Shown: positions 1 to 64,000 of the stretch, one piece after another
How the letters are laid out: every line of letters begins with the position of its first letter
How positions within the stretch are numbered: position 1 is the first letter of the stretch
Assembly (NCBI GenBank): GCA_949283305.1
Contig: CASDRU010000006.1
Location: 124,001-188,000 of the forward strand
DNA from: an uncultured Spirochaetales bacterium
Lineage (GTDB): Bacteria; Spirochaetota; Spirochaetia; Sphaerochaetales; Sphaerochaetaceae
Direction of reading: 5' to 3'
Length of the DNA: 64,000 bases
The notes under the pieces: generated by a model
What the model saw: the letters and a program-made list of their open reading frames with translations, nothing else
What the model was told of the DNA's origin: nothing
The model's database searches: none
Position numbers and translations under genes: made by a program

Positions 1-438
1 AAGCACATCTGCTGAAACTGATGCATCCTCAAAGCCTTCAAGATTTACAGAGCCGAGAGCGGAAAGAATGCCATCTTCAAGGGAAAGCGAGATATGATCT
101 GCATTCAGGGTATAACTCTTGTCTGCGCTTTTTACAGCAAGCTGGACATTTCCGCTCATCTCTACAAGAAAAGATGATGATGAGAGAGTGTCACATTTCA
201 TTATCTCAACAGAAACAGTGCCGCTCTCGCCTTCATCTGCCCTGTATTCCTCTATATTCTCCGCTTCATAAAGAAGACTTCTCTTTTCCTGGTCAGTTAG
301 TCCTTCTCCTGCTATCCCCCTGTTATTCAGAAGACTGTCCAAAAGCGCAGTATCAGCATAATAGATATCATGGCTTTCAAGCGCAGAGAGAGAAAAGAGA
401 GAAAAAGAGATGAGCAGGAAAAGAAGGACTTTCTTCAA
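1..438 (-). CDS. lptD: LptD/OstA-like outer-membrane LPS-assembly protein, N-terminal part (truncated by window edge)
   Basis: Only the first 146 codons are inside the window. The frame starts with TTG at 438 (TTGA overlap with the uvrA stop), preceded by an AAGAGG ribosome site. The product opens with a signal peptide (KK, then a leucine/phenylalanine-rich core ending near SLSALES), followed by an acidic region and a beta-rich segment (about residues 85-146). That segment has the OstA pattern of a stretch like GNVQLAV, an ADHISLSLEDG turn and a GSVNLEG strand. This resembles the periplasmic N-terminal domain of LptD, which inserts lipopolysaccharide-like lipids into the outer membrane. I recall an LptD homologue next to uvrA in Treponema, which supports the call. 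The barrel lies outside the window, so another OstA-type protein is possible. Confidence 0.6.
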   Translation of the reverse strand, partial: MKKVLLFLLISFSLFSLSALESHDIYYADTALLDSLLNNRGIAGEGLTDQEKRSLLYEAENIEEYRADEGESGTVSVEIMKCDTLSSSSFLVEMSGNVQLAVKSADKSYTLNADHISLSLEDGILSALGSVNLEGFEDASVSADVL

Positions 439-3260
439 AGCAACCTCTTTAAAAACTGGCCTGTATAGCTTTCCTTGCACTGTGCAATCTCTTCAGGAGT
501 GCCGGATGCGACCACTCTTCCCCCGTCATCTCCGCCCTCAGGACCGAGATCAATGACATAGTCGCAGGTTTTGATCACATCAAGATTATGCTCAATCAGA
601 ATGACTGTGTTTCCCTGATTAACCAGGCGCTCAAGTGTCTCAAGAAGCTTCTTCACATCGGCAAAATGAAGTCCTGTTGTGGGCTCATCGAGAATATAGA
701 GCGTCTTTCCGGTTCCTATCTTTGAAAGCTCAAGAGCAAGCTTCACCCTCTGCGCTTCACCCCCTGAAAGAGTGAGCGCGCTCTGGCCGAGCCTAATATA
801 GTCAAGGCCCACATCCATTAATGTCTCAAGCTTTCTCCTGATTGAAGGAATCGCATTAAAGAGCTCATAAGCCTCCCTTACAGTCATTTCAAGCACATCT
901 GAAATGTTCTTTCCCTTGTACTGGACAGTCAGCGTTTCCTTATTGTAGCGCTTTCCGTCACAGACATCACAGCGTACAAAGACATCTGGAAGGAAGTGCA
1001 TCTCTATCTTCAGCTGCCCATCTCCATGGCAGTTCTCGCATCTGCCTCCCTCAACATTGAATGAGTAGCGGGATGCACTAAAGCCACGAGCCTTGCTCTC
1101 AGGAAGGGATGCAAAGAGATTTCTTATTGCCGTAAAGACATCAACATATGTTGCAGGATTGCTTCTGGGGGTGCGCCCTATCGGGCTCTGATCTATGTTG
1201 ATGACCTTGTCTATGTTCTCAAGCCCTTCCAGGCTCTCATAGCCGTCAAAACGCTCCTTCTTCTTTGCAAGATGATCCTGGATTGCAGGAAGAAGAACCT
1301 CATTTAAGAGAGTGCTCTTGCCACTTCCTGAAACTCCTGTGATCACGCTCATTGTCCCAAGAGGAATCGAGACATCAATTCCTTTCAAATTGTTCTTCCT
1401 GCATCCTTTAATTGTAAGCAGCTTTCCATTTCCGTTCCTTCTGATTACAGGAACAGGGATGGTAAGCTTACCTGAAAGAAAGAGCCCTGTAACAGATTTT
1501 TCACACCTGGCAACATCATCCGGAGTTCCCTCAGCGACAACTTCTCCGCCAAGCTCTCCTGCCCCGGGTCCAATATCTACAAGGTAATCAGCCGCACGCA
1601 GCGTATCCTCATCATGCTCAACTACAATGACCGTATTTCCTATATCGCGCAGATTCTCAAGAGTCTTTATAAGCTTTTCATTGTCTCTCTGATGAAGACC
1701 TATTGACGGCTCATCGAGAACATACATGACACCGGTAAGGGCAGATCCTATCTGGGTGGCAAGCCTTATCCTCTGCGCTTCACCTCCAGAGAGCGTTGCA
1801 GCCGCGCGGTCAAGCGTGAGGTATCCAAGTCCCACATTCTTTAAAAAATTCAGGCGGCTGGATATCTCTTTTAAAATCTGGCGCGCAATTTCCTCCTCTG
1901 TCTTTGAAAGAGTCAAGGAAGAAAAGAAATCCAGGCTCTTTATGACGCTCAGCTTCGTTGCCTCCATGATATTATATCCGCCGACCTTCACTGAAAGCGC
2001 ATCAGGGCGGAGGCGCAGACCCTTGCAGGTAGGACATGTTGAGAAGCTCATGAAAGACTCAAGCCATATCCTTATATTGAGGCTGTATGTCTCTTTCAGT
2101 CTTCTCTCCAGATCAGGAATTATTCCTGGAAAAGTCTCATCATAATCGACATGACCGCTTTTCGAGCTGTGGTTATAGCGGTATGGGATCTTGTCCGTTG
2201 TGCCGTAGCAGAGCTTGTCAAAGACAGCTGGAGAAAGAAGCTCAATCGGTGTATCGAGATTATAGCCATAGTAGCGAAAGAAGGCTTCAAAGCGTGCCTT
2301 GTCGTAATTTCCATTCTGGCTTGCCGTCCTTATCGCTCTCTGGTTATATGAAAGGCTTTTATCGGGGATGATCTTGTTTATGTCAAAGACCTTGTTCGCA
2401 CCAAGGCCGTTGCAGTCAGGACATGCCCCAAAAGGGTTGTTGAAGCTGAAAAGCCTAGGCTCAACCTCTGCAAGCGTTATTCCGCAGTCAGGACAGCTGT
2501 TGCGCTCAGAGTATATCTCGCTTTTATCTTCATCGACATACACGACCTCAACAAGCCCCCGCGACATCTCAGTTGCCTTTTCTATGGCATCTGAAAGTCT
2601 CATCCTGTGCTCACTTGAATTCTTTATCCTGTCGACAAGAATGGAAATATTGTGCTTCACATTCTTCTCAAGGGATGGAATCTGCTCATCGATGTTGAAC
2701 ACATGAGAGTCAATGAGTGCTCTTGTGTATCCTAGCTTCACTGCATCCTCAAGTGTTTTTTTGAACTCCCCTTTCTTTCCTCTTGCAACAGGGGAAGCAA
2801 TCATGAGCTTTCCGCCCTCTGGATGAGAGAATATTATGTCGATGATCTGGTCAATCGACATTTCAGAAATCTCTTTTCCGCACTTCGGGCAGAATTTATG
2901 CCCGATTCTTGCCCATAGAAGGCGGTAGTAGTCATAAATCTCTGTCACTGTGCCCACTGTAGAGCGCGGGTTTCTGTTGGTGCTCTTCTGCTCAATGGAG
3001 ATTGCAGGAGAAAGGCCTTCAATGAAATCCACATCGGGCTTTTCCATTCTCCCCAGAAACTGACGGGCATAGCTTGAAAGGCTCTCCATATATCTTCTCT
3101 GCCCTTCTGCAAAGATTGTATCAAAGGCAAGAGAGCTCTTTCCGCTTCCTGAAAGCCCTGAAAGAACAATCAGGGAATTCTTTGGAAGAGTGAGGTTTAT
3201 GTTCTTCAGATTATGCTCACGGGCTCCTTTGATTACCAGATAATCACTCTTGGATTGCAT
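435..3260 (-). CDS. uvrA: UvrA, excinuclease ABC subunit A
   Basis: Damage-recognition ATPase of UvrABC nucleotide excision repair. At 941 aa it is full length for the family. The N-terminal ABC module has a Walker A GLSGSGKSS near residue 35. Zinc-binding CxxC pairs follow (CPKC, CPDC with a second CPDC, and CENC with CDVC in the C-terminal half). Both ABC signatures are present as LSGGEAQR, and the second Walker A is GVSGSGKST. The start is ATG at 3260 with GGAG seven bases upstream. It overlaps the 3' end of ispG by 17 nt and is followed directly by the lptD-like gene, so the three are probably cotranscribed. No key residue looks missing. Confidence 0.97.
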   Translation of the reverse strand: MQSKSDYLVIKGAREHNLKNINLTLPKNSLIVLSGLSGSGKSSLAFDTIFAEGQRRYMESLSSYARQFLGRMEKPDVDFIEGLSPAISIEQKSTNRNPRSTVGTVTEIYDYYRLLWARIGHKFCPKCGKEISEMSIDQIIDIIFSHPEGGKLMIASPVARGKKGEFKKTLEDAVKLGYTRALIDSHVFNIDEQIPSLEKNVKHNISILVDRIKNSSEHRMRLSDAIEKATEMSRGLVEVVYVDEDKSEIYSERNSCPDCGITLAEVEPRLFSFNNPFGACPDCNGLGANKVFDINKIIPDKSLSYNQRAIRTASQNGNYDKARFEAFFRYYGYNLDTPIELLSPAVFDKLCYGTTDKIPYRYNHSSKSGHVDYDETFPGIIPDLERRLKETYSLNIRIWLESFMSFSTCPTCKGLRLRPDALSVKVGGYNIMEATKLSVIKSLDFFSSLTLSKTEEEIARQILKEISSRLNFLKNVGLGYLTLDRAAATLSGGEAQRIRLATQIGSALTGVMYVLDEPSIGLHQRDNEKLIKTLENLRDIGNTVIVVEHDEDTLRAADYLVDIGPGAGELGGEVVAEGTPDDVARCEKSVTGLFLSGKLTIPVPVIRRNGNGKLLTIKGCRKNNLKGIDVSIPLGTMSVITGVSGSGKSTLLNEVLLPAIQDHLAKKKERFDGYESLEGLENIDKVINIDQSPIGRTPRSNPATYVDVFTAIRNLFASLPESKARGFSASRYSFNVEGGRCENCHGDGQLKIEMHFLPDVFVRCDVCDGKRYNKETLTVQYKGKNISDVLEMTVREAYELFNAIPSIRRKLETLMDVGLDYIRLGQSALTLSGGEAQRVKLALELSKIGTGKTLYILDEPTTGLHFADVKKLLETLERLVNQGNTVILIEHNLDVIKTCDYVIDLGPEGGDDGGRVVASGTPEEIAQCKESYTGQFLKRLL

Positions 3261-4293
3261 CTAGAAGCTCCTTTTCTGCATTGGAATAATCGACCTCTTT
3301 ATAAAGCTCTCCCTTTTTATAGAGAAATGCTTTTCTTCCTATTCCTGTAAGCGCGAAATCAGCCTCTTTAGCCTCTCCCGGGCCGTTGACTTGGCATCCC
3401 ATTATAGCAACAGTAATATCCTTGTCCAGCATCAGAAGCTTTTCCTCAAGGCTTTTCACCATGCGCTCTGTGTCAAATGTATGCCTTCCGCAGCGCGGAC
3501 AGGAAATAAGGCGAACTCCGGTCTTCTTGAGGCCAAGCGTGCGCAGGATCTCACAGGCTGAAATCACCTCATCAGAAACACTTCCTGTAATAGAAACTCT
3601 GATAGTGTCCCCGATTTTCTCATTAAGAAGATTTCCAAGAGCCCATGTGGACCTGACAGATGATATTACCGAGCTTCCCGCCTCCGTAACACCAAGATGT
3701 ATAGGATAATCACATAAAGCCTTGAGCTTCCTGTTTGCCTCAAGTGTTTCTTCCGTGCTGCTTGACTTCAAAGATACGACTGTGTTGGTAAATCCAAGAG
3801 ACTCAAAATCATTGATGTAGCTGAGTGCTGTCTCAACCATCAGATCAGTCCTTTTTAGTCCTTTGTTATTAGCTGGAAGAGAGCCGCTGTTCAGTCCGAT
3901 TCTTATTGCAACACCGCTATCCAGTGCGGCGCGAACAACTTCATCCCTTTTCCACTTTGCTCCGATGTTTCCCGGATTTATCCTGATCTTGTCGGCCTTG
4001 TTCTTTATGGCATCGATGGCAAGAAGATAGTCAAAATGTATGTCTGCAACAACTGGAATCACTGAGCGTGAGGCAATTTCCTTAAATGCAGAGCCGTCCT
4101 CTTCAGAGGTATAGCTGAACCTTATGAGATCGCAGCCCATCTGAGCAAGTTTTCCAATTAGCTCTACAACCGAATCTGTCTCATCAGCTTTTAAAGCAGA
4201 GTTGTACATTGTCTGAACCCTTACAGGATAGGATCCCCCGATATAAAGATTCCTTACTTTTGCTTTCTTAGTGCTGAACATCGTATTCTCCAT
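3244..4293 (-). CDS. ispG: IspG, 4-hydroxy-3-methylbut-2-enyl diphosphate synthase
   Basis: Iron-sulfur enzyme of the MEP isoprenoid pathway (GcpE), converting methylerythritol cyclodiphosphate to HMBPP. The 349-aa protein has the N-terminal TIM-barrel part (VQTMYNS, DLIRFSYTSEEDG, ADIHFD and IRINPGNIG motifs) and the C-terminal cluster domain, with CPRCGRHTFD and GCQVNGPGEA carrying the three conserved cysteines. It overlaps the upstream 110-aa gene by 26 nt and uvrA by 17 nt. The same pathway is represented by dxr at 46.7 kb, so the organism makes isoprenoids by the MEP route. Confidence 0.96.
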   Translation of the reverse strand: MENTMFSTKKAKVRNLYIGGSYPVRVQTMYNSALKADETDSVVELIGKLAQMGCDLIRFSYTSEEDGSAFKEIASRSVIPVVADIHFDYLLAIDAIKNKADKIRINPGNIGAKWKRDEVVRAALDSGVAIRIGLNSGSLPANNKGLKRTDLMVETALSYINDFESLGFTNTVVSLKSSSTEETLEANRKLKALCDYPIHLGVTEAGSSVISSVRSTWALGNLLNEKIGDTIRVSITGSVSDEVISACEILRTLGLKKTGVRLISCPRCGRHTFDTERMVKSLEEKLLMLDKDITVAIMGCQVNGPGEAKEADFALTGIGRKAFLYKKGELYKEVDYSNAEKELLDAIQE

Positions 4294-4600
4294 TCAAGAC
4301 AAAGTGAGAGATGCTTGAATCCCCTTCTTCCCTGACCATGAATTTCTCTCCAGGAAGAAGAAGGGCGCACCTTCCCTTTTCAAGTTTTGTCACAGAAAGC
4401 ACCTCGCTGCTCTCGCTGTTTTCCCTGTAGCTCGTATAAAGCAGAAGAGAGCCTGAAAGCACCATGAAAAAATGGGAAAATGATCTGTCGACAAAAAAAG
4501 AAGAGAAAGGGAAATCAGAACTCTCATACTTTTTTATATTCTTCAGCTCTTCCTCAATTGAAGTGTATTTTAAAATCTCTTTTGCGCTTGCTGTGACCAT
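4268..4600 (-). CDS. Hypothetical 110-aa cytosolic protein at head of the ispG-uvrA operon
   Basis: I do not recognise this family. The 110-aa protein has no signal peptide or clear membrane span. It starts with a Lys/Glu-rich helix (residues 1-30), then a beta-type region (FFMVLSGSLLLYTS, KLEKGRCALLLPGEKF) loosely reminiscent of a small cupin or PilZ-like barrel, though I cannot assign it. ATG at 4600 has no Shine-Dalgarno. A TATAAT box lies exactly seven bases upstream, which suggests a leaderless transcript. The 3' end overlaps ispG by 26 nt, so it is the first gene of that operon. Confidence 0.7.
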   Translation of the reverse strand: MVTASAKEILKYTSIEEELKNIKKYESSDFPFSSFFVDRSFSHFFMVLSGSLLLYTSYRENSESSEVLSVTKLEKGRCALLLPGEKFMVREEGDSSISHFVLNGEYDVQH

Positions 4601-4607
4601 AAAAAGG

Positions 4608-4615
4608 ATTATATC
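4608..4615 (-). promoter_or_regulatory. Extended -10 promoter (TGATATAAT) for a leaderless transcript
   Basis: On the minus strand TATAAT (4613-4608) is preceded by TGA, giving an extended -10 element, and is followed by seven bases and then the ATG at 4600. A start site about seven bases past the -10 would fall on the ATG itself. No convincing -35 was found. Confidence 0.6.
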
Positions 4616-4628
4616 AGATGAAAGGAAA

Positions 4629-4663
4629 AGAAAAAACTGACTGAAAAAAAGATTCAGCCAGTT
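4629..4663 (-). terminator. Rho-independent terminator of the V-ATPase operon
   Basis: Minus-strand stem of 11 pairs (4663-4653 with 4645-4635, one G-T pair) and a seven-base loop, followed by a run of six T (4634-4629). It lies just beyond the atpK stop and before the next promoter. Confidence 0.85.
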
Positions 4664-4690
4664 ATTTCAAACAGTGTTTTCTTTTTTCTC

Positions 4691-5125
4691 TTATAGGACA
4701 AGAAGTGAGAGAACAAGAGTGAAAAGCGCTACTGTCTCAACAATACCGATTACAATGAAGTAGTTCGCAGTTCCCTTTCCTGTCTCGCCAAGGCTGTCAC
4801 AGGCGCAGGCTGAAACCTTTCCCTGGAAGAATGCAGAAAGTCCTATTGCAATTCCTCCGAAGACTCCGATTCCGAAGCAAAGCAGAGCATTGGTTCCGCT
4901 TTCAATCGCGCTTTGAATGAAAGTCATAAGCAAAAAGCCGTAAATTGTCTGCGTCAGAGGAGCACCTGCAAACGCAACCATAATAAAAGGTGCGGGCTTA
5001 CCCTGTGAAAAACACTTCTTCCATGCTCCGATTGCAGCCTGAGAGGCAACCAGAGCTCCCATACCTGAGCCCATTGCAGAAATTGCAAGTGCACATGCCA
5101 TACCGATATAAGCTATGTTACTCAT
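4691..5125 (-). CDS. ntpK: V-type ATPase subunit K (membrane rotor proteolipid)
   Basis: Rotor-ring subunit of the V-type (A/V) ATPase. The 144-aa protein consists of two tandem hairpins with four hydrophobic helices. Ion-site residues are visible: T58 and Q59 in helix 2 (PLTQTIYG), Q101 (FFQGK) and E130 in helix 4 (GIVETVALF). They line up with the Na+ ligands I recall for Enterococcus hirae NtpK (T64, Q65, Q110, E139), so a Na+-coupled enzyme is likely. The ribosome site is AAAGGAG before ATG at 5125. It is the last gene of the operon, directly followed by a terminator. Confidence 0.93.
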   Translation of the reverse strand: MSNIAYIGMACALAISAMGSGMGALVASQAAIGAWKKCFSQGKPAPFIMVAFAGAPLTQTIYGFLLMTFIQSAIESGTNALLCFGIGVFGGIAIGLSAFFQGKVSACACDSLGETGKGTANYFIVIGIVETVALFTLVLSLLVL

Positions 5126-5145
5126 AACAAAACTCCTTTCTCCTT

Positions 5146-6966
5146 TTACTCAGCCTTCTTTGAAAAAGGCTCATATTGATGACCGGACCACTCCATTCCA
5201 AGCTGTCCGGAGAATTCCAAAAGATTGAGTCTCACTCCGTGAACTATCACGGAAAGCACTCCCATTACAAGATTCAGAACATGACCTAGAAGAATGACAA
5301 TCAGCGCAAGAGGAATGCCTGCTCCGCTCATCATTCCGCCTGCCATGTTATTAAAGCTCTCTGCAATTGCAAGGCTTGCCATACCAACGGCAAAAAGACG
5401 GATATAGCTCATTATGTTGGAAAATGCAGAGACCGTATTGAGGAATGTCGTAAAGAATCCCGCAAGGCCTGAAAGCATTCCCTTTACAAATGGTACTCCC
5501 GGTGCCTGAGAGCCGAATAAAAGCACGAGGACATATCCTGTTGCCACAGAAATCGCGACAGCCTTGAAATTACACTCAGTACCGATGACAAGATAAAGGA
5601 CAAGACCATAGAGAACCAGTATGTCCAAAAGCCATCCCAGGTCTGCAACAAAGGAAAGGTCCTTTGATTTTATCTTTCTTACAACATTGATGATGCATGC
5701 AAGCGAGAGCTGGATTGTACCGAGGATGAAGCAGAACTTCATGACCATGTTCTGCGCCCATGTGGAATCAACACCCATCACTTCAGGGAAATTAGTGATT
5801 TGAGGAATAACAAGAGATTGAAGAAAAGCTGATGAAGAGAGTATCTTCTCGCTTCCAAAATACGTTCCTGTCAATGCACCCCATATTATCGTAGTTATGG
5901 AAAGAACATATAAGAGTATGTTGATATCACTTGGTTTCCTGCTCTTTGCATTCATTATCACTGCGGCAATCAAGAATACAAGTCCGTATCCTGCATCTCC
6001 TACAATCATCGCAAAGAAAAGAGAGAAGAAGACAAGGAAATAGGAAGAGATATCCATTTCCCTGTAGCCTGGAACTGTTCCAAGGATGTCAAAGACAGGC
6101 TTCACGATCCTTGTGACCCTGTTGTACTCGACAAGGGTAGGAACATCATCATCCAAACAAACTTCCCTGATAGCATATGCATATCCTCTTTCCTTTAAAA
6201 AGGATGCAAACTCATCCTTGCACTTTGAAGGAATGTAGCCGGAAATATAAGCGACCTCGCCTTCATCCTTGAGCGTTGAAAGACAGTCTGAGTACAATAT
6301 CTCATTATCAAGCTTTCTTATCTCTCTTTCGATAGCTTTTTTCAGCACAAGATATTTCTTTATATCCTCGTTTATGAGAGCAATCCTGTTTTTGTCTCTC
6401 TCAATCTCCTCATCAAGGGAGGAAAGGGAAAGGGATGGAAGAGCAAATTCACTAAGATGAATATTTTCAGGAAGATCAGAAAGAGAAGCAATTGTGTTCA
6501 GCTTTCCTTCTTTAAGGAGTATGAAGGAAAAAGTCTCATCTTTTTTTAGCTCCTCTGTCTCTTTCTTTCCTGCCTTATATATCCTGATCTTTATTCCTTT
6601 TTTCTCAAGAAGGGCAAAATCTTCAGGATCAAATGAGCCATATTCCCTGATTCTCTCAGCCTCAAGGCTGTTGAGTCTGATTCTTTCAGCTGTCTCCTTC
6701 TTTTCTTTGTCCAGGGAATTTATAATCGTGACGGCTTTCTCAACATCCCCGCTTTCTTCTTTTGCTTCTTTCTTCACACCGAGGTCGAGCAGGACCTTAA
6801 GGGCATTTGAATAAGTGCTCTTTATTTTTTCAAAGTCCTCAGAGCGTTGGCTTTTTCTCCTGATGTTCTCAATATGCACACAGCCAAGAGTGCAAAGGTC
6901 AGAGATACAGGCATTTTTGCGCTTTTCATCAGTGATTATCATACACTTGAGCATCTTCGCTATCAT
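5146..6966 (-). CDS. ntpI: V-type ATPase subunit I (a-subunit of the membrane stator)
   Basis: Stator subunit forming the ion half-channels against the K ring. About 606 aa: residues 1-280 are a charged coiled-coil cytoplasmic domain, and the rest is a membrane domain of roughly seven to eight helices, including the GDAGYG stretch and the ISYIRLFAVGMAS helix with the essential arginine. I prefer ATG at 6966, which has AAAGGAG upstream, over the longer frame beginning at 7011, whose extra 15 residues are basic and atypical. It overlaps the end of ntpD by about 38 nt. Confidence 0.92.
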   Translation of the reverse strand: MIAKMLKCMIITDEKRKNACISDLCTLGCVHIENIRRKSQRSEDFEKIKSTYSNALKVLLDLGVKKEAKEESGDVEKAVTIINSLDKEKKETAERIRLNSLEAERIREYGSFDPEDFALLEKKGIKIRIYKAGKKETEELKKDETFSFILLKEGKLNTIASLSDLPENIHLSEFALPSLSLSSLDEEIERDKNRIALINEDIKKYLVLKKAIEREIRKLDNEILYSDCLSTLKDEGEVAYISGYIPSKCKDEFASFLKERGYAYAIREVCLDDDVPTLVEYNRVTRIVKPVFDILGTVPGYREMDISSYFLVFFSLFFAMIVGDAGYGLVFLIAAVIMNAKSRKPSDINILLYVLSITTIIWGALTGTYFGSEKILSSSAFLQSLVIPQITNFPEVMGVDSTWAQNMVMKFCFILGTIQLSLACIINVVRKIKSKDLSFVADLGWLLDILVLYGLVLYLVIGTECNFKAVAISVATGYVLVLLFGSQAPGVPFVKGMLSGLAGFFTTFLNTVSAFSNIMSYIRLFAVGMASLAIAESFNNMAGGMMSGAGIPLALIVILLGHVLNLVMGVLSVIVHGVRLNLLEFSGQLGMEWSGHQYEPFSKKAE

Positions 6967-7576
6967 AGCTCTTTTCTCCTTTCTTCTTCTTGGCAATCTT
7001 TCCACGCACAACAGCCTGCGTGCTCTGGTCCTGAAGATATATATTGATCTTCTTTATGTTCTCCTTAGCCTCTGGAATCTTCACTTTCTCAAAGAGATTG
7101 ACTCTCTGGCTTGTGATCCTGAGCTCTCTTTCAAGAAGAGCTATCTCCTCTTCAAGAGTCTTGACCATTGCAGTATATTTTGCAATGTTCTTGAGTGCAT
7201 CAAGAGCAGTGTCAACCCATAGAGGATAGATATCCAGGTCATAGCGCATGCTTTCAAACTCAAGGGATGAAAAGATTGGAACAACTACTCCCGCAACATT
7301 TGAGTGCGTTTTCTTTATCTCCTTTATCTTTATAAGGTTGATTATTGATTCATCATCCTTCAAAAGCCTGTTTGAAGCATATACGGCAACCCAGGATGAG
7401 AGGGCATCCTTTGCTTTTTTTTGAGCTTTTCTTATCTCCTCAATCTCCTTGTATGCATCAAAAATAACAATCTGGAGCTGCTGCTTCTTCATGCTAAGGG
7501 TTGGCAGATAACGCTCAAACTGCTTCAAGCTGTCTTTCTGTTTCTTGAGCTCGTTCTTTGTAAGCTTGATGCGCAT
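6929..7576 (-). CDS. ntpD: V-type ATPase subunit D (central shaft)
   Basis: Central-stalk subunit linking the A3B3 head to the K ring. It is 215 aa and begins with the family hallmark, a basic helix of the type IKLTKNELKKQK. Almost the whole protein is predicted helix, with a coiled-coil at both ends and a short globular middle, as in other D subunits. ATG at 7576 has GAGGAG five bases upstream, and the gene lies two bases after ntpB. Confidence 0.92.
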   Translation of the reverse strand: MRIKLTKNELKKQKDSLKQFERYLPTLSMKKQQLQIVIFDAYKEIEEIRKAQKKAKDALSSWVAVYASNRLLKDDESIINLIKIKEIKKTHSNVAGVVVPIFSSLEFESMRYDLDIYPLWVDTALDALKNIAKYTAMVKTLEEEIALLERELRITSQRVNLFEKVKIPEAKENIKKINIYLQDQSTQAVVRGKIAKKKKGEKSYDSEDAQVYDNH

Positions 7577-7578
7577 TG

Positions 7579-8877
7579 CTACTCCTCTGGCCAGTATTTC
7601 TCAATCAGATCACTTTTAAGAAGTGTCTCATTCTTCTCAAAGCACTCTGAAAGTATCTTCCAGCCCTCATCAAGAGCCTTCTCAAGCGGGATGTTCACAG
7701 AAAGGTCCATCATCCTCTGCTCAAAGAGAGCACCGTATTTCAAGAGCTTTTCATCCCATGAGCTCATCATGAAGCCCATGCTCTTCTTCTCAAGGCTGTC
7801 CTTATAGGCTGAGTAGAGCTTTATCATTCCGTCCATGAGGGCTCTATGGTCATCGCGGGTATCCTTATTGACGTTCTGCTTTAGTCTTGAAAGGCTTCCA
7901 AAGGGCTCTATGTGTCCGTTTTTAAGGTAGTACTGCCCCTCTGTGATATAGCCGGTATTATCCGGAACAGGATGTGTGACATCATCTCCAGGCATTGTAG
8001 TGACAGCAAGGATTGTGACGCTTCCAGCTCCTAAAAAATCAACAGCCTTTTCATACCTTGATGCAAGGGATGAATATAAGTCTCCCGGGTATCCTCTGTT
8101 GGAAGGGACCATGTCCATAGTAATTGCAAGCTCTTTCAGGCTGTCTGCGAAGTTCGTCATGTCCGTAAGAAGAACAAGCACTTTCTTTCCCTCCAGAGCA
8201 AAGCGCTCAGCAACAGAAAGGGATAAATCCGGAACAAGCGTGCACTCGACTGTCGGATCGCTTGCTGTATGTATGAACATGATTGTATGGCCGAGTGCGC
8301 CTTCCTTTTCAAGAGTGTTCTTAAAATAAAGATAGTCATCATACTTCAGCCCCATTCCGCCGAGGATGATTATATCGACTTCCGCCTGTATGGCAATACG
8401 GGCAAGAAGCTGGTTATAAGGCTCACCGGAGACGCTGAAAATGGGAAGCTTCTGGGAAACTACAAGCGTGTTGAACATGTCTATCATCGGGATATTTGTC
8501 CTGATCATGGTCTTAGGCTGAAGACGGCGGGCAGGATTGACTGAAGGAGTTGTGATATCAATCATGTTGTCCTTGAGAGCCGGGCCGTTGTCGCGAGGCT
8601 CTCCTACTCCATTGAATATTCGCCCGAGCAGGTTTTCTGAAAAGCTCACCTGCATTCCATGGGAGAGAAACCTCACTGAGTCTGAGGTGCTGATTCCCTG
8701 TGCGCCGGAGAACACCTGGAGGGAGACAAGGTCATTATCCAGCTTGATTACATTCGCATAGCTGATTCCTCCGTCCTTTCTCTCGACAAGGGCAAGCTCC
8801 CCAGAGCTTACTCCCTTTGCCCTGACTGTAATTACATTTCCAACAATTGATTCAATCTTTGTATATACTTTCTGCAT
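7579..8877 (-). CDS. ntpB: V-type ATPase subunit B (non-catalytic head subunit)
   Basis: Nucleotide-binding but non-catalytic subunit of the A3B3 head. At 432 aa it is the normal length. The usual B-subunit blocks are present: an N-terminal barrel, [22 protein letters not shown], a P-loop-like region lacking a true Walker A ([15 protein letters not shown]), and [15 protein letters not shown]. It sits between A and D with tight spacing (three bases after ntpA), consistent with one transcript. Confidence 0.95.
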
Positions 8878-8880
8878 ACC

Positions 8881-10605
8881 TTACCTCAGTCTGGATCCAA
8901 AAAAGCTCTTTAAATCAGCTTCTCTTTGAGCAAAGTCGCTGCTGTTTTCCTCGCTTCCGTTATAGTCAAGAAAACGCTGGCGGACTTCATTGAAGAAAGC
9001 TCTAGCATCATCTTTGTCCTTAAGGTTATAAGAAGAATCCACTATTTCCTTCAGGATGTAGAATGTACGTCTCTGACGTTCAACTGAGACAGCCGCATCA
9101 ACAGGATCGAATGAGTTCTGCTGAAGATAGACTGAATCAACAAGCTCTCCCTTCTGATAGACTATGTAGTCATCAAGGCTCGTGCCCTCTTCTCCTACAA
9201 CCTTCATCATCTGAGCAACCTCGGCACTCTTTGTGACATAGAAATATACATCCTCAACATCCTTTTTATCAATGATGCCGTCATACTTGCTCCATGAATC
9301 TAGAGGATCGATTGCAGGATATTTTCTTGCATCGCTTCGCTCTCTGGAAAGCCCGTGGAAAGCCCCTACGACCTTCAGTGTTGCCTGCGTTACAGGCTCG
9401 TCGAAGTTTCCTCCTGCAGGGCTTACAGTTCCTCCGATTGTCACGCTTCCAAGGCTTCCGTCGCTAAGCCTGACAAGACCCGCCCTTTCATAGAACTCGG
9501 CAATCCTGCTTTCAAGATATGCCGGGAAGGCCTCATCACCAGGAATCTCTTCAAGCCTTCCGCTCATCTCTCTCATTGCCTGAGCCCAGCGTGATGTGCT
9601 GTCTGCAAGAAGAAGGACATCAAGACCCATGTTGCGGTAATACTCAGCCATTGTTACTGCTGTATAAACAGATGCCTCTCGCGCGGCAACAGGCATGCTT
9701 GATGTGTTGCATATTATTATCGTTCTTTCCATTAAAGAGCGCCCTGTCTTCGGGTCTGTAAGTTCAGGAAATTCCTTAAGAACCTCGACAACCTCTCCAG
9801 CTCTTTCGCCGCAGGCTGCGATTATCACGATATCAACATCAGCATTCTTGCTCGTTAAATGCTGCAGGACTGTCTTTCCTGCTCCGAACGGGCCGGGGAT
9901 ACAGTATGTTCCGCCCTTTGCAACAGGAAGGAAGGTATCGATAAGCCTTATCTTTGTGACCATTGTATCGCGTGGCATCAGGCGCTCTGTGTAACCTCTG
10001 ATCGGAATCTTCACAGGCTGCTCGATCACCATCGACAGGCTCTTCTTTTCTTTCTTCTCATTTTCAATCACGCAGATTTCATCATATGCGCGGTATCTTC
10101 CCTTTTCCTTGATAAAAATGACCTTCCATTTTTCATTCAGCGTGAAGGGAGTAAAGATCTTATGAGTGAAAAGCCCCTCGGGAACACTTCCGATAATGCT
10201 TCCTCCGCCAAGGATATCTCCTTCTTTTACAGATGGTGTGAAATCCCACTCATCATTTTCAATTGCATTGATATATACTCCGCGCTCAAGGAAGAATCCG
10301 CATTTTTCAGCCAGGTTGTTCAAAGGGTTCTGAAGTCCGTCAAAGACGCTCTTCAAAAGCCCGGGGCCTAGAGAGACAGAAAGGAGGGAGGATGTGAACT
10401 CTACAGCATCTCCGACCTTTATTCCCTCTGTCATCTCATAGATCTGCAGTGATGCGACAGAGCCGGTGACTCTTATCACCTCACCCTTAAGCTTTACTTG
10501 GCCGGTAATGACATAGCCGACCTCGTTCTTCATTACGCTTTCATTAAAATGAACGTTAACAAGGTTTCCGTTAACGCCTGTAACAATTCCGCTTTTACTG
10601 TTCAT
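8881..10605 (-). CDS. ntpA: V-type ATPase subunit A (catalytic)
   Basis: Catalytic subunit of the V-ATPase head. About 574 aa, with the Walker A GPFGAGKTVLQH, the ACGERAGEVVEVL block, and the DSTSRWAQAMREMSGRLEEIPGDE catalytic region (cited only as a landmark). The A-type insertion after residue 110 distinguishes it from F-type beta. Two ATGs and a GTG lie in a row at 10605, 10608 and 10611. AAGGA at 10618-10614 is best spaced (eight bases) for 10605. The 5' end overlaps the DUF2764 gene. Confidence 0.95.
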   Translation of the reverse strand: MNSKSGIVTGVNGNLVNVHFNESVMKNEVGYVITGQVKLKGEVIRVTGSVASLQIYEMTEGIKVGDAVEFTSSLLSVSLGPGLLKSVFDGLQNPLNNLAEKCGFFLERGVYINAIENDEWDFTPSVKEGDILGGGSIIGSVPEGLFTHKIFTPFTLNEKWKVIFIKEKGRYRAYDEICVIENEKKEKKSLSMVIEQPVKIPIRGYTERLMPRDTMVTKIRLIDTFLPVAKGGTYCIPGPFGAGKTVLQHLTSKNADVDIVIIAACGERAGEVVEVLKEFPELTDPKTGRSLMERTIIICNTSSMPVAAREASVYTAVTMAEYYRNMGLDVLLLADSTSRWAQAMREMSGRLEEIPGDEAFPAYLESRIAEFYERAGLVRLSDGSLGSVTIGGTVSPAGGNFDEPVTQATLKVVGAFHGLSRERSDARKYPAIDPLDSWSKYDGIIDKKDVEDVYFYVTKSAEVAQMMKVVGEEGTSLDDYIVYQKGELVDSVYLQQNSFDPVDAAVSVERQRRTFYILKEIVDSSYNLKDKDDARAFFNEVRQRFLDYNGSEENSSDFAQREADLKSFFGSRLR

Positions 10606-11137
10606 CATCACTATCCTTCAAAAGTGTATCTTCAAGTACAGAAAACAAGGACTCAAACTCCTTTCTCCCCTCCTCTTCATCAAATGCATCCCTCTTTTCA
10701 GCAATCTGAAGGAGCATGTAATAAAGAAGAAGATTTGAAAAAGAGAAAGGATCAAGATTCCTCATCTTCTCAAAATATTCAAAATATATGGAAAGGATTT
10801 CCTTTTCTCCCTCAAGAGGATTCAAAGAAAAGACTGCTTTCCTTATCCTCTCGACAAGATTTAAATCATTCTCATCCACCTCAGCCTTGCCCCAGCCGAG
10901 TTTTTCCTTTCTCATCTCGTTTGTGATCTTTCTGACTTTCTTTATAAATGCTGAATACTCAGCAAGCTGAGCACCCTCGCTTTCGCTGACCTGAGAAAGA
11001 GAGAGAGCAGAAAGAGCTCTATAGTCCTTATCAGAAAGGTATTCTCTGCTCTTTGAAAGAAATTCAGCTGATGTCATGCCCCTTTTTGCATTAATGCTGA
11101 TGATGGGGAGCTGCGAGATGAAATAGTAATATGCCAT
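10595..11137 (-). CDS. DUF2764-family protein of the V-ATPase operon
   Basis: A 180-aa helical, soluble protein beginning MAYYYFISQLP, typical of the DUF2764 family found between subunits E and A in V-ATPase operons of spirochaetes and Bacteroidetes. Its biochemical role is not established. Because no recognisable subunit C, F or G/H is encoded here, it may replace a stator or rotor-neck component (inference). The start overlaps the ntpE stop by one base (TAATG) and the 3' end overlaps the ntpA start, so translation is probably coupled. Confidence 0.82.
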   Translation of the reverse strand: MAYYYFISQLPIISINAKRGMTSAEFLSKSREYLSDKDYRALSALSLSQVSESEGAQLAEYSAFIKKVRKITNEMRKEKLGWGKAEVDENDLNLVERIRKAVFSLNPLEGEKEILSIYFEYFEKMRNLDPFSFSNLLLYYMLLQIAEKRDAFDEEEGRKEFESLFSVLEDTLLKDSDDEQ

Positions 11138-11727
11138 TAAGAGAGAATCTCCCTGATCCTGTCTGAAAGCAAAGCAGAAAGAGATCTAGCAATCTCCTCA
11201 TCAGACATGTCGATGTATGATGAGTTATCCTTCTTGACAACCCTTATTCCGCCGTTAATTGCGCTCGATGATGAGAGCACTATTCCCTTTTCAAGCTCAG
11301 CACCTGTCTTTTTCAGAACTGTGGATAAAAGAAGAGCCTCATCCTCTGGTGAAACAAGAATCCTGTCTTTCTCTTCAGCATAGCCAAGAGAGATTACCTT
11401 TTTTATAAGCTCAAGCAATCCTTTCTCATCAAGAGCATCTCTCACGCTCTCATTTAAAAGCTTTTTCATGATATTCTCAATTGAGCTCTTGAAGGAGATT
11501 ATCATATCGCGCTCAGCCTGACGGATATCGCTGATGGCACCTTCTTTTAAAAGAGCAACTTCTTTTTTGCCTTCTTCAAGAAGTTTTTCCTTTTTCTTCT
11601 CAGCATCCTTTACGATTCTCTCTGCCTCTTTCAAGGCATCATTGATGATCTCGTTCTTCTTTTTCTCTGCTTCAGCAAATCCTTCGCTCTTGATTTTCTC
11701 CAGAAGATCCTTGATTTCTATTTCCAT
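11137..11727 (-). CDS. ntpE: V-type ATPase subunit E (peripheral stalk)
   Basis: Peripheral-stalk subunit, 196 aa: a long Lys/Glu-rich coiled-coil (residues 1-85, with AEKKKNEIINDALKEAER-type heptads) followed by a C-terminal globular domain that binds the head. The longer frame to 11829 is not credible. ATG at 11727 has AGAGGA eight bases upstream and gives the usual N-terminus. It is the first gene of the E-DUF2764-A-B-D-I-K operon, behind a TATACT -10 box. Confidence 0.9.
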   Translation of the reverse strand: MEIEIKDLLEKIKSEGFAEAEKKKNEIINDALKEAERIVKDAEKKKEKLLEEGKKEVALLKEGAISDIRQAERDMIISFKSSIENIMKKLLNESVRDALDEKGLLELIKKVISLGYAEEKDRILVSPEDEALLLSTVLKKTGAELEKGIVLSSSSAINGGIRVVKKDNSSYIDMSDEEIARSLSALLSDRIREILS

Positions 11728-11754
11728 AACACATCCTCTTATGCAACTAAAAAC

Positions 11755-11783
11755 AGTATAAGTCCATATCAGTGAGAAATAAA
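11755..11783 (-). promoter_or_regulatory. Probable promoter of the V-ATPase operon
   Basis: On the minus strand TATACT (11760-11755) is preceded 17 bases upstream by TTTATT, a weak -35. The predicted transcript leader before ntpE is about 20 nt and contains its ribosome site. The -10 is good and the -35 doubtful. Confidence 0.5.
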
Positions 11784-11845
11784 CAATTTTTTGTTTTTTC
11801 TCCCGACACTGCAAGTAAAGTGCATACAAAAAAAGAACAGACTTC

Positions 11846-11851
11846 TATAAT
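11846..11851 (+). promoter_or_regulatory. TATAAT -10 box seven bases before the ATG at 11859
   Basis: A perfect TATAAT is followed by cagagcc and then ATG. No Shine-Dalgarno intervenes, so the transcript would start at or next to the start codon. No clear -35 is seen. Confidence 0.55.
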
Positions 11852-11858
11852 CAGAGCC

Positions 11859-12158
11859 ATGAACAGCGAGTTTCTTACAGAAGAAAAGCTAAGAGGAATA
11901 GTAAAAATTGAGAACATGATGAGCGGGAAAGTTTATCTCATGAGCTCAGAGGATATAGTAAAATCATATTCCTCTCTTCGCTTTTCACTTGATATGGGGA
12001 CATTTTCAAACAAGGATCTCCAGGATGATTATGACAAAACAGGTCTTGAGCTTTTCAATATCGAAAAGGATGTGATTGCCACTAAAAATGAAGACCTTTC
12101 TCTTCTTCTTGAGAAAAGAAAGGCCTATTACAGAGAAAACAGCAAGGAGCTCTACTAG
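11859..12158 (+). CDS. Degenerate GIY-YIG nuclease-like protein (99 aa)
   Basis: The layout follows GIY-YIG domains: a strand GIVKIEN, a hairpin SGKVYLMSS, a helix, the [12 protein letters not shown] segment and a final helix with E85 at the catalytic glutamate position. The catalytic marks are eroded: GIY reads G13-I-V, YIG reads Y26-L-M, and the arginine after the second motif is serine. It is therefore probably a nucleic-acid-binding relative rather than an active nuclease (inference). I chose ATG at 11859 because the upstream 29 codons have no family match and TATAAT lies just before. The end overlaps the convergent udp gene by four bases. Confidence 0.6.
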
Positions 12159-12934
12159 ATTTCCTTATCCATCTTTATGAGGTTCTTCACAGCTTCCACA
12201 GCAACACGTATTGCATTGTCTGTGTCATGCATCTTTATATTCTCCATTCCAAGTGCTTCCCTCTCCTGGTTTCCTACTACAAAGAATGTTGCGCCGCATC
12301 TTGCACCAAGATGAGCACAGCATGTGAAGATTGCAGCACTCTCCATTTCAGATGCAAGAACCCCAAGGCGTTTCCATGCTTCCCATTTTTCAAGAAGCAT
12401 TGCAGAAACCGGCATCTTCTCGGGCTCATGCTGACCATAGAAGCTATCCTTGCACTGCACGACTCCCGTGTGGCTTCTCATTTTTAGGTCATCTGCTGCT
12501 TTTTTCAGCGCTAATACAACTTCAAAAGTAGCGACTGCAGGATACTCAATCGGAGCATATTCACGGCTTGTGCCCTCAGCGCGCACCGCACCTGTAGCAA
12601 TCACAACATCCCCGCCTTTTACATCAAGAGAAATTCCCCCTGATGTTCCCATGCGGATGAATGTATCGCTGCCGCACTTGTATAGCTCCTCAACAGCGAT
12701 TGAAGCGCTGGGACCTCCTATTCCAGTACTTACTACACTTACTTTTTCTCCAAGAAGTGTTCCTGTATATGTAACGTATTCACGACTGTCTGCGACAAGA
12801 GATGCATCATCAAGATACTTTGCAATAAGAGGCACTCTCTTAGGATCTCCGGGAAGAATGACATAGCGCCCGACATCCCCTTTCTTGATATGCAGATGAT
12901 ACTGCACCCCGCTTCCATTCATATAATCTGACAT
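12155..12934 (-). CDS. udp: Uridine phosphorylase
   Basis: Phosphorolyses uridine to uracil and ribose-1-phosphate. The 259-aa protein matches the Udp branch of the PNP/UDP family: LPGDPKRVP phosphate loop, [32 protein letters not shown] region and the [10 protein letters not shown] ribose-binding block. ATG at 12934 has GGAGG in the preceding bases. A TTGAAG-17-TAGACT promoter overlaps the tail of the pilus operon. With the uracil phosphoribosyltransferase at 39.3 kb it would form a uridine-to-UMP salvage route. Confidence 0.92.
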
Positions 12935-12954
12935 AATCTGTCCTCCAGGGTATC

Positions 12955-12983
12955 AGTCTAACATCAGCTTGTTTTGACTTCAA
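12955..12983 (-). promoter_or_regulatory. Promoter of udp
   Basis: Minus-strand TTGAAG (12983-12978), a 17-base spacer and TAGACT (12960-12955), about 20 nt upstream of the udp start. It overlaps the final codons of the last pilin-like gene, so udp may also receive read-through from the pilus operon, as no strong hairpin separates them. Confidence 0.55.
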
Positions 12984-13593
12984 CAAAAATGTACCCAGTA
13001 TAAGATCCTGTAAGGAATCTATAATCCTGCCCGGTTATTTCTACATCAACTATAATATCCCCATATGGGATTGTAAGAGTCATATCAAAGTGCACGGTTT
13101 CACTAAATGGTTTATAAACATCTAAAGATTTATTTTCTACAAGGCTCATTGTTCTTGAAACAAGCTCAATGCTTTCATTAGATTTGTTTTGTACAACGCT
13201 TATTTCTTTATCTATATCTTTTGATTCAGACGTTGCTTTTACGCTGTAATTCAGTCCCTCTGGTCCATACAGCATATAACCATTATCATACTCATCTTCA
13301 GATGTAACAAAATAGACTTTAATTGAGCATGATACATCATCCAATGTTTCTTTATATAGCTCCCATGAAAGATCGAACTCAGCTTTTTTCGTTTCATTCT
13401 CCCCCTCGCCGCTAGATGCAGAGAAAGTGACAATATTGCTTCCCGGCTGTATATTGCTCGGTTTCAATTCAATATTTGATGATCCATGCTTGAAGAACTT
13501 TATGTTAAATGACTTTGAATCCTTTTCTACTGCAGACAAACAGAACATAATGGAAATTGATATGATTGCTATTATGAATATTCTTTTCTTCAT
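12964..13593 (-). CDS. Pilin-like secreted subunit 13 (last gene of chaperone-usher operon)
   Basis: A 209-aa secreted protein: KK then a hydrophobic signal core ending near LSAVEKD, and a beta-rich mature part. The C-terminus (SYTGYIFVEVKTS) fits the family end-strand pattern G-x-Y-[TS]-x-x-[IV]-x-V. It starts with a four-base overlap on the preceding subunit. I assign it to the pilin-like set by position, signal peptide and end motif; overall identity to its neighbours is low. It is the promoter-distal gene, which in a polar operon would be least expressed. Confidence 0.72.
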   Translation of the reverse strand: MKKRIFIIAIISISIMFCLSAVEKDSKSFNIKFFKHGSSNIELKPSNIQPGSNIVTFSASSGEGENETKKAEFDLSWELYKETLDDVSCSIKVYFVTSEDEYDNGYMLYGPEGLNYSVKATSESKDIDKEISVVQNKSNESIELVSRTMSLVENKSLDVYKPFSETVHFDMTLTIPYGDIIVDVEITGQDYRFLTGSYTGYIFVEVKTS

Positions 13594-14159
13594 TGAGAAT
13601 CCTCGATTGTGATTTGTATGCTTGTTTTATACGTCTTTCCTGCTTGAACATCATTACCTTCTACATAGAAACTACCTGAAAATGAATATACACGCGGATA
13701 TTTATAGATATCACTTCCAGTATATAGATTGCTTTCATCGATCACCACAACTCCTTCGTTAGGAAAATTCTCAGAGCCAGTAAAGCTTTTTTTACTTGGG
13801 AAATCCATGTTTCTTGTGTAGTAATCAACAGTATGATCAGATCCATCATTAAATGGGGGTGCTCCTGAGATTGTTACTGTTATCGGACTTGTAGTAAAAG
13901 CCTGTACATAAAAGAAGAATATATCAGTATAGTACTGGTTTGTAGAAAGGTCATATTTGAAAACCAGTGGATTAGTGCCCGAATTTTCAATGCTGTCTTC
14001 TGGAGCAAAAATACTGTTTACTTTTGAAGATGAAAAACCATATCTTACAGATTTCGGCGTTACTTCAAGCTCAACAGGAATATAGTAATAGTCCAGCTGT
14101 TCAGAAAAAATAGGAATAAGAATGAAAAGCATCAAAATAAAACAGAATATCTTTCTCAT
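13590..14159 (-). CDS. Pilin-like secreted subunit 12
   Basis: A 189-aa exported protein with a signal peptide ending around PIFSEQ, then mostly beta-strand sequence. It has the set's central motif (FFYVQAFTTSPITVTISGAPPF, compare YFFYQIISG in subunit 7) and the end-strand KTYKTSIQITIEDSQ. Four-base overlaps on both sides imply coupled translation. No cysteine is apparent in the mature chain, so there is no disulfide of the kind seen in many classical pilins. Confidence 0.72.
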   Translation of the reverse strand: MRKIFCFILMLFILIPIFSEQLDYYYIPVELEVTPKSVRYGFSSSKVNSIFAPEDSIENSGTNPLVFKYDLSTNQYYTDIFFFYVQAFTTSPITVTISGAPPFNDGSDHTVDYYTRNMDFPSKKSFTGSENFPNEGVVVIDESNLYTGSDIYKYPRVYSFSGSFYVEGNDVQAGKTYKTSIQITIEDSQ

Positions 14160-14767
14160 TGTTTATTCTCCAACTTCAATCTAAAAGTACTTATATATTT
14201 TTCTGCACTTGCATTAGCCACACTATCTGGAAGAGATGCTGTTATACCAAGAGAACCCCATTTTAATCCACTATTTTCATGATAAGTATAAATTGTATAT
14301 GTCTTCTCATCGCTGTCAACAGGGACACTGCTGCCATTTGGAAAGGCTGAAAGCTGTTCTTCAGTAAGACTGTTTCCACTGTGGTTCTTACTGAATGAAA
14401 GAACTATTGGAAGTTTTCCATTAACTGAGCTAAAAGGAGAGACAGTAAGAGTAAGTTCAACACTTTCATTGCTTATAATCTTCCACCAGAAATAAATAGT
14501 CTTTGGTTGTCTATCGCCTGTGATGTTAGAATTTTCATCTATTGAGAAATCTGATGAGAAAACAGTGTTTTCAGTACTGATTTCTGGAGCAGTTGCCGTC
14601 TCACTAGATAACAGGCCATTTGAGAAGCCAAAGGCATAATATGAAATATCTGAGCTGAGGCTGAAGTAGAGCACTGGCGTTTCTAAAGTAGCTGAGGAAA
14701 TGATAAATGCAGGAAAAAGTAAAACTAACAACAATATTATAAATTTTCTCATATCAAACCTCTTCAC
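14156..14767 (-). CDS. Pilin-like secreted subunit 11
   Basis: A 203-aa exported protein with a long signal peptide (basic KRFDMRK, then a hydrophobic core ending near ISSATLE). The mature part carries the shared motif FWWKIISNESVELTLTVSP and ends with YISTFRLKLENKQ, a variant of the family end-strand. Overlaps of four bases join it to both neighbours. The N-terminal segment after the signal (TPVLYFSLSSD) is a candidate donor strand, by analogy with chaperone-usher pilins. Confidence 0.72.
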   Translation of the reverse strand: MKRFDMRKFIILLLVLLFPAFIISSATLETPVLYFSLSSDISYYAFGFSNGLLSSETATAPEISTENTVFSSDFSIDENSNITGDRQPKTIYFWWKIISNESVELTLTVSPFSSVNGKLPIVLSFSKNHSGNSLTEEQLSAFPNGSSVPVDSDEKTYTIYTYHENSGLKWGSLGITASLPDSVANASAEKYISTFRLKLENKQ

Positions 14768-15339
14768 TCCTGCACAATCGTTACAATAATCTGAGCTGTA
14801 TATTTTCCAGAACCGGAAAGTAAGGCATCAGAAAGCTTTTCAGTCTCTACATAAAGAGTATATTTGCCGCTATATCTCTTAATACCTGATCCTTCTACTT
14901 TACTTATTTTTATTATGATAGGATCTTTTGAAACTGTTGCATCATACCCGCCGGATGATGTTGTATCACTGCCGATAGCAACTTTCCATCCAATAGCATC
15001 ATTTTCTGCTTTATGAAGATCTCCATTTATGCTGAACTGTATTTCAGGTGCGCTGAAAGCCTCGATATAATAATGAAAATCAACGCTTCCTGTTCCAGAA
15101 GATTTTTCAGAAAGTCCTCCATCAGAAGAAAGATTCAATACATAATTTGAATTACTATAATCCGACGAGCTGTTTACATCAGTAAACCAGAATTTTGCAT
15201 TTCCATAATTAGACAAATCCCATGTAAGGCTGACACTTGCAGTACTGTTGCTATCCAAAGTGGTTCCATAAAAACTTGTTGCAGCAAAAACATGTGAAGA
15301 AGATAAGACAATAAGCAGAATAATTAACAGTCTTCTCAC
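14764..15339 (-). CDS. Pilin-like secreted subunit 10
   Basis: A 191-aa exported protein; the signal peptide ends near SHVFAATS. The mature chain is Ser/Thr/Asn-rich beta sequence with a central DFHYYIEAFSAPEIQFSI motif and the end-strand GKYTAQIIVTIVQE, one of the clearest matches to the family pattern. It overlaps subunits 9 and 11 by four bases each. Confidence 0.74.
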   Translation of the reverse strand: MRRLLIILLIVLSSSHVFAATSFYGTTLDSNSTASVSLTWDLSNYGNAKFWFTDVNSSSDYSNSNYVLNLSSDGGLSEKSSGTGSVDFHYYIEAFSAPEIQFSINGDLHKAENDAIGWKVAIGSDTTSSGGYDATVSKDPIIIKISKVEGSGIKRYSGKYTLYVETEKLSDALLSGSGKYTAQIIVTIVQE

Positions 15340-15863
15340 TGATTACCTCCTTCATTTTTAATTGTTACAGTCAAGGTTCCAAGATGCAAAGACTGATTTG
15401 CTAAAGAAATTGATGATACCGGTATATCAATATCTATTCCAATTGTTTCAAAGCCAGAATCATTGCCGCTACCAGCATTATATCTGTGAATTACAGAAGA
15501 CTGAGAAAGTGTCTTATCACCTGCTTTAACAGTAACTCCTCCGTTAATAATACTACTATTAAAAGACATAGATACTTTTTGATTCTGATCCGAAACAATA
15601 AACCATCTTACATATAACAAAGCATCATTTGAATATTTTATATTGCCATTCTCAATCTTAGAATCTTTTATGGAATATGTAGAGCCTGGATTAGTAAGAA
15701 CAGAAGGGGTTGTTGAGAAAGCGACATTCGCAATATTCATATCTTCAAGATTCCAGGACACTGTAGCACTTGCGCTTGCCTCCCCAAGCTTTCCAGAAAA
15801 ATTATCTGCAAAGAGAAATGCAGTGATAAAAGATAAAAGAAATATGAGAATAATCTTTTTCAT
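15336..15863 (-). CDS. Pilin-like secreted subunit 9
   Basis: At 175 aa the shortest member. Its signal peptide ends near AFLFADN. The motif YVRWFIVSDQNQKVSMSF is present and the C-terminal strand is LHLGTLTVTIKNEGG, which keeps the alternating hydrophobic pattern but lacks the G-x-Y start. It lies one base after subunit 8 and overlaps subunit 10 by four bases. Confidence 0.7.
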   Translation of the reverse strand: MKKIILIFLLSFITAFLFADNFSGKLGEASASATVSWNLEDMNIANVAFSTTPSVLTNPGSTYSIKDSKIENGNIKYSNDALLYVRWFIVSDQNQKVSMSFNSSIINGGVTVKAGDKTLSQSSVIHRYNAGSGNDSGFETIGIDIDIPVSSISLANQSLHLGTLTVTIKNEGGNQ

Positions 15864-15864
15864 A

Positions 15865-16428
15865 TCAATCTCCTGCAGTCACCTTTAGAGTGAATGTCGC
15901 TTCATATAGTCCTGAAGTGACAGTATTATCAATTTCTGCTGATACAGCAAAGCCCAAACTTCCTACGGTAAGCAGACCTTTGTTTTTTGTATTGAATACA
16001 GTTGCTGAATTACCTTCAACAGCATTTACTGGAGCAAGAGCAGAACCGTTTCCATATGATTCGCCAATTGAGAGAATCAGAGGAATGGATTTATTTTTAT
16101 CTGATCTGTTTATAAAATCAGACCATGAAAGAGTTCCTGTACAATTTTTATTATTGATTATCTTCCAGAAAACATATTGAGTACTGCTCTCTATTCTGAA
16201 AGTGCCATCTTGATTGTCAGGAATCTCATCAAGGCGGAAAGATGATACAGGTTTTATAGCTTCATTTTCTCCAATTGCATCATCATAATTCTCAACTTTT
16301 GAGCTTACAAAACCAAAACTTGCACTCTCAAGGCCAGACAAATCCAGCTGCAGAGTTAAATCTGCAGAAAAAGCTGGAAAAACTGCTATTATGAAAATGC
16401 AAGCAAGTATTGTAAGTCTCTTAGTCAT
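15865..16428 (-). CDS. Pilin-like secreted subunit 8
   Basis: A 187-aa exported protein (signal peptide ending near FPAFSADL). The mature chain has the family motif YVFWKIINNKNCTGTLSW and the end-strand GLYEATFTLKVTAGD. One cysteine occurs in the mature chain. The gene is seven bases after subunit 7 and one base before subunit 9. Confidence 0.74.
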   Translation of the reverse strand: MTKRLTILACIFIIAVFPAFSADLTLQLDLSGLESASFGFVSSKVENYDDAIGENEAIKPVSSFRLDEIPDNQDGTFRIESSTQYVFWKIINNKNCTGTLSWSDFINRSDKNKSIPLILSIGESYGNGSALAPVNAVEGNSATVFNTKNKGLLTVGSLGFAVSAEIDNTVTSGLYEATFTLKVTAGD

Positions 16429-16435
16429 ATCATCC

Positions 16436-17029
16436 TCAAGTCTGATCAGCTAAAATATTAACTTTAATTGTTCCTGTATATGTTCCTGGAACAAGAGAAG
16501 TAATATCACTTGTTTCTACAGTCAGCTCAATTGCTTTAGCTGAGCTTACTGTTGCGCCATTTGCAGTCGGGTCATGAGAAAACACTTTTGTTTTTCCATT
16601 AGTCTTTCCTTCCACTGTGATATCAGTTCCTGTAACTGTATATTCAAGAGCGGGATTATCACCATTCTTCATCGGAGATGCTGAAAGAGTAATTTTATAC
16701 TTGTTTCCAGAAATTATCTGATAGAAAAAATACAATGTGCTATCAGTATTTTTTGCTGTAACAGCAGTATCTGTTTTATTTATCTTAAGATCTACAGATT
16801 GTACAGCATTTCCTGGCTTTGATGTTACATTAAATTCTCCATCTGGAATTGAAGATGCAAAACCGAAATTAAAATATTCATCATTACCATCACCACTGCC
16901 AGACAGATTTAAAACAACACTTGTTGTTGCATCAATATCTTTTGCATTGGAAATACCATTAGGAGCTGCTGCAAAAATAAGACCTGAGAATAAAAGAATC
17001 AAAGCAATGAACAAGAATTTCTTTTTCAT
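16436..17029 (-). CDS. Pilin-like secreted subunit 7
   Basis: A 197-aa exported protein (signal peptide ending near GLIFAAAP). It is the most typical member of the set: the N-terminal VVLNLSG and FGFASS stretches, the YFFYQIISGNKYKITLSASP motif, and the end-strand GTYTGTIKVNI. It is closest to subunit 6, sharing the DATT, NFGF and SDVT-type stretches, so the pair may be a recent duplication. Confidence 0.76.
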   Translation of the reverse strand: MKKKFLFIALILLFSGLIFAAAPNGISNAKDIDATTSVVLNLSGSGDGNDEYFNFGFASSIPDGEFNVTSKPGNAVQSVDLKINKTDTAVTAKNTDSTLYFFYQIISGNKYKITLSASPMKNGDNPALEYTVTGTDITVEGKTNGKTKVFSHDPTANGATVSSAKAIELTVETSDITSLVPGTYTGTIKVNILADQT

Positions 17030-17043
17030 ATGTCCATCCTTAA

Positions 17044-17667
17044 TTAACTACCTGATTTAGTTGTAAGTACTAATGTACCTTTATATTTACCCTGAGTCAG
17101 GGCACTTACATCCTCTGTTTTGATTGTAAGCTTATGACTGAAGAGCACCTGAATTGGGTCTGTAGCTTTATGATCGACAAGTAATGTTGAACCAGTATTT
17201 CCATCTGATGTATCAGAAGAAATAGTAACATCGGAGACTGGATCATCTTTATCAACAGTTACAGACCAATTCAGAGTAGGAGTACCCGTACCAGCTGATT
17301 CAGCTGTCATTGGCTCATTTATCTTCAAAGTCAATGTAAAAGGTGTTCCTGTAACAGCCTGACAGAAAACATATAGAGCATCTTCAGTTTCTCCTGCTAC
17401 AGCATTTGATGCTGTGACTTTGCCCTTCACAGATGTATCTAAAGAAAGTTTAACTTCAGATTTTCCATTTTCAATTTTTGGTGTGATAGCTGTGACATCA
17501 GAACCAGTGAAACCAAAATTGACATACTTGCTGTTTTCATCAGAATTTTCGGAAAAATCCAGAATTGCATCAGTAGTTGCATCTGTTCCTATTGCTATAG
17601 AAATTGCATCTGCAAAAATGATAAAAGATGTAAGTAATAAAATAGATAAAATCAGTAATTTTTTCAT
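17044..17667 (-). CDS. Pilin-like secreted subunit 6
   Basis: A 207-aa exported protein (signal peptide ending near FIIFADAI). After cleavage, the stretch DATTDAILDFS parallels subunit 7. The central motif is YVFCQAVTGTPFTLTLKI and the end-strand GKYKGTLVLTTKSG. The C-terminal strand of this family resembles that of archaic pilins and the spore-coat-U fold. It lies one base after subunit 5 and 14 bases before subunit 7. Confidence 0.76.
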   Translation of the reverse strand: MKKLLILSILLLTSFIIFADAISIAIGTDATTDAILDFSENSDENSKYVNFGFTGSDVTAITPKIENGKSEVKLSLDTSVKGKVTASNAVAGETEDALYVFCQAVTGTPFTLTLKINEPMTAESAGTGTPTLNWSVTVDKDDPVSDVTISSDTSDGNTGSTLLVDHKATDPIQVLFSHKLTIKTEDVSALTQGKYKGTLVLTTKSGS

Positions 17668-17668
17668 A

Positions 17669-18220
17669 TCAGTTCCCCTTAGCTGTAAGTTTCAAAACAA
17701 CGTTAGCACTATATGTTCCTGGTATTTTATCTGTCAAATCTCCTGTCCAGATAGCAAGCTTGATGCTTCCTGCTGTGGATGTCGTTGTTGCATCATGAAC
17801 AGAGTCCTTGTCAATAGAGACATTACTTTCTCCATATTTTGGTGTAGAGCTGCTTGATTCAGCATTCTCTGCAACATACCAGTCTATTGTATTTGAGTCG
17901 CCAAATTTCAGAGCAGTATCTAGATAGATATCAAGATCATATGCTTTACCGCTTAAAATCTTGTAATATGCATAAATATCTTTTGCATTGTATGCATAAT
18001 ACTTATTTTCTCTAAGACTAAGAGTATAAGGAGTAGTAATTGCTTCTGCCACACCTGTCATGGAAGAAACCTCATTTGACGAAAAGCCTATCTCAATGCT
18101 TTCTACATCTCCATCTTCTCCTCCAATCTTAAGATTAACTTCAAGTTCCTTTTGCTCAACAGAAAAACATATTCCTGATACAAGAATCATGATAAATAAA
18201 ACAAAAGCAATCTTCTTCAT
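17669..18220 (-). CDS. Pilin-like secreted subunit 5
   Basis: A 183-aa exported protein with a signal peptide ending near GICFSVEQ. The mature chain has the IEIGFSSNEV stretch, the YAYYKILSGKAYDLDIYL motif and the end-strand GTYSANVVLKLTAKGN. It overlaps subunit 4 by four bases. Confidence 0.75.
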   Translation of the reverse strand: MKKIAFVLFIMILVSGICFSVEQKELEVNLKIGGEDGDVESIEIGFSSNEVSSMTGVAEAITTPYTLSLRENKYYAYNAKDIYAYYKILSGKAYDLDIYLDTALKFGDSNTIDWYVAENAESSSSTPKYGESNVSIDKDSVHDATTTSTAGSIKLAIWTGDLTDKIPGTYSANVVLKLTAKGN

Positions 18221-18780
18221 TTCAAGTCCTCCATTTCAAGTAAGATTGTCGCACTGTATTCTCCAGGATACAAAAATGGCGCATCCTCAATATCCAAAAC
18301 CATTTTCAGAACCTGCTTCCCGTTCACAGGACCGGACGGCATGATTCTGAGTATTACCTCATCACTATTCAAAATAGAGACTTCGACATTATCATCGTAT
18401 AGATCCGCACTCTCAAATGATGTTGTGAAATCCATTTCATAAGGAGAATTTTCTGAAGAGAATTTCTTAACACTCTCTTTCTTTATTCTCACGTTATAAT
18501 CACTTGAGAGATTGCCATAATAAAGGAAGTTAATTGTTGTCTCCTTTGACAAATCTTCAAGAGATCCAAGATATAAATCACCATTTTCAATTAAAGACGC
18601 ACTTTCTGTCTCAAGATTAAGTTCAAGAACAAGATGGTCAAGATTGACAGCATCATCAGGCATATTCACGCCCCAGTCTTCCGGAACTGTAACATTGATA
18701 TTAAGTGCTTTATCGTCTGTTGCTGCAGAAAGATTGAAAACTGATAAAAATACAAATAGAACAAATATAAATCTTTTCAT
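18217..18780 (-). CDS. Pilin-like secreted subunit 4
   Basis: A 187-aa exported protein with a signal peptide ending near FNLSAATD. The central motif is weaker (NFLYYGNLSSDYNVRI), but the end-strand GEYSATILLEMEDLK fits the family. It begins nine bases after the 479-aa two-domain protein, the only sizeable junction besides that between subunits 6 and 7 in this part of the operon. Confidence 0.74.
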   Translation of the reverse strand: MKRFIFVLFVFLSVFNLSAATDDKALNINVTVPEDWGVNMPDDAVNLDHLVLELNLETESASLIENGDLYLGSLEDLSKETTINFLYYGNLSSDYNVRIKKESVKKFSSENSPYEMDFTTSFESADLYDDNVEVSILNSDEVILRIMPSGPVNGKQVLKMVLDIEDAPFLYPGEYSATILLEMEDLK

Positions 18781-18789
18781 CCAATCCTC

Positions 18790-20229
18790 CTAAAAGTCTC
18801 CGACAACATGAACATATATTCTTCCTGTATAACGGCCATCCATCATCATTCTTGTCTCAATATTCTGATCAATCTTCACATATACTTCTCCGCTCCAGGC
18901 ATAATATACTCTAGGTTTATTTCCAATAATATCATTAATTGTTCCATATGCCTTATAGATATCAGGCTGAACCTGGTCTGCATCCGTGCCGTCGTGATGG
19001 GTTATCTTTGAGCTGTATCGGTCAGAAACATATTCATCGCCACTGAAAATCTGCTGAACAGGATTTGAATCTGTTCCAACAACAATATCCACGGTTTCTC
19101 GGTTATATAAGTTTCTCCCCTCCTTCGCATATGTAATGACTTCAAAAGATGCACTGTTGTAGTTTGTCAGTACAGAACCAGGAATTACAGAAGTATGAAC
19201 AAGATTGAATCCATCCTCCTCGCTTCTGAGCGGTGCGTTGCTTGCCGAAAAGAAAATCTTGATGTTTGTAGGTTTACGTGCACTCCTCAAAGCTGCCTCC
19301 AGAGCTTCTATTGACTCCTGTTCATTACCTTGTGTCGCATTACCACTGCCATCAGTTATTGTTGAATCCATGATAAAATCTATTGTTGCAACCTTGACTT
19401 CTTTTCCTGCATCCCTGTTCATGTTCAGATTAGATGCATTGCTTGTCGTTGAGACAGAAAGGGATACAAAATTCTCTGCTGGTGTGGAGGAGGAAGAATA
19501 ATAGCCGGAAATAGGAATTGAGATATCATTCTTCTTATCTCCCTGCTCCATGGAAATGGATATTACTGCAACATAATCATCTGCTTGCTTGAGCGAATAT
19601 ATTTCTCCGTTATCAAGCTCAAGAGTTCCTGTGTTGGTGACTGTACCCGGAAGCACAAGAATCAGATCAAACCAGATTGTGATATCTTTGTGATACATAT
19701 TATAAAATGGTTTAGTAGAATCTAACTCATCAATTAAACTTTGAAACAGTTCATTATCAAGCTTGAAACTCTGTGTGTTCTGGTCAAATACATGATAGAA
19801 TTTAAAATCTGCAGCTCCAGGTTCACTATCTTTTGTAACACTGCCAACTAATATAAGCTTGAAAGGCCTATTGTACTCAGGATTGCTCTGAGAAATGAAG
19901 TTATAGCCATAAGGGGCTGTTATTGTGATGTTAAGTGGATTTAGAATTTCAGTTCTTTCTCGTAAACTATGATAGCCTCTTTTTATATCTCCATTTTTTT
20001 CGCTCATATGCTCAACAGAACCGATGGCTATCATCTGCTTTACTGAATAATCTTTATCTTGACCAAAAACAGGTGCATCTGTCTGATTATCACCTTTATA
20101 GTCACGATAATCAGCTGCAGCCATGTTGATATTAGCATATCCTCCGTATGGACTTATTCTCAAATAATCTGCAGCAAAAAGAGAAAGAGATAAAACTGAA
20201 ACAATAATTAACATCAAAATCTTCTTCAT
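18790..20229 (-). CDS. Two-domain pilin-like protein, candidate tip adhesin (479 aa)
   Basis: More than twice the length of the other subunits. A signal peptide (ending near LSLFAADY) is followed by a first domain to about residue 235, whose last strand is VAVISISMEQGD, and a second domain from about 250 ending with GRYTGRIYVHVVGDF. A receptor-binding domain joined to a pilin domain is the usual layout of tip adhesins in chaperone-usher pili, so I propose that role (inference). It starts one base into the stop of subunit 2. No cysteines or known lectin motifs are visible. Confidence 0.7.
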   Translation of the reverse strand: MKKILMLIIVSVLSLSLFAADYLRISPYGGYANINMAAADYRDYKGDNQTDAPVFGQDKDYSVKQMIAIGSVEHMSEKNGDIKRGYHSLRERTEILNPLNITITAPYGYNFISQSNPEYNRPFKLILVGSVTKDSEPGAADFKFYHVFDQNTQSFKLDNELFQSLIDELDSTKPFYNMYHKDITIWFDLILVLPGTVTNTGTLELDNGEIYSLKQADDYVAVISISMEQGDKKNDISIPISGYYSSSSTPAENFVSLSVSTTSNASNLNMNRDAGKEVKVATIDFIMDSTITDGSGNATQGNEQESIEALEAALRSARKPTNIKIFFSASNAPLRSEEDGFNLVHTSVIPGSVLTNYNSASFEVITYAKEGRNLYNRETVDIVVGTDSNPVQQIFSGDEYVSDRYSSKITHHDGTDADQVQPDIYKAYGTINDIIGNKPRVYYAWSGEVYVKIDQNIETRMMMDGRYTGRIYVHVVGDF

Positions 20230-20885
20230 CAGTTAGCCTCCCCTTCTGCTGTAATTGTTATAGTCACCCTTGCCTCATAATTTCCTTCAGGTACTCTTTC
20301 ATTATTTACTTCTTTGTAAGAGGTAATTGTATCAGTTGAATCCTGAGTGAACATGAAGTAAATATCGCCATTGAGATTTCCAATAAATGAATTGCTCTGC
20401 AAAGGGCTGTCAAATATGAACTTGTTATTCTCTACTTTTCCACCTGCAAGAGTTCCGCCTGAAAGATTCGTTGTATACGTGAACTCGCCGCTTTCTGTTC
20501 TGCTTATATCAGATGAATCTATAAAGCTCATGTCATATGTGAATGTAAGAATATAATCCAGATATGCATTGATATATGCTGTATCAACATGATGAAGCCT
20601 TTCAGCTTCTATGCTCAGGCTGAAAGCTGTGTTTGCAAGAACACTCCAGTGTGCGATTATTCTTCCATCCTGAGTAGATGAATATCTAACATAATCCTCC
20701 TCGATATTGAAAGGCATACCGATAAGGAAGAATTCTGTCTGAGATGCAATCGGTGTAACAGATACATCAAGAGCATCATCAACTCCTGCCTGGATGTCAA
20801 AGCCTTTTGTCTGCAGAGACTTAGTTTCTGAAAAAAGTGATGTGGAAATGAAGAATAATAAAATCAATAAAAGTATTTTTTTCAT
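20229..20885 (-). CDS. Pilin-like secreted subunit 2
   Basis: A 218-aa exported protein (signal peptide ending near TSLFSETK). The mature chain opens with a DIQAGVDDALDVSVTP stretch and ends with GNYEARVTITITAEG, a clear family end-strand. The central part is longer than in subunits 4-13. It overlaps subunit 1 by four bases and the tip-adhesin candidate by one base. Position next to the usher could mean a basal or major subunit, but the sequence does not decide this. Confidence 0.73.
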   Translation of the reverse strand: MKKILLLILLFFISTSLFSETKSLQTKGFDIQAGVDDALDVSVTPIASQTEFFLIGMPFNIEEDYVRYSSTQDGRIIAHWSVLANTAFSLSIEAERLHHVDTAYINAYLDYILTFTYDMSFIDSSDISRTESGEFTYTTNLSGGTLAGGKVENNKFIFDSPLQSNSFIGNLNGDIYFMFTQDSTDTITSYKEVNNERVPEGNYEARVTITITAEGEAN

Positions 20886-21541
20886 ATATTACTCTCCAGT
20901 TTTACAGTACACTGAGCCTTATAAGTCCCATTGGGAGCATTTTTATAATCCGGTGTTGATATATTCACAGCAACAGCGCCATATGCTATCCATCTATGTG
21001 AAGAACTTCCCTGCCTAACAGTCCATGATGCAGACATATCGTTAGTAGGATTTTCTGAAGGTTTTGGATTGATTAAACTACCACTTTGCTCTATTTTTGC
21101 TCCATCCTCTGATACGTTGTTATTAAGATCAGGGAAAACATAGCTTGTGTTGCCGATATTGTAATATGCACGTATTACATTATTTTCATCTTTCACATCA
21201 TTTGTATAAAGATAGAAAGGAGATATACTGATGCTTATTTTATAGGTATTAGTTGTACCTGGATCTTCATTACCCCATATTCGGTATGAGAACACAGTAT
21301 GTTCTGCAAAATCAGCAATGACTGTTGTTGTCTGTCCAAGAAGATTGTTTAAGATTGAGGAAACATCCATTTCAGAATTATTTTCTACAGGCTTGAGATC
21401 TACTATCGATTCAATAACAACTTTAAATTCATTCTCTTTTTTCAGTTTATAAGCTTCGATATCAAAACTGGCTGTGCTGGCAGCAGCAAGAGTGAATACA
21501 GACAGTGCGGCTGAAAGTATGGTCAAGAGCACTTTCTTCAT
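20882..21541 (-). CDS. Pilin-like secreted subunit 1 (adjacent to usher)
   Basis: A 219-aa exported protein (signal peptide ending near TLAAASTA). The mature chain contains a Tyr-rich YKISISISPFYLYT segment matching the central motif position and ends with GTYKAQCTVKLESNI. It begins within the last codon of the usher (four-base overlap), showing tight translational linkage between assembly machinery and subunits. Confidence 0.74.
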   Translation of the reverse strand: MKKVLLTILSAALSVFTLAAASTASFDIEAYKLKKENEFKVVIESIVDLKPVENNSEMDVSSILNNLLGQTTTVIADFAEHTVFSYRIWGNEDPGTTNTYKISISISPFYLYTNDVKDENNVIRAYYNIGNTSYVFPDLNNNVSEDGAKIEQSGSLINPKPSENPTNDMSASWTVRQGSSSHRWIAYGAVAVNISTPDYKNAPNGTYKAQCTVKLESNI

Positions 21542-24500
21542 ACTGCCTCCTTATTAAAGTCAGGATAGAGGAATGAGAAGAACTCATCGCTTGTGAACCT
21601 CTCTCCGTCTTCGTAGCTGTATACTGCTGAGTATATGTCTGAGAAAACTGATTCTTCAGATATCTCTGCATCCTCAAGCATGTTTATATAGCCGTAGTAG
21701 TAATCATCACCGCTGACTGTGAATGTATAGAGATACCACTCATCATTATCATCGACATCAAATGCATATGTTCCACTGCTGAGCTCACTTACTGTAAAGC
21801 GTCCTGAAGAGTCTGTGAAGAGATAATTGTCGCTGCTGATAAGCTCTGTATTTCCCTCCTCATCTTTTACAACTGAATACAGCGGGCTTGATGCGTTTAT
21901 CCAGAGCTCTCCTGACGGCTTTTCAACAACGCCAGAGAGAGTGAATGTCAAATCTGCATCCAGTCTTAATACATAGCCGCGTCTTGAGCTTTCAGGAATG
22001 TTTACAGCCACGCTCTTTGATGAGTAATATCCATCCTCAGATGAGCTGTAGACCATAAGTGAGTCTCCATAGCTGGAGAGGTCTGTGTATATTCCTGTAT
22101 TGAAAAGAGTCGGAAGCTCAGAAAGGCTGCTGTTGCCCATCTGTCCGACAAAAAGGTCATTGCCCTGAAGTGCTCCCTTCTGCTTTACAAGAATATAGTT
22201 GGAAGGAATGCTTCCTGTGAAGGCAAAGAGACCGTCAGCAAATACGGATGCACTTGAGAGAGACAGCGAAAGCGCAACTCGATCAAAGCTCATGTCTGTA
22301 TTAAGTGAGGATGAGAGTGAGACATACTTTCCGCTATATGAGTAGTTTGCTCCAAGTGAGTATGATGCAAGCTTGTCAAAGTCTCCCCAGTTGCTTACTG
22401 ATGCGCTCACATTATGCCTTCCGCTGTAGTATGAGTAGTTGGCACTTGCGCTCTTTGCGTCAGTTGATGCATTGATGCTGTTTCTTCCAAAGCGTAGCGA
22501 TGCAGTAATCCTTCCATTTGCACTGGATATTCCACTCTTGTTCACACCCATTGAAAGGGAAAGCGAGAGATAGAAATTGCTTGTGAGCCTGAATGAGGAA
22601 GAGAAACTCTCGCTGAGCGTGAAGGTCTCAAAGTCAGGAATACCGCTCTGGATGAATGAAGAGAGAGACCAGCTCATTATTCCATAGCCTCCACCTATTC
22701 CAAGAGAAAGACTTGCACTGTGTCCCTCTTTTACTGACCATATAGTCGGAGAGTAATAGTAGTTTACAGAAAGATTTACTGACGAAAGAGCCTTCAGCCC
22801 TGTAGAAAATCCCTGCCCGAAGCGCAGTGTGAGGCTTGGCGGGGCAAGCTCATCATCTTTCTCACTCAGGCGGAGCGACATGTTGTAGCGCGCAGTTCCT
22901 GCCCTGTTGGCATGAAGAAGCTCTGCAGAAAGTGCACCCTTGAGATTGAGTGGATTATTCTTTTCAGGAGTATTTGAAAGGGCAAATGTCATATCAAGTG
23001 TTGCCCTTTCAGTTATTCCGCTTCTGAAATGAAGCGATGCAGAGAGGTTTCTTATATCATAGTCATAGCGCACAGAGTTCCACATCGGGATTGAAAGGAC
23101 TATATCATCCTTTTCTGAGCCGACAGAGCTTTTAATCCTTCCTGTTGAGAGGGCGGCTGAGAAATAAGTCTCACCCTTTGCAAGAAGTGATGATGAATAA
23201 AGCACATCCATTGTGATCTCCACAGGCTCTGAGCCATCAAGAGGAGAAATCCTTATAAGTATGTCATTTGCTCCGCTGTAGAGCACGAAATCCCTTAACC
23301 GGTATATTCCAGGAGAGAGCGTTCTTCTGAAGATTTCATTGTTCTCAAGTCCTCCTGCGTTGTTGTAGATTGCAACATCGCTGGTCTTATCGACAACAAT
23401 GACCTGCTCATAGTAGTTTCTGCTGTAGCCGTTCCTTCCGGCATAGGAGGGGCTTGTCTCAACACGGATTCCAAGAGCAGTTCCTTTTGCACTCAGAAAA
23501 TCAGTTGAAACATTTCCCCAGCTTATTCTCATCATCTTTTCAGGGATATCGTAATAGGATGAATAGGATCCGAATGCGAAATCGAAATCCTTATCCTGAT
23601 AACCCATGCTGTATGAGAATGTGCCGTAGACATCATAAAGTCTCCATGAGTTTGTGACACCGAGCGAGAGCCTTGTTCCCTTTAAGAGGTTGTCGATGTC
23701 TGTAATATCGCTGTTGCTTGCCCTGAGGCTGTAACGACTGGAGAGAGTGAATGCTGCTGGAGCAAGCGTTATACCGTCATTGATAGTTCGTCTTTGATAG
23801 CGCGATGAGCTTCCTCTGACGCTTATTATCTGAACAGGCATGTCCTCAGGTGAGAAATAGAGGTCAACCCTGTATTCATCTACATCAAAGGAATTGTCAA
23901 CTCCTATGGATGAGAAGAATTCAAGAGGTATGTATCCTCCCTCATATGAGAGGACTCTCTTATAAGATTCATCTGTAAGAAGATCGGCAAGATATGCTTC
24001 AAGCATGTTCTTAGAAAGACTGATATCTCCAGAAAGGCTTACTACCTCTATGTTTCCTGTATATGTGTCATTCACATAGAGATCCATGTAATATGTGCCG
24101 TCCAGAAGCTCAAGCGAGTCGACACCAGCAATATAGAAGTCTGCAAAGTAGCCGCTTAATTCATAAGAGACCTCATCTGTGAGAATCTGGCTTTCAACAA
24201 AAATGTCTGCAGGAGAAGGAACTGCTATTTCCTCAATCTCTTTCTCCTTGACTGAAAGGCTTGCCTTTTCTGGAACCTTCACAAGGCTTAAATTGCTTTC
24301 AGAGTGCTCAAATGAAGGAGCAGATGGAACAGAAATTTCAGCAAGGGAGGAATCTTCAACGTTTACATCTGGAGAAGAAGGAATCTCTCTTATGCTTACA
24401 TATACAGTATCAAGGACAGCATCCTCCTCCTTTGTTTCTTTTTCAATGATTGTTTCTTCCTCAATCTCAGGAGGAAGCATCTCTTCTACATCTTCTGCTT

Positions 24501-25002
24501 CCAAAATTGCTGTCTCGGTTTTCTCCTTTTCCTTCTCTTTCACACCGGGATTGAAGATGAAAATGAGAATGAGGAATAAAAGAATCACAAGAAGAACTAC
24601 AAGTATGATGATATCAGTCTCCCCTGCTGTTTTTCCTCCAGATCTGTCAAAGGCAAAGAAGACTGCTCTGGAGATAACCAAAGCTGCAGAGAGAGATAAA
24701 AGAATGTCGCGATGGGCAGAAAAGAGGGCAAGAAGAGCAAAGAGGACGAGAGAGGTGAGAAGATATGTTACAAAGAACTCTCTCCTTCTTTCTTCCTTTT
24801 CTCCCCCTTTTTCATTAACCAGAGCATGAACTGCCTCTGCAAAGAGGATTATAAACAGTAAATCTAAAAGAAGCGGGGATATGAAGGAGGAGAAATCAGG
24901 GGCTCTCAGCAATGACACAAAGTCCATGACAAAGAACGCCATGGATAGGACCAGAAGAATAAGTGATATTACTAAAAGAGTATATCTCCTCCCCTTTTTC
25001 AC
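21538..25002 (-). CDS. Outer-membrane usher with an N-terminal five-helix inner-membrane anchor (1154 aa)
   Basis: Usher features: an N-terminal chaperone-binding-like domain (about 297-395, with YVNDTYTG and GGYIPLEFF); a long Ser/Tyr-rich alternating beta region (about 412-1000); a plug-like block resembling usher sequence (RTLSPGIYRLRDF, then YSGANDILIRI); the strand VLYSSSLLAKGETYFSAAL; and a C-terminal carboxypeptidase-like domain with IPESSRRGYVLRL and SSGRFTVSELSSGTY. Unlike any usher I know, it lacks a cleavable signal. Instead it has five hydrophobic helices (about 8-30, 41-62, 76-95, 100-118, 129-150) and a 120-residue Glu/Pro/Val linker. A basic N-terminus inside plus five helices places the usher part in the periplasm. 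The start is GTG at 25002 with GGGGGAG upstream. Confidence 0.85.
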   Translation of the reverse strand: MKKGRRYTLLVISLILLVLSMAFFVMDFVSLLRAPDFSSFISPLLLDLLFIILFAEAVHALVNEKGGEKEERRREFFVTYLLTSLVLFALLALFSAHRDILLSLSAALVISRAVFFAFDRSGGKTAGETDIIILVVLLVILLFLILIFIFNPGVKEKEKEKTETAILEAEDVEEMLPPEIEEETIIEKETKEEDAVLDTVYVSIREIPSSPDVNVEDSSLAEISVPSAPSFEHSESNLSLVKVPEKASLSVKEKEIEEIAVPSPADIFVESQILTDEVSYELSGYFADFYIAGVDSLELLDGTYYMDLYVNDTYTGNIEVVSLSGDISLSKNMLEAYLADLLTDESYKRVLSYEGGYIPLEFFSSIGVDNSFDVDEYRVDLYFSPEDMPVQIISVRGSSSRYQRRTINDGITLAPAAFTLSSRYSLRASNSDITDIDNLLKGTRLSLGVTNSWRLYDVYGTFSYSMGYQDKDFDFAFGSYSSYYDIPEKMMRISWGNVSTDFLSAKGTALGIRVETSPSYAGRNGYSRNYYEQVIVVDKTSDVAIYNNAGGLENNEIFRRTLSPGIYRLRDFVLYSGANDILIRISPLDGSEPVEITMDVLYSSSLLAKGETYFSAALSTGRIKSSVGSEKDDIVLSIPMWNSVRYDYDIRNLSASLHFRSGITERATLDMTFALSNTPEKNNPLNLKGALSAELLHANRAGTARYNMSLRLSEKDDELAPPSLTLRFGQGFSTGLKALSSVNLSVNYYYSPTIWSVKEGHSASLSLGIGGGYGIMSWSLSSFIQSGIPDFETFTLSESFSSSFRLTSNFYLSLSLSMGVNKSGISSANGRITASLRFGRNSINASTDAKSASANYSYYSGRHNVSASVSNWGDFDKLASYSLGANYSYSGKYVSLSSSLNTDMSFDRVALSLSLSSASVFADGLFAFTGSIPSNYILVKQKGALQGNDLFVGQMGNSSLSELPTLFNTGIYTDLSSYGDSLMVYSSSEDGYYSSKSVAVNIPESSRRGYVLRLDADLTFTLSGVVEKPSGELWINASSPLYSVVKDEEGNTELISSDNYLFTDSSGRFTVSELSSGTYAFDVDDNDEWYLYTFTVSGDDYYYGYINMLEDAEISEESVFSDIYSAVYSYEDGERFTSDEFFSFLYPDFNKEAV

Positions 25003-25021
25003 TTTCTCCCCCTATATCTCC

Positions 25022-25756
25022 TTATCTGGAATATGAATAGTCGTAAGAGACAGATGCCTCTAGATTATCTGCACTCAGAAGTTCAGAAGGTGCATTTTCT
25101 GTCCTTACAATGACTTTGGAGTTTGTTAAAAGGGAAATTCCTGATATTGCCTCAAGCTCTTCCTCTGTGAATGTATAGCTTGCACCGTTTTCAGATGTGA
25201 CAGCAACTTCAAGTGAGTTTAAAAGCTGATGCACGCTTCCTGTATTCTCTATTGTAACACTAAGCTTTCCATCTTCATCAATCTCTGCAGTGCTTGTAAC
25301 AGATTCAATTACGCGCGAAGGGCGCACATATGCGCTTGTTGAGTATACAAAGAGGAAAGAAATCATCTGACCTGAGTCAGGAACCTGAGCGCCTACAGAA
25401 TAAGGAATCTGCTCAGAAATGATCCTGAAGCTCTGCTCTTCAGTAAGAGTACTCGGACCGCGGTACTGCACACGCACAAGCTGAGTGCTCTGCGGACGGA
25501 TTATCATCTTGCTGGGCTGGATAGAAAAATATGCAGAAGCATCTTCATTATACTCTTCACCGTTTATGTCGATATTCCTCTTTACGGCAGAAATCTCAAT
25601 GGCAATCGGTGAATCCGAGTCATTTACTATTGTGTATATTTTCTGGCTATCCGGTCCGCTTGAATCATAAGTTGCATTAAGCGGAGACAGCTGATATGAA
25701 TAGGCAGCAGACAGACAGAAAACAACGAGACAAAGTAAAATCGCTAGTCGTTTCAT
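25022..25756 (-). CDS. PapD-like periplasmic pilus chaperone
   Basis: A 244-aa exported chaperone, first gene of the pilus operon. A signal peptide (ending near SAAYSYQ) precedes an Ig-like domain with the family signature FSIQPSKMIIRP, then STQLVRV (residues 77-96), and the edge-strand motif FRIISEQIPY (110-119), the pattern of archaic-type fimbrial chaperones. A second beta domain follows from about residue 130. Such proteins complete the fold of subunits by donor-strand complementation and hand them to the usher. I prefer ATG at 25756, with GGAG nine bases upstream, to the longer frame at 25786, whose extra residues would spoil the signal peptide. Confidence 0.88.
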   Translation of the reverse strand: MKRLAILLCLVVFCLSAAYSYQLSPLNATYDSSGPDSQKIYTIVNDSDSPIAIEISAVKRNIDINGEEYNEDASAYFSIQPSKMIIRPQSTQLVRVQYRGPSTLTEEQSFRIISEQIPYSVGAQVPDSGQMISFLFVYSTSAYVRPSRVIESVTSTAEIDEDGKLSVTIENTGSVHQLLNSLEVAVTSENGASYTFTEEELEAISGISLLTNSKVIVRTENAPSELLSADNLEASVSYDYSYSR

Positions 25757-25818
25757 AAAAAATAACTCCATAAGAAAAAGAAGCATCCCAACTCTTCTTT
25801 CTCAATTTCCCTGAAGTA

Positions 25819-25847
25819 ATTCTAAAAGCAGTATTAACCATTGTCAA
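25819..25847 (-). promoter_or_regulatory. Sigma70-type promoter of the chaperone-usher operon
   Basis: Minus-strand TTGACA (25847-25842), spacer of exactly 17 bases, and TAGAAT (25824-25819). This is a perfect -35 and a five-of-six -10. The start site would fall near 25812, giving a leader of about 55 nt before the chaperone ATG. It is the only strong promoter seen upstream of the 15-gene operon. Confidence 0.8.
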
Positions 25848-25970
25848 CGTAAAATACACTAAAAGTAATGATTTTAGCCGGAAGTACCCACCCTTTGCTA
25901 TATTTATCTTGTTATATTATAAAGATTTAATTTATTATACCCGTTAATAATTTATATAAAAACAGTTAAC

Positions 25971-25991
25971 ATCTGTACTTTTGGTACAGAT
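25971..25991 (-). terminator. Hairpin after mutS2, possible weak terminator
   Basis: A perfect eight-base inverted repeat, ATCTGTAC (25971-25978) and GTACAGAT (25984-25991), with a five-base loop, 20 nt past the mutS2 stop. On the minus strand a short T run follows after ten bases, so termination would be modest. It could equally be an operator in the AT-rich 25.8-26.0 kb gap upstream of the pilus promoter. Confidence 0.45.
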
Positions 25992-26010
25992 TCTATTCTG
26001 AATATATTGA

Positions 26011-28350
26011 TTATATATCAAGATCAAGAGCAACGTAGGTCTTTCCCATTCCTCCGTCCTCCGGACGCGCAAAGTAATATGAAGAGACATGGGGATTCTT
26101 CTTCAGCTCTTCATGAAGACCTCTCATGAGTATTCCGTCCCCAAAGCCGTGTATTATCGAGAATGTCGATACATTTGAATAGAGGGCAGCTTCTATCTGC
26201 TCATCAAGCCTTTCCTTTGCCTCTGCAAGGCTGAGTCCCCTGTAATCAACGACATAGGAAGCATTCTTCTTTTCTACAGCAAAGCTGACGCTTGTGCTCT
26301 TTTCCTGGTTTCTTCTTGTCAAGAGAGATGAGGAGAGCGTGAGCTTGAGTCCGTTTTCAAGTGCAATCTGATACTGGTTCTTCCTCACTTTCTTTATTAT
26401 CTTTCCCTTGCTTCTGCTCTCTCCGCAGAATACAGGCTCGCCTGGGGAGAATATTATCTCTTCTTCCGCCTCCTCCCTCTCTTTTCTCTTTTTCTCAACG
26501 CTTGATGAAACCTTTTCCTTCTCCTCATCAAGTGATGAGATGAAATCTTTGACGCTTTTTATCTTTTCTTTATCAAGCTCTCCTGTCCTTATTTCCATAA
26601 CAAGGCGCTCAAGCTTTCTCTTGATTTCATCAGTAAGCCTGTTCAGCTCCTTCAATCCCTCCTTTTCAAGGGAATAGGAAATATCATCATTTTCCTTTAT
26701 CTTCTTTTCCAGAGCCTCTTTCTTGAATTTCAGCGTTCTTCTTTCATTCTCTGCCTGGCTTATCTTCTTATCAAGACTCCTTGATTTTGAAATAAGCGAA
26801 TTGATCAGCGACACGCTTTCTGCACTGTTGTCTTTAAGCAGCTCCTCTGCTTTTTTGATTATCTCATTATTTATTCCTGCCCTGCGGGCTGCTGAAAGAG
26901 CATGGCTGTCTCCAGGAAGGCCTGCAATGATCTTATAAAGGCTAACTCCGCTTTTATCGTCAAATGCAAGGGATGCGTTTATTATATCCTCTGAGACATA
27001 TGCATAGTTCTTTACATCTGAGTAATGGCTGGAAATAAGAGTAAGACGGGCTTTTCTTTTCAGATATTCGAGCGTTGCAATGCTGAATGCAGAGCCCTCT
27101 TTCGGGTCCGTGCCGCTTCCCAGCTCATCAAGGAGCACAAGACAATTCTTGTCAGCCTTCTCTGTTATGTACCTTATGTTCTTCAGATGTGCTGAGAATG
27201 TGGATGCATCAGAAAGTATGTCCTGATTATCTCCGATGTCTGCAAGAAAGAATGAGAAAAGAGGAAGCTTCGATTTCCCGCTTGCAGGAATATATGTTGA
27301 AATCTGATTTATCGCAGCAAGAAGGGCTATTGTCTTCATGCTTACTGTCTTTCCTCCTGCATTGGCACCTGAAAAGACAATGGCCTTTGTTTTCTCCTCA
27401 AGTGTTATCGATATTGGAACAGCCTTTTCATATAAAAGAGGATGACGGGCCTCGATTAGAGAAAGCGTGTTTGAAATCTCGACATGCTCTGCCCTGTTCT
27501 TCTTTATCCAGAGACTGAATGTATAGAAGAAGTCAAAGGACTTTACTTCATCAACCTTCTTCTCAATGTATGGTGAAATATATCTCAGACGCTCAGAAAG
27601 CTCATGCTTTATTTTCATTATCTCAGCTCTGAGCCTGTCCTCAGCAAGAAAGACGCTGTTATTGAGATCAACCAGAGCAAAGGGCTCAGCATAAAGAGTC
27701 TGCCCAGATGATGAAGAGCTATGGATATAGCTTTTTATCTGGGCTTTCTTTTCAGCTCTGATTGGAATCAGGAGCCTCTGGTCACGGAATGATGGATTCT
27801 CGCTCATGACAAGCTCTGCATTCTCTTTCATGAAGGAAAGAGTATAGCGGCTTCTTTCATCCTTCTTCTTCTCTATTTCCTTAATAAGAGGATAAATCCT
27901 CGGATGAGAAAGATTGACTCCTCCCTGGCTGTCAAGGTATGAAAATACATCGCGCACAAAAAGCTCATCATTCTCATCAGGCGTAAATTCATCAGAAAGG
28001 AACCTCCTGCTTTTGAAATAGGATGATAGGAAGAGTGCAGCGCTGTAGATATCCGGGGCATCAATATCCTGATGGCTTATCCTGATGTTCCTCAGTATCG
28101 GAGAAACTGAGGGAAAAGGATCCAGATCGGCTTCTCCCCCTTCAAGGCGTGAAAGGAAGAACTCAAAGGAGGATCTTCTTTTCTCCAGCTCCTCTTTGTC
28201 TGCTGTAACGAGATCTGTGTTTATATAGCTTTCGCTTTCAGGAAAAAGCATGTTCTTCTTTACATCGTCAAGGACCTTGTCAATTTCAATAAGAATAAGT
28301 CCTTTTTTATCACTTCTGCCTTTCATAAATGACATGGAGGGGGAAACCAT
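26011..28350 (-). CDS. mutS2: MutS2, with an altered start after IscB insertion
   Basis: MutS2-family ATPase involved in recombination control or ribosome rescue. The core is intact: clamp helices, Walker A GANAGGKT, Walker B LVLLDELGSGTD, a charged coiled-coil, and a C-terminal Smr domain (VDYRGLSLAEAK, IIHGFGDG, with EDGGMGKT at the end). The open frame continues upstream to 28830, but that part is an out-of-frame reading of iscB. Possible starts are ATG at 28350, 28335 and 28326. The first forms TGATG with the iscB stop and has AGGA eight bases before it. Family members normally have an N-terminal helix near IEIDKVLDDV, so little if any native coding sequence appears lost. The element probably supplies the start. 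Confidence 0.88.
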   Translation of the reverse strand: MVSPSMSFMKGRSDKKGLILIEIDKVLDDVKKNMLFPESESYINTDLVTADKEELEKRRSSFEFFLSRLEGGEADLDPFPSVSPILRNIRISHQDIDAPDIYSAALFLSSYFKSRRFLSDEFTPDENDELFVRDVFSYLDSQGGVNLSHPRIYPLIKEIEKKKDERSRYTLSFMKENAELVMSENPSFRDQRLLIPIRAEKKAQIKSYIHSSSSSGQTLYAEPFALVDLNNSVFLAEDRLRAEIMKIKHELSERLRYISPYIEKKVDEVKSFDFFYTFSLWIKKNRAEHVEISNTLSLIEARHPLLYEKAVPISITLEEKTKAIVFSGANAGGKTVSMKTIALLAAINQISTYIPASGKSKLPLFSFFLADIGDNQDILSDASTFSAHLKNIRYITEKADKNCLVLLDELGSGTDPKEGSAFSIATLEYLKRKARLTLISSHYSDVKNYAYVSEDIINASLAFDDKSGVSLYKIIAGLPGDSHALSAARRAGINNEIIKKAEELLKDNSAESVSLINSLISKSRSLDKKISQAENERRTLKFKKEALEKKIKENDDISYSLEKEGLKELNRLTDEIKRKLERLVMEIRTGELDKEKIKSVKDFISSLDEEKEKVSSSVEKKRKEREEAEEEIIFSPGEPVFCGESRSKGKIIKKVRKNQYQIALENGLKLTLSSSLLTRRNQEKSTSVSFAVEKKNASYVVDYRGLSLAEAKERLDEQIEAALYSNVSTFSIIHGFGDGILMRGLHEELKKNPHVSSYYFARPEDGGMGKTYVALDLDI

Positions 28351-28367
28351 CAGGCTTGTCCTGATGG
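28347..28367 (-). repeat. Right-end palindrome of the IscB element
   Basis: A perfect 8-bp hairpin (CCATCAGG, loop CTTGT, CCTGATGG) that contains the iscB stop codon and the first mutS2 ATG. Such subterminal hairpins are the recognition structures of IS200/IS605 transposases. Confidence 0.7.
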
Positions 28368-29609
28368 AGGAACCTCCACAACCTCCTTGTAGATCAGATT
28401 GGTATTCGCACGCTCGACGAGCGTCAGATGCCTGTAGTGTATTCCCGCATGGATCCTTGTCCCGTCCAGGCGCCGGATGTCGAAGTAGCCAGATCTCCTC
28501 CTTCCATGTATGTAACACAGCTGCCCGGCGTACCTGACCTTGTCGTTCAGGCCGAACCCTGCGACCTTCCTCGCCGCCTGGTTCGCCTTCCTCACGCCCT
28601 TCTTCAGTATCGTGTCCTTGTGGATCTTCCTGTTGTGGCTCCTCCGTGCGACGACATGCCAGAGGACTCCGTCGCTCTGGGCTGTGGCGTTCCCGCTTAT
28701 GACCCTCGCATCGATGGAGTGCCGCTTCTCGAGGCCAAGGCTGTTTCTCTCGTGATTCGTGACGTAGCCGTAGGTCTCCTCCACCGGAATGTCTGGATGG
28801 GCCTTCCTCACCCTGTCCAGAAGGATCCATCTCATAGTTGACATCTCCGTCGCCGCCTTGAAGCCTGGATCCTCCGACAATGTGACCATGTCCTTCTTCC
28901 CCTCATGCCAGGCCCTGTGGCACTCGTAGCACAAGGTGACGAGGTTGTCCGGCCTGTCGGAGCCACCATCCTTCCTCTGCCTGATGTGGTGCACCTCAAG
29001 ATGGTCCCTCGAGCCGCAGCTCCTGCATCTGAAGCCGTCTCTGGCCCTCACATAGGCCTTGATGTTCTCGTAGCCCAGCTGCTCCCCCTGCTGGTACTGT
29101 TTCCCTTCGACTTCAGGATCCCTGATCTTCTGGATGTCAAAGGATGCGCTCTCGATGACTATCCTCGAGACGGGCAGGATGGAGCACACCTTGTCGATGA
29201 CGTTCTCATGGGTTCTGACCTTCGTCTCCATCGTAGGGGTGAGCCAGCCCTTGGAACGCTTTCTGTTGTTACTCCGCTGTTCCCTGTAACGGGTCTTGCG
29301 GTTCCGTCTGCCACTCCGCTTGGACCGCCTCTCCTCCATGTTCTGAGGAACGTCGTTCCTGACCTCGACCTCGGCCTCGAGGAGCACCCTGTCTTCCGTA
29401 GTAACGCTGACTCCAATCACGGAGGAGCCTGCATCGACTCCAAGCGTGACGGACTCGGTGTTGACCTCTCCCTCAACGAGGAAGGTGAGACGTATGATGA
29501 ATGGAGTCCTCCTCACCACCTTCGCCTTCCCGCTCTCAATCAGATGCCTTGCCTTGGCCTCGGTGCATGGCATGAGGGGAGAGCCGTCGCTGTTGAGTAC
29601 GTATACCAT
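28350..29609 (-). CDS. iscB: IscB RNA-guided nuclease
   Basis: A 419-aa OMEGA nuclease, ancestral to Cas9. Visible in order: PLMP motif (PLMPC, 11-15); RuvC-I with D59 (LGVDAGSS); arginine-rich bridge helix (about 92-120); RuvC-II with E153 (VIESASFD); HNH domain with zinc cysteines 195, 198, 227 and 230 and catalytic H207-H208 (EVHHIR), N222 and H231; RuvC-III with H297 and D300 (RHSIDARV); and a C-terminal RNA/TAM-binding part. All catalytic residues are intact, so it is probably active. The start at 29609 has AAGGAGG nine bases upstream. Its GC-rich composition and rare-codon look differ from neighbouring genes, indicating transfer. Confidence 0.93.
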   Translation of the reverse strand: MVYVLNSDGSPLMPCTEAKARHLIESGKAKVVRRTPFIIRLTFLVEGEVNTESVTLGVDAGSSVIGVSVTTEDRVLLEAEVEVRNDVPQNMEERRSKRSGRRNRKTRYREQRSNNRKRSKGWLTPTMETKVRTHENVIDKVCSILPVSRIVIESASFDIQKIRDPEVEGKQYQQGEQLGYENIKAYVRARDGFRCRSCGSRDHLEVHHIRQRKDGGSDRPDNLVTLCYECHRAWHEGKKDMVTLSEDPGFKAATEMSTMRWILLDRVRKAHPDIPVEETYGYVTNHERNSLGLEKRHSIDARVISGNATAQSDGVLWHVVARRSHNRKIHKDTILKKGVRKANQAARKVAGFGLNDKVRYAGQLCYIHGRRRSGYFDIRRLDGTRIHAGIHYRHLTLVERANTNLIYKEVVEVPPSGQA

Positions 29610-29624
29610 GTCGTCATGCCTCCT

Positions 29625-29928
29625 TGCCGGCGGGTCTCAGGGGGGATGTTCCAATCCTCCGCTCCAGACGCCCCTGATGCGCGTCTGGAGGAGGATGCGG
29701 AAATGTCGCCTTCTCGGCCGGCTTTCCGCTGCCGTCACGGAGTCTCTCTCTCCGTAGCCCTTCGCCCATGTTGGAGGGGGTTTGTCGTGCATGGCGCCGT
29801 CCCTACCTGACAGGACTTTTGACCATGCACCGCAGAAGCAGTGGACTAGAGCCACATCCACTGGTGCCTATGTATTCCCGACCAACGTAGTTCAGAGGCC
29901 GAAGCCTCATCACTGGGGCTAGTCAACG
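29625..29928 (-). ncRNA. Candidate omega RNA (HEARO RNA) upstream of iscB
   Basis: The 300-base non-coding stretch before iscB is strongly structured on the minus strand: GAGGC-TTCG-GCCTC (29908-29895); an 8-bp GTGCATGG/CCATGCAC pairing; ACGGAG/CTCCGT; and a 10-bp CTCCAGACGC/GCGTCTGGAG stem (29690-29681 with 29671-29662). IscB guide RNAs are encoded directly upstream of the ORF, as here. The exact ends and the guide segment, expected at the 5' side near the left end of the element, are not determined. Confidence 0.7.
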
Positions 29929-30894
29929 TCAGGCATCCGGAGTCTCCTCCTCATGCCTGCAGCCTCGTGCTGCAGGTCGTTGACTTGCCTTCTTTCTCAT
30001 ATAGCCAGGTCTTCCTTCAAAGAGGGATTCAAGAATCCTTAAATAGCTCTCATAACGCTCTTGTGAAACAATATTCTTATCAATAAGGTCTGGTACAGCA
30101 CATCCATCCTCCCCGTAGTGCAGGCAGGAAGAGTAAAGGCAGTCTGCAGCTTTAAGTTCTGGAAAGCTTTCCTTTACAAGGCTTTCATCCTCAAGAGGAA
30201 CAAGAATCTCCCTTACTCCCGGTGTGTCTATTATGTTGAACTCCTCTCCGTAGAAGAAAGTGGAAGAAGTTGTTGTATGACGACCTCTGTCATATTTGCT
30301 TACTATTTCCCCTGTCTTCTCATTCAGTGATAAGAGCGCGTTCACTATGCTGCTCTTGCCGCATCCGCTCTGGCCTACAAAAGCACTTGTCTTTCCTTTA
30401 AGAAGCTCAATCAGTGCATCCAGCCTTTTTTCCTTTGCGCTGATTGTTATGCATTTAAATCCAAGAGCGTTGTAGAGCTCGCACCATGATGAGACAAGAG
30501 GAGAAACTTCAAGATCATCCTTATTGATTGCAATTACGATCTCAGCATTTCTTGCACAGCATATCGCCCTGTCAATAAAACGCGGGCGGAACGGAGGATT
30601 TGATACTGTTGAGACAATGACAACCTGATCCATGTTCGCGCATATTGTCTGGTTTATAAGTTTCTTCACATTCCAGCGCGTGAAGCTTGATAATCTCTCC
30701 TCCCTCTCAGTGATCATGCTGTCTCCCTGAGTGTTTGGAATATATGAAACGATGTCCCCTACAACAAGAGGATTATATTCACCCTTAACAGAATCAAGCA
30801 CCTTCCCTTTTATCCTCGCCTGGCATAAAGATGAGTCTAAAAGGGAAGAAAGAGTGTAAATATTGTTAGCGCTTTTTATTATTCTGCCTTTCAC
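29929..30894 (-). CDS. rsgA: RsgA, ribosome small-subunit maturation GTPase, with an element-derived tail
   Basis: Circularly permuted GTPase checking late 30S assembly. Domains: N-terminal OB-fold (1-70); G4 NKDD (124-127); G1 GQSGCGKSS (174-182); the G2-like RGRHTTT; G3 DTPG (223-226); and a zinc site with C252, C257, H259 and C265. The 321-aa protein seems complete to about residue 299. The final 20 or so residues (from RKKASQ on) are read from the IscB element's left end and include its palindrome. The start is GTG at 30894 with no Shine-Dalgarno; TATCCT lies seven bases upstream (possible leaderless start, with TTGTAT as -35). Confidence 0.92.
   Translation of the reverse strand: MKGRIIKSANNIYTLSSLLDSSLCQARIKGKVLDSVKGEYNPLVVGDIVSYIPNTQGDSMITEREERLSSFTRWNVKKLINQTICANMDQVVIVSTVSNPPFRPRFIDRAICCARNAEIVIAINKDDLEVSPLVSSWCELYNALGFKCITISAKEKRLDALIELLKGKTSAFVGQSGCGKSSIVNALLSLNEKTGEIVSKYDRGRHTTTSSTFFYGEEFNIIDTPGVREILVPLEDESLVKESFPELKAADCLYSSCLHYGEDGCAVPDLIDKNIVSQERYESYLRILESLFEGRPGYMRKKASQRPAARGCRHEEETPDA
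29955..29975 (-). repeat. Left-end palindrome of the IscB element
   Basis: A perfect 8-bp hairpin, CCTGCAGC and GCTGCAGG with a five-base loop, inside the last codons of rsgA. It pairs in type and size with the right-end hairpin at 28347-28367. Confidence 0.6.
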
Positions 30895-30948
30895 GGGAAA
30901 AAGGATATCAGCAAAGGACTCTTAATACAAGAAAAAAAGATTATCTAA

Positions 30949-30985
30949 AAAAAAGAGAGGGATTCAGCAGGCTGAGCTGAATCCC
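30949..30985 (-). terminator. Rho-independent terminator after the 371-aa membrane protein gene
   Basis: A perfect 10-bp stem (GGGATTCAGC, 30959-30968, with 30976-30985), seven-base loop, then a T-rich run on the minus strand (30958-30949). Confidence 0.88.
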
Positions 30986-31016
30986 AGGACAGGCGGATAT
31001 TATTATTAATTCTCAT

Positions 31017-32132
31017 TCAGTCTCTTTGCTGCTGTTCCACATCGAGAATCTCATCTTCTGAGCTTTCTCCTTTATCCTGCTTTTTTTCACCTTCATCAAT
31101 ATTATCTGAAACAGAAGAAACGGTATTCAGATCTGATTGCACATCAGATTTTTCTGCTACAACAGGCTGTTCAATCTTCTCAGCCACATACACTTTCTTT
31201 GACTTTGCATAGATGATGGAAGTGATGACAAGAAGAAGAGGAGAAAACAGAGTGACATAATACATCGGATAATCATTGAAACTTAAAATGATGCTATTGG
31301 TATAGTAAAAAGCAAAGCTGAATACATCAAATACAGTAAAAAAAAGAGCATCGAAATTAAACCTAAATGAATAAATATAGAACTGAAGTATGGCCCAGGC
31401 AGAAAGAAAGAATACAAGAACTGATGAAATTACGCACACTGATCTCTTTCTAATAAAGCATAGCGCGATAAGGAAAACCGGAAGGAAGGCAGAAATAAAT
31501 GCACTTGCATAGATATTTCCTGTATTGATGGCAAAATCAAACCAGTCAATAAGGCCAGTTATTGTGAAACCATCTATGATCAGGTAGAGATAGACGCAGG
31601 CAACAGCAAGAGCACTGATTATGAAAAGAACCCTTGGCCAGCGGATAATCTCCTTTCTCTTCTTACTTGCAGTCTGAAAAGAAGGAGTAGCTGAAGGAGT
31701 ATCTTTCTTTTCCTCAACGCTTACACTTTGCACTTTTTCAGCTACTTCAATATTTTCACTCTGTGAATTTTCAGCTTTTTTCTCTCTGGCCAGCTCGCTT
31801 TCCTTCCTTATCTTCCATATCTCTGATTTTCTTTTTATGACCATATTCGTCTCAGCAGATACAGCCATGAAGAAAGAAAGGAGCATGATAAGGAATGCTG
31901 TAAAGGTAAAGAAGATGTTCCATCCTGCATTATTCATAAAGAAAATAAGAGCAAAGACAGATGCAAATACAGAATAGACAGTCTTGCTCTTAAGTGCAAT
32001 TGTCAATATGGAGAACAATATGATCAGAAGAGGAAATATATTGTCCATCAGACTGATTGAATAAAAAAGAAAATAATCAGAAATGGGAAAAAGAGAGGAA
32101 AGTATGATGATTATTATTGCAAGAGCGTTCAT
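31017..32132 (-). CDS. Multi-pass membrane protein of unknown function (371 aa)
   Basis: Family not recognised. Three to four hydrophobic segments fill residues 1-95. A charged Lys/Glu/Ser linker (about 100-165) follows, then a second block of five or so helices (about 168-325) rich in Phe and Tyr, and an acidic tail ending in EDEILDVEQQQ. There is no signal cleavage site. It overlaps the 99-aa gene upstream by four bases and ends at a strong terminator, so the two genes form a unit. Confidence 0.72.
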   Translation of the reverse strand: MNALAIIIIILSSLFPISDYFLFYSISLMDNIFPLLIILFSILTIALKSKTVYSVFASVFALIFFMNNAGWNIFFTFTAFLIMLLSFFMAVSAETNMVIKRKSEIWKIRKESELAREKKAENSQSENIEVAEKVQSVSVEEKKDTPSATPSFQTASKKRKEIIRWPRVLFIISALAVACVYLYLIIDGFTITGLIDWFDFAINTGNIYASAFISAFLPVFLIALCFIRKRSVCVISSVLVFFLSAWAILQFYIYSFRFNFDALFFTVFDVFSFAFYYTNSIILSFNDYPMYYVTLFSPLLLVITSIIYAKSKKVYVAEKIEQPVVAEKSDVQSDLNTVSSVSDNIDEGEKKQDKGESSEDEILDVEQQQRD

Positions 32133-32428
32133 ATAAGCATCTCCTTTTTCTTGTTTCTCGCCTCACCTATTATCATGAGAATTGAGAAGATGAGGACAAT
32201 AAACATCAAAAGAGTGTTGATGATTCCGAAATTGAGAAAGAGTGAGAATATCGAGAAAAATAAAATGAAGATTCCGATACTAACCCTGCCCTGGCGGGAA
32301 AGAGATGCAATTGATGAGATAAAGAGCATCAAAGCAAGAAGGATGCTCGAGCCATCAAAGGAAATTAGAGAAAAAAGAAAACTCAGTATTGATACAAGCA
32401 ATACAATTATGCCTGAAAAAGTAACCAT
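32129..32428 (-). CDS. Small membrane protein (99 aa)
   Basis: Nearly the whole protein is hydrophobic: four predicted membrane helices with short polar turns (SRQGR, GIINT) and a basic end (ARNKKKE). Its sequence resembles the first part of the downstream 371-aa protein in composition and helix length, so they may be related or form a complex (inference). ATG at 32428 has GGGGAGG four bases upstream. Confidence 0.68.
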   Translation of the reverse strand: MVTFSGIIVLLVSILSFLFSLISFDGSSILLALMLFISSIASLSRQGRVSIGIFILFFSIFSLFLNFGIINTLLMFIVLIFSILMIIGEARNKKKEMLI

Positions 32429-32510
32429 GTAGCCTCCCCGTTTTTCTTTATTCTCATGTCCGAAAAAGAAACAGTCAAGTCAAATACTTCTTGCTTTCCT
32501 TATTTTCCAA

Positions 32511-32516
32511 TATAAT
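32511..32516 (+). promoter_or_regulatory. TATAAT -10 box seven bases before the ATG at 32524
   Basis: TATAAT, then agaaacc, then ATG, with no Shine-Dalgarno; it predicts a leaderless transcript. A -35 is not evident. Confidence 0.55.
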
Positions 32517-32523
32517 AGAAACC

Positions 32524-33117
32524 ATGTTCTCATTTTTCCGATGCAGTGAAAAGAATTGTCCGAGCTTTGCTTTAAAAGGCGGTGAAAAATGCTTTCATCA
32601 CAGCCAGAATAAAAAAAATATGCTTGATCTTCTGCTTTCAGATGCTAAAGAAAACAGGATCATCGAGGATGAGAACCTTGCAAATGTTAGCTTTGACTCT
32701 GTTGATTTCTCATCAATTGACATCATAGGATCGAATTTCTCCTTTTCGACTTTCACTGGCTGCACTTTCTCCTCATCAAGGATTGTCAACTCATTTTTCG
32801 ACTATGCGATATTCAACTCATGCACATTCACCTGTATGGACATAAAGAGCTCTGTCTTTTCAGGCTCAATGCTTTACAAGACCAGGATAACTGACTCTTC
32901 TTTAATTCTCTCATCATTCATGGCAATAGACATGATCGCATCCTCCTTTGTTTCAGATGATCTTTACTTCTCGAATTTCAGTCTTTCAAAGATAATCTCA
33001 TCAGAATTTGAGGACTGTAATTTAAAGCGTGCGAATTTCGCCTCCTCAGTGATCCGCGGGATTTCGTTCCGCTATTCAAACAAGGAGGATTCGTTTTTCA
33101 GGGAGGATATGTTTTGA
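32524..33117 (+). CDS. Pentapeptide-repeat protein with N-terminal Cys/His cluster
   Basis: 197 aa. Residues 1-30 carry a possible metal site (C7, C12, C23, H25, H26). From about residue 55 the chain is built of consecutive A/S-x-F-x-x-type pentapeptides (ANVSF, DSVDF, SSIDI, IGSNF, SFSTF, TGCTF and so on) to about 185, predicting a right-handed quadrilateral beta-helix. Function is unknown; some such proteins mimic DNA, but nothing specific points there. I chose ATG at 32524 rather than 32491. It overlaps the next gene by four bases (TTGA). Confidence 0.82.
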   Translation: MFSFFRCSEKNCPSFALKGGEKCFHHSQNKKNMLDLLLSDAKENRIIEDENLANVSFDSVDFSSIDIIGSNFSFSTFTGCTFSSSRIVNSFFDYAIFNSCTFTCMDIKSSVFSGSMLYKTRITDSSLILSSFMAIDMIASSFVSDDLYFSNFSLSKIISSEFEDCNLKRANFASSVIRGISFRYSNKEDSFFREDMF

Positions 33118-33701
33118 AGATCTTCACATATCTTGACACCCAGAATCTCGTGAATCAGTATCTTGTTGCAACTGAGGATAAAAATGCAATCCTGATTGAT
33201 GCATCAACACTCAATGAGGACATGCTTCATGATATAGAGAAAAACAAGCTTAATGTCTCAAGCATACTCATTACCCACCATCACAGCGCACATACAAAGG
33301 CACTTGAGAAAATACTCAAGATCTATGATGCGGCTGTCTATTCATATTTTCCTTCAATTGACAGTAGATGGACTATAAGGGTAAAGGACTCTGATGTATT
33401 GCATATAGGTAAAAGCGATATAAAATGCATCCATCTTCCAGGACACAGCATCGACAGCATGGCATATCTTATTGACGGCTATGCCCTCTTTACAGGCGAC
33501 AGTCTTGAATGCGGAATGCTTGCTGTGACTAACACGATAACAGAAAAGGAAATCCTTGTGCGCTCGATAAGAGAAAAGGTTTTCTCCCTGGATGACAATA
33601 CCCTGATCTTTCCAGGTCATGGAGCTCTGAGCAAGGTAAGAATTGAAAAGATGTTCAATCAGGACATTCTTGAAGTGAGCGCAAAGATTTTCTCAAACTG
33701 A
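33114..33701 (+). CDS. MBL-fold hydrolase-like protein with an altered metal motif
   Basis: 195 aa, metallo-beta-lactamase fold of the glyoxalase II type: DAS turn, the THHHSAH motif at the metal site, LPGHSIDSMAY, FTGDSL and a final FPGHG. The usual THxHxDH reads T-H-H-H-S-A-H, so the aspartate ligand of the second metal is alanine. The remaining histidines and the GDS aspartate are present. It may bind one metal or act on a different substrate. The start is TTG at 33114, with GGGAGGA just upstream, inside the stop of the pentapeptide gene. Confidence 0.82.
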   Translation: MKIFTYLDTQNLVNQYLVATEDKNAILIDASTLNEDMLHDIEKNKLNVSSILITHHHSAHTKALEKILKIYDAAVYSYFPSIDSRWTIRVKDSDVLHIGKSDIKCIHLPGHSIDSMAYLIDGYALFTGDSLECGMLAVTNTITEKEILVRSIREKVFSLDDNTLIFPGHGALSKVRIEKMFNQDILEVSAKIFSN

Positions 33702-33715
33702 AAACCTTTTCCCCA

Positions 33716-34657
33716 TCAGATAATATCCTTCTCTATGATTTTCAGAGCCTTTTCCTCTGCTCTCTCCCAGGATGGGAACAAGCTTTTGAAGCGAAGAGGA
33801 AAGGATGACTTAAAGCTCATCTTCTCCCCGCTTTTAGGATGCTTTATTTCAAGAAAATATGAATGAAGCATCATCTGATCTCCTTCTTTTGCTTTCCTGT
33901 TATAAAGCACATCTCCTTTAACCGGGTGAGAAATGCTCTTCATGTGGACTCTGATCTGATGCGTCCTTCCTGTATAGATACGCACAAGGACAAGAGTCAT
34001 GTCACTATTTCTCTCTAAAACAGCATAGCTTGTCTTTGCATCTCTTCCCTCATCTTTTGAACAGGTTTCAAAAGTCTTCCTTGCCCTGTTGTTGCGCCTT
34101 ATGTTCTTATCTATCACGCCTCTCTCTGATTCAATGACACCGTCAACTATTGCCAGATAATACTTCTTGTTGCTGTGTTCCTTGAACTGGGCAGAAAGAT
34201 CCTTCAGGCTCTCAGCATTCTTTGCAATCACCAGTGTGCCGCTTGTATCTTTGTCAAGGCGGTGGACTATGCCCGGACGGAGCTCATCGGATGATGAGAA
34301 ATCTTCTCCGTAGCGCGAGATGAGCGCGTTTACAAGTGTTCCATCCCAGTTTCCGTGAGCAGGATGAACAACCATCTTCTCCTCTTTATCTATTACAAGA
34401 ATATCGCTGTCCTCATAGATGACAGAAAGCGGGATGTCCTCTGCAAGAAGACCTGAAAAGAATTCTGTGGAGTACTCAACGGACACCTCATCTCCAGGAC
34501 TTACAATATATGACTTCTTCACATCATTTCCATTGACTTTTATCACAGTATCCTTTCTCGAAAAGACACTGCGTGCGATATTTCGTTCTGTGTTTGCAAC
34601 CTTGTCCACACGGCCTGAAAGACTCGAGACAAAGCTTTCTTTTTCATGCCTAATCAC
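33716..34657 (-). CDS. RluA-family pseudouridine synthase (RluD-like)
   Basis: 313 aa. An N-terminal S4-like RNA-binding segment (about 10-75) is followed by the catalytic domain with HRLDKDTSG, the aspartate-containing signature that forms the covalent intermediate, then RTHQIRVHM and HPVKGD. The length and S4 domain fit RluD, which modifies 23S rRNA helix 69, but RluC cannot be excluded. It overlaps the 107-aa gene by eight bases and is the last gene of the yggS unit. Confidence 0.9.
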   Translation of the reverse strand: MIRHEKESFVSSLSGRVDKVANTERNIARSVFSRKDTVIKVNGNDVKKSYIVSPGDEVSVEYSTEFFSGLLAEDIPLSVIYEDSDILVIDKEEKMVVHPAHGNWDGTLVNALISRYGEDFSSSDELRPGIVHRLDKDTSGTLVIAKNAESLKDLSAQFKEHSNKKYYLAIVDGVIESERGVIDKNIRRNNRARKTFETCSKDEGRDAKTSYAVLERNSDMTLVLVRIYTGRTHQIRVHMKSISHPVKGDVLYNRKAKEGDQMMLHSYFLEIKHPKSGEKMSFKSSFPLRFKSLFPSWERAEEKALKIIEKDII

Positions 34658-34973
34658 TGCTCTTTCCTATTATCCAGTCAGTAAGGCTTATTGTAAGAGA
34701 AAGAGAAGCGGCAACTCCAGCCTGAACGAGGAAATTCTTATACTCTTCATCGAATGTCGGCATTCCGCAGTATGCTGCGATGTTGTATATAAGCATCGAA
34801 ACAGGAAGGGTTATTACAAAAGAGCCGAAGAATATGCTCTCTGCCCTTCTCAGTTCATGGCTCCAGATGGGAAACTCCTCTTCCTCATATGGCTCGTATT
34901 CGTAGACAATGGGGTCAGCAAAGAGGGAAAAAGAGAGTGCGATGAGAAGAATAAAGGCAATCAGTCTTCTCAT
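34650..34973 (-). CDS. Small secreted or membrane protein (107 aa)
   Basis: A signal-like N-terminus (RR, then a hydrophobic core ending near SLFADP), an acidic Glu/Tyr-rich patch (YEYEPYEEEEF), and two hydrophobic stretches (about 48-72 and 84-100). Not recognised. It lies between yggS and the pseudouridine synthase gene with short overlaps, so it is cotranscribed. Confidence 0.65.
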   Translation of the reverse strand: MRRLIAFILLIALSFSLFADPIVYEYEPYEEEEFPIWSHELRRAESIFFGSFVITLPVSMLIYNIAAYCGMPTFDEEYKNFLVQAGVAASLSLTISLTDWIIGKSSD

Positions 34974-35614
34974 TTTCTTTCTCCGAATATGATGCTGCCA
35001 AGCCTTACTTCAGTACTTTTTTCTTCAACAGCGATTTTGTAATCAGCACTCATGCCCATTGAAAGAGTTGAAAGGCTCTTGAGTTTGCAGGCATCCTTAA
35101 AAAGCTCATATGTTTCTCTGAATGCGCTTCTTATTTTTTCTTCATCATCTGTCAGCGGCCCTACTGTCATGATTCCAATGACATCAAGATTTTTCAAGGA
35201 AAGAGAAAGCCTTAGCGCATCCAGAAGATCCTCTCTTTTTTCAAAGCCGCTCTTGTTCTCTTCCTTTGAAGAGTTAAATTCAAGGAGCACCTCTATTTTC
35301 TTTCCGATCCTGCTGCATTCCCTGTCAATGAGAAGCAAAAGATCCTTTGAATCCACAGACTCTATCCTGTCAGAAAGAAATACTGCCTTTCTTACCTTGT
35401 TCTTCTGAAGCTGTCCGATAAGGTATACCTTCATTCCCTCAGGCCTCTTGCCAGGAAGAGGGAATTTCCTTTCTATCTCCTGGACCCTGTTTTCACCAAA
35501 TGCCCTTGCACCTTCTTCATACACATCAAGGATTGATGAATATGGTTTTGTCTTGCTCACAGGAAGGATATAGACATTTTCATCTATTTCTTCTCTTAAA
35601 CTTCTGTAATTCAT
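34970..35614 (-). CDS. yggS: YggS/PLPBP-type pyridoxal phosphate homeostasis protein
   Basis: 214 aa, single-domain PLP-binding protein of the alanine-racemase fold. Visible marks are VSKTKP with the PLP-binding lysine near residue 22, GENRVQE, LIGQLQKNKVRK, the MGMSADYKIAV segment and the VRLGSIIFGER end. YggS proteins control free PLP rather than catalyse a known reaction. ATG at 35614 is preceded at seven bases by an extended -10, TGATATAAT, and lacks a Shine-Dalgarno, again suggesting a leaderless start. Confidence 0.92.
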   Translation of the reverse strand: MNYRSLREEIDENVYILPVSKTKPYSSILDVYEEGARAFGENRVQEIERKFPLPGKRPEGMKVYLIGQLQKNKVRKAVFLSDRIESVDSKDLLLLIDRECSRIGKKIEVLLEFNSSKEENKSGFEKREDLLDALRLSLSLKNLDVIGIMTVGPLTDDEEKIRSAFRETYELFKDACKLKSLSTLSMGMSADYKIAVEEKSTEVRLGSIIFGERK

Positions 35615-35621
35615 CAAGCTG

Positions 35622-35629
35622 ATTATATC
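35622..35629 (-). promoter_or_regulatory. Extended -10 promoter before yggS
   Basis: Minus-strand TGA-TATAAT (TATAAT at 35627-35622) followed by seven bases and ATG at 35614. Confidence 0.6.
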
Positions 35630-36422
35630 AAACCTTGCTGAGAAAATCCTCGCGGTTTTCCTTCATCTTCCTCTTATAGTCAATTTTTATCTGCTTTCTC
35701 TTCTCTATATATGCCTTATAGGCCTCAATTGCTTCCTTATATTCCTTGCTTCTGCTTGTCAGGCCCGGGTTTGCAAAAAGGAAGTGAGATGCATTGCGGC
35801 TGTAAAACTCCTTCATCCTGTCAAACTCGCCTGAAAGAGTCTCTTTGATTTCATCCCTTGTCTCACGGGCAACTTCATCAGCTTTTTTCTTCAATATGAC
35901 AATGGATTTCTGGAAGCTCTTGAGATGAATCACGCTGGCTGTTGCATCGATTACCATTACAAGCTCGATAACGGAGGCAAGAACATGCTGGAGGTTATCA
36001 TCAAGCGAGCGCAAAAACGGAAGGAAAACAGGATCAAGAAGATACACTCCTGCCATTCCCATTATTCCAAAGAGAAGTGAGTTTCTCAGGCATACCCTGC
36101 CGTTTATGTTCACCTTTCTCTTTGAATAGTCCCAGAGCTTGAGAGAGAATATCTTTTCAAGCAGATAGCTTGTCACATATTCAATGATGCTTGTCAGGAT
36201 AAGACCAAGAATGAATACCAGATACCAGTATTCCTTTAAAGGCTCAAGGAAGATTATGACGACCAGCGCCCCAAAGCCGTAGATAGGACAGTATGGCCCG
36301 TAAAGGAATCCTCTGTTTACAAGTTTTCTCTGCCCGACTGAGCAATATATTACCTCACAAATGTATCCAAGAACCGAATAAATGAAAAATCCAATTATCA
36401 GAATATCTATATCTGTCTTCAT
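35628..36422 (-). CDS. CmpB-family putative ABC transporter permease
   Basis: About 264 aa. Membrane helices occupy roughly residues 8-30, 45-65, 70-90 and 110-165, with the family marks SVLGYICEVIYCS, RGFLYGPYCPIYG and LWDYS. The C-terminal third is soluble and Lys/Glu-rich. The family is annotated as a putative ABC transporter permease (PF06541), but no ATPase partner is adjacent and its transport role is unproven. The start is ATG at 36422, with TAAAAT seven bases upstream and no Shine-Dalgarno. Confidence 0.8.
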   Translation of the reverse strand: MKTDIDILIIGFFIYSVLGYICEVIYCSVGQRKLVNRGFLYGPYCPIYGFGALVVIIFLEPLKEYWYLVFILGLILTSIIEYVTSYLLEKIFSLKLWDYSKRKVNINGRVCLRNSLLFGIMGMAGVYLLDPVFLPFLRSLDDNLQHVLASVIELVMVIDATASVIHLKSFQKSIVILKKKADEVARETRDEIKETLSGEFDRMKEFYSRNASHFLFANPGLTSRSKEYKEAIEAYKAYIEKRKQIKIDYKRKMKENREDFLSKV

Positions 36423-36526
36423 CAATTCAATTTTAAGCCCTAATTGTCAAATAGTAAACAATTCCTTATTTTTTATGCCTAGATGCCTGAATTCTCCCTG
36501 TTTTGGAAAAAACTTTTACAAACTAC

Positions 36527-36555
36527 TTTACAAAAAAGCTGTAATGGTTTATAAA
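36527..36555 (+). promoter_or_regulatory. Promoter of tRNA-Val
   Basis: TTTACA (36527-36532), 17-base spacer, TATAAA (36550-36555). The start site near 36562 would lie about 18 nt upstream of the mature tRNA. Confidence 0.75.
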
Positions 36556-36579
36556 TTCCCCTGTTGACGGAAATTTATC

Positions 36580-36651
36580 GGAGGATTAGCTCAGCGGGAG
36601 AGCGCCTGCCTTACAAGCAGGATGTCACAAGTTCAATCCTTGTATCCTCCA
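36580..36651 (+). tRNA. tRNA-Val (anticodon UAC)
   Basis: Cloverleaf by eye: 7-bp acceptor stem (GGAGGAT with ATCCTCC), D arm with GCTC/GAGC, anticodon stem CCTGC/GCAGG around loop CTTACAA (anticodon TAC), variable loop, T arm ACAAG-TTCAATC-CTTGT, and discriminator A. The CCA end is not encoded. It stands alone between its own promoter and terminator. Confidence 0.95.
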
Positions 36652-36657
36652 CTTTAG

Positions 36658-36686
36658 GCTTCTTACAATAGTAAGGAGCTTTTTTA
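36658..36686 (+). terminator. Rho-independent terminator of tRNA-Val
   Basis: A 9-bp stem (36658-36666 with 36671-36679, one T-G pair), AATA loop, then six T. Confidence 0.88.
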
Positions 36687-36691
36687 TTTAA

Positions 36692-38539
36692 TCAGCATTT
36701 CTTATCTGAATAAAGAGGATATGAGATGACTGCTACCCTGTTCTTCATAACCTTTATTGTGCTTTCTTTAACTTCTGCTTCTCCAAAAAGTATCTGGGCA
36801 TTCTTTCCTTCAATAAGCCAGTCATCCAGAATGATGCTCTCATCTTTGTCACGGCATAGAATCAGGAAAATAATCTCATCAGGAAGAATCCTTCTTACAA
36901 TGAATGCGTGATCATTTAAAGCTTTAATTGAAAAAGAGGAGAAAGCAAAGCCCTTTCTTTCTCTGATCTTTTTGAGAGCAATATGAAAGTCTCTGTATTT
37001 CTTATTCCATTTCCTTTCATCCCACTGCATGGGATAGCGTGCCATTTCCGGGCTCCCCATCTTTCCATCAAGCTTGATTTCATCTCCGTAGTAGATGCTT
37101 GGAAAACCTGGAAGAAAATATATGAAAGCAACAAGGGATAAATACAGATCATCATCCATCACTTTTTCATTGCTTGTGAGCCTGGGGGTGTCATGACTGT
37201 CTATAATGTTCATCTGGAAATACCAGTTCTGGCTTCTCAATGAGAAAAGAGAATCGTTTACCAGGGAGGCAAAGCCATATGCATCAAGCTTGTCAACCTT
37301 CTTCGGATTATGTCCCCAGTCCTTCTGAAGATCTCTGTCCTCTTCTCCCATGAACGCCCTGACAGCACGTCCTGCATAAAAATAATTCATCGTGCCGTCA
37401 AAGATGCCGCTGTTGATGTATGAAGATGCATCATCCCAGATTTCAGACACTGTATAGAGATTGCTCTTTTCTTTTCTGAGCTCATCATGTATCTCCTTCC
37501 AAAGAGGAAGAGTAATCTGATCTCTGCTTCCACGGCCAAGCTCTGCAGCAACATCAAAACGCCATCCGTCAGCAGAAAAAGGCTTTTTGATGTAGCGCTT
37601 TAGGACACTGTCCGGATTTCTGTATATAAGATTCTTCAGCTCTTCAGACTCATAGTTCAGCTCAGGCATGGTATCTATTCCTGCCCAGAACTTATATTTC
37701 CCTCCTGAGCTGTAATAGAAGCCGGATTCAGCAGATGAAGGATCTTCATTTGCCTTTTTAAACCAACTGTTGATTTTCGATGTGTGGTTTATGGAGATAT
37801 CAAGGATGACGGCAATATCCATGCTGTGAGCTTTTTCGATAAGGAATATCAGGGCATCATCCCCTCCAAGTGCCTCATCGACAGAGAAAAAGGATGAGCT
37901 GTCATAACGGTGGCTTGTAGGAGATGAGAAAACAGGGTTTATGTAGAGCATGTCAAAACCTGCTTCCTTTATGTAGCTCAGCTTTTCAGCAACTCCATAA
38001 AGATCCCCGTTGAAAAAATCAAGACTTCTTGCCTTGCTGTACTCAGGAGGAACATCAGAAAAGGAGTATGTGCTCACATATGCTCCATTGTAATAATATT
38101 CTCCTTCCTTTCTTGCCTTGCTCTTTCCGCTGTTGAAAAAGCGGTCAGGAAAAATCTGATAGCAGCATCTCGAGCTCACCCACTCAGGATGATTTACTCC
38201 GCTTTTTATCTGAAAGCGGAAAGAGAATGACGGAATATATTTTTCAAGCCCTTTTCTTGAATAATAAAATACACTCTCGTCTTTTTTAATCACAAAATAA
38301 TAATCAAAAATCTCATCTGCCGGATTCAAAGAAACAGATATGTCAAAGACATATGGATATTTTGATGACCCTTTCAAAGCCATCTCCTCTGTGCTCTCTA
38401 GACCCTGGAAATTCCTGTGCTTAAGGAAAACTGAGATATCTTTTTCCGATGAAAAAAGAGAGAGCGTGACGCGCTCTCCCCTTTCAGGATAAATGTTTGA
38501 AACAAATATTTCTGATATGTCGTGAAGTATTCTGATCAT
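36692..38539 (-). CDS. GH13 alpha-glucan hydrolase (neopullulanase/cyclomaltodextrinase-like)
   Basis: 615 aa, cytoplasmic (no signal peptide). An N-terminal beta domain (1-115) is typical of the neopullulanase subgroup. The catalytic barrel has YQIFPDRF (127-134), DISINH (247-252), DGWRFD with nucleophile D329, SEIWD with acid/base E366, and DSHDTPR with D450. A C-terminal beta domain follows. It probably opens cyclic or linear maltodextrins. The exact specificity is not readable. It overlaps adk by four bases and shares its promoter. Confidence 0.92.
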   Translation of the reverse strand: MIRILHDISEIFVSNIYPERGERVTLSLFSSEKDISVFLKHRNFQGLESTEEMALKGSSKYPYVFDISVSLNPADEIFDYYFVIKKDESVFYYSRKGLEKYIPSFSFRFQIKSGVNHPEWVSSRCCYQIFPDRFFNSGKSKARKEGEYYYNGAYVSTYSFSDVPPEYSKARSLDFFNGDLYGVAEKLSYIKEAGFDMLYINPVFSSPTSHRYDSSSFFSVDEALGGDDALIFLIEKAHSMDIAVILDISINHTSKINSWFKKANEDPSSAESGFYYSSGGKYKFWAGIDTMPELNYESEELKNLIYRNPDSVLKRYIKKPFSADGWRFDVAAELGRGSRDQITLPLWKEIHDELRKEKSNLYTVSEIWDDASSYINSGIFDGTMNYFYAGRAVRAFMGEEDRDLQKDWGHNPKKVDKLDAYGFASLVNDSLFSLRSQNWYFQMNIIDSHDTPRLTSNEKVMDDDLYLSLVAFIYFLPGFPSIYYGDEIKLDGKMGSPEMARYPMQWDERKWNKKYRDFHIALKKIRERKGFAFSSFSIKALNDHAFIVRRILPDEIIFLILCRDKDESIILDDWLIEGKNAQILFGEAEVKESTIKVMKNRVAVISYPLYSDKKC

Positions 38540-39165
38540 TTTTTAAGCTTTTCTACTAAAGTCCTTGTTATGTCCTCTGGCTTTCCAGAGCAGTCAAGGT
38601 CTATGATAAGGCCCTTTTTAGTATAGTAGTCAATCAAAGGAGCTGTTGATGTCTGGTAAACCTCAAGGCGGTGCTTGATTGCCTCCTCCTTGTCATCATC
38701 TCTCTGGATAAGAGCCTCGCCTGTCTCATCATCGATTCCTTCAACTTTCGGAGGATTGTAGATAATATGGTATGTCCTCCCTGTGCTCTTGCAGACACGG
38801 CGGCCAGAAAGACGCTTCAAGATCTCCTCATCAGAAAGGCAGAAATTGATGACAGCATCAACACTGCTCATGTTTTCAAGTGCATCAGCCTGAGCTACAG
38901 TGCGCGGAAATCCGTCAAGGATGTAGCCGCTCTTTGTATCATCTTCCTTGAGCCTTGAATCCACCATGGCAATTGTGACCTCATCTGGCACAAGTGCACC
39001 GCTTGCAAGAATCTCCTTGACACGCTTTCCAAGCTCTGTCTCCCTCTTTATATTGTCGCGGAAGAGATCACCTGTTGAGATATGTGCGATTTTCAACTCC
39101 TCCTTCAAGAGCTTTGCAATTGTTCCCTTACCTGCTCCCGGAGGGCCAAGAAATACTAAATTCAT
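38536..39165 (-). CDS. adk: Adenylate kinase
   Basis: Interconverts ATP + AMP and 2 ADP. 209 aa with P-loop GPPGAGKGT (7-15), STGDLFRDNI AMP site, DGFPRT, LSGRRVC, and the C-terminal IKHRLEVYQTST block. The lid region replaces the zinc cysteines with Thr/His/Asn-type residues, the non-zinc form. ATG at 39165 has AGGAG eight bases upstream. First gene of a unit with the GH13 enzyme. Confidence 0.96.
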   Translation of the reverse strand: MNLVFLGPPGAGKGTIAKLLKEELKIAHISTGDLFRDNIKRETELGKRVKEILASGALVPDEVTIAMVDSRLKEDDTKSGYILDGFPRTVAQADALENMSSVDAVINFCLSDEEILKRLSGRRVCKSTGRTYHIIYNPPKVEGIDDETGEALIQRDDDKEEAIKHRLEVYQTSTAPLIDYYTKKGLIIDLDCSGKPEDITRTLVEKLKK

Positions 39166-39194
39166 AAAATTCTCCTATAAGTGAATCTGAAGAA

Positions 39195-39223
39195 AGAATA
39201 GCACAAGAGATTTTGCTCTTCAA
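39195..39223 (-). promoter_or_regulatory. Promoter of adk
   Basis: Minus-strand TTGAAG (39223-39218), 17-base spacer, TATTCT (39200-39195); leader about 30 nt containing AGGAG. Confidence 0.65.
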
Positions 39224-39242
39224 TAATTGCAGGTATCTGCTT

Positions 39243-39248
39243 TATAAT
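39243..39248 (+). promoter_or_regulatory. TATAAT -10 box seven bases before the ATG at 39256
   Basis: TATAAT, then ttatgcc, then ATG; no Shine-Dalgarno, so a leaderless start is predicted. It is divergent from the adk promoter. Confidence 0.55.
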
Positions 39249-39255
39249 TTATGCC

Positions 39256-40302
39256 ATGAAAGACAGGATTGTAATGACAGCTGAGGATCTGGATGGATAT
39301 CTGAGAGAAAAAGACAAAGAAGATATAAAAAAAGTGGAGGAAATGTATTCTTCCTGCCTTGAGATTTCAAGAAAAGATGAAATTGAGAAGAAGGATCTTG
39401 ATTCTCTTGCCCTGATTCAACGAGAAATCGGGCATGAGACTGAGCGCATTGTGAGCGAGCATGAGAGGATTCATGTATACTCTTTTGACACTCCCGATGA
39501 AATGCATGCAGAATGCTCAAGAATCATTGCAAGGCTCAGAGACCCGGAAACTGATCATGAAGAGTTTGTCTACTATATCCAGAGAGCATATGAGATGCTT
39601 TTTACCCACTCGTATCTTGCTTCTGCAAGAAAGAAGAAAAGAAAGCTTGTTATAGCAACTCCGGTAACGGATCCTGCGCAGAACTATGCTGTTCATTTCA
39701 TTCCTGACTGCGAGGATATGATCAAGGACTCCGTGATGTGCGTGATGCTTCGCGGTGCGCTCCTTCCAAGCATGATAATAAGCAAGGAAATTGAAAGCTA
39801 TTCAGAAAGCGGGTACATAACTCCGTTTGCCCTCTTCAAGATCAAAAGGGATGAAAGCAGAAATGAAGATGACATGAACTATGTTCTTTCTCTTGACAGA
39901 TCATATTTCCGTGCTGAGGACCTGGAAGGAAAGAATCTTATTTTCGCTGACCCGATGAATGCAACAGGCGGCAGCCTCGTGACAATCATAAAATACATAA
40001 AGAATATGGGGATAAAGCCAAAATCCATCAAGGTCCTGAATGTGATTTCCGCGCTCAAAGGAGCACTCAGGATTACAAGAGCTGTTGAGGATGCTGAAAT
40101 ATATACTCTCTGGATGGATCCTGTTCTCAATGAGAAGGCATATATTCTTCCTGGCCTGGGAGATGCAGGAGACAGGCTCAACGGCAGGGATGAGGAGGGA
40201 AAGGAGAGAAACATCATCCAGCTTGTCGCTGACTATGGCTCCTCTGTTGTGAATCTTTACAGAAACCAGGTGAGGGAAATTGAAAAGACTGTTCTTTCTT
40301 AG
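39256..40302 (+). CDS. upp: Uracil phosphoribosyltransferase with a long N-terminal extension
   Basis: Converts uracil and PRPP to UMP. The C-terminal 215 residues carry UPRTase marks: VMLRGALLPS, the PRPP loop DPMNATGGSL (DPMLATGGS in most members) and PGLGDAGDRLNG uracil loop. The first 130 residues are an extra, highly charged, largely helical part unlike the usual 210-aa enzyme. Its role is unknown; regulation or partner binding is possible. A TTG-started lipoprotein gene overlaps the end by 23 nt. Confidence 0.85.
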   Translation: MKDRIVMTAEDLDGYLREKDKEDIKKVEEMYSSCLEISRKDEIEKKDLDSLALIQREIGHETERIVSEHERIHVYSFDTPDEMHAECSRIIARLRDPETDHEEFVYYIQRAYEMLFTHSYLASARKKKRKLVIATPVTDPAQNYAVHFIPDCEDMIKDSVMCVMLRGALLPSMIISKEIESYSESGYITPFALFKIKRDESRNEDDMNYVLSLDRSYFRAEDLEGKNLIFADPMNATGGSLVTIIKYIKNMGIKPKSIKVLNVISALKGALRITRAVEDAEIYTLWMDPVLNEKAYILPGLGDAGDRLNGRDEEGKERNIIQLVADYGSSVVNLYRNQVREIEKTVLS

Positions 40303-40906
40303 CCTTGCCCTGATCCTCATTTTCTCTTCCTGCATCAATTACTCTGAAAGAGCCCTTGACAGAGCAGCAGAGCTTTCTGAGCAGGAAAAGCTTGAAATAT
40401 ATGAGGAAGTCATTGAGAAAGGAAAGGCTGATGAGCGCATTTTCTACAATGCAGCTCTTTTGTATACATATTTCTGCCGCTATGATGATGCGCTTGTCAT
40501 TGTCCTTGAAAACACAGACAGCTACCGTTTCATGACGCTTTATCTCTATATTGCAGAAAGCCTTGATGATGAGAGCATGGAAAAAGATGCCCTGATAAGA
40601 CTTTCAAGACTTGTCCCATCAGACATAAGCATCCTTTCAAGGCTGATGAAGCTTTATGAAAAAGAAGGTGATCCGGATAATGAACTGTCAATTGCACTTT
40701 CAATCCTTTACTTTGAAAAAGACAATCAGGATGCACTGAAAGTGCTTGCAAAGAGGTATGACGGGTTTTCAATTTTTGTAGATGAAATGACCCTTGATGA
40801 GTATCTGAATGAAGGCTGTCCTTTCTACTATGCCGCTCTTTCGCCCCTGCTGGAAAAAGAAGAAAGGCAGATTCCTTTTTCTAGCGGTATTCAGGACCCA
40901 AAATAA
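40280..40906 (+). CDS. TPR-type lipoprotein
   Basis: 208 aa with a lipoprotein signal peptide (lipobox FSSC, cysteine near residue 18) followed by helical repeats resembling TPRs (about 28-165, e.g. ADERIFYNAALLYTYFCRYDDAL). It probably sits on a membrane as a scaffold. The start is TTG at 40280, inside upp, with GAGGGA upstream. The 3' end overlaps the convergent CYTH gene by 26 nt. Confidence 0.8.
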   Translation: MKRLFFLSLALILIFSSCINYSERALDRAAELSEQEKLEIYEEVIEKGKADERIFYNAALLYTYFCRYDDALVIVLENTDSYRFMTLYLYIAESLDDESMEKDALIRLSRLVPSDISILSRLMKLYEKEGDPDNELSIALSILYFEKDNQDALKVLAKRYDGFSIFVDEMTLDEYLNEGCPFYYAALSPLLEKEERQIPFSSGIQDPK

Positions 40907-41417
40907 GCTCTCTGTAGCTCCTTCTTTCAATATTTGACTCATAGCCAAGCTCAGATACGATTCTCATTATCTTGTCCTGAGTCCTGCTTATATCGCTGTC
41001 ATTGCTGTCAAAGGGAATCAAAGCCTCTAGCTCACAGAATGTGCCTATGTCATTTACATCAAAAAGCTCGATATGCACACTCTCATGCATCCACTCAAGC
41101 CCTCTCTTTCTCTTTTCAAAGAAAATCTCATAGCCAAGGGCAAGGAAGAATGAGACTGCATTCTCCTCCTCCCCTTCCTTCAGGGCAAACTCGAATTCCT
41201 CATTCTCCTCTGTTTCTGTGTAGCTCATCTTCTTGCAAGTCGCTTCCAGTCTTCCATTGTTGTTCCGGATTCTGAGTGCCTGATGACGGGATGAGGGAGT
41301 GCGGAAGTAAATATCATCCTTTTTCACTTCACTTCCCTTTTTTCCCGTAAGCTTATTTATTCTCTCTTCTGCCTCAGTAAAGGAGGAAAGAGAAAGCTTG
41401 ATCTCTATTTCCTTCAT
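40881..41417 (-). CDS. CYTH-domain protein (class IV adenylate cyclase/thiamine triphosphatase-like)
   Basis: 178 aa. The N-terminal ExExK signature is present as E3-I-E5-I-K7, followed by the tunnel strands (DDIYFRTP, ALRIRNNNGRLEATCKK, FEFAL, LEWMHESVHIELFDVNDIGTFCELEAL). These act on triphosphate substrates with divalent metals. Whether it makes cAMP or hydrolyses triphosphates cannot be told. It ends opposite the lipoprotein gene. Confidence 0.85.
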   Translation of the reverse strand: MKEIEIKLSLSSFTEAEERINKLTGKKGSEVKKDDIYFRTPSSRHQALRIRNNNGRLEATCKKMSYTETEENEEFEFALKEGEEENAVSFFLALGYEIFFEKRKRGLEWMHESVHIELFDVNDIGTFCELEALIPFDSNDSDISRTQDKIMRIVSELGYESNIERRSYRELILGPEYR

Positions 41418-41418
41418 A

Positions 41419-42195
41419 TCAGTCCTTCCATGGGAATATGGTGTTCTTCAGAGATCTCGGTCCGAGGTTCTTCTTCTCCTCAAAGAGAAGATCGTCCCAG
41501 TTGATGTTCTTCCTCTCATCAGGATGCTCTTCAAGAAAGTCATACTTGTACATCAGAAGCTTGACAGCATCCTGAGAGGCAAGCTGCTTTCCGACAAAGC
41601 CTGGAACAAGGCCGAGAGTGAATATGCTTATTAAAAGGCAGATTATTGAATAGAAGAGATAGAATACAGCAAAACCTATGTTGTCTATCATGATGATGAA
41701 GCACTTTTTCAGAGTCTTTAAAGGCCTGTCTGCAGGAAGATGCTCACTGAGTGCAAAATAAAAAGGAAAGGCAAGTGAGAATATGAAAAGTATCCATAGC
41801 AGAGCAATCGTTATGACGAATGTGACAGCGTTTCCCTCAACCATTGAATAGAAAGGAATTATTATCGTAACATAGAGTATCAGAAGGAGCTGCAGGAAAA
41901 AGAAGAGGAGAGCGTGTCTGAAGTTCCTCTTTATTCCGCTTTTGAATGCGGAAAAACCTTCTTTCTTGTAATGAGCCCAGTTATAGACCACATGATTGGT
42001 CCCGCCTGCAATGACAGACTCTGCAAAGAGAAGCAGGATGAGAATGGAAATGCCAAGAAAAGTGAATTCTCCCAAAAGTCCTGTCGTGTATATGGCCGAA
42101 ATTATTATTGCCATGTAAATGAGGTTCTGGGCAACCATGACAAGCAGGTTGTCCCATCCGTCAAAGAATGCTTTCTTTATAAAAAAACCTTTCAT
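41419..42195 (-). CDS. Six-helix membrane protein of unknown function
   Basis: 258 aa with about six hydrophobic helices. The N-terminal half (FFDGWDNLLVMVAQNLIYM and a TNHVVYNWAHYKKEGFSAF loop) resembles DUF624/YesL-like or related integral proteins, but the match is loose. The C-terminal 40 residues are soluble and acidic/basic mixed. It precedes the CYTH gene by two bases, so both are cotranscribed. Confidence 0.68.
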   Translation of the reverse strand: MKGFFIKKAFFDGWDNLLVMVAQNLIYMAIIISAIYTTGLLGEFTFLGISILILLLFAESVIAGGTNHVVYNWAHYKKEGFSAFKSGIKRNFRHALLFFFLQLLLILYVTIIIPFYSMVEGNAVTFVITIALLWILFIFSLAFPFYFALSEHLPADRPLKTLKKCFIIMIDNIGFAVFYLFYSIICLLISIFTLGLVPGFVGKQLASQDAVKLLMYKYDFLEEHPDERKNINWDDLLFEEKKNLGPRSLKNTIFPWKD

Positions 42196-42273
42196 GAATC
42201 AAAACTATCCTTTTCTTAATCAAAAGTAATCAAAATTTATATAAAAACACATGAAAAACACATAACTTTGTTA

Positions 42274-42303
42274 TTTACATCTGTATAAATAGCAGACTAT
42301 AAT
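42274..42303 (+). promoter_or_regulatory. Promoter of the orphan small RNA
   Basis: TTTACA (42274-42279), 18-base spacer, perfect TATAAT (42298-42303); predicted start near 42310. Confidence 0.75.
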
Positions 42304-42309
42304 AAATTA

Positions 42310-42424
42310 AGCGGCTTAATAGGGAAACCTGGTTGCCTACTAGAGGGACCGCCGCCAGCCGCATCTGAGAGGTCAGATGTGCAAAGAAAAGCTCAGCCTG
42401 ATGTGCTGGGCTTGCTTTTTTTCA
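42310..42424 (+). ncRNA. Orphan structured small RNA (about 115 nt)
   Basis: It lies between a strong promoter and a terminator, with no ORF. Structure by eye: a 6-bp stem GCGGCT/AGCCGC (about 42311-42362) closing a 40-nt internal region that includes AATAGGGAA and GGGACCGCC; a second hairpin CATCTGA-gagg-TCAGATG; and the terminator stem AAGC-CAGC/GCTG-GCTT with eight T. It is not tRNA, SRP RNA, tmRNA or RNase P by their signatures. The downstream gene is on the other strand, so it is not a normal leader. Family unknown. Confidence 0.65.
42389..42424. terminator. Bidirectional terminator between the small RNA and the c-di-AMP receptor gene
   Basis: Hairpin AAGC(T)CAGC-loop-GCTG(G)GCTT with a T tract on the plus strand and an AAAAGAAA stretch (T-rich on the minus strand) on the other side. 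It can stop transcripts from both sides. Confidence 0.75.
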
Positions 42425-42426
42425 AG

Positions 42427-42765
42427 TCAGAATTTCTCAAAATGTGTCACGTCCACAACAAAGACCGTTGATCCTCCGACAGTCTGCGGAACAGAGACAA
42501 AAGGCACGCTCACACCGCTTGAAACTGCTGTTCCTGTAGGAGGCATGTAAGGAACATTCTCTGTCCTTCTTGCAGAATATTTCTTTATTATGGATACAGC
42601 CTCCTCCACCTTCTCATCATCACATCCGATAAGGATGGTGGTATTTGTCTTTCTTAGAAATCCTCCCATTGTGGCAAGCTTTGTCACATAATAGCCCTTT
42701 TCATTGAGAGCATGAACTGTGTTCTCCTCATCAGACTGGGACAAAATGGAGATAATCATTTTCAT
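42427..42765 (-). CDS. Cyclic-di-AMP receptor, PII-like (DarA/PstA family)
   Basis: 112 aa. Strong match to the PII-like c-di-AMP receptors: MKMIISILSQSD, KGYYVTKLATMGGFLRKTNTTILIG and the DEKVEEAVSIIKKYSARR block. The glycine-rich nucleotide-binding hinge is intact. It implies c-di-AMP signalling. A minus-strand TATAAT lies about 25 bases upstream, and AGAGG precedes the ATG. It is divergent from rpsB. Confidence 0.9.
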   Translation of the reverse strand: MKMIISILSQSDEENTVHALNEKGYYVTKLATMGGFLRKTNTTILIGCDDEKVEEAVSIIKKYSARRTENVPYMPPTGTAVSSGVSVPFVSVPQTVGGSTVFVVDVTHFEKF

Positions 42766-42822
42766 ATAAACACCTCTTTTGGGGCTATTATAATCATTTT
42801 CAGAGTTTTTTTCATCTTTTTC

Positions 42823-42851
42823 TTGAAAAGAATGCCTAATTTCACTATAGT
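42823..42851 (+). promoter_or_regulatory. Promoter of the rpsB-rseP operon
   Basis: TTGAAA (42823-42828), exactly 17 bases, TATAGT (42846-42851). It gives a leader of about 85 nt before rpsB. Confidence 0.8.
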
Positions 42852-42857
42852 AGACAC

Positions 42858-42941
42858 GTTGCCTCAGGCAATAATTTCCGCTCGTATGAGTGAGATATAG
42901 TGTTGGAAGGACATTTTGTCCACGCGTTAAGGAGGATTACT
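42858..42941 (+). promoter_or_regulatory. rpsB leader, possible S2 autoregulation site
   Basis: The leader has two small inverted repeats, TTGCC-tca-GGCAA and GGACA-ttt-TGTCC. The second lies just before AAGGAGG and could influence ribosome access. S2 leader control is known in other bacteria. The assignment here is inference. Confidence 0.35.
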
Positions 42942-43772
42942 ATGGCAGTAGTAACCATGAAAAGCCTGCTCGAGTCAGGCGTACACTTCGGACATCAGAC
43001 AAAGAGATGGAATCCGAAAATGGCTCGTTTCATCTTCACAGAGAGAAACGGTATTCACATCATCGACCTTCAGAAGACTTCTGCATGCATCATAGAGGCT
43101 TATGAAGCAGTAAGAACACAGGTAAAGAACGGCAAGCAGATTCTTTTCGTTGGAACAAAGAAGCAGGCACAGCAGGCAATCGAAGATGCTGCAAAGCGCT
43201 GCGGCATGCCTTATGTTTCAAACAGATGGCTTGGCGGTATGCTCACAAACTTCGCAACAATCAAGAACAGCATCGCTAAACTCAAGAAAATTGAGAGAAT
43301 GGAGGCTGACGGAACTTTTGACAGCCTTACAAAGAAGGAAGTTGCACTTTTGACAAAGCAGAAGGAAAAGCTCAACAAGAACCTCGGCGGACTTAAGGAC
43401 ATGAAGGAGCTTCCTGGTGCACTTTTCATCATCGACACAAAGAAAGAGGCAACAGCAGTTGCTGAGGCTAACCGCCTTGGAATTCCTGTAATTGCAGTTG
43501 TAGATACAAACTGTGATCCCACAGGTATCGACTACCCTATTCCGGGCAATGATGATGCTATCAGGGCAATAAGCCTTTTTGTTGAGATCATCTCTAATGC
43601 AGTAATTGATGCAGACAGCGATTCAGGCATCCAGATCATCGAGTCCCTTGATGATGAGGACTATGCAGAAAGCGCTCCTGTTGAGGAGAAGGCTGTTGAG
43701 ATCGAGGATTTCGAGAACTATGTTCCAGAAGAGAAAGAAGAGGTTGTTGAGGACAACCAGGACGAGGAGTAA
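42942..43772 (+). CDS. rpsB: Ribosomal protein uS2
   Basis: 276 aa, small-subunit protein S2. The start ATG at 42942 has AAGGAGG upstream and gives the standard beginning ([22 protein letters not shown] region). Further marks are the [19 protein letters not shown] and [17 protein letters not shown] blocks. An acidic C-terminal tail of about 50 residues exceeds the usual 240 aa and ends in an Asp/Glu-rich stretch. The gene heads the rpsB-tsf-frr-uppS-cdsA-dxr-rseP operon. Confidence 0.97.
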
Positions 43773-43775
43773 TAT

Positions 43776-44627
43776 ATGGCAGCAATCAGCGCTTCAGATG
43801 TAAAGAAACTCAGAGACCTTACAGGTGCAGGAATGATGGACTGCAAGAAGGCTCTCACTCAGGCAGACGGGGATTTTGCTCAGGCAGAGAAGATCCTCAA
43901 GGAAATGGGACTGGCTGCAGTTGCAAAGCGCCAGGACAGAGCAACAGAGAACGGAAGAGTATTTGTCATGACAGATGACAAGAACGCTGTTCTTCTTTCT
44001 CTCTCATGCGAGACTGACTTCGTTGCAAGCAACGAGGAGTTCAAGGCTCTTGGAGAGAACATGTGCAGAACAATCCTCGAGAAGGGCTACAGTGAGCCTA
44101 ATGAAGAGCTCAAGGGCATGGTTGATGCACTTATTGCAACAATCAAGGAAAACATGAACATCACAAAGATGCACACAGAGAGTGTTGACACATATGCAGC
44201 TACATACATCCACGGCAACGGTGCTGTTGCAGTTTTAATCAACATGCACGCAGACAACAAGGATGTATTTAACAATGCTGATGTACAGGAGGTCGCACAC
44301 GACCTTGCACTGCACGCAGCTGCATACAAGCCTCAGTATCTTGATGAGAAGAATGTTGACAAGGCATATGAAGAGGAGCAGCTTTCAATCTTCACAGCTC
44401 AGGTCGACCAGGATCCAAAGATGGCAAACAAGCCGGAACAGGTAAAGGCCAACATCATCAAGGGCAAGCTTTCAAAGCTCTATAAGGAAATCTGTTTCAA
44501 CGAGCAGGCATTTGTAAAGGATGACTCAAAGAGCGTAAAGCAGGTTCTTTCTGAGCTCAGCAAGAAATATGGCTGTGATATCACAATTTCAAGCTATGTT
44601 GTCTATCAGGCAGGCGTAAACGCTTAA
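43776..44627 (+). CDS. tsf: Elongation factor Ts
   Basis: 283 aa, nucleotide exchange factor for EF-Tu. The N-terminal UBA-like part (VKKLRDLTGAGMMDCKKAL) and the TDFVA signature region (SCETDFVASNEEF) are intact, followed by the dimerisation domain. It starts three bases after rpsB. The usual pyrH gene does not follow; frr comes next. Confidence 0.97.
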   Translation: MAAISASDVKKLRDLTGAGMMDCKKALTQADGDFAQAEKILKEMGLAAVAKRQDRATENGRVFVMTDDKNAVLLSLSCETDFVASNEEFKALGENMCRTILEKGYSEPNEELKGMVDALIATIKENMNITKMHTESVDTYAATYIHGNGAVAVLINMHADNKDVFNNADVQEVAHDLALHAAAYKPQYLDEKNVDKAYEEEQLSIFTAQVDQDPKMANKPEQVKANIIKGKLSKLYKEICFNEQAFVKDDSKSVKQVLSELSKKYGCDITISSYVVYQAGVNA

Positions 44628-44638
44628 GGAATAATAAA

Positions 44639-45193
44639 ATGCAGAAGATTCTTGACACATGTGATGAAAGAATGAAGAAATGCGTATCAAGCCTTTCAGG
44701 TGAATACCAGAATCTCAGGACAGGCAGGGCAAACACTGCCCTGTTTGACAAGATCAAGGTTGACTACTATGGTGCGGAGACTCCGCTTAATCAGGTGGCA
44801 TCCCTGTCTGTACCTGAGGCAAGGCTTGTTGTCATCCAGCCATGGGACAAGAGCCTCCTTCCTTTGATTGAGAAGGCAATCCAGAAGTCTGAACTCGGAC
44901 TTAATCCGAACAATGACGGAAAGCTCATCAGAGTTAACTTCCCTGCCCTCACAGAAGAGAGAAGAAAGGAACTTGTCAAGATGTCAAAGCAGATGGCCGA
45001 GCAGAGCAAAGTCGCAATCAGAAACGTAAGAAGAGATGCGATGGAAGATTTAAAGAAGAGCCAGAAGAACAGCGAGATAAGCGAGGATGAGCAGAAGGAA
45101 GGCGAAAACAAGGTCCAGAAGCTCACAGATGCTGCAATTGCTGAGGTTTCAAAGCTCGCTGAAGCAAAAGAAAAAGAGATAATGGAAATATAA
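44639..45193 (+). CDS. frr: Ribosome recycling factor
   Basis: 184 aa, splits post-termination ribosomes with EF-G. Family marks: LRTGRAN, YYGAETPLNQVASLSVPEAR, QPWDKS, and RRELVK-type helix followed by VRNIRRDA-like IRNVRRDAMEDLKK. Length and order match other bacterial operons. Confidence 0.97.
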   Translation: MQKILDTCDERMKKCVSSLSGEYQNLRTGRANTALFDKIKVDYYGAETPLNQVASLSVPEARLVVIQPWDKSLLPLIEKAIQKSELGLNPNNDGKLIRVNFPALTEERRKELVKMSKQMAEQSKVAIRNVRRDAMEDLKKSQKNSEISEDEQKEGENKVQKLTDAAIAEVSKLAEAKEKEIMEI

Positions 45194-45194
45194 T

Positions 45195-45878
45195 ATGGCA
45201 GATCTGGTGCACCTGGCTATCATAATGGACGGAAACGGAAGATGGGCAAAGGCCCGCTTCCTTCCGCGCACTGCGGGGCATCTTGAGGGGCTCAAGGCCC
45301 TCAAAAGATGTATCAGCGGATCTATTTCTGAGGGCATCAGATATCTGACTGTCTACTGTTTTTCCACAGAAAACTGGAAGAGGCCGCCAGATGAGGTAAA
45401 GTACCTCATGGCCCTCTTCACCAATAAGATCTACGGGGAAATAAAGACATTAAATTCACTTGGTGTCAGTGTTCGCCTGCTTGGCAACACATCAAACCTT
45501 CCTCCTGATGCTGTGAAGAATTTGAAGAAAGCTGAGGAAGAGACAAAAAACAATGACAAAATAACGCTTCAGCTTGCAATCAACTATGGCGGCTATGATG
45601 AAATTGAAAGGGCTGTCAACTCTCTTATAAAGGATGGATATAAGGAAATTGATGCAGCTTTGATCAGAAGCCGTTTTGATAATCCGGATATTCCTCCTGT
45701 CGATTTCATAGTCAGATCCGCCGGCGAAATGAGGCTTTCTAATTTCCTTCTCTTTGATTCTGCCTATGCAGAGCTTGGTTTTTATGATAAACTTTTTCCA
45801 GATTGGGATGAGCAGATGATTCATCAGATCAAAGAGGATTACTATAAGCGCATCAGAAAATTCGGAGGCCTTGCTTGA
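45195..45878 (+). CDS. uppS: Undecaprenyl diphosphate synthase (isoprenyl transferase)
   Basis: 227 aa cis-prenyltransferase producing the lipid carrier for cell-wall precursors. Visible motifs: IIMDGNGRWAK (catalytic aspartate), HLEG, YCFSTENWKRP, NYGGYDEI, and the RSAGEMRLSNFLLFDSAYAE region, close to the family RTGGExRlSNFLLWQxAYAE. It lies one base after frr and overlaps cdsA by four bases. Confidence 0.95.
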   Translation: MADLVHLAIIMDGNGRWAKARFLPRTAGHLEGLKALKRCISGSISEGIRYLTVYCFSTENWKRPPDEVKYLMALFTNKIYGEIKTLNSLGVSVRLLGNTSNLPPDAVKNLKKAEEETKNNDKITLQLAINYGGYDEIERAVNSLIKDGYKEIDAALIRSRFDNPDIPPVDFIVRSAGEMRLSNFLLFDSAYAELGFYDKLFPDWDEQMIHQIKEDYYKRIRKFGGLA

Positions 45879-46705
45879 CAAGTACTGTAAAGAGAGTTCT
45901 CACAACGGTAATAGGATTACCACTCATTTTTACCCTTGTATTCTTTCTGCCTCAGTATAACCATCTGGCACTCTTTGTCTTCATAATCCTGATGATAGCA
46001 GGCGGTACATACGAAATGTACACGATGCTTAAAAAGAAATCATCACCCTCCCCTTTGATGTTCCTTGCACCTGTATTTCCGATCATCCAGTTCTTTTCAG
46101 GTGTTGAGAACACAGAATTCTCATTCTATGTATTCATATTCATTTCCATGCTCGTTCTGGCAGTGGAAGTATTCAGAGGAGCAAAGGATAATTTTGATTC
46201 TGCCCTAAACCAGGGGGCATATACCCTTCTTGGGCTGTTCTATCCAGGTCTTCTTTCAATATTCTTTGTCGACATTCTCTTTCTTGAAAATGCGACAGCA
46301 TATATTCTTTTCTTCCTTGTACTTGTATTCGGAAGCGACACATTTGCTTACCTTATCGGAATGGCGTTTGGAAAGAACAATTCAGGATTTGTCAAAGTAA
46401 GCCCTAAAAAGAGCATTGCAGGATTTTTAGGAGGACTGCTCTTTCCTGCCCTCTTTGGAATTCTTGCTCCTGTTTTATTTCCATCCGTGTTCCTGTTTTC
46501 TAAACTTCAGGGACTCTTTATCGGGCTTGCAACTGCAATTTTTGCAGAAATCGGAGACCTTATTGAGTCTGCGATAAAAAGGAGTGCAGGAGTAAAGGAC
46601 AGCGGATTCATAATCCCAGGCCGCGGAGGAATCCTTGACAGCATCGACAGCATACTTGTTGCGACTGTTCCTTTTATAATCCTTGTGAACCTTTTCATAC
46701 TATGA
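45875..46705 (+). CDS. cdsA: CdsA, phosphatidate cytidylyltransferase
   Basis: 276 aa integral membrane enzyme making CDP-diacylglycerol. About eight hydrophobic helices, with the C-terminal signature SPKKSIAGFLGG, DLIESAIKR and KDSGFIIPGRGGILDSIDS. The start is TTG at 45875 overlapping the uppS stop. It overlaps dxr by four bases. Confidence 0.95.
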   Translation: MTSTVKRVLTTVIGLPLIFTLVFFLPQYNHLALFVFIILMIAGGTYEMYTMLKKKSSPSPLMFLAPVFPIIQFFSGVENTEFSFYVFIFISMLVLAVEVFRGAKDNFDSALNQGAYTLLGLFYPGLLSIFFVDILFLENATAYILFFLVLVFGSDTFAYLIGMAFGKNNSGFVKVSPKKSIAGFLGGLLFPALFGILAPVLFPSVFLFSKLQGLFIGLATAIFAEIGDLIESAIKRSAGVKDSGFIIPGRGGILDSIDSILVATVPFIILVNLFIL

Positions 46706-47784
46706 GAAAGATTGCAATACTTGGTGCTACCGGAAGTATCGGAAGCACAGCAATAAAGACAATTAGAGAAAACAATCCAGGATTTTTTATAACAGGATTG
46801 ACAAGCAACAGAAGCAGAAAAGTAATTGATCTTGCAAAGGAATTCTCATGCTCGTATTTCCTGACAGAGGGAAAAACTAGAGAAGAGATAAAAGAATATA
46901 TTTCAAATCTTGATGCAGATATTGTTCTAAATGCAATTGCAGGTTCAGATGGGCTTTTTGCAACTGTTTGCCTGATTGAAGCACATATTGATATCGCTCT
47001 TGCAAACAAGGAAAGCATTGTGCTTGGAGGAAACTATATATTTTCTCTTGCTGAAAAGAACAATGTGAGAATAATTCCTGTTGACAGTGAGCACAGCTGC
47101 ATATACAGCCTTATCTCTGCTTTTTCCCGTGAAAACACAAGAAAGCTTATTATAACAGCATCAGGCGGTCCTTTTTACAAGAAGAGCACTGAAAATGTGA
47201 GTCTGGACGATGCCTTGAATCATCCCACATGGAAGATGGGAAAGAAGATAACTATTGACAGCGCAACGCTGGCAAACAAGGGCCTTGAAGTAATAGAGGC
47301 AGGATATCTTTTCTCTTTTGATGCAGATGATATAAAAGTGACAATTCACCGCCAGAGCATCGTGCACAGCCTAATTGAGCTGAAAAACGGCGCAGTATAT
47401 GCTCAGCTTACCCCTCCCGACATGAGCCTGCCAATTGCATCAGCTCTTTCGGATGGAAAAATAAAGCTGGAAAACATTGTCTCCCCTCTTTCTTTTGAAG
47501 ACCTTACTCTTACATTCTCATCCTGGAGCAAGAGCGAGTTTCCTCTTCTTGCTGCGGCATACAGCTGTCTTGAAAATAAAGGCTCTTATCCATGTGTATT
47601 CAATATTGCAGATGAAGTTGCAGTTGAAGCATTCATATCAGGGCGTATTTCCTTCAACGACATCAGCCGCACAGTGCTCAAGGTCCTTGAAAAGGATTAT
47701 GATGTGAAGAATGCTTCACTTGAAGAGACAGATTATCTTTCTTCTCTTGTAAAAGAGGATGCAAGGAAGATTCTTGATGCTTGA
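46702..47784 (+). CDS. dxr: DXP reductoisomerase
   Basis: Second enzyme of the MEP pathway, 360 aa. The NADPH site GATGSIGSTAI, ALANKESIV, the metal-binding PVDSEHS block, TASGGPF, HPTWKMGKKITIDSATLANKG and the HRQSIVHS segment are all present. With ispG at 3.2 kb it confirms the non-mevalonate route. ATGA overlap with cdsA. Confidence 0.97.
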   Translation: MRKIAILGATGSIGSTAIKTIRENNPGFFITGLTSNRSRKVIDLAKEFSCSYFLTEGKTREEIKEYISNLDADIVLNAIAGSDGLFATVCLIEAHIDIALANKESIVLGGNYIFSLAEKNNVRIIPVDSEHSCIYSLISAFSRENTRKLIITASGGPFYKKSTENVSLDDALNHPTWKMGKKITIDSATLANKGLEVIEAGYLFSFDADDIKVTIHRQSIVHSLIELKNGAVYAQLTPPDMSLPIASALSDGKIKLENIVSPLSFEDLTLTFSSWSKSEFPLLAAAYSCLENKGSYPCVFNIADEVAVEAFISGRISFNDISRTVLKVLEKDYDVKNASLEETDYLSSLVKEDARKILDA

Positions 47785-49087
47785 TTTCATCCTAAAATTC
47801 TTTCTTGGATTTCTGTTAATCGGTCTTGTCGTATTCTTCCATGAGCTTTCACATTTTGCTGCCGCAAGATTAATGAAAGTAGATGTGGATGTGATCTCAT
47901 TTGGAATGGGACCACGTTTATTCTCATTTTACGGAAAGAAAACAGAGTTCCGAATCTCAGTAATTCCATTTGGAGGATACTGCCGCATGAAAGGTTCAAT
48001 TGACCTTTCAAAAGCACTTTCTGATGACAAGAAGAAAATGGACAAGAAGGAAAGCGGCTCCTATTTTGCATCCTCTCCCATAAAAAGAATGATAATCTAC
48101 GCATCAGGTCCGCTAGGGAACTTCATCCTTGCAATCCTCCTGCTTGCCCTTGCATCTTCTCTTCCTGTTGAGAGAATAAGCAACCCCTGCCGCGTTTGCG
48201 TGATAAATGATTATCCAGCACTGTTTTCATACAGGGTTGAAAATCCAGAGCTTGTAACAGGTGATCTTATTTTGAAGATGGATGGAAAAGATGTGCTTGA
48301 TTACGAAGACTTCACATCGCGCCTTGATGGGAAAAGCCACAGCCTTATTGTAAAAAGGGATGGAGAGACTCTTGAAATCATATTGAATCCTGAGAAAAAC
48401 GGCGATGATTATTACTACGGCCTTTCACTTTATCAGGAGGCTGTAATAGGCAGAAGCGAAGTTGAGATGATAAAAAGCGGTGACAGGATAGTAAGCGCAA
48501 ACGGCAAAGAGATACATAACACGCTTGACTTGTTCTCCCTCTCCTACCCCCTGGATCTTGTGCTTTTAAATGAAAGCGGCAGCACATATACTTATCATGC
48601 AGAAGCTAATCCTCTTCCCTTCTCATTCAAATCAGATTTAAGGAAATCCAGTGATGCTGTGGGCATTTCTGCTCTGAATCTCGGGATAAGGAAAGCTTCT
48701 GAATATTTTATAAATACAATGAAGGCTCTTGGTGCAATAATAACGCTGAATATACAAGATGCACGCCTTGTGATAACAGGACCTACAAAAGCGGCTCAGA
48801 GCATCGGAAATATATCAACTCTGGCATTCAGTGAGGGAGTCTCGAGCGGCGTGAGGGCTGTTTTATATCTTCTTTCAATAGTATCCATCAGTCTTTGTGT
48901 TGCGAACATTGTCCCATTCCCGACATTTGACGGTGGAGGAATCCTGATAAATTTCATTGAGATATTCAAGAAAGAGGGACTCAGGCCGAGAACCTATGTG
49001 GTCTTGCAGATTTTAGGTATGATAATAGCCTTCTCCCTGATGGCCGCTCTATATTTTGTGGACATCCACTACTATTTTCTTTCTTAG
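47777..49087 (+). CDS. rseP: RseP-type site-2 protease
   Basis: 436 aa intramembrane zinc protease. Helix 1 carries HELSH (zinc histidines and catalytic glutamate), followed by GFG/FGGY-like turns, two PDZ-like segments (about 150-300), and the C-terminal NIVPFPTFDGGGI motif that takes the place of NxxPxPxLDGG. ATG at 47777, with AAGGAAG upstream, is better than the longer frame. It overlaps dxr by eight bases and the convergent dnaB by four. Confidence 0.93.
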   Translation: MLDFILKFFLGFLLIGLVVFFHELSHFAAARLMKVDVDVISFGMGPRLFSFYGKKTEFRISVIPFGGYCRMKGSIDLSKALSDDKKKMDKKESGSYFASSPIKRMIIYASGPLGNFILAILLLALASSLPVERISNPCRVCVINDYPALFSYRVENPELVTGDLILKMDGKDVLDYEDFTSRLDGKSHSLIVKRDGETLEIILNPEKNGDDYYYGLSLYQEAVIGRSEVEMIKSGDRIVSANGKEIHNTLDLFSLSYPLDLVLLNESGSTYTYHAEANPLPFSFKSDLRKSSDAVGISALNLGIRKASEYFINTMKALGAIITLNIQDARLVITGPTKAAQSIGNISTLAFSEGVSSGVRAVLYLLSIVSISLCVANIVPFPTFDGGGILINFIEIFKKEGLRPRTYVVLQILGMIIAFSLMAALYFVDIHYYFLS

Positions 49088-50505
49088 CCCTTTTTCTGAG
49101 TAGAATACTTGCTCGGATCAATGAAGCGGGATTTATCCTGTGTGGTCGATTCAAATGATGTGAGCTCTGAAAGATAGCCAAGGAACACAGTTCCGGTCTT
49201 TCCGTTCCTGTTCTTTGCAACAAGGAGCTTCGTATGCTGGATGTTTGCGTTGCTTGTCTTGTCTTTTTCAAGCTTTGCAACATCCTCTTCTGAAAGTTCC
49301 GTGAGGTTTGTCTTTCTATGAATCAGCATTACAACATCTGCATCCTGTTCAATTGAGCCGCTTTCACGCAGGTTATTGAGCTGAGGCTCCTGGTCTGCTG
49401 CTTCTCTTGATACCTGACAAAGCGTGATCACAGGGCATTTGAGCTCACGGGCAAGCTGCTTGAGTGCTTTTGAGATGTAACCGACTTCCTGGGCTCGGGG
49501 AACATTATGGTCCAGCCCTGATTCAATAAGACCGATATAGTCTATGAATATTGCATCAACATGCTTTTCCCTATGAAGCATTCTTGCTCTACTTCTCAAT
49601 TCTCCAAGTGCCATATTGGGCTCATCAACAATATAGAGCTCAGCCTGATACAGGCTCTCTGCGGCATCAGTTACACGGTTTATCTCATCGTCAGTGACAT
49701 TTCCTGTATAGAGCTTTCCCTGCTCGACTCTGCTTGTTGCACTGATAAGACGTTGGATTATCTGGCTTGAAGGCATTTCAAGGGAAAAAAATGCGACCCT
49801 GCTTCCTTTTCTTATCATGTTTCTGATAAGAGAGATTGCAAGTGCTGTCTTACCGACACTCGGACGTGCGCCGATGATTATATAGTCGCTTTTATGGAAT
49901 CCACCGTTGAGGTATTTATTAAGCACATCAAAGCCTGTATCCAGTGTGTCTGAGACATATGTTCCCTCAGTCTTCTGAAGCAGAACATTTATAAAGTCAT
50001 TGATGCTTGAGTTTATCCTGTAGTTTTCTGCACTGTTCTTGTTTGTTGAAATGGATATCTCACTCAGTCTTCGCTCAGCCTGATCAAGAAGGTTGTATGG
50101 CTCTTCAGCTTCACTGTATGAGCGCTGCACGATATCACTTCCAGTTTCAATTATAGCCCTTCGTACAGCATCATCCTTTATGTATCTGGCATAAACCTCA
50201 ACATTTGCAAGGAGGCTTGATATGCTTGAGAGCTCAGCAATGTATGCAGCTCCTCCAGCCTGCTCAAGCAGTCCTTTCTTTACAAGATAGCTATGTAAAG
50301 TAATAACATCCACAGCCTCGGTATTCTGTATCTTCATATCCTGAATTGCAGAATATATTACACGGTGCTGTGGATGATAGAAATCAGATGGAGAAATAAT
50401 CAGGGACACCTTGTCAAAGGCATCCTGATACATCAAAAGAGCACTGAGAACGGACTTTTCCGCATCATCATTATGTGGCGGTACCAGCTTCTTCCCTGTG
50501 CTCAT
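49084..50505 (-). CDS. dnaB: Replicative DNA helicase DnaB
   Basis: 473 aa. N-terminal helical domain (PPHNDDAEKSVLSALL) and RecA-like domain with Walker A GARPSVGKTA, SLEMPSSQIIQRL, the VDAIFIDYIGLI Walker B and ESGSIEQDADVVMLIHR. No intein. It is the last gene after rplI, with a five-base gap, at the end of the rpsF cluster. Confidence 0.97.
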   Translation of the reverse strand: MSTGKKLVPPHNDDAEKSVLSALLMYQDAFDKVSLIISPSDFYHPQHRVIYSAIQDMKIQNTEAVDVITLHSYLVKKGLLEQAGGAAYIAELSSISSLLANVEVYARYIKDDAVRRAIIETGSDIVQRSYSEAEEPYNLLDQAERRLSEISISTNKNSAENYRINSSINDFINVLLQKTEGTYVSDTLDTGFDVLNKYLNGGFHKSDYIIIGARPSVGKTALAISLIRNMIRKGSRVAFFSLEMPSSQIIQRLISATSRVEQGKLYTGNVTDDEINRVTDAAESLYQAELYIVDEPNMALGELRSRARMLHREKHVDAIFIDYIGLIESGLDHNVPRAQEVGYISKALKQLARELKCPVITLCQVSREAADQEPQLNNLRESGSIEQDADVVMLIHRKTNLTELSEEDVAKLEKDKTSNANIQHTKLLVAKNRNGKTGTVFLGYLSELTSFESTTQDKSRFIDPSKYSTQKKG

Positions 50506-50510
50506 GATCT

Positions 50511-51119
50511 TTAGTTCTCCTCTGCTGTTGTCTCTTCTTCAACTACTTCAACTTCTGCTTCAGTCTCAGTCTCTGCTGCCGCTTCCGCCTCTGCTGCCTC
50601 TGCTGTTGCTTTTGCCTCAGCTTCAGCTTTTGCCTTTGCTTCAGCCTCTGCCTTCTCCTTTGCCTTGAGCTCTGCCTCAGATGCAACAATCAGCTTGACA
50701 TGGCTGCTCTCGTTCTCATAAAGGTGGATGAGGACTGAATATGTTCCAGTCATCTTGATTGAATGTGTAGCAACCTCAATCTTCTTTCTTTCAATCTCGA
50801 AGCCAGCCTTCTTAAGCTCGTCCTGAACCATCTGTGATGTTACAGATCCGAAAAGCTTTCCTGATTCTCCAGCTGTGACCTTCAAAGTGAGTGTGAGTGC
50901 ATCAAGCTTTTCCTTAAGGCTTGCAGCCTCAGCACGCTTGGCTTCCTTTCTCTTCTCGATTGCTGCAGCGCGGCTTGCAAAGATTGCTGCGTTTGTCTTG
51001 TTGTAGATAACAGCAGCACCTGTAGGGAGGAGGTAGTTTCTTGCATAACCGTTCTTTACTACTCTTACATCTCCCTCTTCTCCGAGGTTGACAACATCCT
51101 GTGTGAGAATGATCTTCAT
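50511..51119 (-). CDS. rplI: Ribosomal protein bL9 with a long Ala/Glu-rich tail
   Basis: 202 aa against about 150 in typical L9. The first 148 residues are normal (KIILTQDVVNLGEEGDVRVVKNGYARNYLLP, then the connecting helix and the C-terminal domain). The last 50 are low-complexity Ala/Glu/Lys repeats ending in acidic residues. The tail probably forms a charged helix. Its function is unknown, and length variation between strains is plausible. Confidence 0.96.
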   Translation of the reverse strand: MKIILTQDVVNLGEEGDVRVVKNGYARNYLLPTGAAVIYNKTNAAIFASRAAAIEKRKEAKRAEAASLKEKLDALTLTLKVTAGESGKLFGSVTSQMVQDELKKAGFEIERKKIEVATHSIKMTGTYSVLIHLYENESSHVKLIVASEAELKAKEKAEAEAKAKAEAEAKATAEAAEAEAAAETETEAEVEVVEEETTAEEN

Positions 51120-51129
51120 TTTAAACTCC

Positions 51130-52068
51130 TTACCTTCTTAATTCAAAGAAGTTCTCAATCATACCGGTTAACGGAAGGACTGAGATCATGATTATGTTTA
51201 TCCCAGGAACAACAATGGTCAAAAGGGCAATCAGAAGAAAGAAGCTGATGCTTCTCATGCGAATTGATCTCTTCCGTATCTGGTAGAACAACACTGAAAA
51301 CCCGATAACGGAATACAGCATTGCCAGAATCACCGTACAGTTGAACAGCACAATTGTCATTACCCAGCTCATGGATATAAGACGGCCAAGCAGCAACAGA
51401 GCAAGGCTTATGATGAAAACCCAGATCATAGCGCTGTCCAACTCAGCGCTTGCCACTCTTTTTTCAAAGCCATCTTCTTTTGAATGTGAAATGTATTCAT
51501 ATAAAAATACATCCACACAGACGAAGAAAAGAATCAGAGGCACAAAGAAACCGAGCACGAAGAGAACAAGGACTTCCATAAAGAATGTCCAGAACTCCTC
51601 TGTAAGTGCTCCTGTATCCAGGACCAGAGAAAGCATTCCTTCAAACGCAATCTTGTATACTCCTAAAAAGGATTCAAGAAGCGCCGTATCCGAGGCCATG
51701 TACAGCGAAAAGGATGTCAAAAAAACCGCCGCCGGAAGAACAGACAGAAGAAGTCTTCTTCCACCCCTCCAGCCTTCTGTATATAACCATATTATTCCAG
51801 ACGCTGACAGCGTGCAGGGAATATACAGATTGAATATTGTAAGAGCAATACTGAGACTGCTGTCCGCTGATCCTATGAATCTCCTTATGCAGAGAGATAA
51901 TAGAACAACAGCAATGGAAAGCGCAGAGTAAGCTCTTCCAATATATTTCCTGATCAGAAGAAGGGGAATTATGAACAGCACCTCTCCAAGCGAAAAGAAG
52001 GAGAGGATAAAGCCGAGGAAGAAAAGCAACAGAGCCTTCTTCCCCTCTTCCCCCATAGCTCTAATCAT
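51130..52068 (-). CDS. YybS-like integral membrane protein (DUF2232 type)
   Basis: 312 aa with about eight membrane helices and short charged loops. Position between rpsR and rplI matches where DUF2232/YybS proteins occur in several Firmicutes and spirochaetes. Function not established. It overlaps rpsR by four bases. Confidence 0.72.
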
Positions 52069-52346
52069 TTCTTCTCAAACGGAAGATAAGCAAGCACTCT
52101 TGCTCTCTTGATTTCTCTGTTGAGAGCTCTCTGATGCTTTGCGCATGTTCCTGTAATTCTTGCAGGAAGGATCTTTCCGCGCTCTGTGATGAATCTCTTG
52201 AGAGCATCCGGATTCTTGTAATCAGCTGGTGCTGCACCCTGGCAGAACTTACAGACCTTCTTCTTGAAGCTTGCCTTTCTTGCTCCAGCCTTTCTGTCCT
52301 TGAGGGCATTCTTGTCCATTTCGTTAAAATCTTTATCTTCTTTCAT
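52065..52346 (-). CDS. rpsR: Ribosomal protein bS18
   Basis: 93 aa. Contains KVCKFC, the [26 protein letters not shown] core and the AIKRAR-like basic end. The cysteines KFC and GTC are present, so this is the zinc-type S18. Part of rpsF-ssb-rpsR. Confidence 0.95.
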
Positions 52347-52363
52347 TTTTCTACTCCTGAATA

Positions 52364-52840
52364 TTAGAATGGAATCTCATCTTCTTCAAAGTCTTCGGGA
52401 CCGCTGACCGGCTCGGAAGGAACAGAAGTCTGAACCTGAGAAGCATATCTTGACTGAGCCATCTCAGAGTTATGATTCTGATATGAGCCCTGAAGTGCTC
52501 CTCCAGCCTGGTTCTGAGAGCCAATGAGAGTGAGCGTGTTGACGAAAATCTCAACCTTGCTTCTTGTCTGGCCTTCACTTTCCCATCTGTTCTGTCTCAG
52601 CTCTCCGCCAATAGCGACCTGCCTTCCCTTGAGAAGATACTGGCTGACACTCTCTGCTGCCTTTCCGAAGTATACACAGTCAAAGTAATTTGCCTCATCA
52701 ACCCATTTTGAATTCTCATCCATCCTGCGTCTGTTGACAGCAACAGAGAACCTTACAATCGCTCCATTACTTTTTGAATACTTCAATTCGCAATCGCGCA
52801 CCAGGCGACCTACGAGTGCTACCATATTGAGATCTGCCAT
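52364..52840 (-). CDS. ssb: Single-stranded DNA-binding protein
   Basis: 158 aa: an OB-fold (1-105) with [33 protein letters not shown] and [11 protein letters not shown]; a Gln/Ser-rich linker; and the acidic C-terminal tip DFEEDEIPF that recruits partner proteins. It lies between rpsF and rpsR as in most bacteria. Confidence 0.96.
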
Positions 52841-52849
52841 GTTTTCTCC

Positions 52850-53137
52850 TTAGATTTTCTCCGGGTTGACAAATAGGAACTTGAGAACGAGTGTGCTGAG
52901 CTCAAATGCTCTGCTCATGTTCTTGATTGCCTGGCTGTCAACATTGATTTCATAATAGAAATAGTGACCCTTGTCCTGCTTGCTGATTGTGTATGCAAGA
53001 GTCTTGATGCCCAAATCATCCTGCTTTGTGATTTCTGCGGATGCTTTCTCTAACTCGCCGTTTACAAATGCGAGTCCTTCTTTCATCTTATCTTCATCGC
53101 TTGATAAGATAACGGTGAACTCATAATGCTTGATCAT
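52850..53137 (-). CDS. rpsF: Ribosomal protein bS6
   Basis: 95 aa. YEFTVILSSDEDK, the LAYTISKQDKGHYFYYEINV core and the final strand are typical. AAGGAGG precedes ATG at 53137. A weak TTGACT-18-TAGTCT promoter may lie at 53213-53236 on the minus strand; it heads the rpsF-ssb-rpsR-membrane protein-rplI-dnaB unit. Confidence 0.95.
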   Translation of the reverse strand: MIKHYEFTVILSSDEDKMKEGLAFVNGELEKASAEITKQDDLGIKTLAYTISKQDKGHYFYYEINVDSQAIKNMSRAFELSTLVLKFLFVNPEKI

Positions 53138-53322
53138 GGTTCCTCCTTGTGGTCTGAATTTTCTTTAAATCCTGATCCGTCACAAGACGGATAAAGAGGC
53201 TAATAAAGACTAGCATTTTAAGCTCTTGAAAGTCAAGCGGAAAGAAAGCCTTATTCTGCTTTGAAGCATAAATTGAATCCGCCCTGAGTAAGCGCAGGGC
53301 GGAATGGAAGACAGGAACTTTT

Positions 53323-56300
53323 TCAATTTGATTTTGTAAAATTAAGTCCGGCAACAGAAAGCGTATTTCCACTTAAACAATCTGTTGTCAGAATATAGTA
53401 GTTATCTATAGCCGGTGACTCTGTTGGGAATGTTATATCATACTCCGATATATCAGCATTTCCTTCATAAATGTAGATTGCTTTTTCATCGTTTATAAGC
53501 GTTCCTCTATAGGAAATCCAGTCACCATCCAGGATAAATTCTTTCCTCTTGATCTCATCTTCCTGGTTCTTTTCAATCCAATATCCATTTGAATTTCCTT
53601 TATTTCCAGATGCACGGTAGTACTCAGTATTACCAACAGTCATTGTGTCAGTTGAGGAATCATAGGAATATTGAAGAGAAATACTCTGGAACTGACCAGT
53701 TTTATTATCATTCTTGAAATCAATTAGAATCAGGTTCTTTTCCTTGTTATAGCGGGCCTTTCCCTCATATAAAACGTTATTTTCAGCCTGAACTTTATAT
53801 GTGCAGTCTTCATTTATGGCGAGTGTCGCATCCAAGCTATAACCACCTAAGCTGACTGAAGTTGTCCATGATGTGCCAGAAAGATCTCCCACAGTCGCAT
53901 CAGCTTCATAGAACGTCTTTATATTGGCTATAGAGTCGAGGTTATTACCGCCAAATTTTTTGGCACCGATTCGATATTTCCCTTCTCTATAAGTTTTAAT
54001 TGTATCTGAGGAATTTGTTTGTACCGTTGTATTAGGATCCCAGTGTATTTCCTCAAACTCTGTTTTTTCATAATCTAGTTGGCCAGATGATTCATCATAA
54101 TCCTTAAGACGGATCTTTATTCCATCTCCTGAAAGAAAATAATCAGTCAAAACAGTATATGGACCAAGATAAGGAGTACCATATCTATCCATTACAGAAT
54201 AATATTCACCTGCTTTCATCTTTCTTATTTCGCCGTCAAGATTAAGGTTTACCGTGAATTCAACCTTCAAACTTCCAGTTTCCTGCGGTGTATATAAGAT
54301 AGAACTATCATAGTTTTGAGCCACTCCATCGTTGAGACTGTATTCTATCCCTCTGATACTTACACCACTTGGCAAAGTATAATTCAGCTTGATCTCAACT
54401 TCCTCATTAACAGCAATACCCTCTTCACCTTCTGGTGAAATTCTGAACTCCGGCTTACGGTATATTTTTCCATAAACAAATTCAACAGGATCATTTTCAA
54501 GATCAAGTCCAGTCACATCGCTTTTCATTGCAACATATTCACTTGTAAGAGATGAACCATCATTGCTTCCACAGATATAAAAACCATTTATTTCAAGGGA
54601 GAATGAAGATTCGTTTAAGAAAAGGGATATGGGATCCCCGCCATTATCATTTCCTTTAAATGAACCATCTGAGGATTTCGTAAGATTATAGGATACATCA
54701 CTATCTACAAGAGTAAGATTTTCTCCGGAAAGAGAGTAAGTGAAGGAAGTAGATTTATATAAAGAAGCACCTGAAGATATGACAAGATTGCTGTCACTCA
54801 GACCAAGTTTTCCTCTGCTATAGTCAGGGAATGTTATTTCTCCACTTTCAATAGAATAATCGTATTTAAGATCAATCCATTCGCCATCGAGATGAGAAGA
54901 ATCTTTTGCCTCAGTCAGATTAAGTGTTGCTGTTCTGCTTATTTTATCTCGATAATCAACATACATTGCCTTGATTTCTCTCATATCTGAAGAAAGAGTA
55001 ATGCTATCACCTTTAGAACTATCCATATTGGGCTCTGAACCGTCAGTTGTGTAATATACCGTGCCGGGGGAAAGGATATTAAGAGTAAGGTTATCAGAAT
55101 TAGGTGTGCCATCAGGCAATGAGAAAACAGGCACATCCTCCACTCTCTCATAGATTGATCCTAAATTTTCCGAAGATTTTTCAGAATCTTTATACCCTTC
55201 TTTTTTGGCCTGTGCAAATATTGCGTAATAATTAGGTGAACCTATTTCAGTTATCTTAGTCGGACCGGAATAAGAATTCTCTAATTCAAATTCATAAAAA
55301 CCATAAATAATCTGAGCACCATCGACATCACATTCCATTGTAATTTCAGATTCATTTAAGATTAGAGGATCAGGAATATTGATTACAGGAGCAGGAAGCT
55401 GTGCCTGCTTTATTTCTATTTCCTTAATCTCTGATATCTCATATCCTTCTTTTAATGCTATAGCCCTTACTGTGCATTCCTTATCAATAGTGATTGTAAG
55501 TGGGCTTGTTCCATATGAAGAAGAAGTACTTGGTTCACTTCCATCTGTCGTGTAGTAAATTGTTGCTCCATCTGCTGTGATTGTAAAGTTATCTTTTACA
55601 AAAGGTATGATTCCATCTGCTGTAGAAAAAACAGGCGCACTTGTCTTTGCTGTGTAATTTGCAACAGCTATTTCTGAGTCAATGCATCCTTCCATTGTCG
55701 CTATTGCCTTGACAGTTGCTGCATCATTAAGTACAAACGGACCGGTATATTTTTCCTTCTGTACATCAGGAGTGCTTCCATCTGTTGTATAGTAGACACT
55801 TGCACCTTCTTCTGCAGAGATAGTCACAGTAATAGGACTTTCAAACTTCTGGCTTTCCGGTTCTATTACAGGCTTATTCATTTTCTTCTTGCTATAAGTT
55901 ATTTCTGTTACATCAGAGTCTTCAAATCCTTCCAGAGACAGAAAGGCCTTGATAGTAACGCTTTCTCCATCCACGGAATAAATATTGATAGCACCTTCAG
56001 TAGCAGATGAACTATCTTTACTTGGAGTTGTACCATCTAATGTGTAATATACAGTTGCTCCATTTGCATTATTTATTTTTACTTCCGTAAAAGGAATTGA
56101 AGAACCACTTGCAAATTCAAAAACAGGAGAATCGAGCTTGCCCTTTCCTGTAAATTCCTTTATTGCGACATCAGAGTCCATGTAGCCAGGAAGAGTTGCA
56201 TAGGCCTTGATTGTGATTTTTTGACTTAATGTCGGTGTAAAAGGATTTTTATATTCTTTTCTTGTCTCTGACACCTTTGGGTCTGTTCCATCTGATGTAT

Positions 56301-56490
56301 AATAAATTATCGCATTTTCTTTGCTTGTGATGGAAATAAGGGAAGAAGTACCTATTTCTTCATTTTCACTATCTGAACTTATAACAGGCGTGCTCAGTTT
56401 CTGCAGACCTGTATCTCCAGGACATGATGTGAACATGATCAGAAAAACCATAACAATAATCAAAGTGAATATACTCTTTTTCATACTCAA
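53323..56490 (-). CDS. Large repeat lipoprotein with chitobiase-type modules, phase-variable by promoter
   Basis: 1055 aa. Lipoprotein signal with lipobox ending at C23 (FTSC). Residues 30-530 contain about six modules of 70-80 residues with the signature YYTTDGSxP, a Tyr/Lys turn and a KAIA strand (the CHB_HEX_C-type Ig fold found in cell-surface and carbohydrate enzymes). The rest is beta-rich, with WKDLS-like repeats such as SLDGEWI and DLSGTSW. No catalytic domain is seen, so I infer a surface-exposed binding or structural role. The start is TTG 56490 (AGGAGG six bases away) or ATG 56484 (12 bases). Confidence 0.82.
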   Translation of the reverse strand: MSMKKSIFTLIIVMVFLIMFTSCPGDTGLQKLSTPVISSDSENEEIGTSSLISITSKENAIIYYTSDGTDPKVSETRKEYKNPFTPTLSQKITIKAYATLPGYMDSDVAIKEFTGKGKLDSPVFEFASGSSIPFTEVKINNANGATVYYTLDGTTPSKDSSSATEGAINIYSVDGESVTIKAFLSLEGFEDSDVTEITYSKKKMNKPVIEPESQKFESPITVTISAEEGASVYYTTDGSTPDVQKEKYTGPFVLNDAATVKAIATMEGCIDSEIAVANYTAKTSAPVFSTADGIIPFVKDNFTITADGATIYYTTDGSEPSTSSSYGTSPLTITIDKECTVRAIALKEGYEISEIKEIEIKQAQLPAPVINIPDPLILNESEITMECDVDGAQIIYGFYEFELENSYSGPTKITEIGSPNYYAIFAQAKKEGYKDSEKSSENLGSIYERVEDVPVFSLPDGTPNSDNLTLNILSPGTVYYTTDGSEPNMDSSKGDSITLSSDMREIKAMYVDYRDKISRTATLNLTEAKDSSHLDGEWIDLKYDYSIESGEITFPDYSRGKLGLSDSNLVISSGASLYKSTSFTYSLSGENLTLVDSDVSYNLTKSSDGSFKGNDNGGDPISLFLNESSFSLEINGFYICGSNDGSSLTSEYVAMKSDVTGLDLENDPVEFVYGKIYRKPEFRISPEGEEGIAVNEEVEIKLNYTLPSGVSIRGIEYSLNDGVAQNYDSSILYTPQETGSLKVEFTVNLNLDGEIRKMKAGEYYSVMDRYGTPYLGPYTVLTDYFLSGDGIKIRLKDYDESSGQLDYEKTEFEEIHWDPNTTVQTNSSDTIKTYREGKYRIGAKKFGGNNLDSIANIKTFYEADATVGDLSGTSWTTSVSLGGYSLDATLAINEDCTYKVQAENNVLYEGKARYNKEKNLILIDFKNDNKTGQFQSISLQYSYDSSTDTMTVGNTEYYRASGNKGNSNGYWIEKNQEDEIKRKEFILDGDWISYRGTLINDEKAIYIYEGNADISEYDITFPTESPAIDNYYILTTDCLSGNTLSVAGLNFTKSN

Positions 56491-56511
56491 GGGATACCTC
56501 CTGGTTTTCCC

Positions 56512-56540
56512 AGAATACCCCCCCCCCAGTCTGAAGTCAA
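56512..56540 (-). promoter_or_regulatory. Promoter with a G10 tract in its spacer
   Basis: On the minus strand: TTGACT (56540-56535), tcagact, ten G (56527-56518), TATTCT (56517-56512). The spacer is exactly 17 bases, the optimum, so the sequenced state is ON. Slippage in the homopolymer would change spacing by single bases. Confidence 0.85.
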
Positions 56541-56585
56541 TAGAAATTAATTATTGATATGTGATTATGAAATTCAATGAAATAA

Positions 56586-57146
56586 TCAGGAAAGAAATCC
56601 CAGATGCTCAAGGAGTATCTTAAATCCAATCATGATAAGCACTACTCCTCCTGCTATTTCAGCTTTCTTTCTGAAGCGTGAGCCGAGAGCTGATCCGAAG
56701 CGCACTCCTACTGCACTTAGCGTGAATGTTGTTATCCCGATCAAGAGCACTGCATAGATTATATTCACATCAAGAAGGGCAAAAGAGACTCCAACAGCAA
56801 GCGCATCGATGCTTGTTGCAACTGCAAGGACTATCATTGTCTTGAATGACAGTGATGAAGATGCATCATCATCCTCATCAAAGGCTTCCTTAATCATCAT
56901 AACCCCAATTGATGCAAGGAGGAAAAAAGCTATCCAGTGATCGAAGCTTTCAATTAAAGTGATGAAGTTGACGCCGATTAGATAGCCTATAAGGGGCATG
57001 AGAGCCTGAAAGAGACCGAAATAGGTGGCTACTATAAAGGAATGGGAGAACTTGAGATCCTTTATGGCAAGACCCTTGCATATGCTTACAGCAAATGCAT
57101 CCATTGAAAGGCTGATGGCAATCAGAATCAGTTCAGCAGTACTCAT
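56586..57146 (-). CDS. mntP: Manganese efflux pump MntP
   Basis: 186 aa, six membrane helices in two repeats. Family acidic marks are present: SLSMDAFAVSICKGL (aspartate in helix 2) and VATSIDALAVGVSFAL (aspartate in the repeat). Start ATG at 57146, giving the standard family length; the longer frame to 57233 overlaps the divergent gene's start. TTGATA-18-TATCAT lies just before, with only eight bases to ATG, so its mRNA would be almost leaderless. No manganese riboswitch fits in this gap. Confidence 0.92.
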   Translation of the reverse strand: MSTAELILIAISLSMDAFAVSICKGLAIKDLKFSHSFIVATYFGLFQALMPLIGYLIGVNFITLIESFDHWIAFFLLASIGVMMIKEAFDEDDDASSSLSFKTMIVLAVATSIDALAVGVSFALLDVNIIYAVLLIGITTFTLSAVGVRFGSALGSRFRKKAEIAGGVVLIMIGFKILLEHLGFLS

Positions 57147-57154
57147 AACAGCCA

Positions 57155-57184
57155 ATGATAGCCGGAAAAAGATGGATGTATCAA
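57155..57184 (-). promoter_or_regulatory. Promoter of mntP
   Basis: Minus-strand TTGATA (57184-57179), 18-base spacer, TATCAT (57160-57155), then eight bases to ATG at 57146. Confidence 0.65.
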
Positions 57185-57200
57185 CAATCTGTTTCTCTGT

Positions 57201-57206
57201 TATAAT
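57201..57206 (+). promoter_or_regulatory. Extended -10 promoter before the TatD-like gene
   Basis: TGT-TATAAT followed by six bases and ATG at 57213. No Shine-Dalgarno. It is divergent from mntP. Confidence 0.55.
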
Positions 57207-57212
57207 CAATTC

Positions 57213-57821
57213 ATGTTCGATTTTCATGCACATGGCGGAAAAAGAGATTGCAATGCATTCGTCTCATACTCAGCTGATGAATACCAGGAAGGAAAAAGGA
57301 ACAGATACATGAGCCTGATGTATCTTCCTTGGATTGATACATATGATGTAAGAACATACATAGACATACTTTTTTCTGATGACAATCTCATGGCTGGAGA
57401 AATCGGACTTGATTCAAGATTCAAGGATAGAGATCAGAGTGCATTCTACACCATTCTCGAAGCACTCGAAGGCAGCAGAAAAATCATTGTAATACACTCA
57501 GTTAGAAATGATGAGAAAATACTCAATGAGATCAGAAGAAGGGATATTGAAAAGGCAATATTCCACTCATTCTCATCAAGTCTTGCTCTTGCTTCCAAAA
57601 TTGCAGATGCTGGCTGTTACTTTTCAATAAAGGAAAGCTTTCTGTCAAAGAAGAACTGGAAGGAGTATCTAAGTCTGCCCTTCCTGCTGGAGACGGATAT
57701 GAAAACAGGAAAAGAACAGGAAGAGAGAATATGTTCTCTCTATTCAAAGATTGAAGCAGAATCAGGCATTGATGTATATTCGCTGATGGAAGAAAGGAAA
57801 AAGGAATTGTTTGATGATTAA
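57213..57821 (+). CDS. Short TatD-like metal-dependent hydrolase
   Basis: 202 aa, shorter than the normal 260-aa TatD. Metal ligands visible: HAH near the N-terminus (DFHAH), E in GEIGLDSR, H in VIHSV, H in FHSF, and D in LLETDM. The middle of the barrel is condensed. Probably a nuclease-type hydrolase. The overlap with tcdA and the divergent mntP suggest a small unit with tcdA. Confidence 0.8.
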   Translation: MFDFHAHGGKRDCNAFVSYSADEYQEGKRNRYMSLMYLPWIDTYDVRTYIDILFSDDNLMAGEIGLDSRFKDRDQSAFYTILEALEGSRKIIVIHSVRNDEKILNEIRRRDIEKAIFHSFSSSLALASKIADAGCYFSIKESFLSKKNWKEYLSLPFLLETDMKTGKEQEERICSLYSKIEAESGIDVYSLMEERKKELFDD

Positions 57822-58542
57822 CAGGACAAAAGCGCTTTTAGGAGAAGATTTTGTAAACACAATAAGGACAAAGACTGTTGCACTAGCAGGGCTCGGAGCT
57901 GTAGGAGGACTCTGCTTTGAAACCCTTGTGAGAGCCGGAGTCGGGAGCTTCATAATTGCGGATTTTGATTCTTTTGAAAAATCAAATCTCAACCGTCAGA
58001 TTCTTGCTCTCAATTCTACAATCGGGAAGAAAAAGACAGAAGTTGCCCTGTCCAGGGCTCTGGATATAAATCCGGATGTGAAAATAAAGGCCATAGACGC
58101 ATTCATCACGGGTGAAAATGTCAGTGTCTTTTCTTCTGCAGACCTGATCATCGACTGCATAGACAGCGTGAAAAGCAAGGCAGACATCATTGCATTTGCC
58201 GAGGAAAACGGAATAAAGGTCATATCATCAATGGGAGCTGCGCTGAGAAAGGATGCTGATCTGATCCGCACAGGATACATTAAAGACACAGCAGGATGCC
58301 CTCTTGCAAGAGCACTGAGGAAGGAGCTCAGAAACAGAGGATGCTCTCTTGATGTTCCATGTGTGTATTCAACAGAGCACGTTGACTTTGATTATGAGAG
58401 CAACAGAATCGGAAAGGATGATGAAAAAAAGAAGAGCACAGCACTTGGAAGCCTTGCAAGCATCACGAATATATTCGCAAGCCGCATTTCCCATGCCGCG
58501 CTCTGCATGCTTTATCAGAGAGATAGTCTCTCTTCTTTATAA
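57814..58542 (+). CDS. tcdA: tRNA threonylcarbamoyladenosine dehydratase (TcdA/CsdL)
   Basis: 242 aa, E1-like ThiF family. ATP-binding motif LAGLGAVGG, then DFDSFEKSNLNRQ, the DCIDSVKSKADII block and ISSMGAALRKD. Cyclises t6A to ct6A in tRNA. ATG at 57814 has AAGGA eight bases upstream. Convergent with the 152-aa gene. Confidence 0.9.
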   Translation: MINRTKALLGEDFVNTIRTKTVALAGLGAVGGLCFETLVRAGVGSFIIADFDSFEKSNLNRQILALNSTIGKKKTEVALSRALDINPDVKIKAIDAFITGENVSVFSSADLIIDCIDSVKSKADIIAFAEENGIKVISSMGAALRKDADLIRTGYIKDTAGCPLARALRKELRNRGCSLDVPCVYSTEHVDFDYESNRIGKDDEKKKSTALGSLASITNIFASRISHAALCMLYQRDSLSSL

Positions 58543-58543
58543 T

Positions 58544-59002
58544 TCACATCAATATTCTCTTTGCAATTGCCCTGAAAAGCTCATAATTGTCTTCAGAAAT
58601 GCTTATATTGCCCGGATCTGCTGTTGCTTCTCCTTTAAGAATCTCATATGCACCGAGTGCAACTGAGGAGTCCCCTTTTGTAACGGTGTCTATAAGTGTG
58701 TTGAGATTTATTACTGTGCTTGTCGGAACATCATCTGACATATAAGCGACAAGATTTCTGATTGTCCTGTCTATTTTCCAGTCAGCCATCTGGGAATATG
58801 TCTTAATCTGCCTTTTCTTCTCTGCTCGCGTAAGTCCTTCAATTTCTTCAAGGACTTCTTCTGTGCTTGCTCTATCTCCCCCATCCTTTTCCATTGCAAC
58901 TGAAGCGTTGATTAAGTTTGAGATGATGCTGACTCTTGCATCTGCAGCAAAAAGTAATGCTGAAAGCATAAGTGTAATCAATATGAGAAGTAACTTTTTC
59001 AT
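58544..59002 (-). CDS. Secreted hypothetical protein (152 aa)
   Basis: Signal peptide (KK, leucine-rich core, cleavage near LFAADA) and a mature helical domain of about 130 residues with charged/Asn stretches. No family recognised. GGAGG precedes ATG at 59002, and a minus-strand TATAAT lies about 35 bases upstream. Confidence 0.7.
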   Translation of the reverse strand: MKKLLLILITLMLSALLFAADARVSIISNLINASVAMEKDGGDRASTEEVLEEIEGLTRAEKKRQIKTYSQMADWKIDRTIRNLVAYMSDDVPTSTVINLNTLIDTVTKGDSSVALGAYEILKGEATADPGNISISEDNYELFRAIAKRILM

Positions 59003-59149
59003 TGTAGTGTCCTCCTTTGAAGAATAATTGCTAAAATTATAATGAGATAAAAGAAAGAAAATAAAGATTAAAACACATGAAAACAGAAAGCTTTTCTGAA
59101 AAATTTGCCAAAAACATGCTCTGCTTTTCTTTTTTTTATGGAGGAATAC

Positions 59150-60013
59150 ATGAAAACATGCATTATTTTCATCATCTCATTGCTTATTTTTACATCCTGC
59201 CAGGAAAGCGCTTCTTCTCTGGCTGCAAGAATAGAAAACATTCCAAAGGGGATGGAAGATATGGTTCAGGTGACAATAAGAGGAAAAGACGGGATTATAT
59301 TTGACAGGAATATAGAAGAAAGCTTTTTCACGGTTTCTCCGATAAAAAAAGGAGTATATGAAATCAGAGCCATGCTCACTGATGGCGGACAAAGGCTGAT
59401 GTACGGCATTTCCTCATTTGCTGTCACAGGCAACTCCTCAGCAGTAAACCTTCCTCTTTTCCCTCTTAAACAGGAGACTTACATTTCCATAATAGCAGGA
59501 GATGATGCCAAAGAGATTTCATACCAGGTGCTCTCAGACGACGGATGCATGAAAGAAGGAAGAATTGAAAACAGCGGAGAGATAATAAGACTTGACATGC
59601 CTCTTTTGAGCGAGGGTGAATACTGCATCAAAGTCTCTTCCTATGACAGGCATGGTTTTCTGCTCAAGAGCGTAGAAAAAAACATAAGCATCAGCTTTGG
59701 ACATCTCAATTCTTTTTACATCATCCTCGATCAGGATGCAGAGGAAGAAGGAATAAGGATAGAAAACAACTACTCTGCTCCGCTTGATTGCTCCATAAAG
59801 ATAAAAAATCTTGAAGAAGATCTGACTCTTATTCTTGAAGCCAGTGTGCCGGGTGAAGAAGAATATGAATGTCTATGGTATGAGAACGGAAGCTTTATGC
59901 ATGAAGGCAGATATCATGAAATATGTCTGAGCGGGAAAATCGGAAGAATCGATCTTGTGGTCTTCTCAGAAAAAGAGGGAAGCCTTTCAAGCTCAACTCT
60001 CCTTCCACTCTAA
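59150..60013 (+). CDS. Lipoprotein of unknown function (287 aa)
   Basis: Lipobox FTSC with cysteine near residue 16 after a short signal (MKTCIIFIISLLIFTSC). The mature part is beta-rich with several strand-turn-strand modules (e.g. GVYEIRAMLTDGG, GEYCIKVSSYDRHG) resembling Ig-like domains. ATG at 59150 has GGAGG five bases upstream; the longer frame from 59105 is rejected. Not recognised. Confidence 0.78.
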   Translation: MKTCIIFIISLLIFTSCQESASSLAARIENIPKGMEDMVQVTIRGKDGIIFDRNIEESFFTVSPIKKGVYEIRAMLTDGGQRLMYGISSFAVTGNSSAVNLPLFPLKQETYISIIAGDDAKEISYQVLSDDGCMKEGRIENSGEIIRLDMPLLSEGEYCIKVSSYDRHGFLLKSVEKNISISFGHLNSFYIILDQDAEEEGIRIENNYSAPLDCSIKIKNLEEDLTLILEASVPGEEEYECLWYENGSFMHEGRYHEICLSGKIGRIDLVVFSEKEGSLSSSTLLPL

Positions 60014-60022
60014 AACAAATCA

Positions 60023-60043
60023 GGGCTGCGATATACACAGCCC
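60023..60043. terminator. Hairpin between lipoprotein and small ribosomal protein genes
   Basis: GGGCTG (60023-60028) and CAGCCC (60038-60043) with a nine-base loop, directly between convergent genes. The T tract is poor on either strand, so termination is uncertain. Confidence 0.5.
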
Positions 60044-60062
60044 CTCAGATTGCTACAAACAC

Positions 60063-60152
60063 TTACTTTTTCTTGTGTCTGTTCATTCTTAGTCTTTTCT
60101 TTCTCTTATGAGTTGCAATCTTATGCTTCTTTCTTTTCTTTCCGCACGGCAC
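60063..60152 (-). CDS. Small basic ribosomal protein, AURKAIP1/COX24-type (bS22-like), 29 aa
   Basis: Too short for ordinary ORF calling. The start is GTG at 60152 with AAGGAG seven bases upstream, and the stop is TAA at 60065-60063. The 29-residue product is nearly half Lys/Arg, starting with MPCGKKRKKHK and ending in NRHKKK. It closely resembles the AURKAIP1/COX24-domain small ribosomal protein seen in many bacteria. A TTGACC-18-CATAAT promoter lies at 60213-60184. Confidence 0.85.
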   Translation of the reverse strand: MPCGKKRKKHKIATHKRKKRLRMNRHKKK

Positions 60153-60183
60153 AGTTATGCTCCTTAAATGTAATTACCAGACC

Positions 60184-60213
60184 ATTATGTTGATTTTACC
60201 TGTTTTTGGTCAA
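60184..60213 (-). promoter_or_regulatory. Promoter of the small ribosomal protein gene
   Basis: Minus-strand TTGACC (60213-60208), 18-base spacer, CATAAT (60189-60184), leader about 25 nt. Confidence 0.65.
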
Positions 60214-60363
60214 GTGGAAATGATTTATTTCTTGTTTTCTAGCACAAATTGATTAATAAGGCAACAGAAAAGAAAATATGCATTGCCATTTTCGTTTGTA
60301 TTCTGTTTCTCCTGATTTCTCTTTAGCCTATCTTTTTGTTGATATAAGCGTTAAGATAAAAAC

Positions 60364-61644
60364 ATGAAGGTGTTGGTCATGGGCTTTGGGGCCCATGCAT
60401 CCGGTGGGGATGCTGCTCTTTATTACAAAAGGAAGAACAATGATGTCTCTCTCTATGAGACGAGACCGAGCTCATCGTTTTCAAAGATTGCAGAGAATCT
60501 TGAAAGCGAGGGGGTTCATGTATTTTTCCGTGAGGCAACAATAAGTGAGATCAAGAAAGCCGACATCCTCGTAAAAAGCGCGCTTGTTCCCTTGAACTAC
60601 CAGATAAGGCATAATGCGAAGGACATTACCAATGACATTGCAAGCCTGTTGGGAAATGAGAGAGTCGAAAAGACAAAAAAGATTCTTTTTCTCGGCTCAA
60701 GAGATCAGAGCATAAGCGCATCAGTGCTTTCTCAGGCACTTACATCACTTGGAAAGAAAGTGATTCTTGCAGGAAACAATGCAGGAAATGGATACTATAC
60801 CCTCTCATGCATTGAGAAAGATGAAAAGAATCCTGATTTTGTGATAATCAATCTCTCAGGGCAGCTGCTTGATGAAACAGATTACGCACTCTGCTCTTCC
60901 TGGCCTTCCTTTGATCTTGTCATCATCGCTGGCGTAAAGATCAAGAATACAGATGTGCTTAAAAACATCGCATCATCGAGTTTACAGATTTTCACAGAAC
61001 GGCATATCTATTCATATTTTTCATCAGCTCTTTCTGCCTTCAAAAAAAAGATCAGGTTCATACCGCACTTCAAGAACATATACAAGGACAACAGCGAGAG
61101 TCTTCCTGTTTACGAGGCCATGCGTCAGCTTGGGTACAAAAAAGAAGAGATTAAAAAAGGCGTTTCAAGCTACAGGGGCATTGAGAATCAGAATGAGCAG
61201 GTTGCATTCTTTGACAACATACTCTACATAAACGACAGCTCTTCAAACATACCTGTTGCCGTGAACATCACATTCAAAAAGCTTTCTGCCCAGTATGTCC
61301 ATATAATCACAGGTGGAAGTGAGGTAAACATGCTTGACCCGTCTTTGATGCTCGCATGCCTTAAGAAATGCACAAGCATCACACTTCTCTCTGGATCATT
61401 TTCATCCAAGCTGAAGGATCTTCTGGACAGTATGAAAATCGAATATAACGGTCCTTTTTCAAACATGACAGATGCAGTCAGAGCTGCATACAGCGAAGCA
61501 AGAAGATCCCTTGATATTAATTATCAGAACACCCAGATAATCCTTCTTTCGCCCGGAGCATCAAGCTATGAGATGTTCAAGAATGAATATGAGCGCGGAG
61601 AAGAGTTCAAGAAAGCTGTGAAAAACATAATACTTGAAAAATAA
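60364..61644 (+). CDS. MurD-like protein with a degenerate ATP site
   Basis: 426 aa following the MurD layout: an N-terminal Rossmann part (VLVMGFGAHASGG), a central domain and a C-terminal domain with LLSPGASSYEMFKNEYERGEEF, the MurD signature. However, the P-loop position (111-118) reads GSRDQSIS instead of GTNGKST, with no lysine. The NDSKATN motif reads NDSSSNIP, and the catalytic DH region is not evident. It may be an inactive paralogue or a divergent ligase. No Shine-Dalgarno; a TAAGAT -10-like box lies six bases before ATG. Confidence 0.75.
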   Translation: MKVLVMGFGAHASGGDAALYYKRKNNDVSLYETRPSSSFSKIAENLESEGVHVFFREATISEIKKADILVKSALVPLNYQIRHNAKDITNDIASLLGNERVEKTKKILFLGSRDQSISASVLSQALTSLGKKVILAGNNAGNGYYTLSCIEKDEKNPDFVIINLSGQLLDETDYALCSSWPSFDLVIIAGVKIKNTDVLKNIASSSLQIFTERHIYSYFSSALSAFKKKIRFIPHFKNIYKDNSESLPVYEAMRQLGYKKEEIKKGVSSYRGIENQNEQVAFFDNILYINDSSSNIPVAVNITFKKLSAQYVHIITGGSEVNMLDPSLMLACLKKCTSITLLSGSFSSKLKDLLDSMKIEYNGPFSNMTDAVRAAYSEARRSLDINYQNTQIILLSPGASSYEMFKNEYERGEEFKKAVKNIILEK

Positions 61645-61678
61645 AAAAGACGGTAATCAGATACAGATCCCGTCTTTT
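61645..61678. terminator. Bidirectional terminator between the murD-like gene and metG
   Basis: 9-bp stem AAAAGACGG (61645-61653) with CCGTCTTTT (61670-61678), 16-base loop, A/T tails on both sides. Confidence 0.75.
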
Positions 61679-61701
61679 CTTCATGCTTTTTGATTTGTTT
61701 A

Positions 61702-63909
61702 TCAGCCTACATTTCCATCTGTGTATTTATAAGCCCTGATGTGCACGCCATTGTAGCCAAGAGGTTTTCCCTCAACACAGATCTCTCCGTTGATTGTCTT
61801 CATAGGAAGAGCAAAGAAATGATCAGGCTTCAAATATGTGGTGATTTTCTCCACTTCTTCCTGATTGTCAAACTCCAGCACAGCGCCGACAGGAAGATCA
61901 TCTGCAAAGATGACTTCGCATGTCTCATGGCTCTCGTCATTCTTGTCGCTTGCCGCAATGAGCATTCCATAGCTCTTCACACCACGGAAATTTGCAGGCT
62001 TGAGATTTGAGACTATTACAATATTTCTTCCCTCAAGCTCCTCTTTCTTGTAGAAAGGAACAATGGAAGAAACAATCTGGCGCTCTTCCTCCTCCCCTGC
62101 ATCAAGCTTGAGGATATAGAGCTTGTCTCCCCCAGGATGCTTCTCGACGCTGTTTATATGTGCGACCTTAAGTATTACCTTTTTCTTAAACTGTTCTGTG
62201 ATGCTGAGATTCTCATCCATTTTATCATTATTCTCCTTGGTTTTTTCTTTCTTCTCTTCTCTTTCTTTCTGGGATCCAGAGAACCTTTCTTTGAGACTGT
62301 CTATGAACTTCTCATCAAGTTTTGAGAAAAGAAGCTCAAGATTCTTCACTTCAACAGGTCTCTCAAACTTTCCAATCTCATCCCATTTCTTGCCTTCATG
62401 ACCGAGGAATGAAAGAATCTTCTCCCCCGTCTCAGGAAGATATGGAGAAATCATTACAGCAATGTCTGATATCAGCTGATAGAGAGTGGAAAGCACCCTG
62501 ACCGCCTCCTCAGGATTTTCTGTTCTCTTCTTCCACGGCTCGCTTTCCTGGAATGTCTTGTTGCCAAGATCAGAGAGTGCGAATATTGCCCTTATAGCAT
62601 CACGCTCCTCAGCATGCTCAAGAAGGTCTGTTATCTCCTCTTCCTTCTTTTTGATGACAGCAACAAGATCCTCATCATAAACAGGATTCTCGATCTTTCC
62701 CTCATAGAAGCGGCTTATGAAAGAGAGTGTCCTGTTCACGAGGTTTGAAAGGTTTCCGATAAGATCCTTGTTCACCCTGTCCATGAAATCCTTCCAGCTG
62801 AATGTGAAATCGCTGCTTTCCGGACGGTTGTAGAACATGTAGAATCTCCATACATCCGCCTTTATTCCGGTTGACTCGACATCGTTGCCGAATATTCCGA
62901 TTCCCTGGCTCTTGCTGAACTTTCCTCCCTCATAGTTCAGATACTCAGTGCTGGACATATGATAAAGCATCGTCCACTTTTCCCCTGTTGCAAGAAGGGA
63001 GGACGGGAAGATTACAGTATGGAATGGGATGTTGTCCTTTCCGATGAACTGGAAAAGCTCTGTATCTTCCGGGCTCTGCCACCATCTCTTCCAGTCATCT
63101 GTATAGTTTGCTGTAATTGATATATAGCCTATTGGTGCATCAAACCATACATAGAAGACCTTGTCCTCAAAGCCCGGCTTCGGAACCGGTATACCCCATT
63201 TGAGATCTCTTGTTATGCATCTCTCCTGCAGCCCGTCGCGGATCCATGAAGATGTAATCTGAACAGCGTTCTTCGCCCAGAATCCTTCCTTTGATGCTTT
63301 TTCAATCCATGCATTTAAAAGAGGAAGGGCCTTAGGAAGATTCAAAAAGAGGTTCTTTGTCTTTCTCAGCTCAGGCTCTGTCGAGCAGACAGAGCATTTC
63401 GGGTTTATAAGCTCTGTAGGATTCAAAAGCTTGCCACACTTGTCGCACTGGTCTCCCTTTGCTCCCTCACTGTGGCAGTGCGGGCACTCTCCTGTGACAA
63501 AGCGGTCTGCAAGAAAACGCTTGCAATGCGGGCAGTAAAGCTGGCTCATCTCTTTTTCAGTGATGTAGCCGTTCTTGTCTACTTCATTGAATATATGCTG
63601 GACGATTTCAGTCTGTTTTTCAGTGCTTGTGCGTCCAAAGTAATCAAAGTCTATGTTGAACCACTTATAGATTTCCTTATGGATCTCATGGTACTTGTCA
63701 CAGAGCTCCCGCGGAGAAACCCCTTCCTGCAGGGCTCTTGTCTCACTTGCCGTGCCGTATTCATCTGTGCCGCAGATATACAGAGTCTCATAGCCGCGGA
63801 GTCGGCAGAAGCGTGCGAAAACATCAGCGCTGAGAACCTGTGTGAGGTTTCCAAGATGTGGAACGTTATTTACATAAGGAAGTGCGGAGGTAATAAGTCT
63901 CTTTTTCAA
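61702..63909 (-). CDS. metG: Methionyl-tRNA synthetase, zinc type with C-terminal tRNA-binding domain
   Basis: 735 aa. The HIGH-like motif is PHLGN (near residue 18). The zinc knuckles are CPHC, CPHC, CDKC and CSVC (about 128-185), and the KMSKS motif reads KFSKS, a tolerated variant. After the helical anticodon domain comes a Lys/Glu-rich linker (about 555-600) and an EMAPII-type OB-fold (about 625-735) that binds tRNA. The start is TTG at 63909 with AGGAG eight bases upstream. A TTGTTA-17-TATAAT promoter lies at 63961-63933. Confidence 0.95.
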   Translation of the reverse strand: MKKRLITSALPYVNNVPHLGNLTQVLSADVFARFCRLRGYETLYICGTDEYGTASETRALQEGVSPRELCDKYHEIHKEIYKWFNIDFDYFGRTSTEKQTEIVQHIFNEVDKNGYITEKEMSQLYCPHCKRFLADRFVTGECPHCHSEGAKGDQCDKCGKLLNPTELINPKCSVCSTEPELRKTKNLFLNLPKALPLLNAWIEKASKEGFWAKNAVQITSSWIRDGLQERCITRDLKWGIPVPKPGFEDKVFYVWFDAPIGYISITANYTDDWKRWWQSPEDTELFQFIGKDNIPFHTVIFPSSLLATGEKWTMLYHMSSTEYLNYEGGKFSKSQGIGIFGNDVESTGIKADVWRFYMFYNRPESSDFTFSWKDFMDRVNKDLIGNLSNLVNRTLSFISRFYEGKIENPVYDEDLVAVIKKKEEEITDLLEHAEERDAIRAIFALSDLGNKTFQESEPWKKRTENPEEAVRVLSTLYQLISDIAVMISPYLPETGEKILSFLGHEGKKWDEIGKFERPVEVKNLELLFSKLDEKFIDSLKERFSGSQKEREEKKEKTKENNDKMDENLSITEQFKKKVILKVAHINSVEKHPGGDKLYILKLDAGEEEERQIVSSIVPFYKKEELEGRNIVIVSNLKPANFRGVKSYGMLIAASDKNDESHETCEVIFADDLPVGAVLEFDNQEEVEKITTYLKPDHFFALPMKTINGEICVEGKPLGYNGVHIRAYKYTDGNVG

Positions 63910-63932
63910 TCTCAGTTCTCCTAAACAAGGGC

Positions 63933-63961
63933 ATTATAGCCCGATACTCTTTTTTTAACAA
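63933..63961 (-). promoter_or_regulatory. Promoter of metG
   Basis: Minus-strand TTGTTA (63961-63956), 17-base spacer, TATAAT (63938-63933). Confidence 0.7.
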
Positions 63962-63972
63962 TTGTTTTCAGC

Positions 63973-63978
63973 TATATT
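63973..63978 (+). promoter_or_regulatory. -10-like TATATT seven bases before ATG at 63986
   Basis: TATATT, then tacagtt, then ATG at 63986. Matches the leaderless pattern seen elsewhere in the window. Confidence 0.4.
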
Positions 63979-63985
63979 TACAGTT

Positions 63986-64000
63986 ATGGACGAAAATAAA
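63986..64000 (+). CDS. Start of a gene running off the window (five codons)
   Basis: ATG GAC GAA AAT AAA, divergent from metG and preceded at seven bases by TATATT. Only five codons are visible (MDENK), so the product is unknown. Supported by the promoter spacing shared with other genes here. Confidence 0.4.

Follow-up and report, generated by a model that had tools for sequence, protein, structure and literature searches.

The window analysed here, a stretch of 64,000 nucleotides from an uncultured spirochaete of the family Sphaerochaetaceae, carries 15 closely packed open reading frames (ORFs) on the minus strand at positions 12964-25756, encoding 13 signal-peptide proteins together with a single PapD-like chaperone and a single usher. 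From one gene to the next there is either an overlap of 1-4 bases or a gap of 1-19 bases, and the ORF list bears out the tight one-strand packing of the original prediction. The 13 ORFs of the array extend on this strand from 20882-21541 (first) to 12964-13593 (last), and every one of them has the hydrophobic N-terminus by which subunits were collected (13/13), in agreement with their earlier reading as signal-peptide proteins. The features of the locus are as follows:

25819-25847, minus strand: promoter-like site TTGACA-N17-TAGAAT upstream of the chaperone gene (11/12 consensus matches)
25022-25756, minus strand: PapD-like periplasmic chaperone, 244 aa (PF00345, 3e-7)
21538-25002, minus strand: usher, 1154 aa, GTG start (hhalign to other spirochaete ushers; AlphaFold matches to FimD/PapC)
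usher residues ~3-150: predicted inner-membrane helices
usher residues ~151-290: acidic disordered linker
usher residues ~302-394: usher N-terminal domain
usher residues ~418-929: barrel with plug
usher residues ~937-1108: C-terminal domains
20882-21541, minus strand: subunit 1, 219 aa, conserved position (cluster of 31 proteins, all position 1)
20229-20885, minus strand: subunit 2, 218 aa, conserved position (cluster of 29, all position 2)
18790-20229, minus strand: subunit 3, 479 aa, candidate tip adhesin (cluster of 28, all position 3)
18217-18780, minus strand: subunit 4, 187 aa, conserved position (cluster of 23, all position 4)
17669-18220, minus strand: tandem-family subunit, position 5 (101-member cluster; genome profile match 9e-41)
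17044-17667, minus strand: tandem-family subunit, position 6 (101-member cluster; profile match 1.6e-36)
16436-17029, minus strand: tandem-family subunit, position 7 (101-member cluster; AlphaFold model and fold search)
15865-16428, minus strand: tandem-family subunit, position 8 (101-member cluster; profile match 8.8e-29)
15336-15863, minus strand: divergent subunit, position 9 (profile match 2.6e-11)
14764-15339, minus strand: divergent subunit, position 10 (profile match 5.5e-21)
14156-14767, minus strand: tandem-family subunit, position 11 (101-member cluster; profile match 9e-26)
13590-14159, minus strand: tandem-family subunit, position 12 (101-member cluster; profile match 6.5e-24)
12964-13593, minus strand: divergent subunit, position 13, last of the array (weak profile match 0.002)

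The promoter proposed for the operon, TTGACA-17-TAGAAT at 25847-25819, sits in the intergenic gap ahead of the first gene and stands as a promoter-like site, identical in the sister species L052 and absent from two more distant relatives aligned at the same place; matches of such quality are frequent in the window (53 observed, 42.5 expected). The 15-gene operon is not a chance run of ORFs, because the chaperone-usher adjacency and order recur across dozens of genomes and the proteins at array positions 1-4 form clusters confined to their positions. Scanned for repeated and invertible elements, the operon has no inverted repeats, its direct repeats are short and weak, and long homopolymers were not found in it either, so that it gives no sign of phase variation.

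The first gene product was identified as a PapD-like chaperone in the profile search, as had been predicted, with PapD_N (PF00345) matching above the curated Pfam cut-off (30.9 versus 23 bits). It is the sole PapD_N match of the genome, which has one chaperone and one usher; its start at 25756 follows the original prediction, the longest ORF beginning at 25786. No window protein matched NCBIfam above cut-off, and among PDB sequences the chaperone profile found EcpB alone, at 0.014. In an alignment including E. coli EcpB, the superfamily-invariant proline (Pro81) is shared with all references and Arg111, the non-classical arginine of strand F1, is likewise invariant; both correspond to the proline and arginine known as markers of CsuC/EcpB chaperones (Arg89 of CsuC and EcpB, strand F1; PMC4654587). 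The chaperone lacks the N-terminal Arg and the G1 Lys of the classical FimC/FimD type, having Asn/Ala at the strand A1 Arg position and Ser at the FimC G1 Lys position.

The profile search proposed for the usher succeeded in part: the window usher alone had no Pfam match, PF00577 (Usher) included, but PF00577 matched 5 of 24 of its relatives (best 6.3e-6) and some homologous ushers in other spirochaete families passed the cut-off (59.5 bits). As single FimD or EcpC sequences matched the usher profile weakly (EcpC over 51 columns only), we used the other spirochaete ushers as a bridge, and the family usher profile aligned to them over the usher part at 100% in hhalign (E 7e-63, 739 columns) versus 0.1% for BamA and LptD decoys. 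Among PDB sequences this profile found no usher (best 0.18, chance matches). The AlphaFold model comprises an N-terminal domain, a plug, a large beta-barrel and C-terminal domains, and each of its best 18 PDB fold matches is FimD or PapC (lowest E 1e-28; widest span residues 298-1115), the top one being FimD of the classical type 1 pilus; ushers scored VIA Z 18-21 versus at most 16 for other barrels. These computed alignments and the modelled fold support an usher with a plugged beta-barrel and C-terminal domains as the product of 21538-25002, as the earlier usher-like reading held.

The genome collection was searched with the chaperone alignment, and relatives occur in 104 of the family's 139 genomes. 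We found no study of a spirochaete chaperone-usher system in the open-access literature, a search by which a subscription paper could be missed. The Arg/Pro markers of the chaperone, nearest relatives outside the spirochaetes in Cyanobacteria and alphaproteobacteria, and the compact operons in other spirochaete families all support an archaic style, and the sequence comparisons a non-classical, archaic-like chaperone-usher type. The Csu-like style of the original prediction holds to this extent; in the trees, classical chaperones branch apart (support 100/99), and the long branches take no fixed position among the non-classical chaperones.

The archaic (sigma) Csu system of Acinetobacter baumannii is alike in having one chaperone, one usher and pilin-like subunits, in the chaperone Pro and F1 Arg markers, and in the pilin-chaperone-usher-adhesin layout, which is that of the compact operons in other spirochaete families (PMC4654587, PMC9452303). 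However, Csu has 4 subunits, whereas the window operon has 13, with few cysteines, as well as helices and a linker on its usher; in the window chaperone, other residues seem to stand at the likely counterparts of CsuC Tyr196 and Arg174, as read from an alignment made without CsuC itself. Of the alternative class, E. coli ECP (EcpB/EcpC) has the chaperone Pro and Arg markers in common and the best fold matches of the position 7 subunit include CFA/I-type pilins, but sequence similarity of both systems to that of the window is very low. The nearest relatives outside Spirochaetota in the plasmid collection are loci of Leptolyngbya (chaperone 32% identical to that of the window), Niveispirillum and Deinococcus, which unlike the window have ushers of usual length and compact operons.

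Clustering of the subunit sequences resolves the array of the genus-level group into two parts, four conserved subunits and, after them, a tandem family that is diversifying: the clusters of positions 1-4 (23-31 members) are each limited to their own position, and the 101-member tandem cluster is spread over positions 4-12. Among the genomes compared, an array next to the chaperone-usher pair is specific to this group. Genera such as Sphaerochaeta have an isolated pair, in many cases adjoining the V-ATPase operon, and their pilin-like genes lie elsewhere. The isolated pair, together with the strong divergence of positions 9, 10 and 13, is what one would expect if the small proteins were unrelated secreted proteins sharing an operon with a chaperone and usher that serve few of them. 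We consider this highly improbable, since nine array members match the tandem-family profile at E 2e-6 or better, with weak matches for positions 1, 2 and 13, a loose C-terminal strand motif occurs in 215/234 subunits of relatives versus 262/812 other ORFs, and Sphaerochaeta does have pilin-like genes, located away from the pair. Subunit 3 ends in such a pilin-like strand motif (DGRYTGRIYVHVVGDF); position 13, with two relatives in other arrays, ends in TGSYTGYIFVEVKTS.

The one array member modelled with AlphaFold, position 7 (mean pLDDT 88), is a beta-sandwich, and the PDB structures closest to it are for the most part chaperone-usher pilins (CS17, CFA/I, Csu, Fim and Pap). The match is moderate (best Z 7.0), some unrelated beta-sandwiches scoring alike, and begins mostly about residue 46-52, past the donor strand, the N-terminal stretch of the model lying outside the pilin-like fold. 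An alternating-hydrophobic donor-strand pattern was as frequent at the N-termini (21%) as in internal segments of the same proteins (22%), and SCPU (PF05229) had no match among the window subunits. Some chaperone-usher products are coat-like, Caf1 among them, and the many, diverse subunits might likewise form a surface layer or capsule-like coat instead of pili with a tip adhesin, any such adhesin among them being putative. A coat seems unlikely to us, as the large subunit 3 is conserved in 28 loci and has the size of a two-domain tip protein, from which we take it as the candidate tip adhesin, and in other spirochaetes the last gene of the compact operons encodes a protein of ~330 aa of tip-adhesin layout, one of which has an SCPU domain above cut-off.

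Besides the group-specific array, the usher N-terminus goes beyond the original prediction. Predicted N-terminal transmembrane helices, one to seven each, were present in 64/64 aligned family ushers, followed throughout by an acidic linker of 104-435 residues. The helix number is mostly odd (1, 3, 5, 7), the few even counts (2 or 6) probably reflecting missed helices; the window usher has five in its AlphaFold model, where confidence in them is low (pLDDT about 50-65). A Cys follows the helix in several family ushers. By sequence comparison, the helices and linker set the family ushers apart from those compared outside the family. As a helix block is followed by a long acidic linker, the usher most likely is anchored in the inner membrane, spans the periplasm and forms an outer-membrane pore, and we infer that its N-terminus stays uncleaved. 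TonB, an energy-coupling protein, has an inner-membrane helix and a periplasm-spanning linker; the window usher is similar in its helices and linker, here acidic and often proline-rich, but its linker runs into an outer-membrane barrel, and the likeness is an analogy, no homology having been found.

The same system could instead have an usher whose hydrophobic N-terminus is a long cleaved targeting signal, the mature protein being an ordinary outer-membrane usher with a disordered N-terminal tail. Ushers elsewhere have cleaved signals, signal peptides of spirochaetes are sometimes atypical, and in 13/32 single-helix family ushers a small-x-Ala site lies close to where the hydrophobic core ends. 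Such sites are nevertheless fewer than in chaperones of the same genomes (24/24), and the uncharged run of the single-helix ushers (n=32) is longer (median 22 versus 16-17) and more hydrophobic (2.71 versus about 2.18) than in the signal peptides of chaperones or subunits; of the ushers from other spirochaete families, 9/11 have the look of ordinary signal-peptide proteins. Moreover, several helices are present in the ushers of the window and its group, unlike in any plain signal peptide, and the acidic linker is retained throughout the family. A cleaved signal appears the less likely reading, and in some family ushers the anchor may be cleaved or act as a lipoprotein signal. We regard it as fairly probable that the general form in the family is a single-polypeptide usher across the whole envelope, its helices in the inner membrane, its acidic linker crossing the periplasm and its pilus pore in the outer membrane.

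Taken together, the 15 genes very probably constitute a complete non-classical, archaic-like chaperone-usher fibre-assembly system in a Candidatus Ornithospirochaeta species. The 13 secreted subunits, four of them conserved in the group and most others fast-diversifying, would pass the inner membrane via Sec and be bound in the periplasm by the one PapD-like chaperone; the single usher, held in the inner membrane by its helices with the linker crossing the periplasm, would thread them through its pore into surface fibres. We infer donor-strand exchange, fibre formation and adhesion for this system. The tether may keep the pore above the export site or pass on chaperone-subunit complexes.

These findings extend chaperone-usher assembly to the spirochaetes, where it is apparently a long-kept trait of the family. 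The system should be testable, since it is present in Sphaerochaeta halotolerans, a named species for which a strain genome has been deposited. Usher secretion is usually seen as an outer-membrane process supplied by diffusing chaperone-subunit complexes; if the tethered usher is real, the pathway would have a physically coupled variant with its pore tied to the inner membrane. That the subunit array diversifies in a gut genus suggests a surface structure under diversifying pressure.

The original observation of 15 closely packed reading frames held, neighbouring genes overlapping by 1-4 bases or being separated by at most 19, and the promoter-like site was likewise found, identical in the sister-species locus L052, consensus matches of the same kind being frequent within the window. 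The operon and its flanks include the following features:

25022-25756, minus strand: PapD-like chaperone, 244 aa
21538-25002, minus strand: usher, 1154 aa
18790-20229, minus strand: third of the 13 array subunits, 479 aa
12155-12934: phosphorylase-family gene (PF01048), 29 bases past the array end
28350-29609, minus strand: IscB-like RRXRR and HNH protein, 419 aa (PF14239, 208 bits), between rsgA and mutS2

V-type ATPase genes come next after the phosphorylase-family gene. The IscB-like gene looks like an insertion, as rsgA and mutS2 adjoin directly in L052.

The profile similarity expected of the large protein was borne out in some of its relatives and not in the protein itself, which alone gave no convincing Pfam match; PF00577 matched 5 of 24 usher relatives, and the family usher profile aligned over 739 columns (E 7e-63) with ushers from other spirochaete families (786-898 aa), some of which score above the PF00577 cut-off, the decoys LptD and BamA reaching 0.1% against the same profile. 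The AlphaFold model, built on an alignment of 64 sequences, shows five helices and a disordered stretch (residues 151-294, pLDDT <50) ahead of an usher part predicted with confidence. Its Foldseek ranks 1-18 were all FimD or PapC chains (E 1e-28 to 7e-14), the first non-usher barrels following from 6e-6, and VIA-align gave Z of 18-21 for ushers and at most 16 for other barrels. These fold matches and the alignment with PF00577-positive ushers support its identity as an usher.

All 64 aligned ushers begin with at least one predicted transmembrane helix; behind it comes a linker, 104-435 residues long, in which Glu and Asp, and often Pro as well, are abundant. Genera outside the genus-level group of the window have one helix, and members within it mostly three or five and at most seven; with a cytoplasmic N-terminus, an odd number would leave the linker on the periplasmic side. 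In single-helix ushers the segment exceeds the signal peptides of chaperones and subunits in length and hydrophobicity and is more rarely followed by a small-x-Ala site. From these features the N-terminus is probably an inner-membrane anchor. Some ushers carry a Cys shortly past the helix, and in those members the segment may be a lipoprotein signal.

The predicted PapD relationship of the chaperone was upheld (PapD_N E 3e-7, 30.9 bits against a curated cut-off of 23), and it is the only PapD_N match in the window genome. Pro81 and Arg111 were invariant in alignments with 23 relatives and also with E. coli EcpB, an alternative-type chaperone which shares this Pro and F1 Arg. A comparison of archaic with alternative chaperones (PMC4654587) gives the D1 proline (Pro59 in CsuC, Pro60 in EcpB) as the sole invariant residue of the superfamily and Arg89, in strand F1, as characteristic of non-classical systems. 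The mapping to Arg89 depends on EcpB in the alignment, CsuC itself not being included, and two of six archaic-type references lack this Arg there. The window chaperone differs from classical FimC in having Ser in place of Lys, and the classical N-terminal Arg was absent from it in the alignment with reference chaperones.

When 234 array proteins of the relatives and the window were clustered by single linkage, positions 1-4 each gave one position-restricted cluster (31, 29, 28 and 23 members), and a fifth cluster, of 101 members, was scattered over positions 4-12. The profile of this fifth cluster matched the window array at E 9e-41 to 2e-6, with positions 1, 2 and 13 matched weakly (2e-4 to 2e-3), and had no strong full-length match outside the array in the window genome. 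A hit to part of an array subunit on contig 18 of genome G000 (130401-130805) contains an in-frame TGA and may be the remnant of a subunit gene away from the operon. The position 7 model (mean pLDDT 88) had best PDB matches mostly to chaperone-usher pilins (CFA/I, CS17, Csu, type 1 and P pili), with alignments mostly beginning at residue ~46-52, and also to fibre proteins of other kinds, among them cannula CanA. Z was at most 7, which according to the tool can mean a common arrangement; what weighs for the modelled pilin likeness is the enrichment for pilins.

Two architectures were observed. The genus-level group of the window has the chaperone-usher pair followed by the array; a solitary pair, with no adjoining subunit, is the arrangement in Sphaerochaeta and other genera. 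In most stand-alone loci (e.g. L035, L114 and L110) a nearly constant 4.6-4.8 kb separates the pair from the V-ATPase A gene downstream of it; in the window that gene is 10.9 kb downstream, past the array. Genomes of the stand-alone type hold pilin-like genes at other sites, with ends that are AAVEGTYTGTVTFTYTAN-like strands. In two Sphaerochaeta-type loci (L217:13521-17280 and L220:13014-16700) pilin-like clusters adjoin a cassette of TonB-dependent receptor, ExbB, ExbD and TonB. Genome G008 holds both locus types on different contigs (L033 and L034), and contig 20 of genome G061 has two chaperone genes (16674-17390 and 23542-24252) on the same strand, ~6 kb apart.

The window genome (1.49 Mb, completeness 95.7%), in which the window spans 124001-188000 of contig 6, fell within one family of 139 genomes, presumably Sphaerochaetaceae of GTDB, 104 of which encode the usher. 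By its chaperone, the closest named relative is the metagenome-assembled Candidatus Ornithospirochaeta avicola (97% identical), of a genus placed by NCBI in Spirochaetaceae incertae sedis; the further relatives include Sphaerochaeta, Pleomorphochaeta, Candidatus Aphodenecus and other Spirochaetales. In a phylum-wide sample the chaperone was present in 38 of 393 genomes, nine of them outside the family and spread over six others, where the loci resemble compact operons of the Csu type. The nearest matches outside the phylum, searched in plasmid records with E. coli as the only chromosomes, were from Leptolyngbya, alphaproteobacteria, Vibrio and Deinococcus. Trees united the family in one clade and separated the classical chaperones, the place among non-classical ones not being fixed by them. 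Homology and gene order come from computation, as do the fold and the N-terminal feature; the system would form fibres through donor-strand exchange, the 479-aa protein may sit at the tip, and the usher would be tethered.
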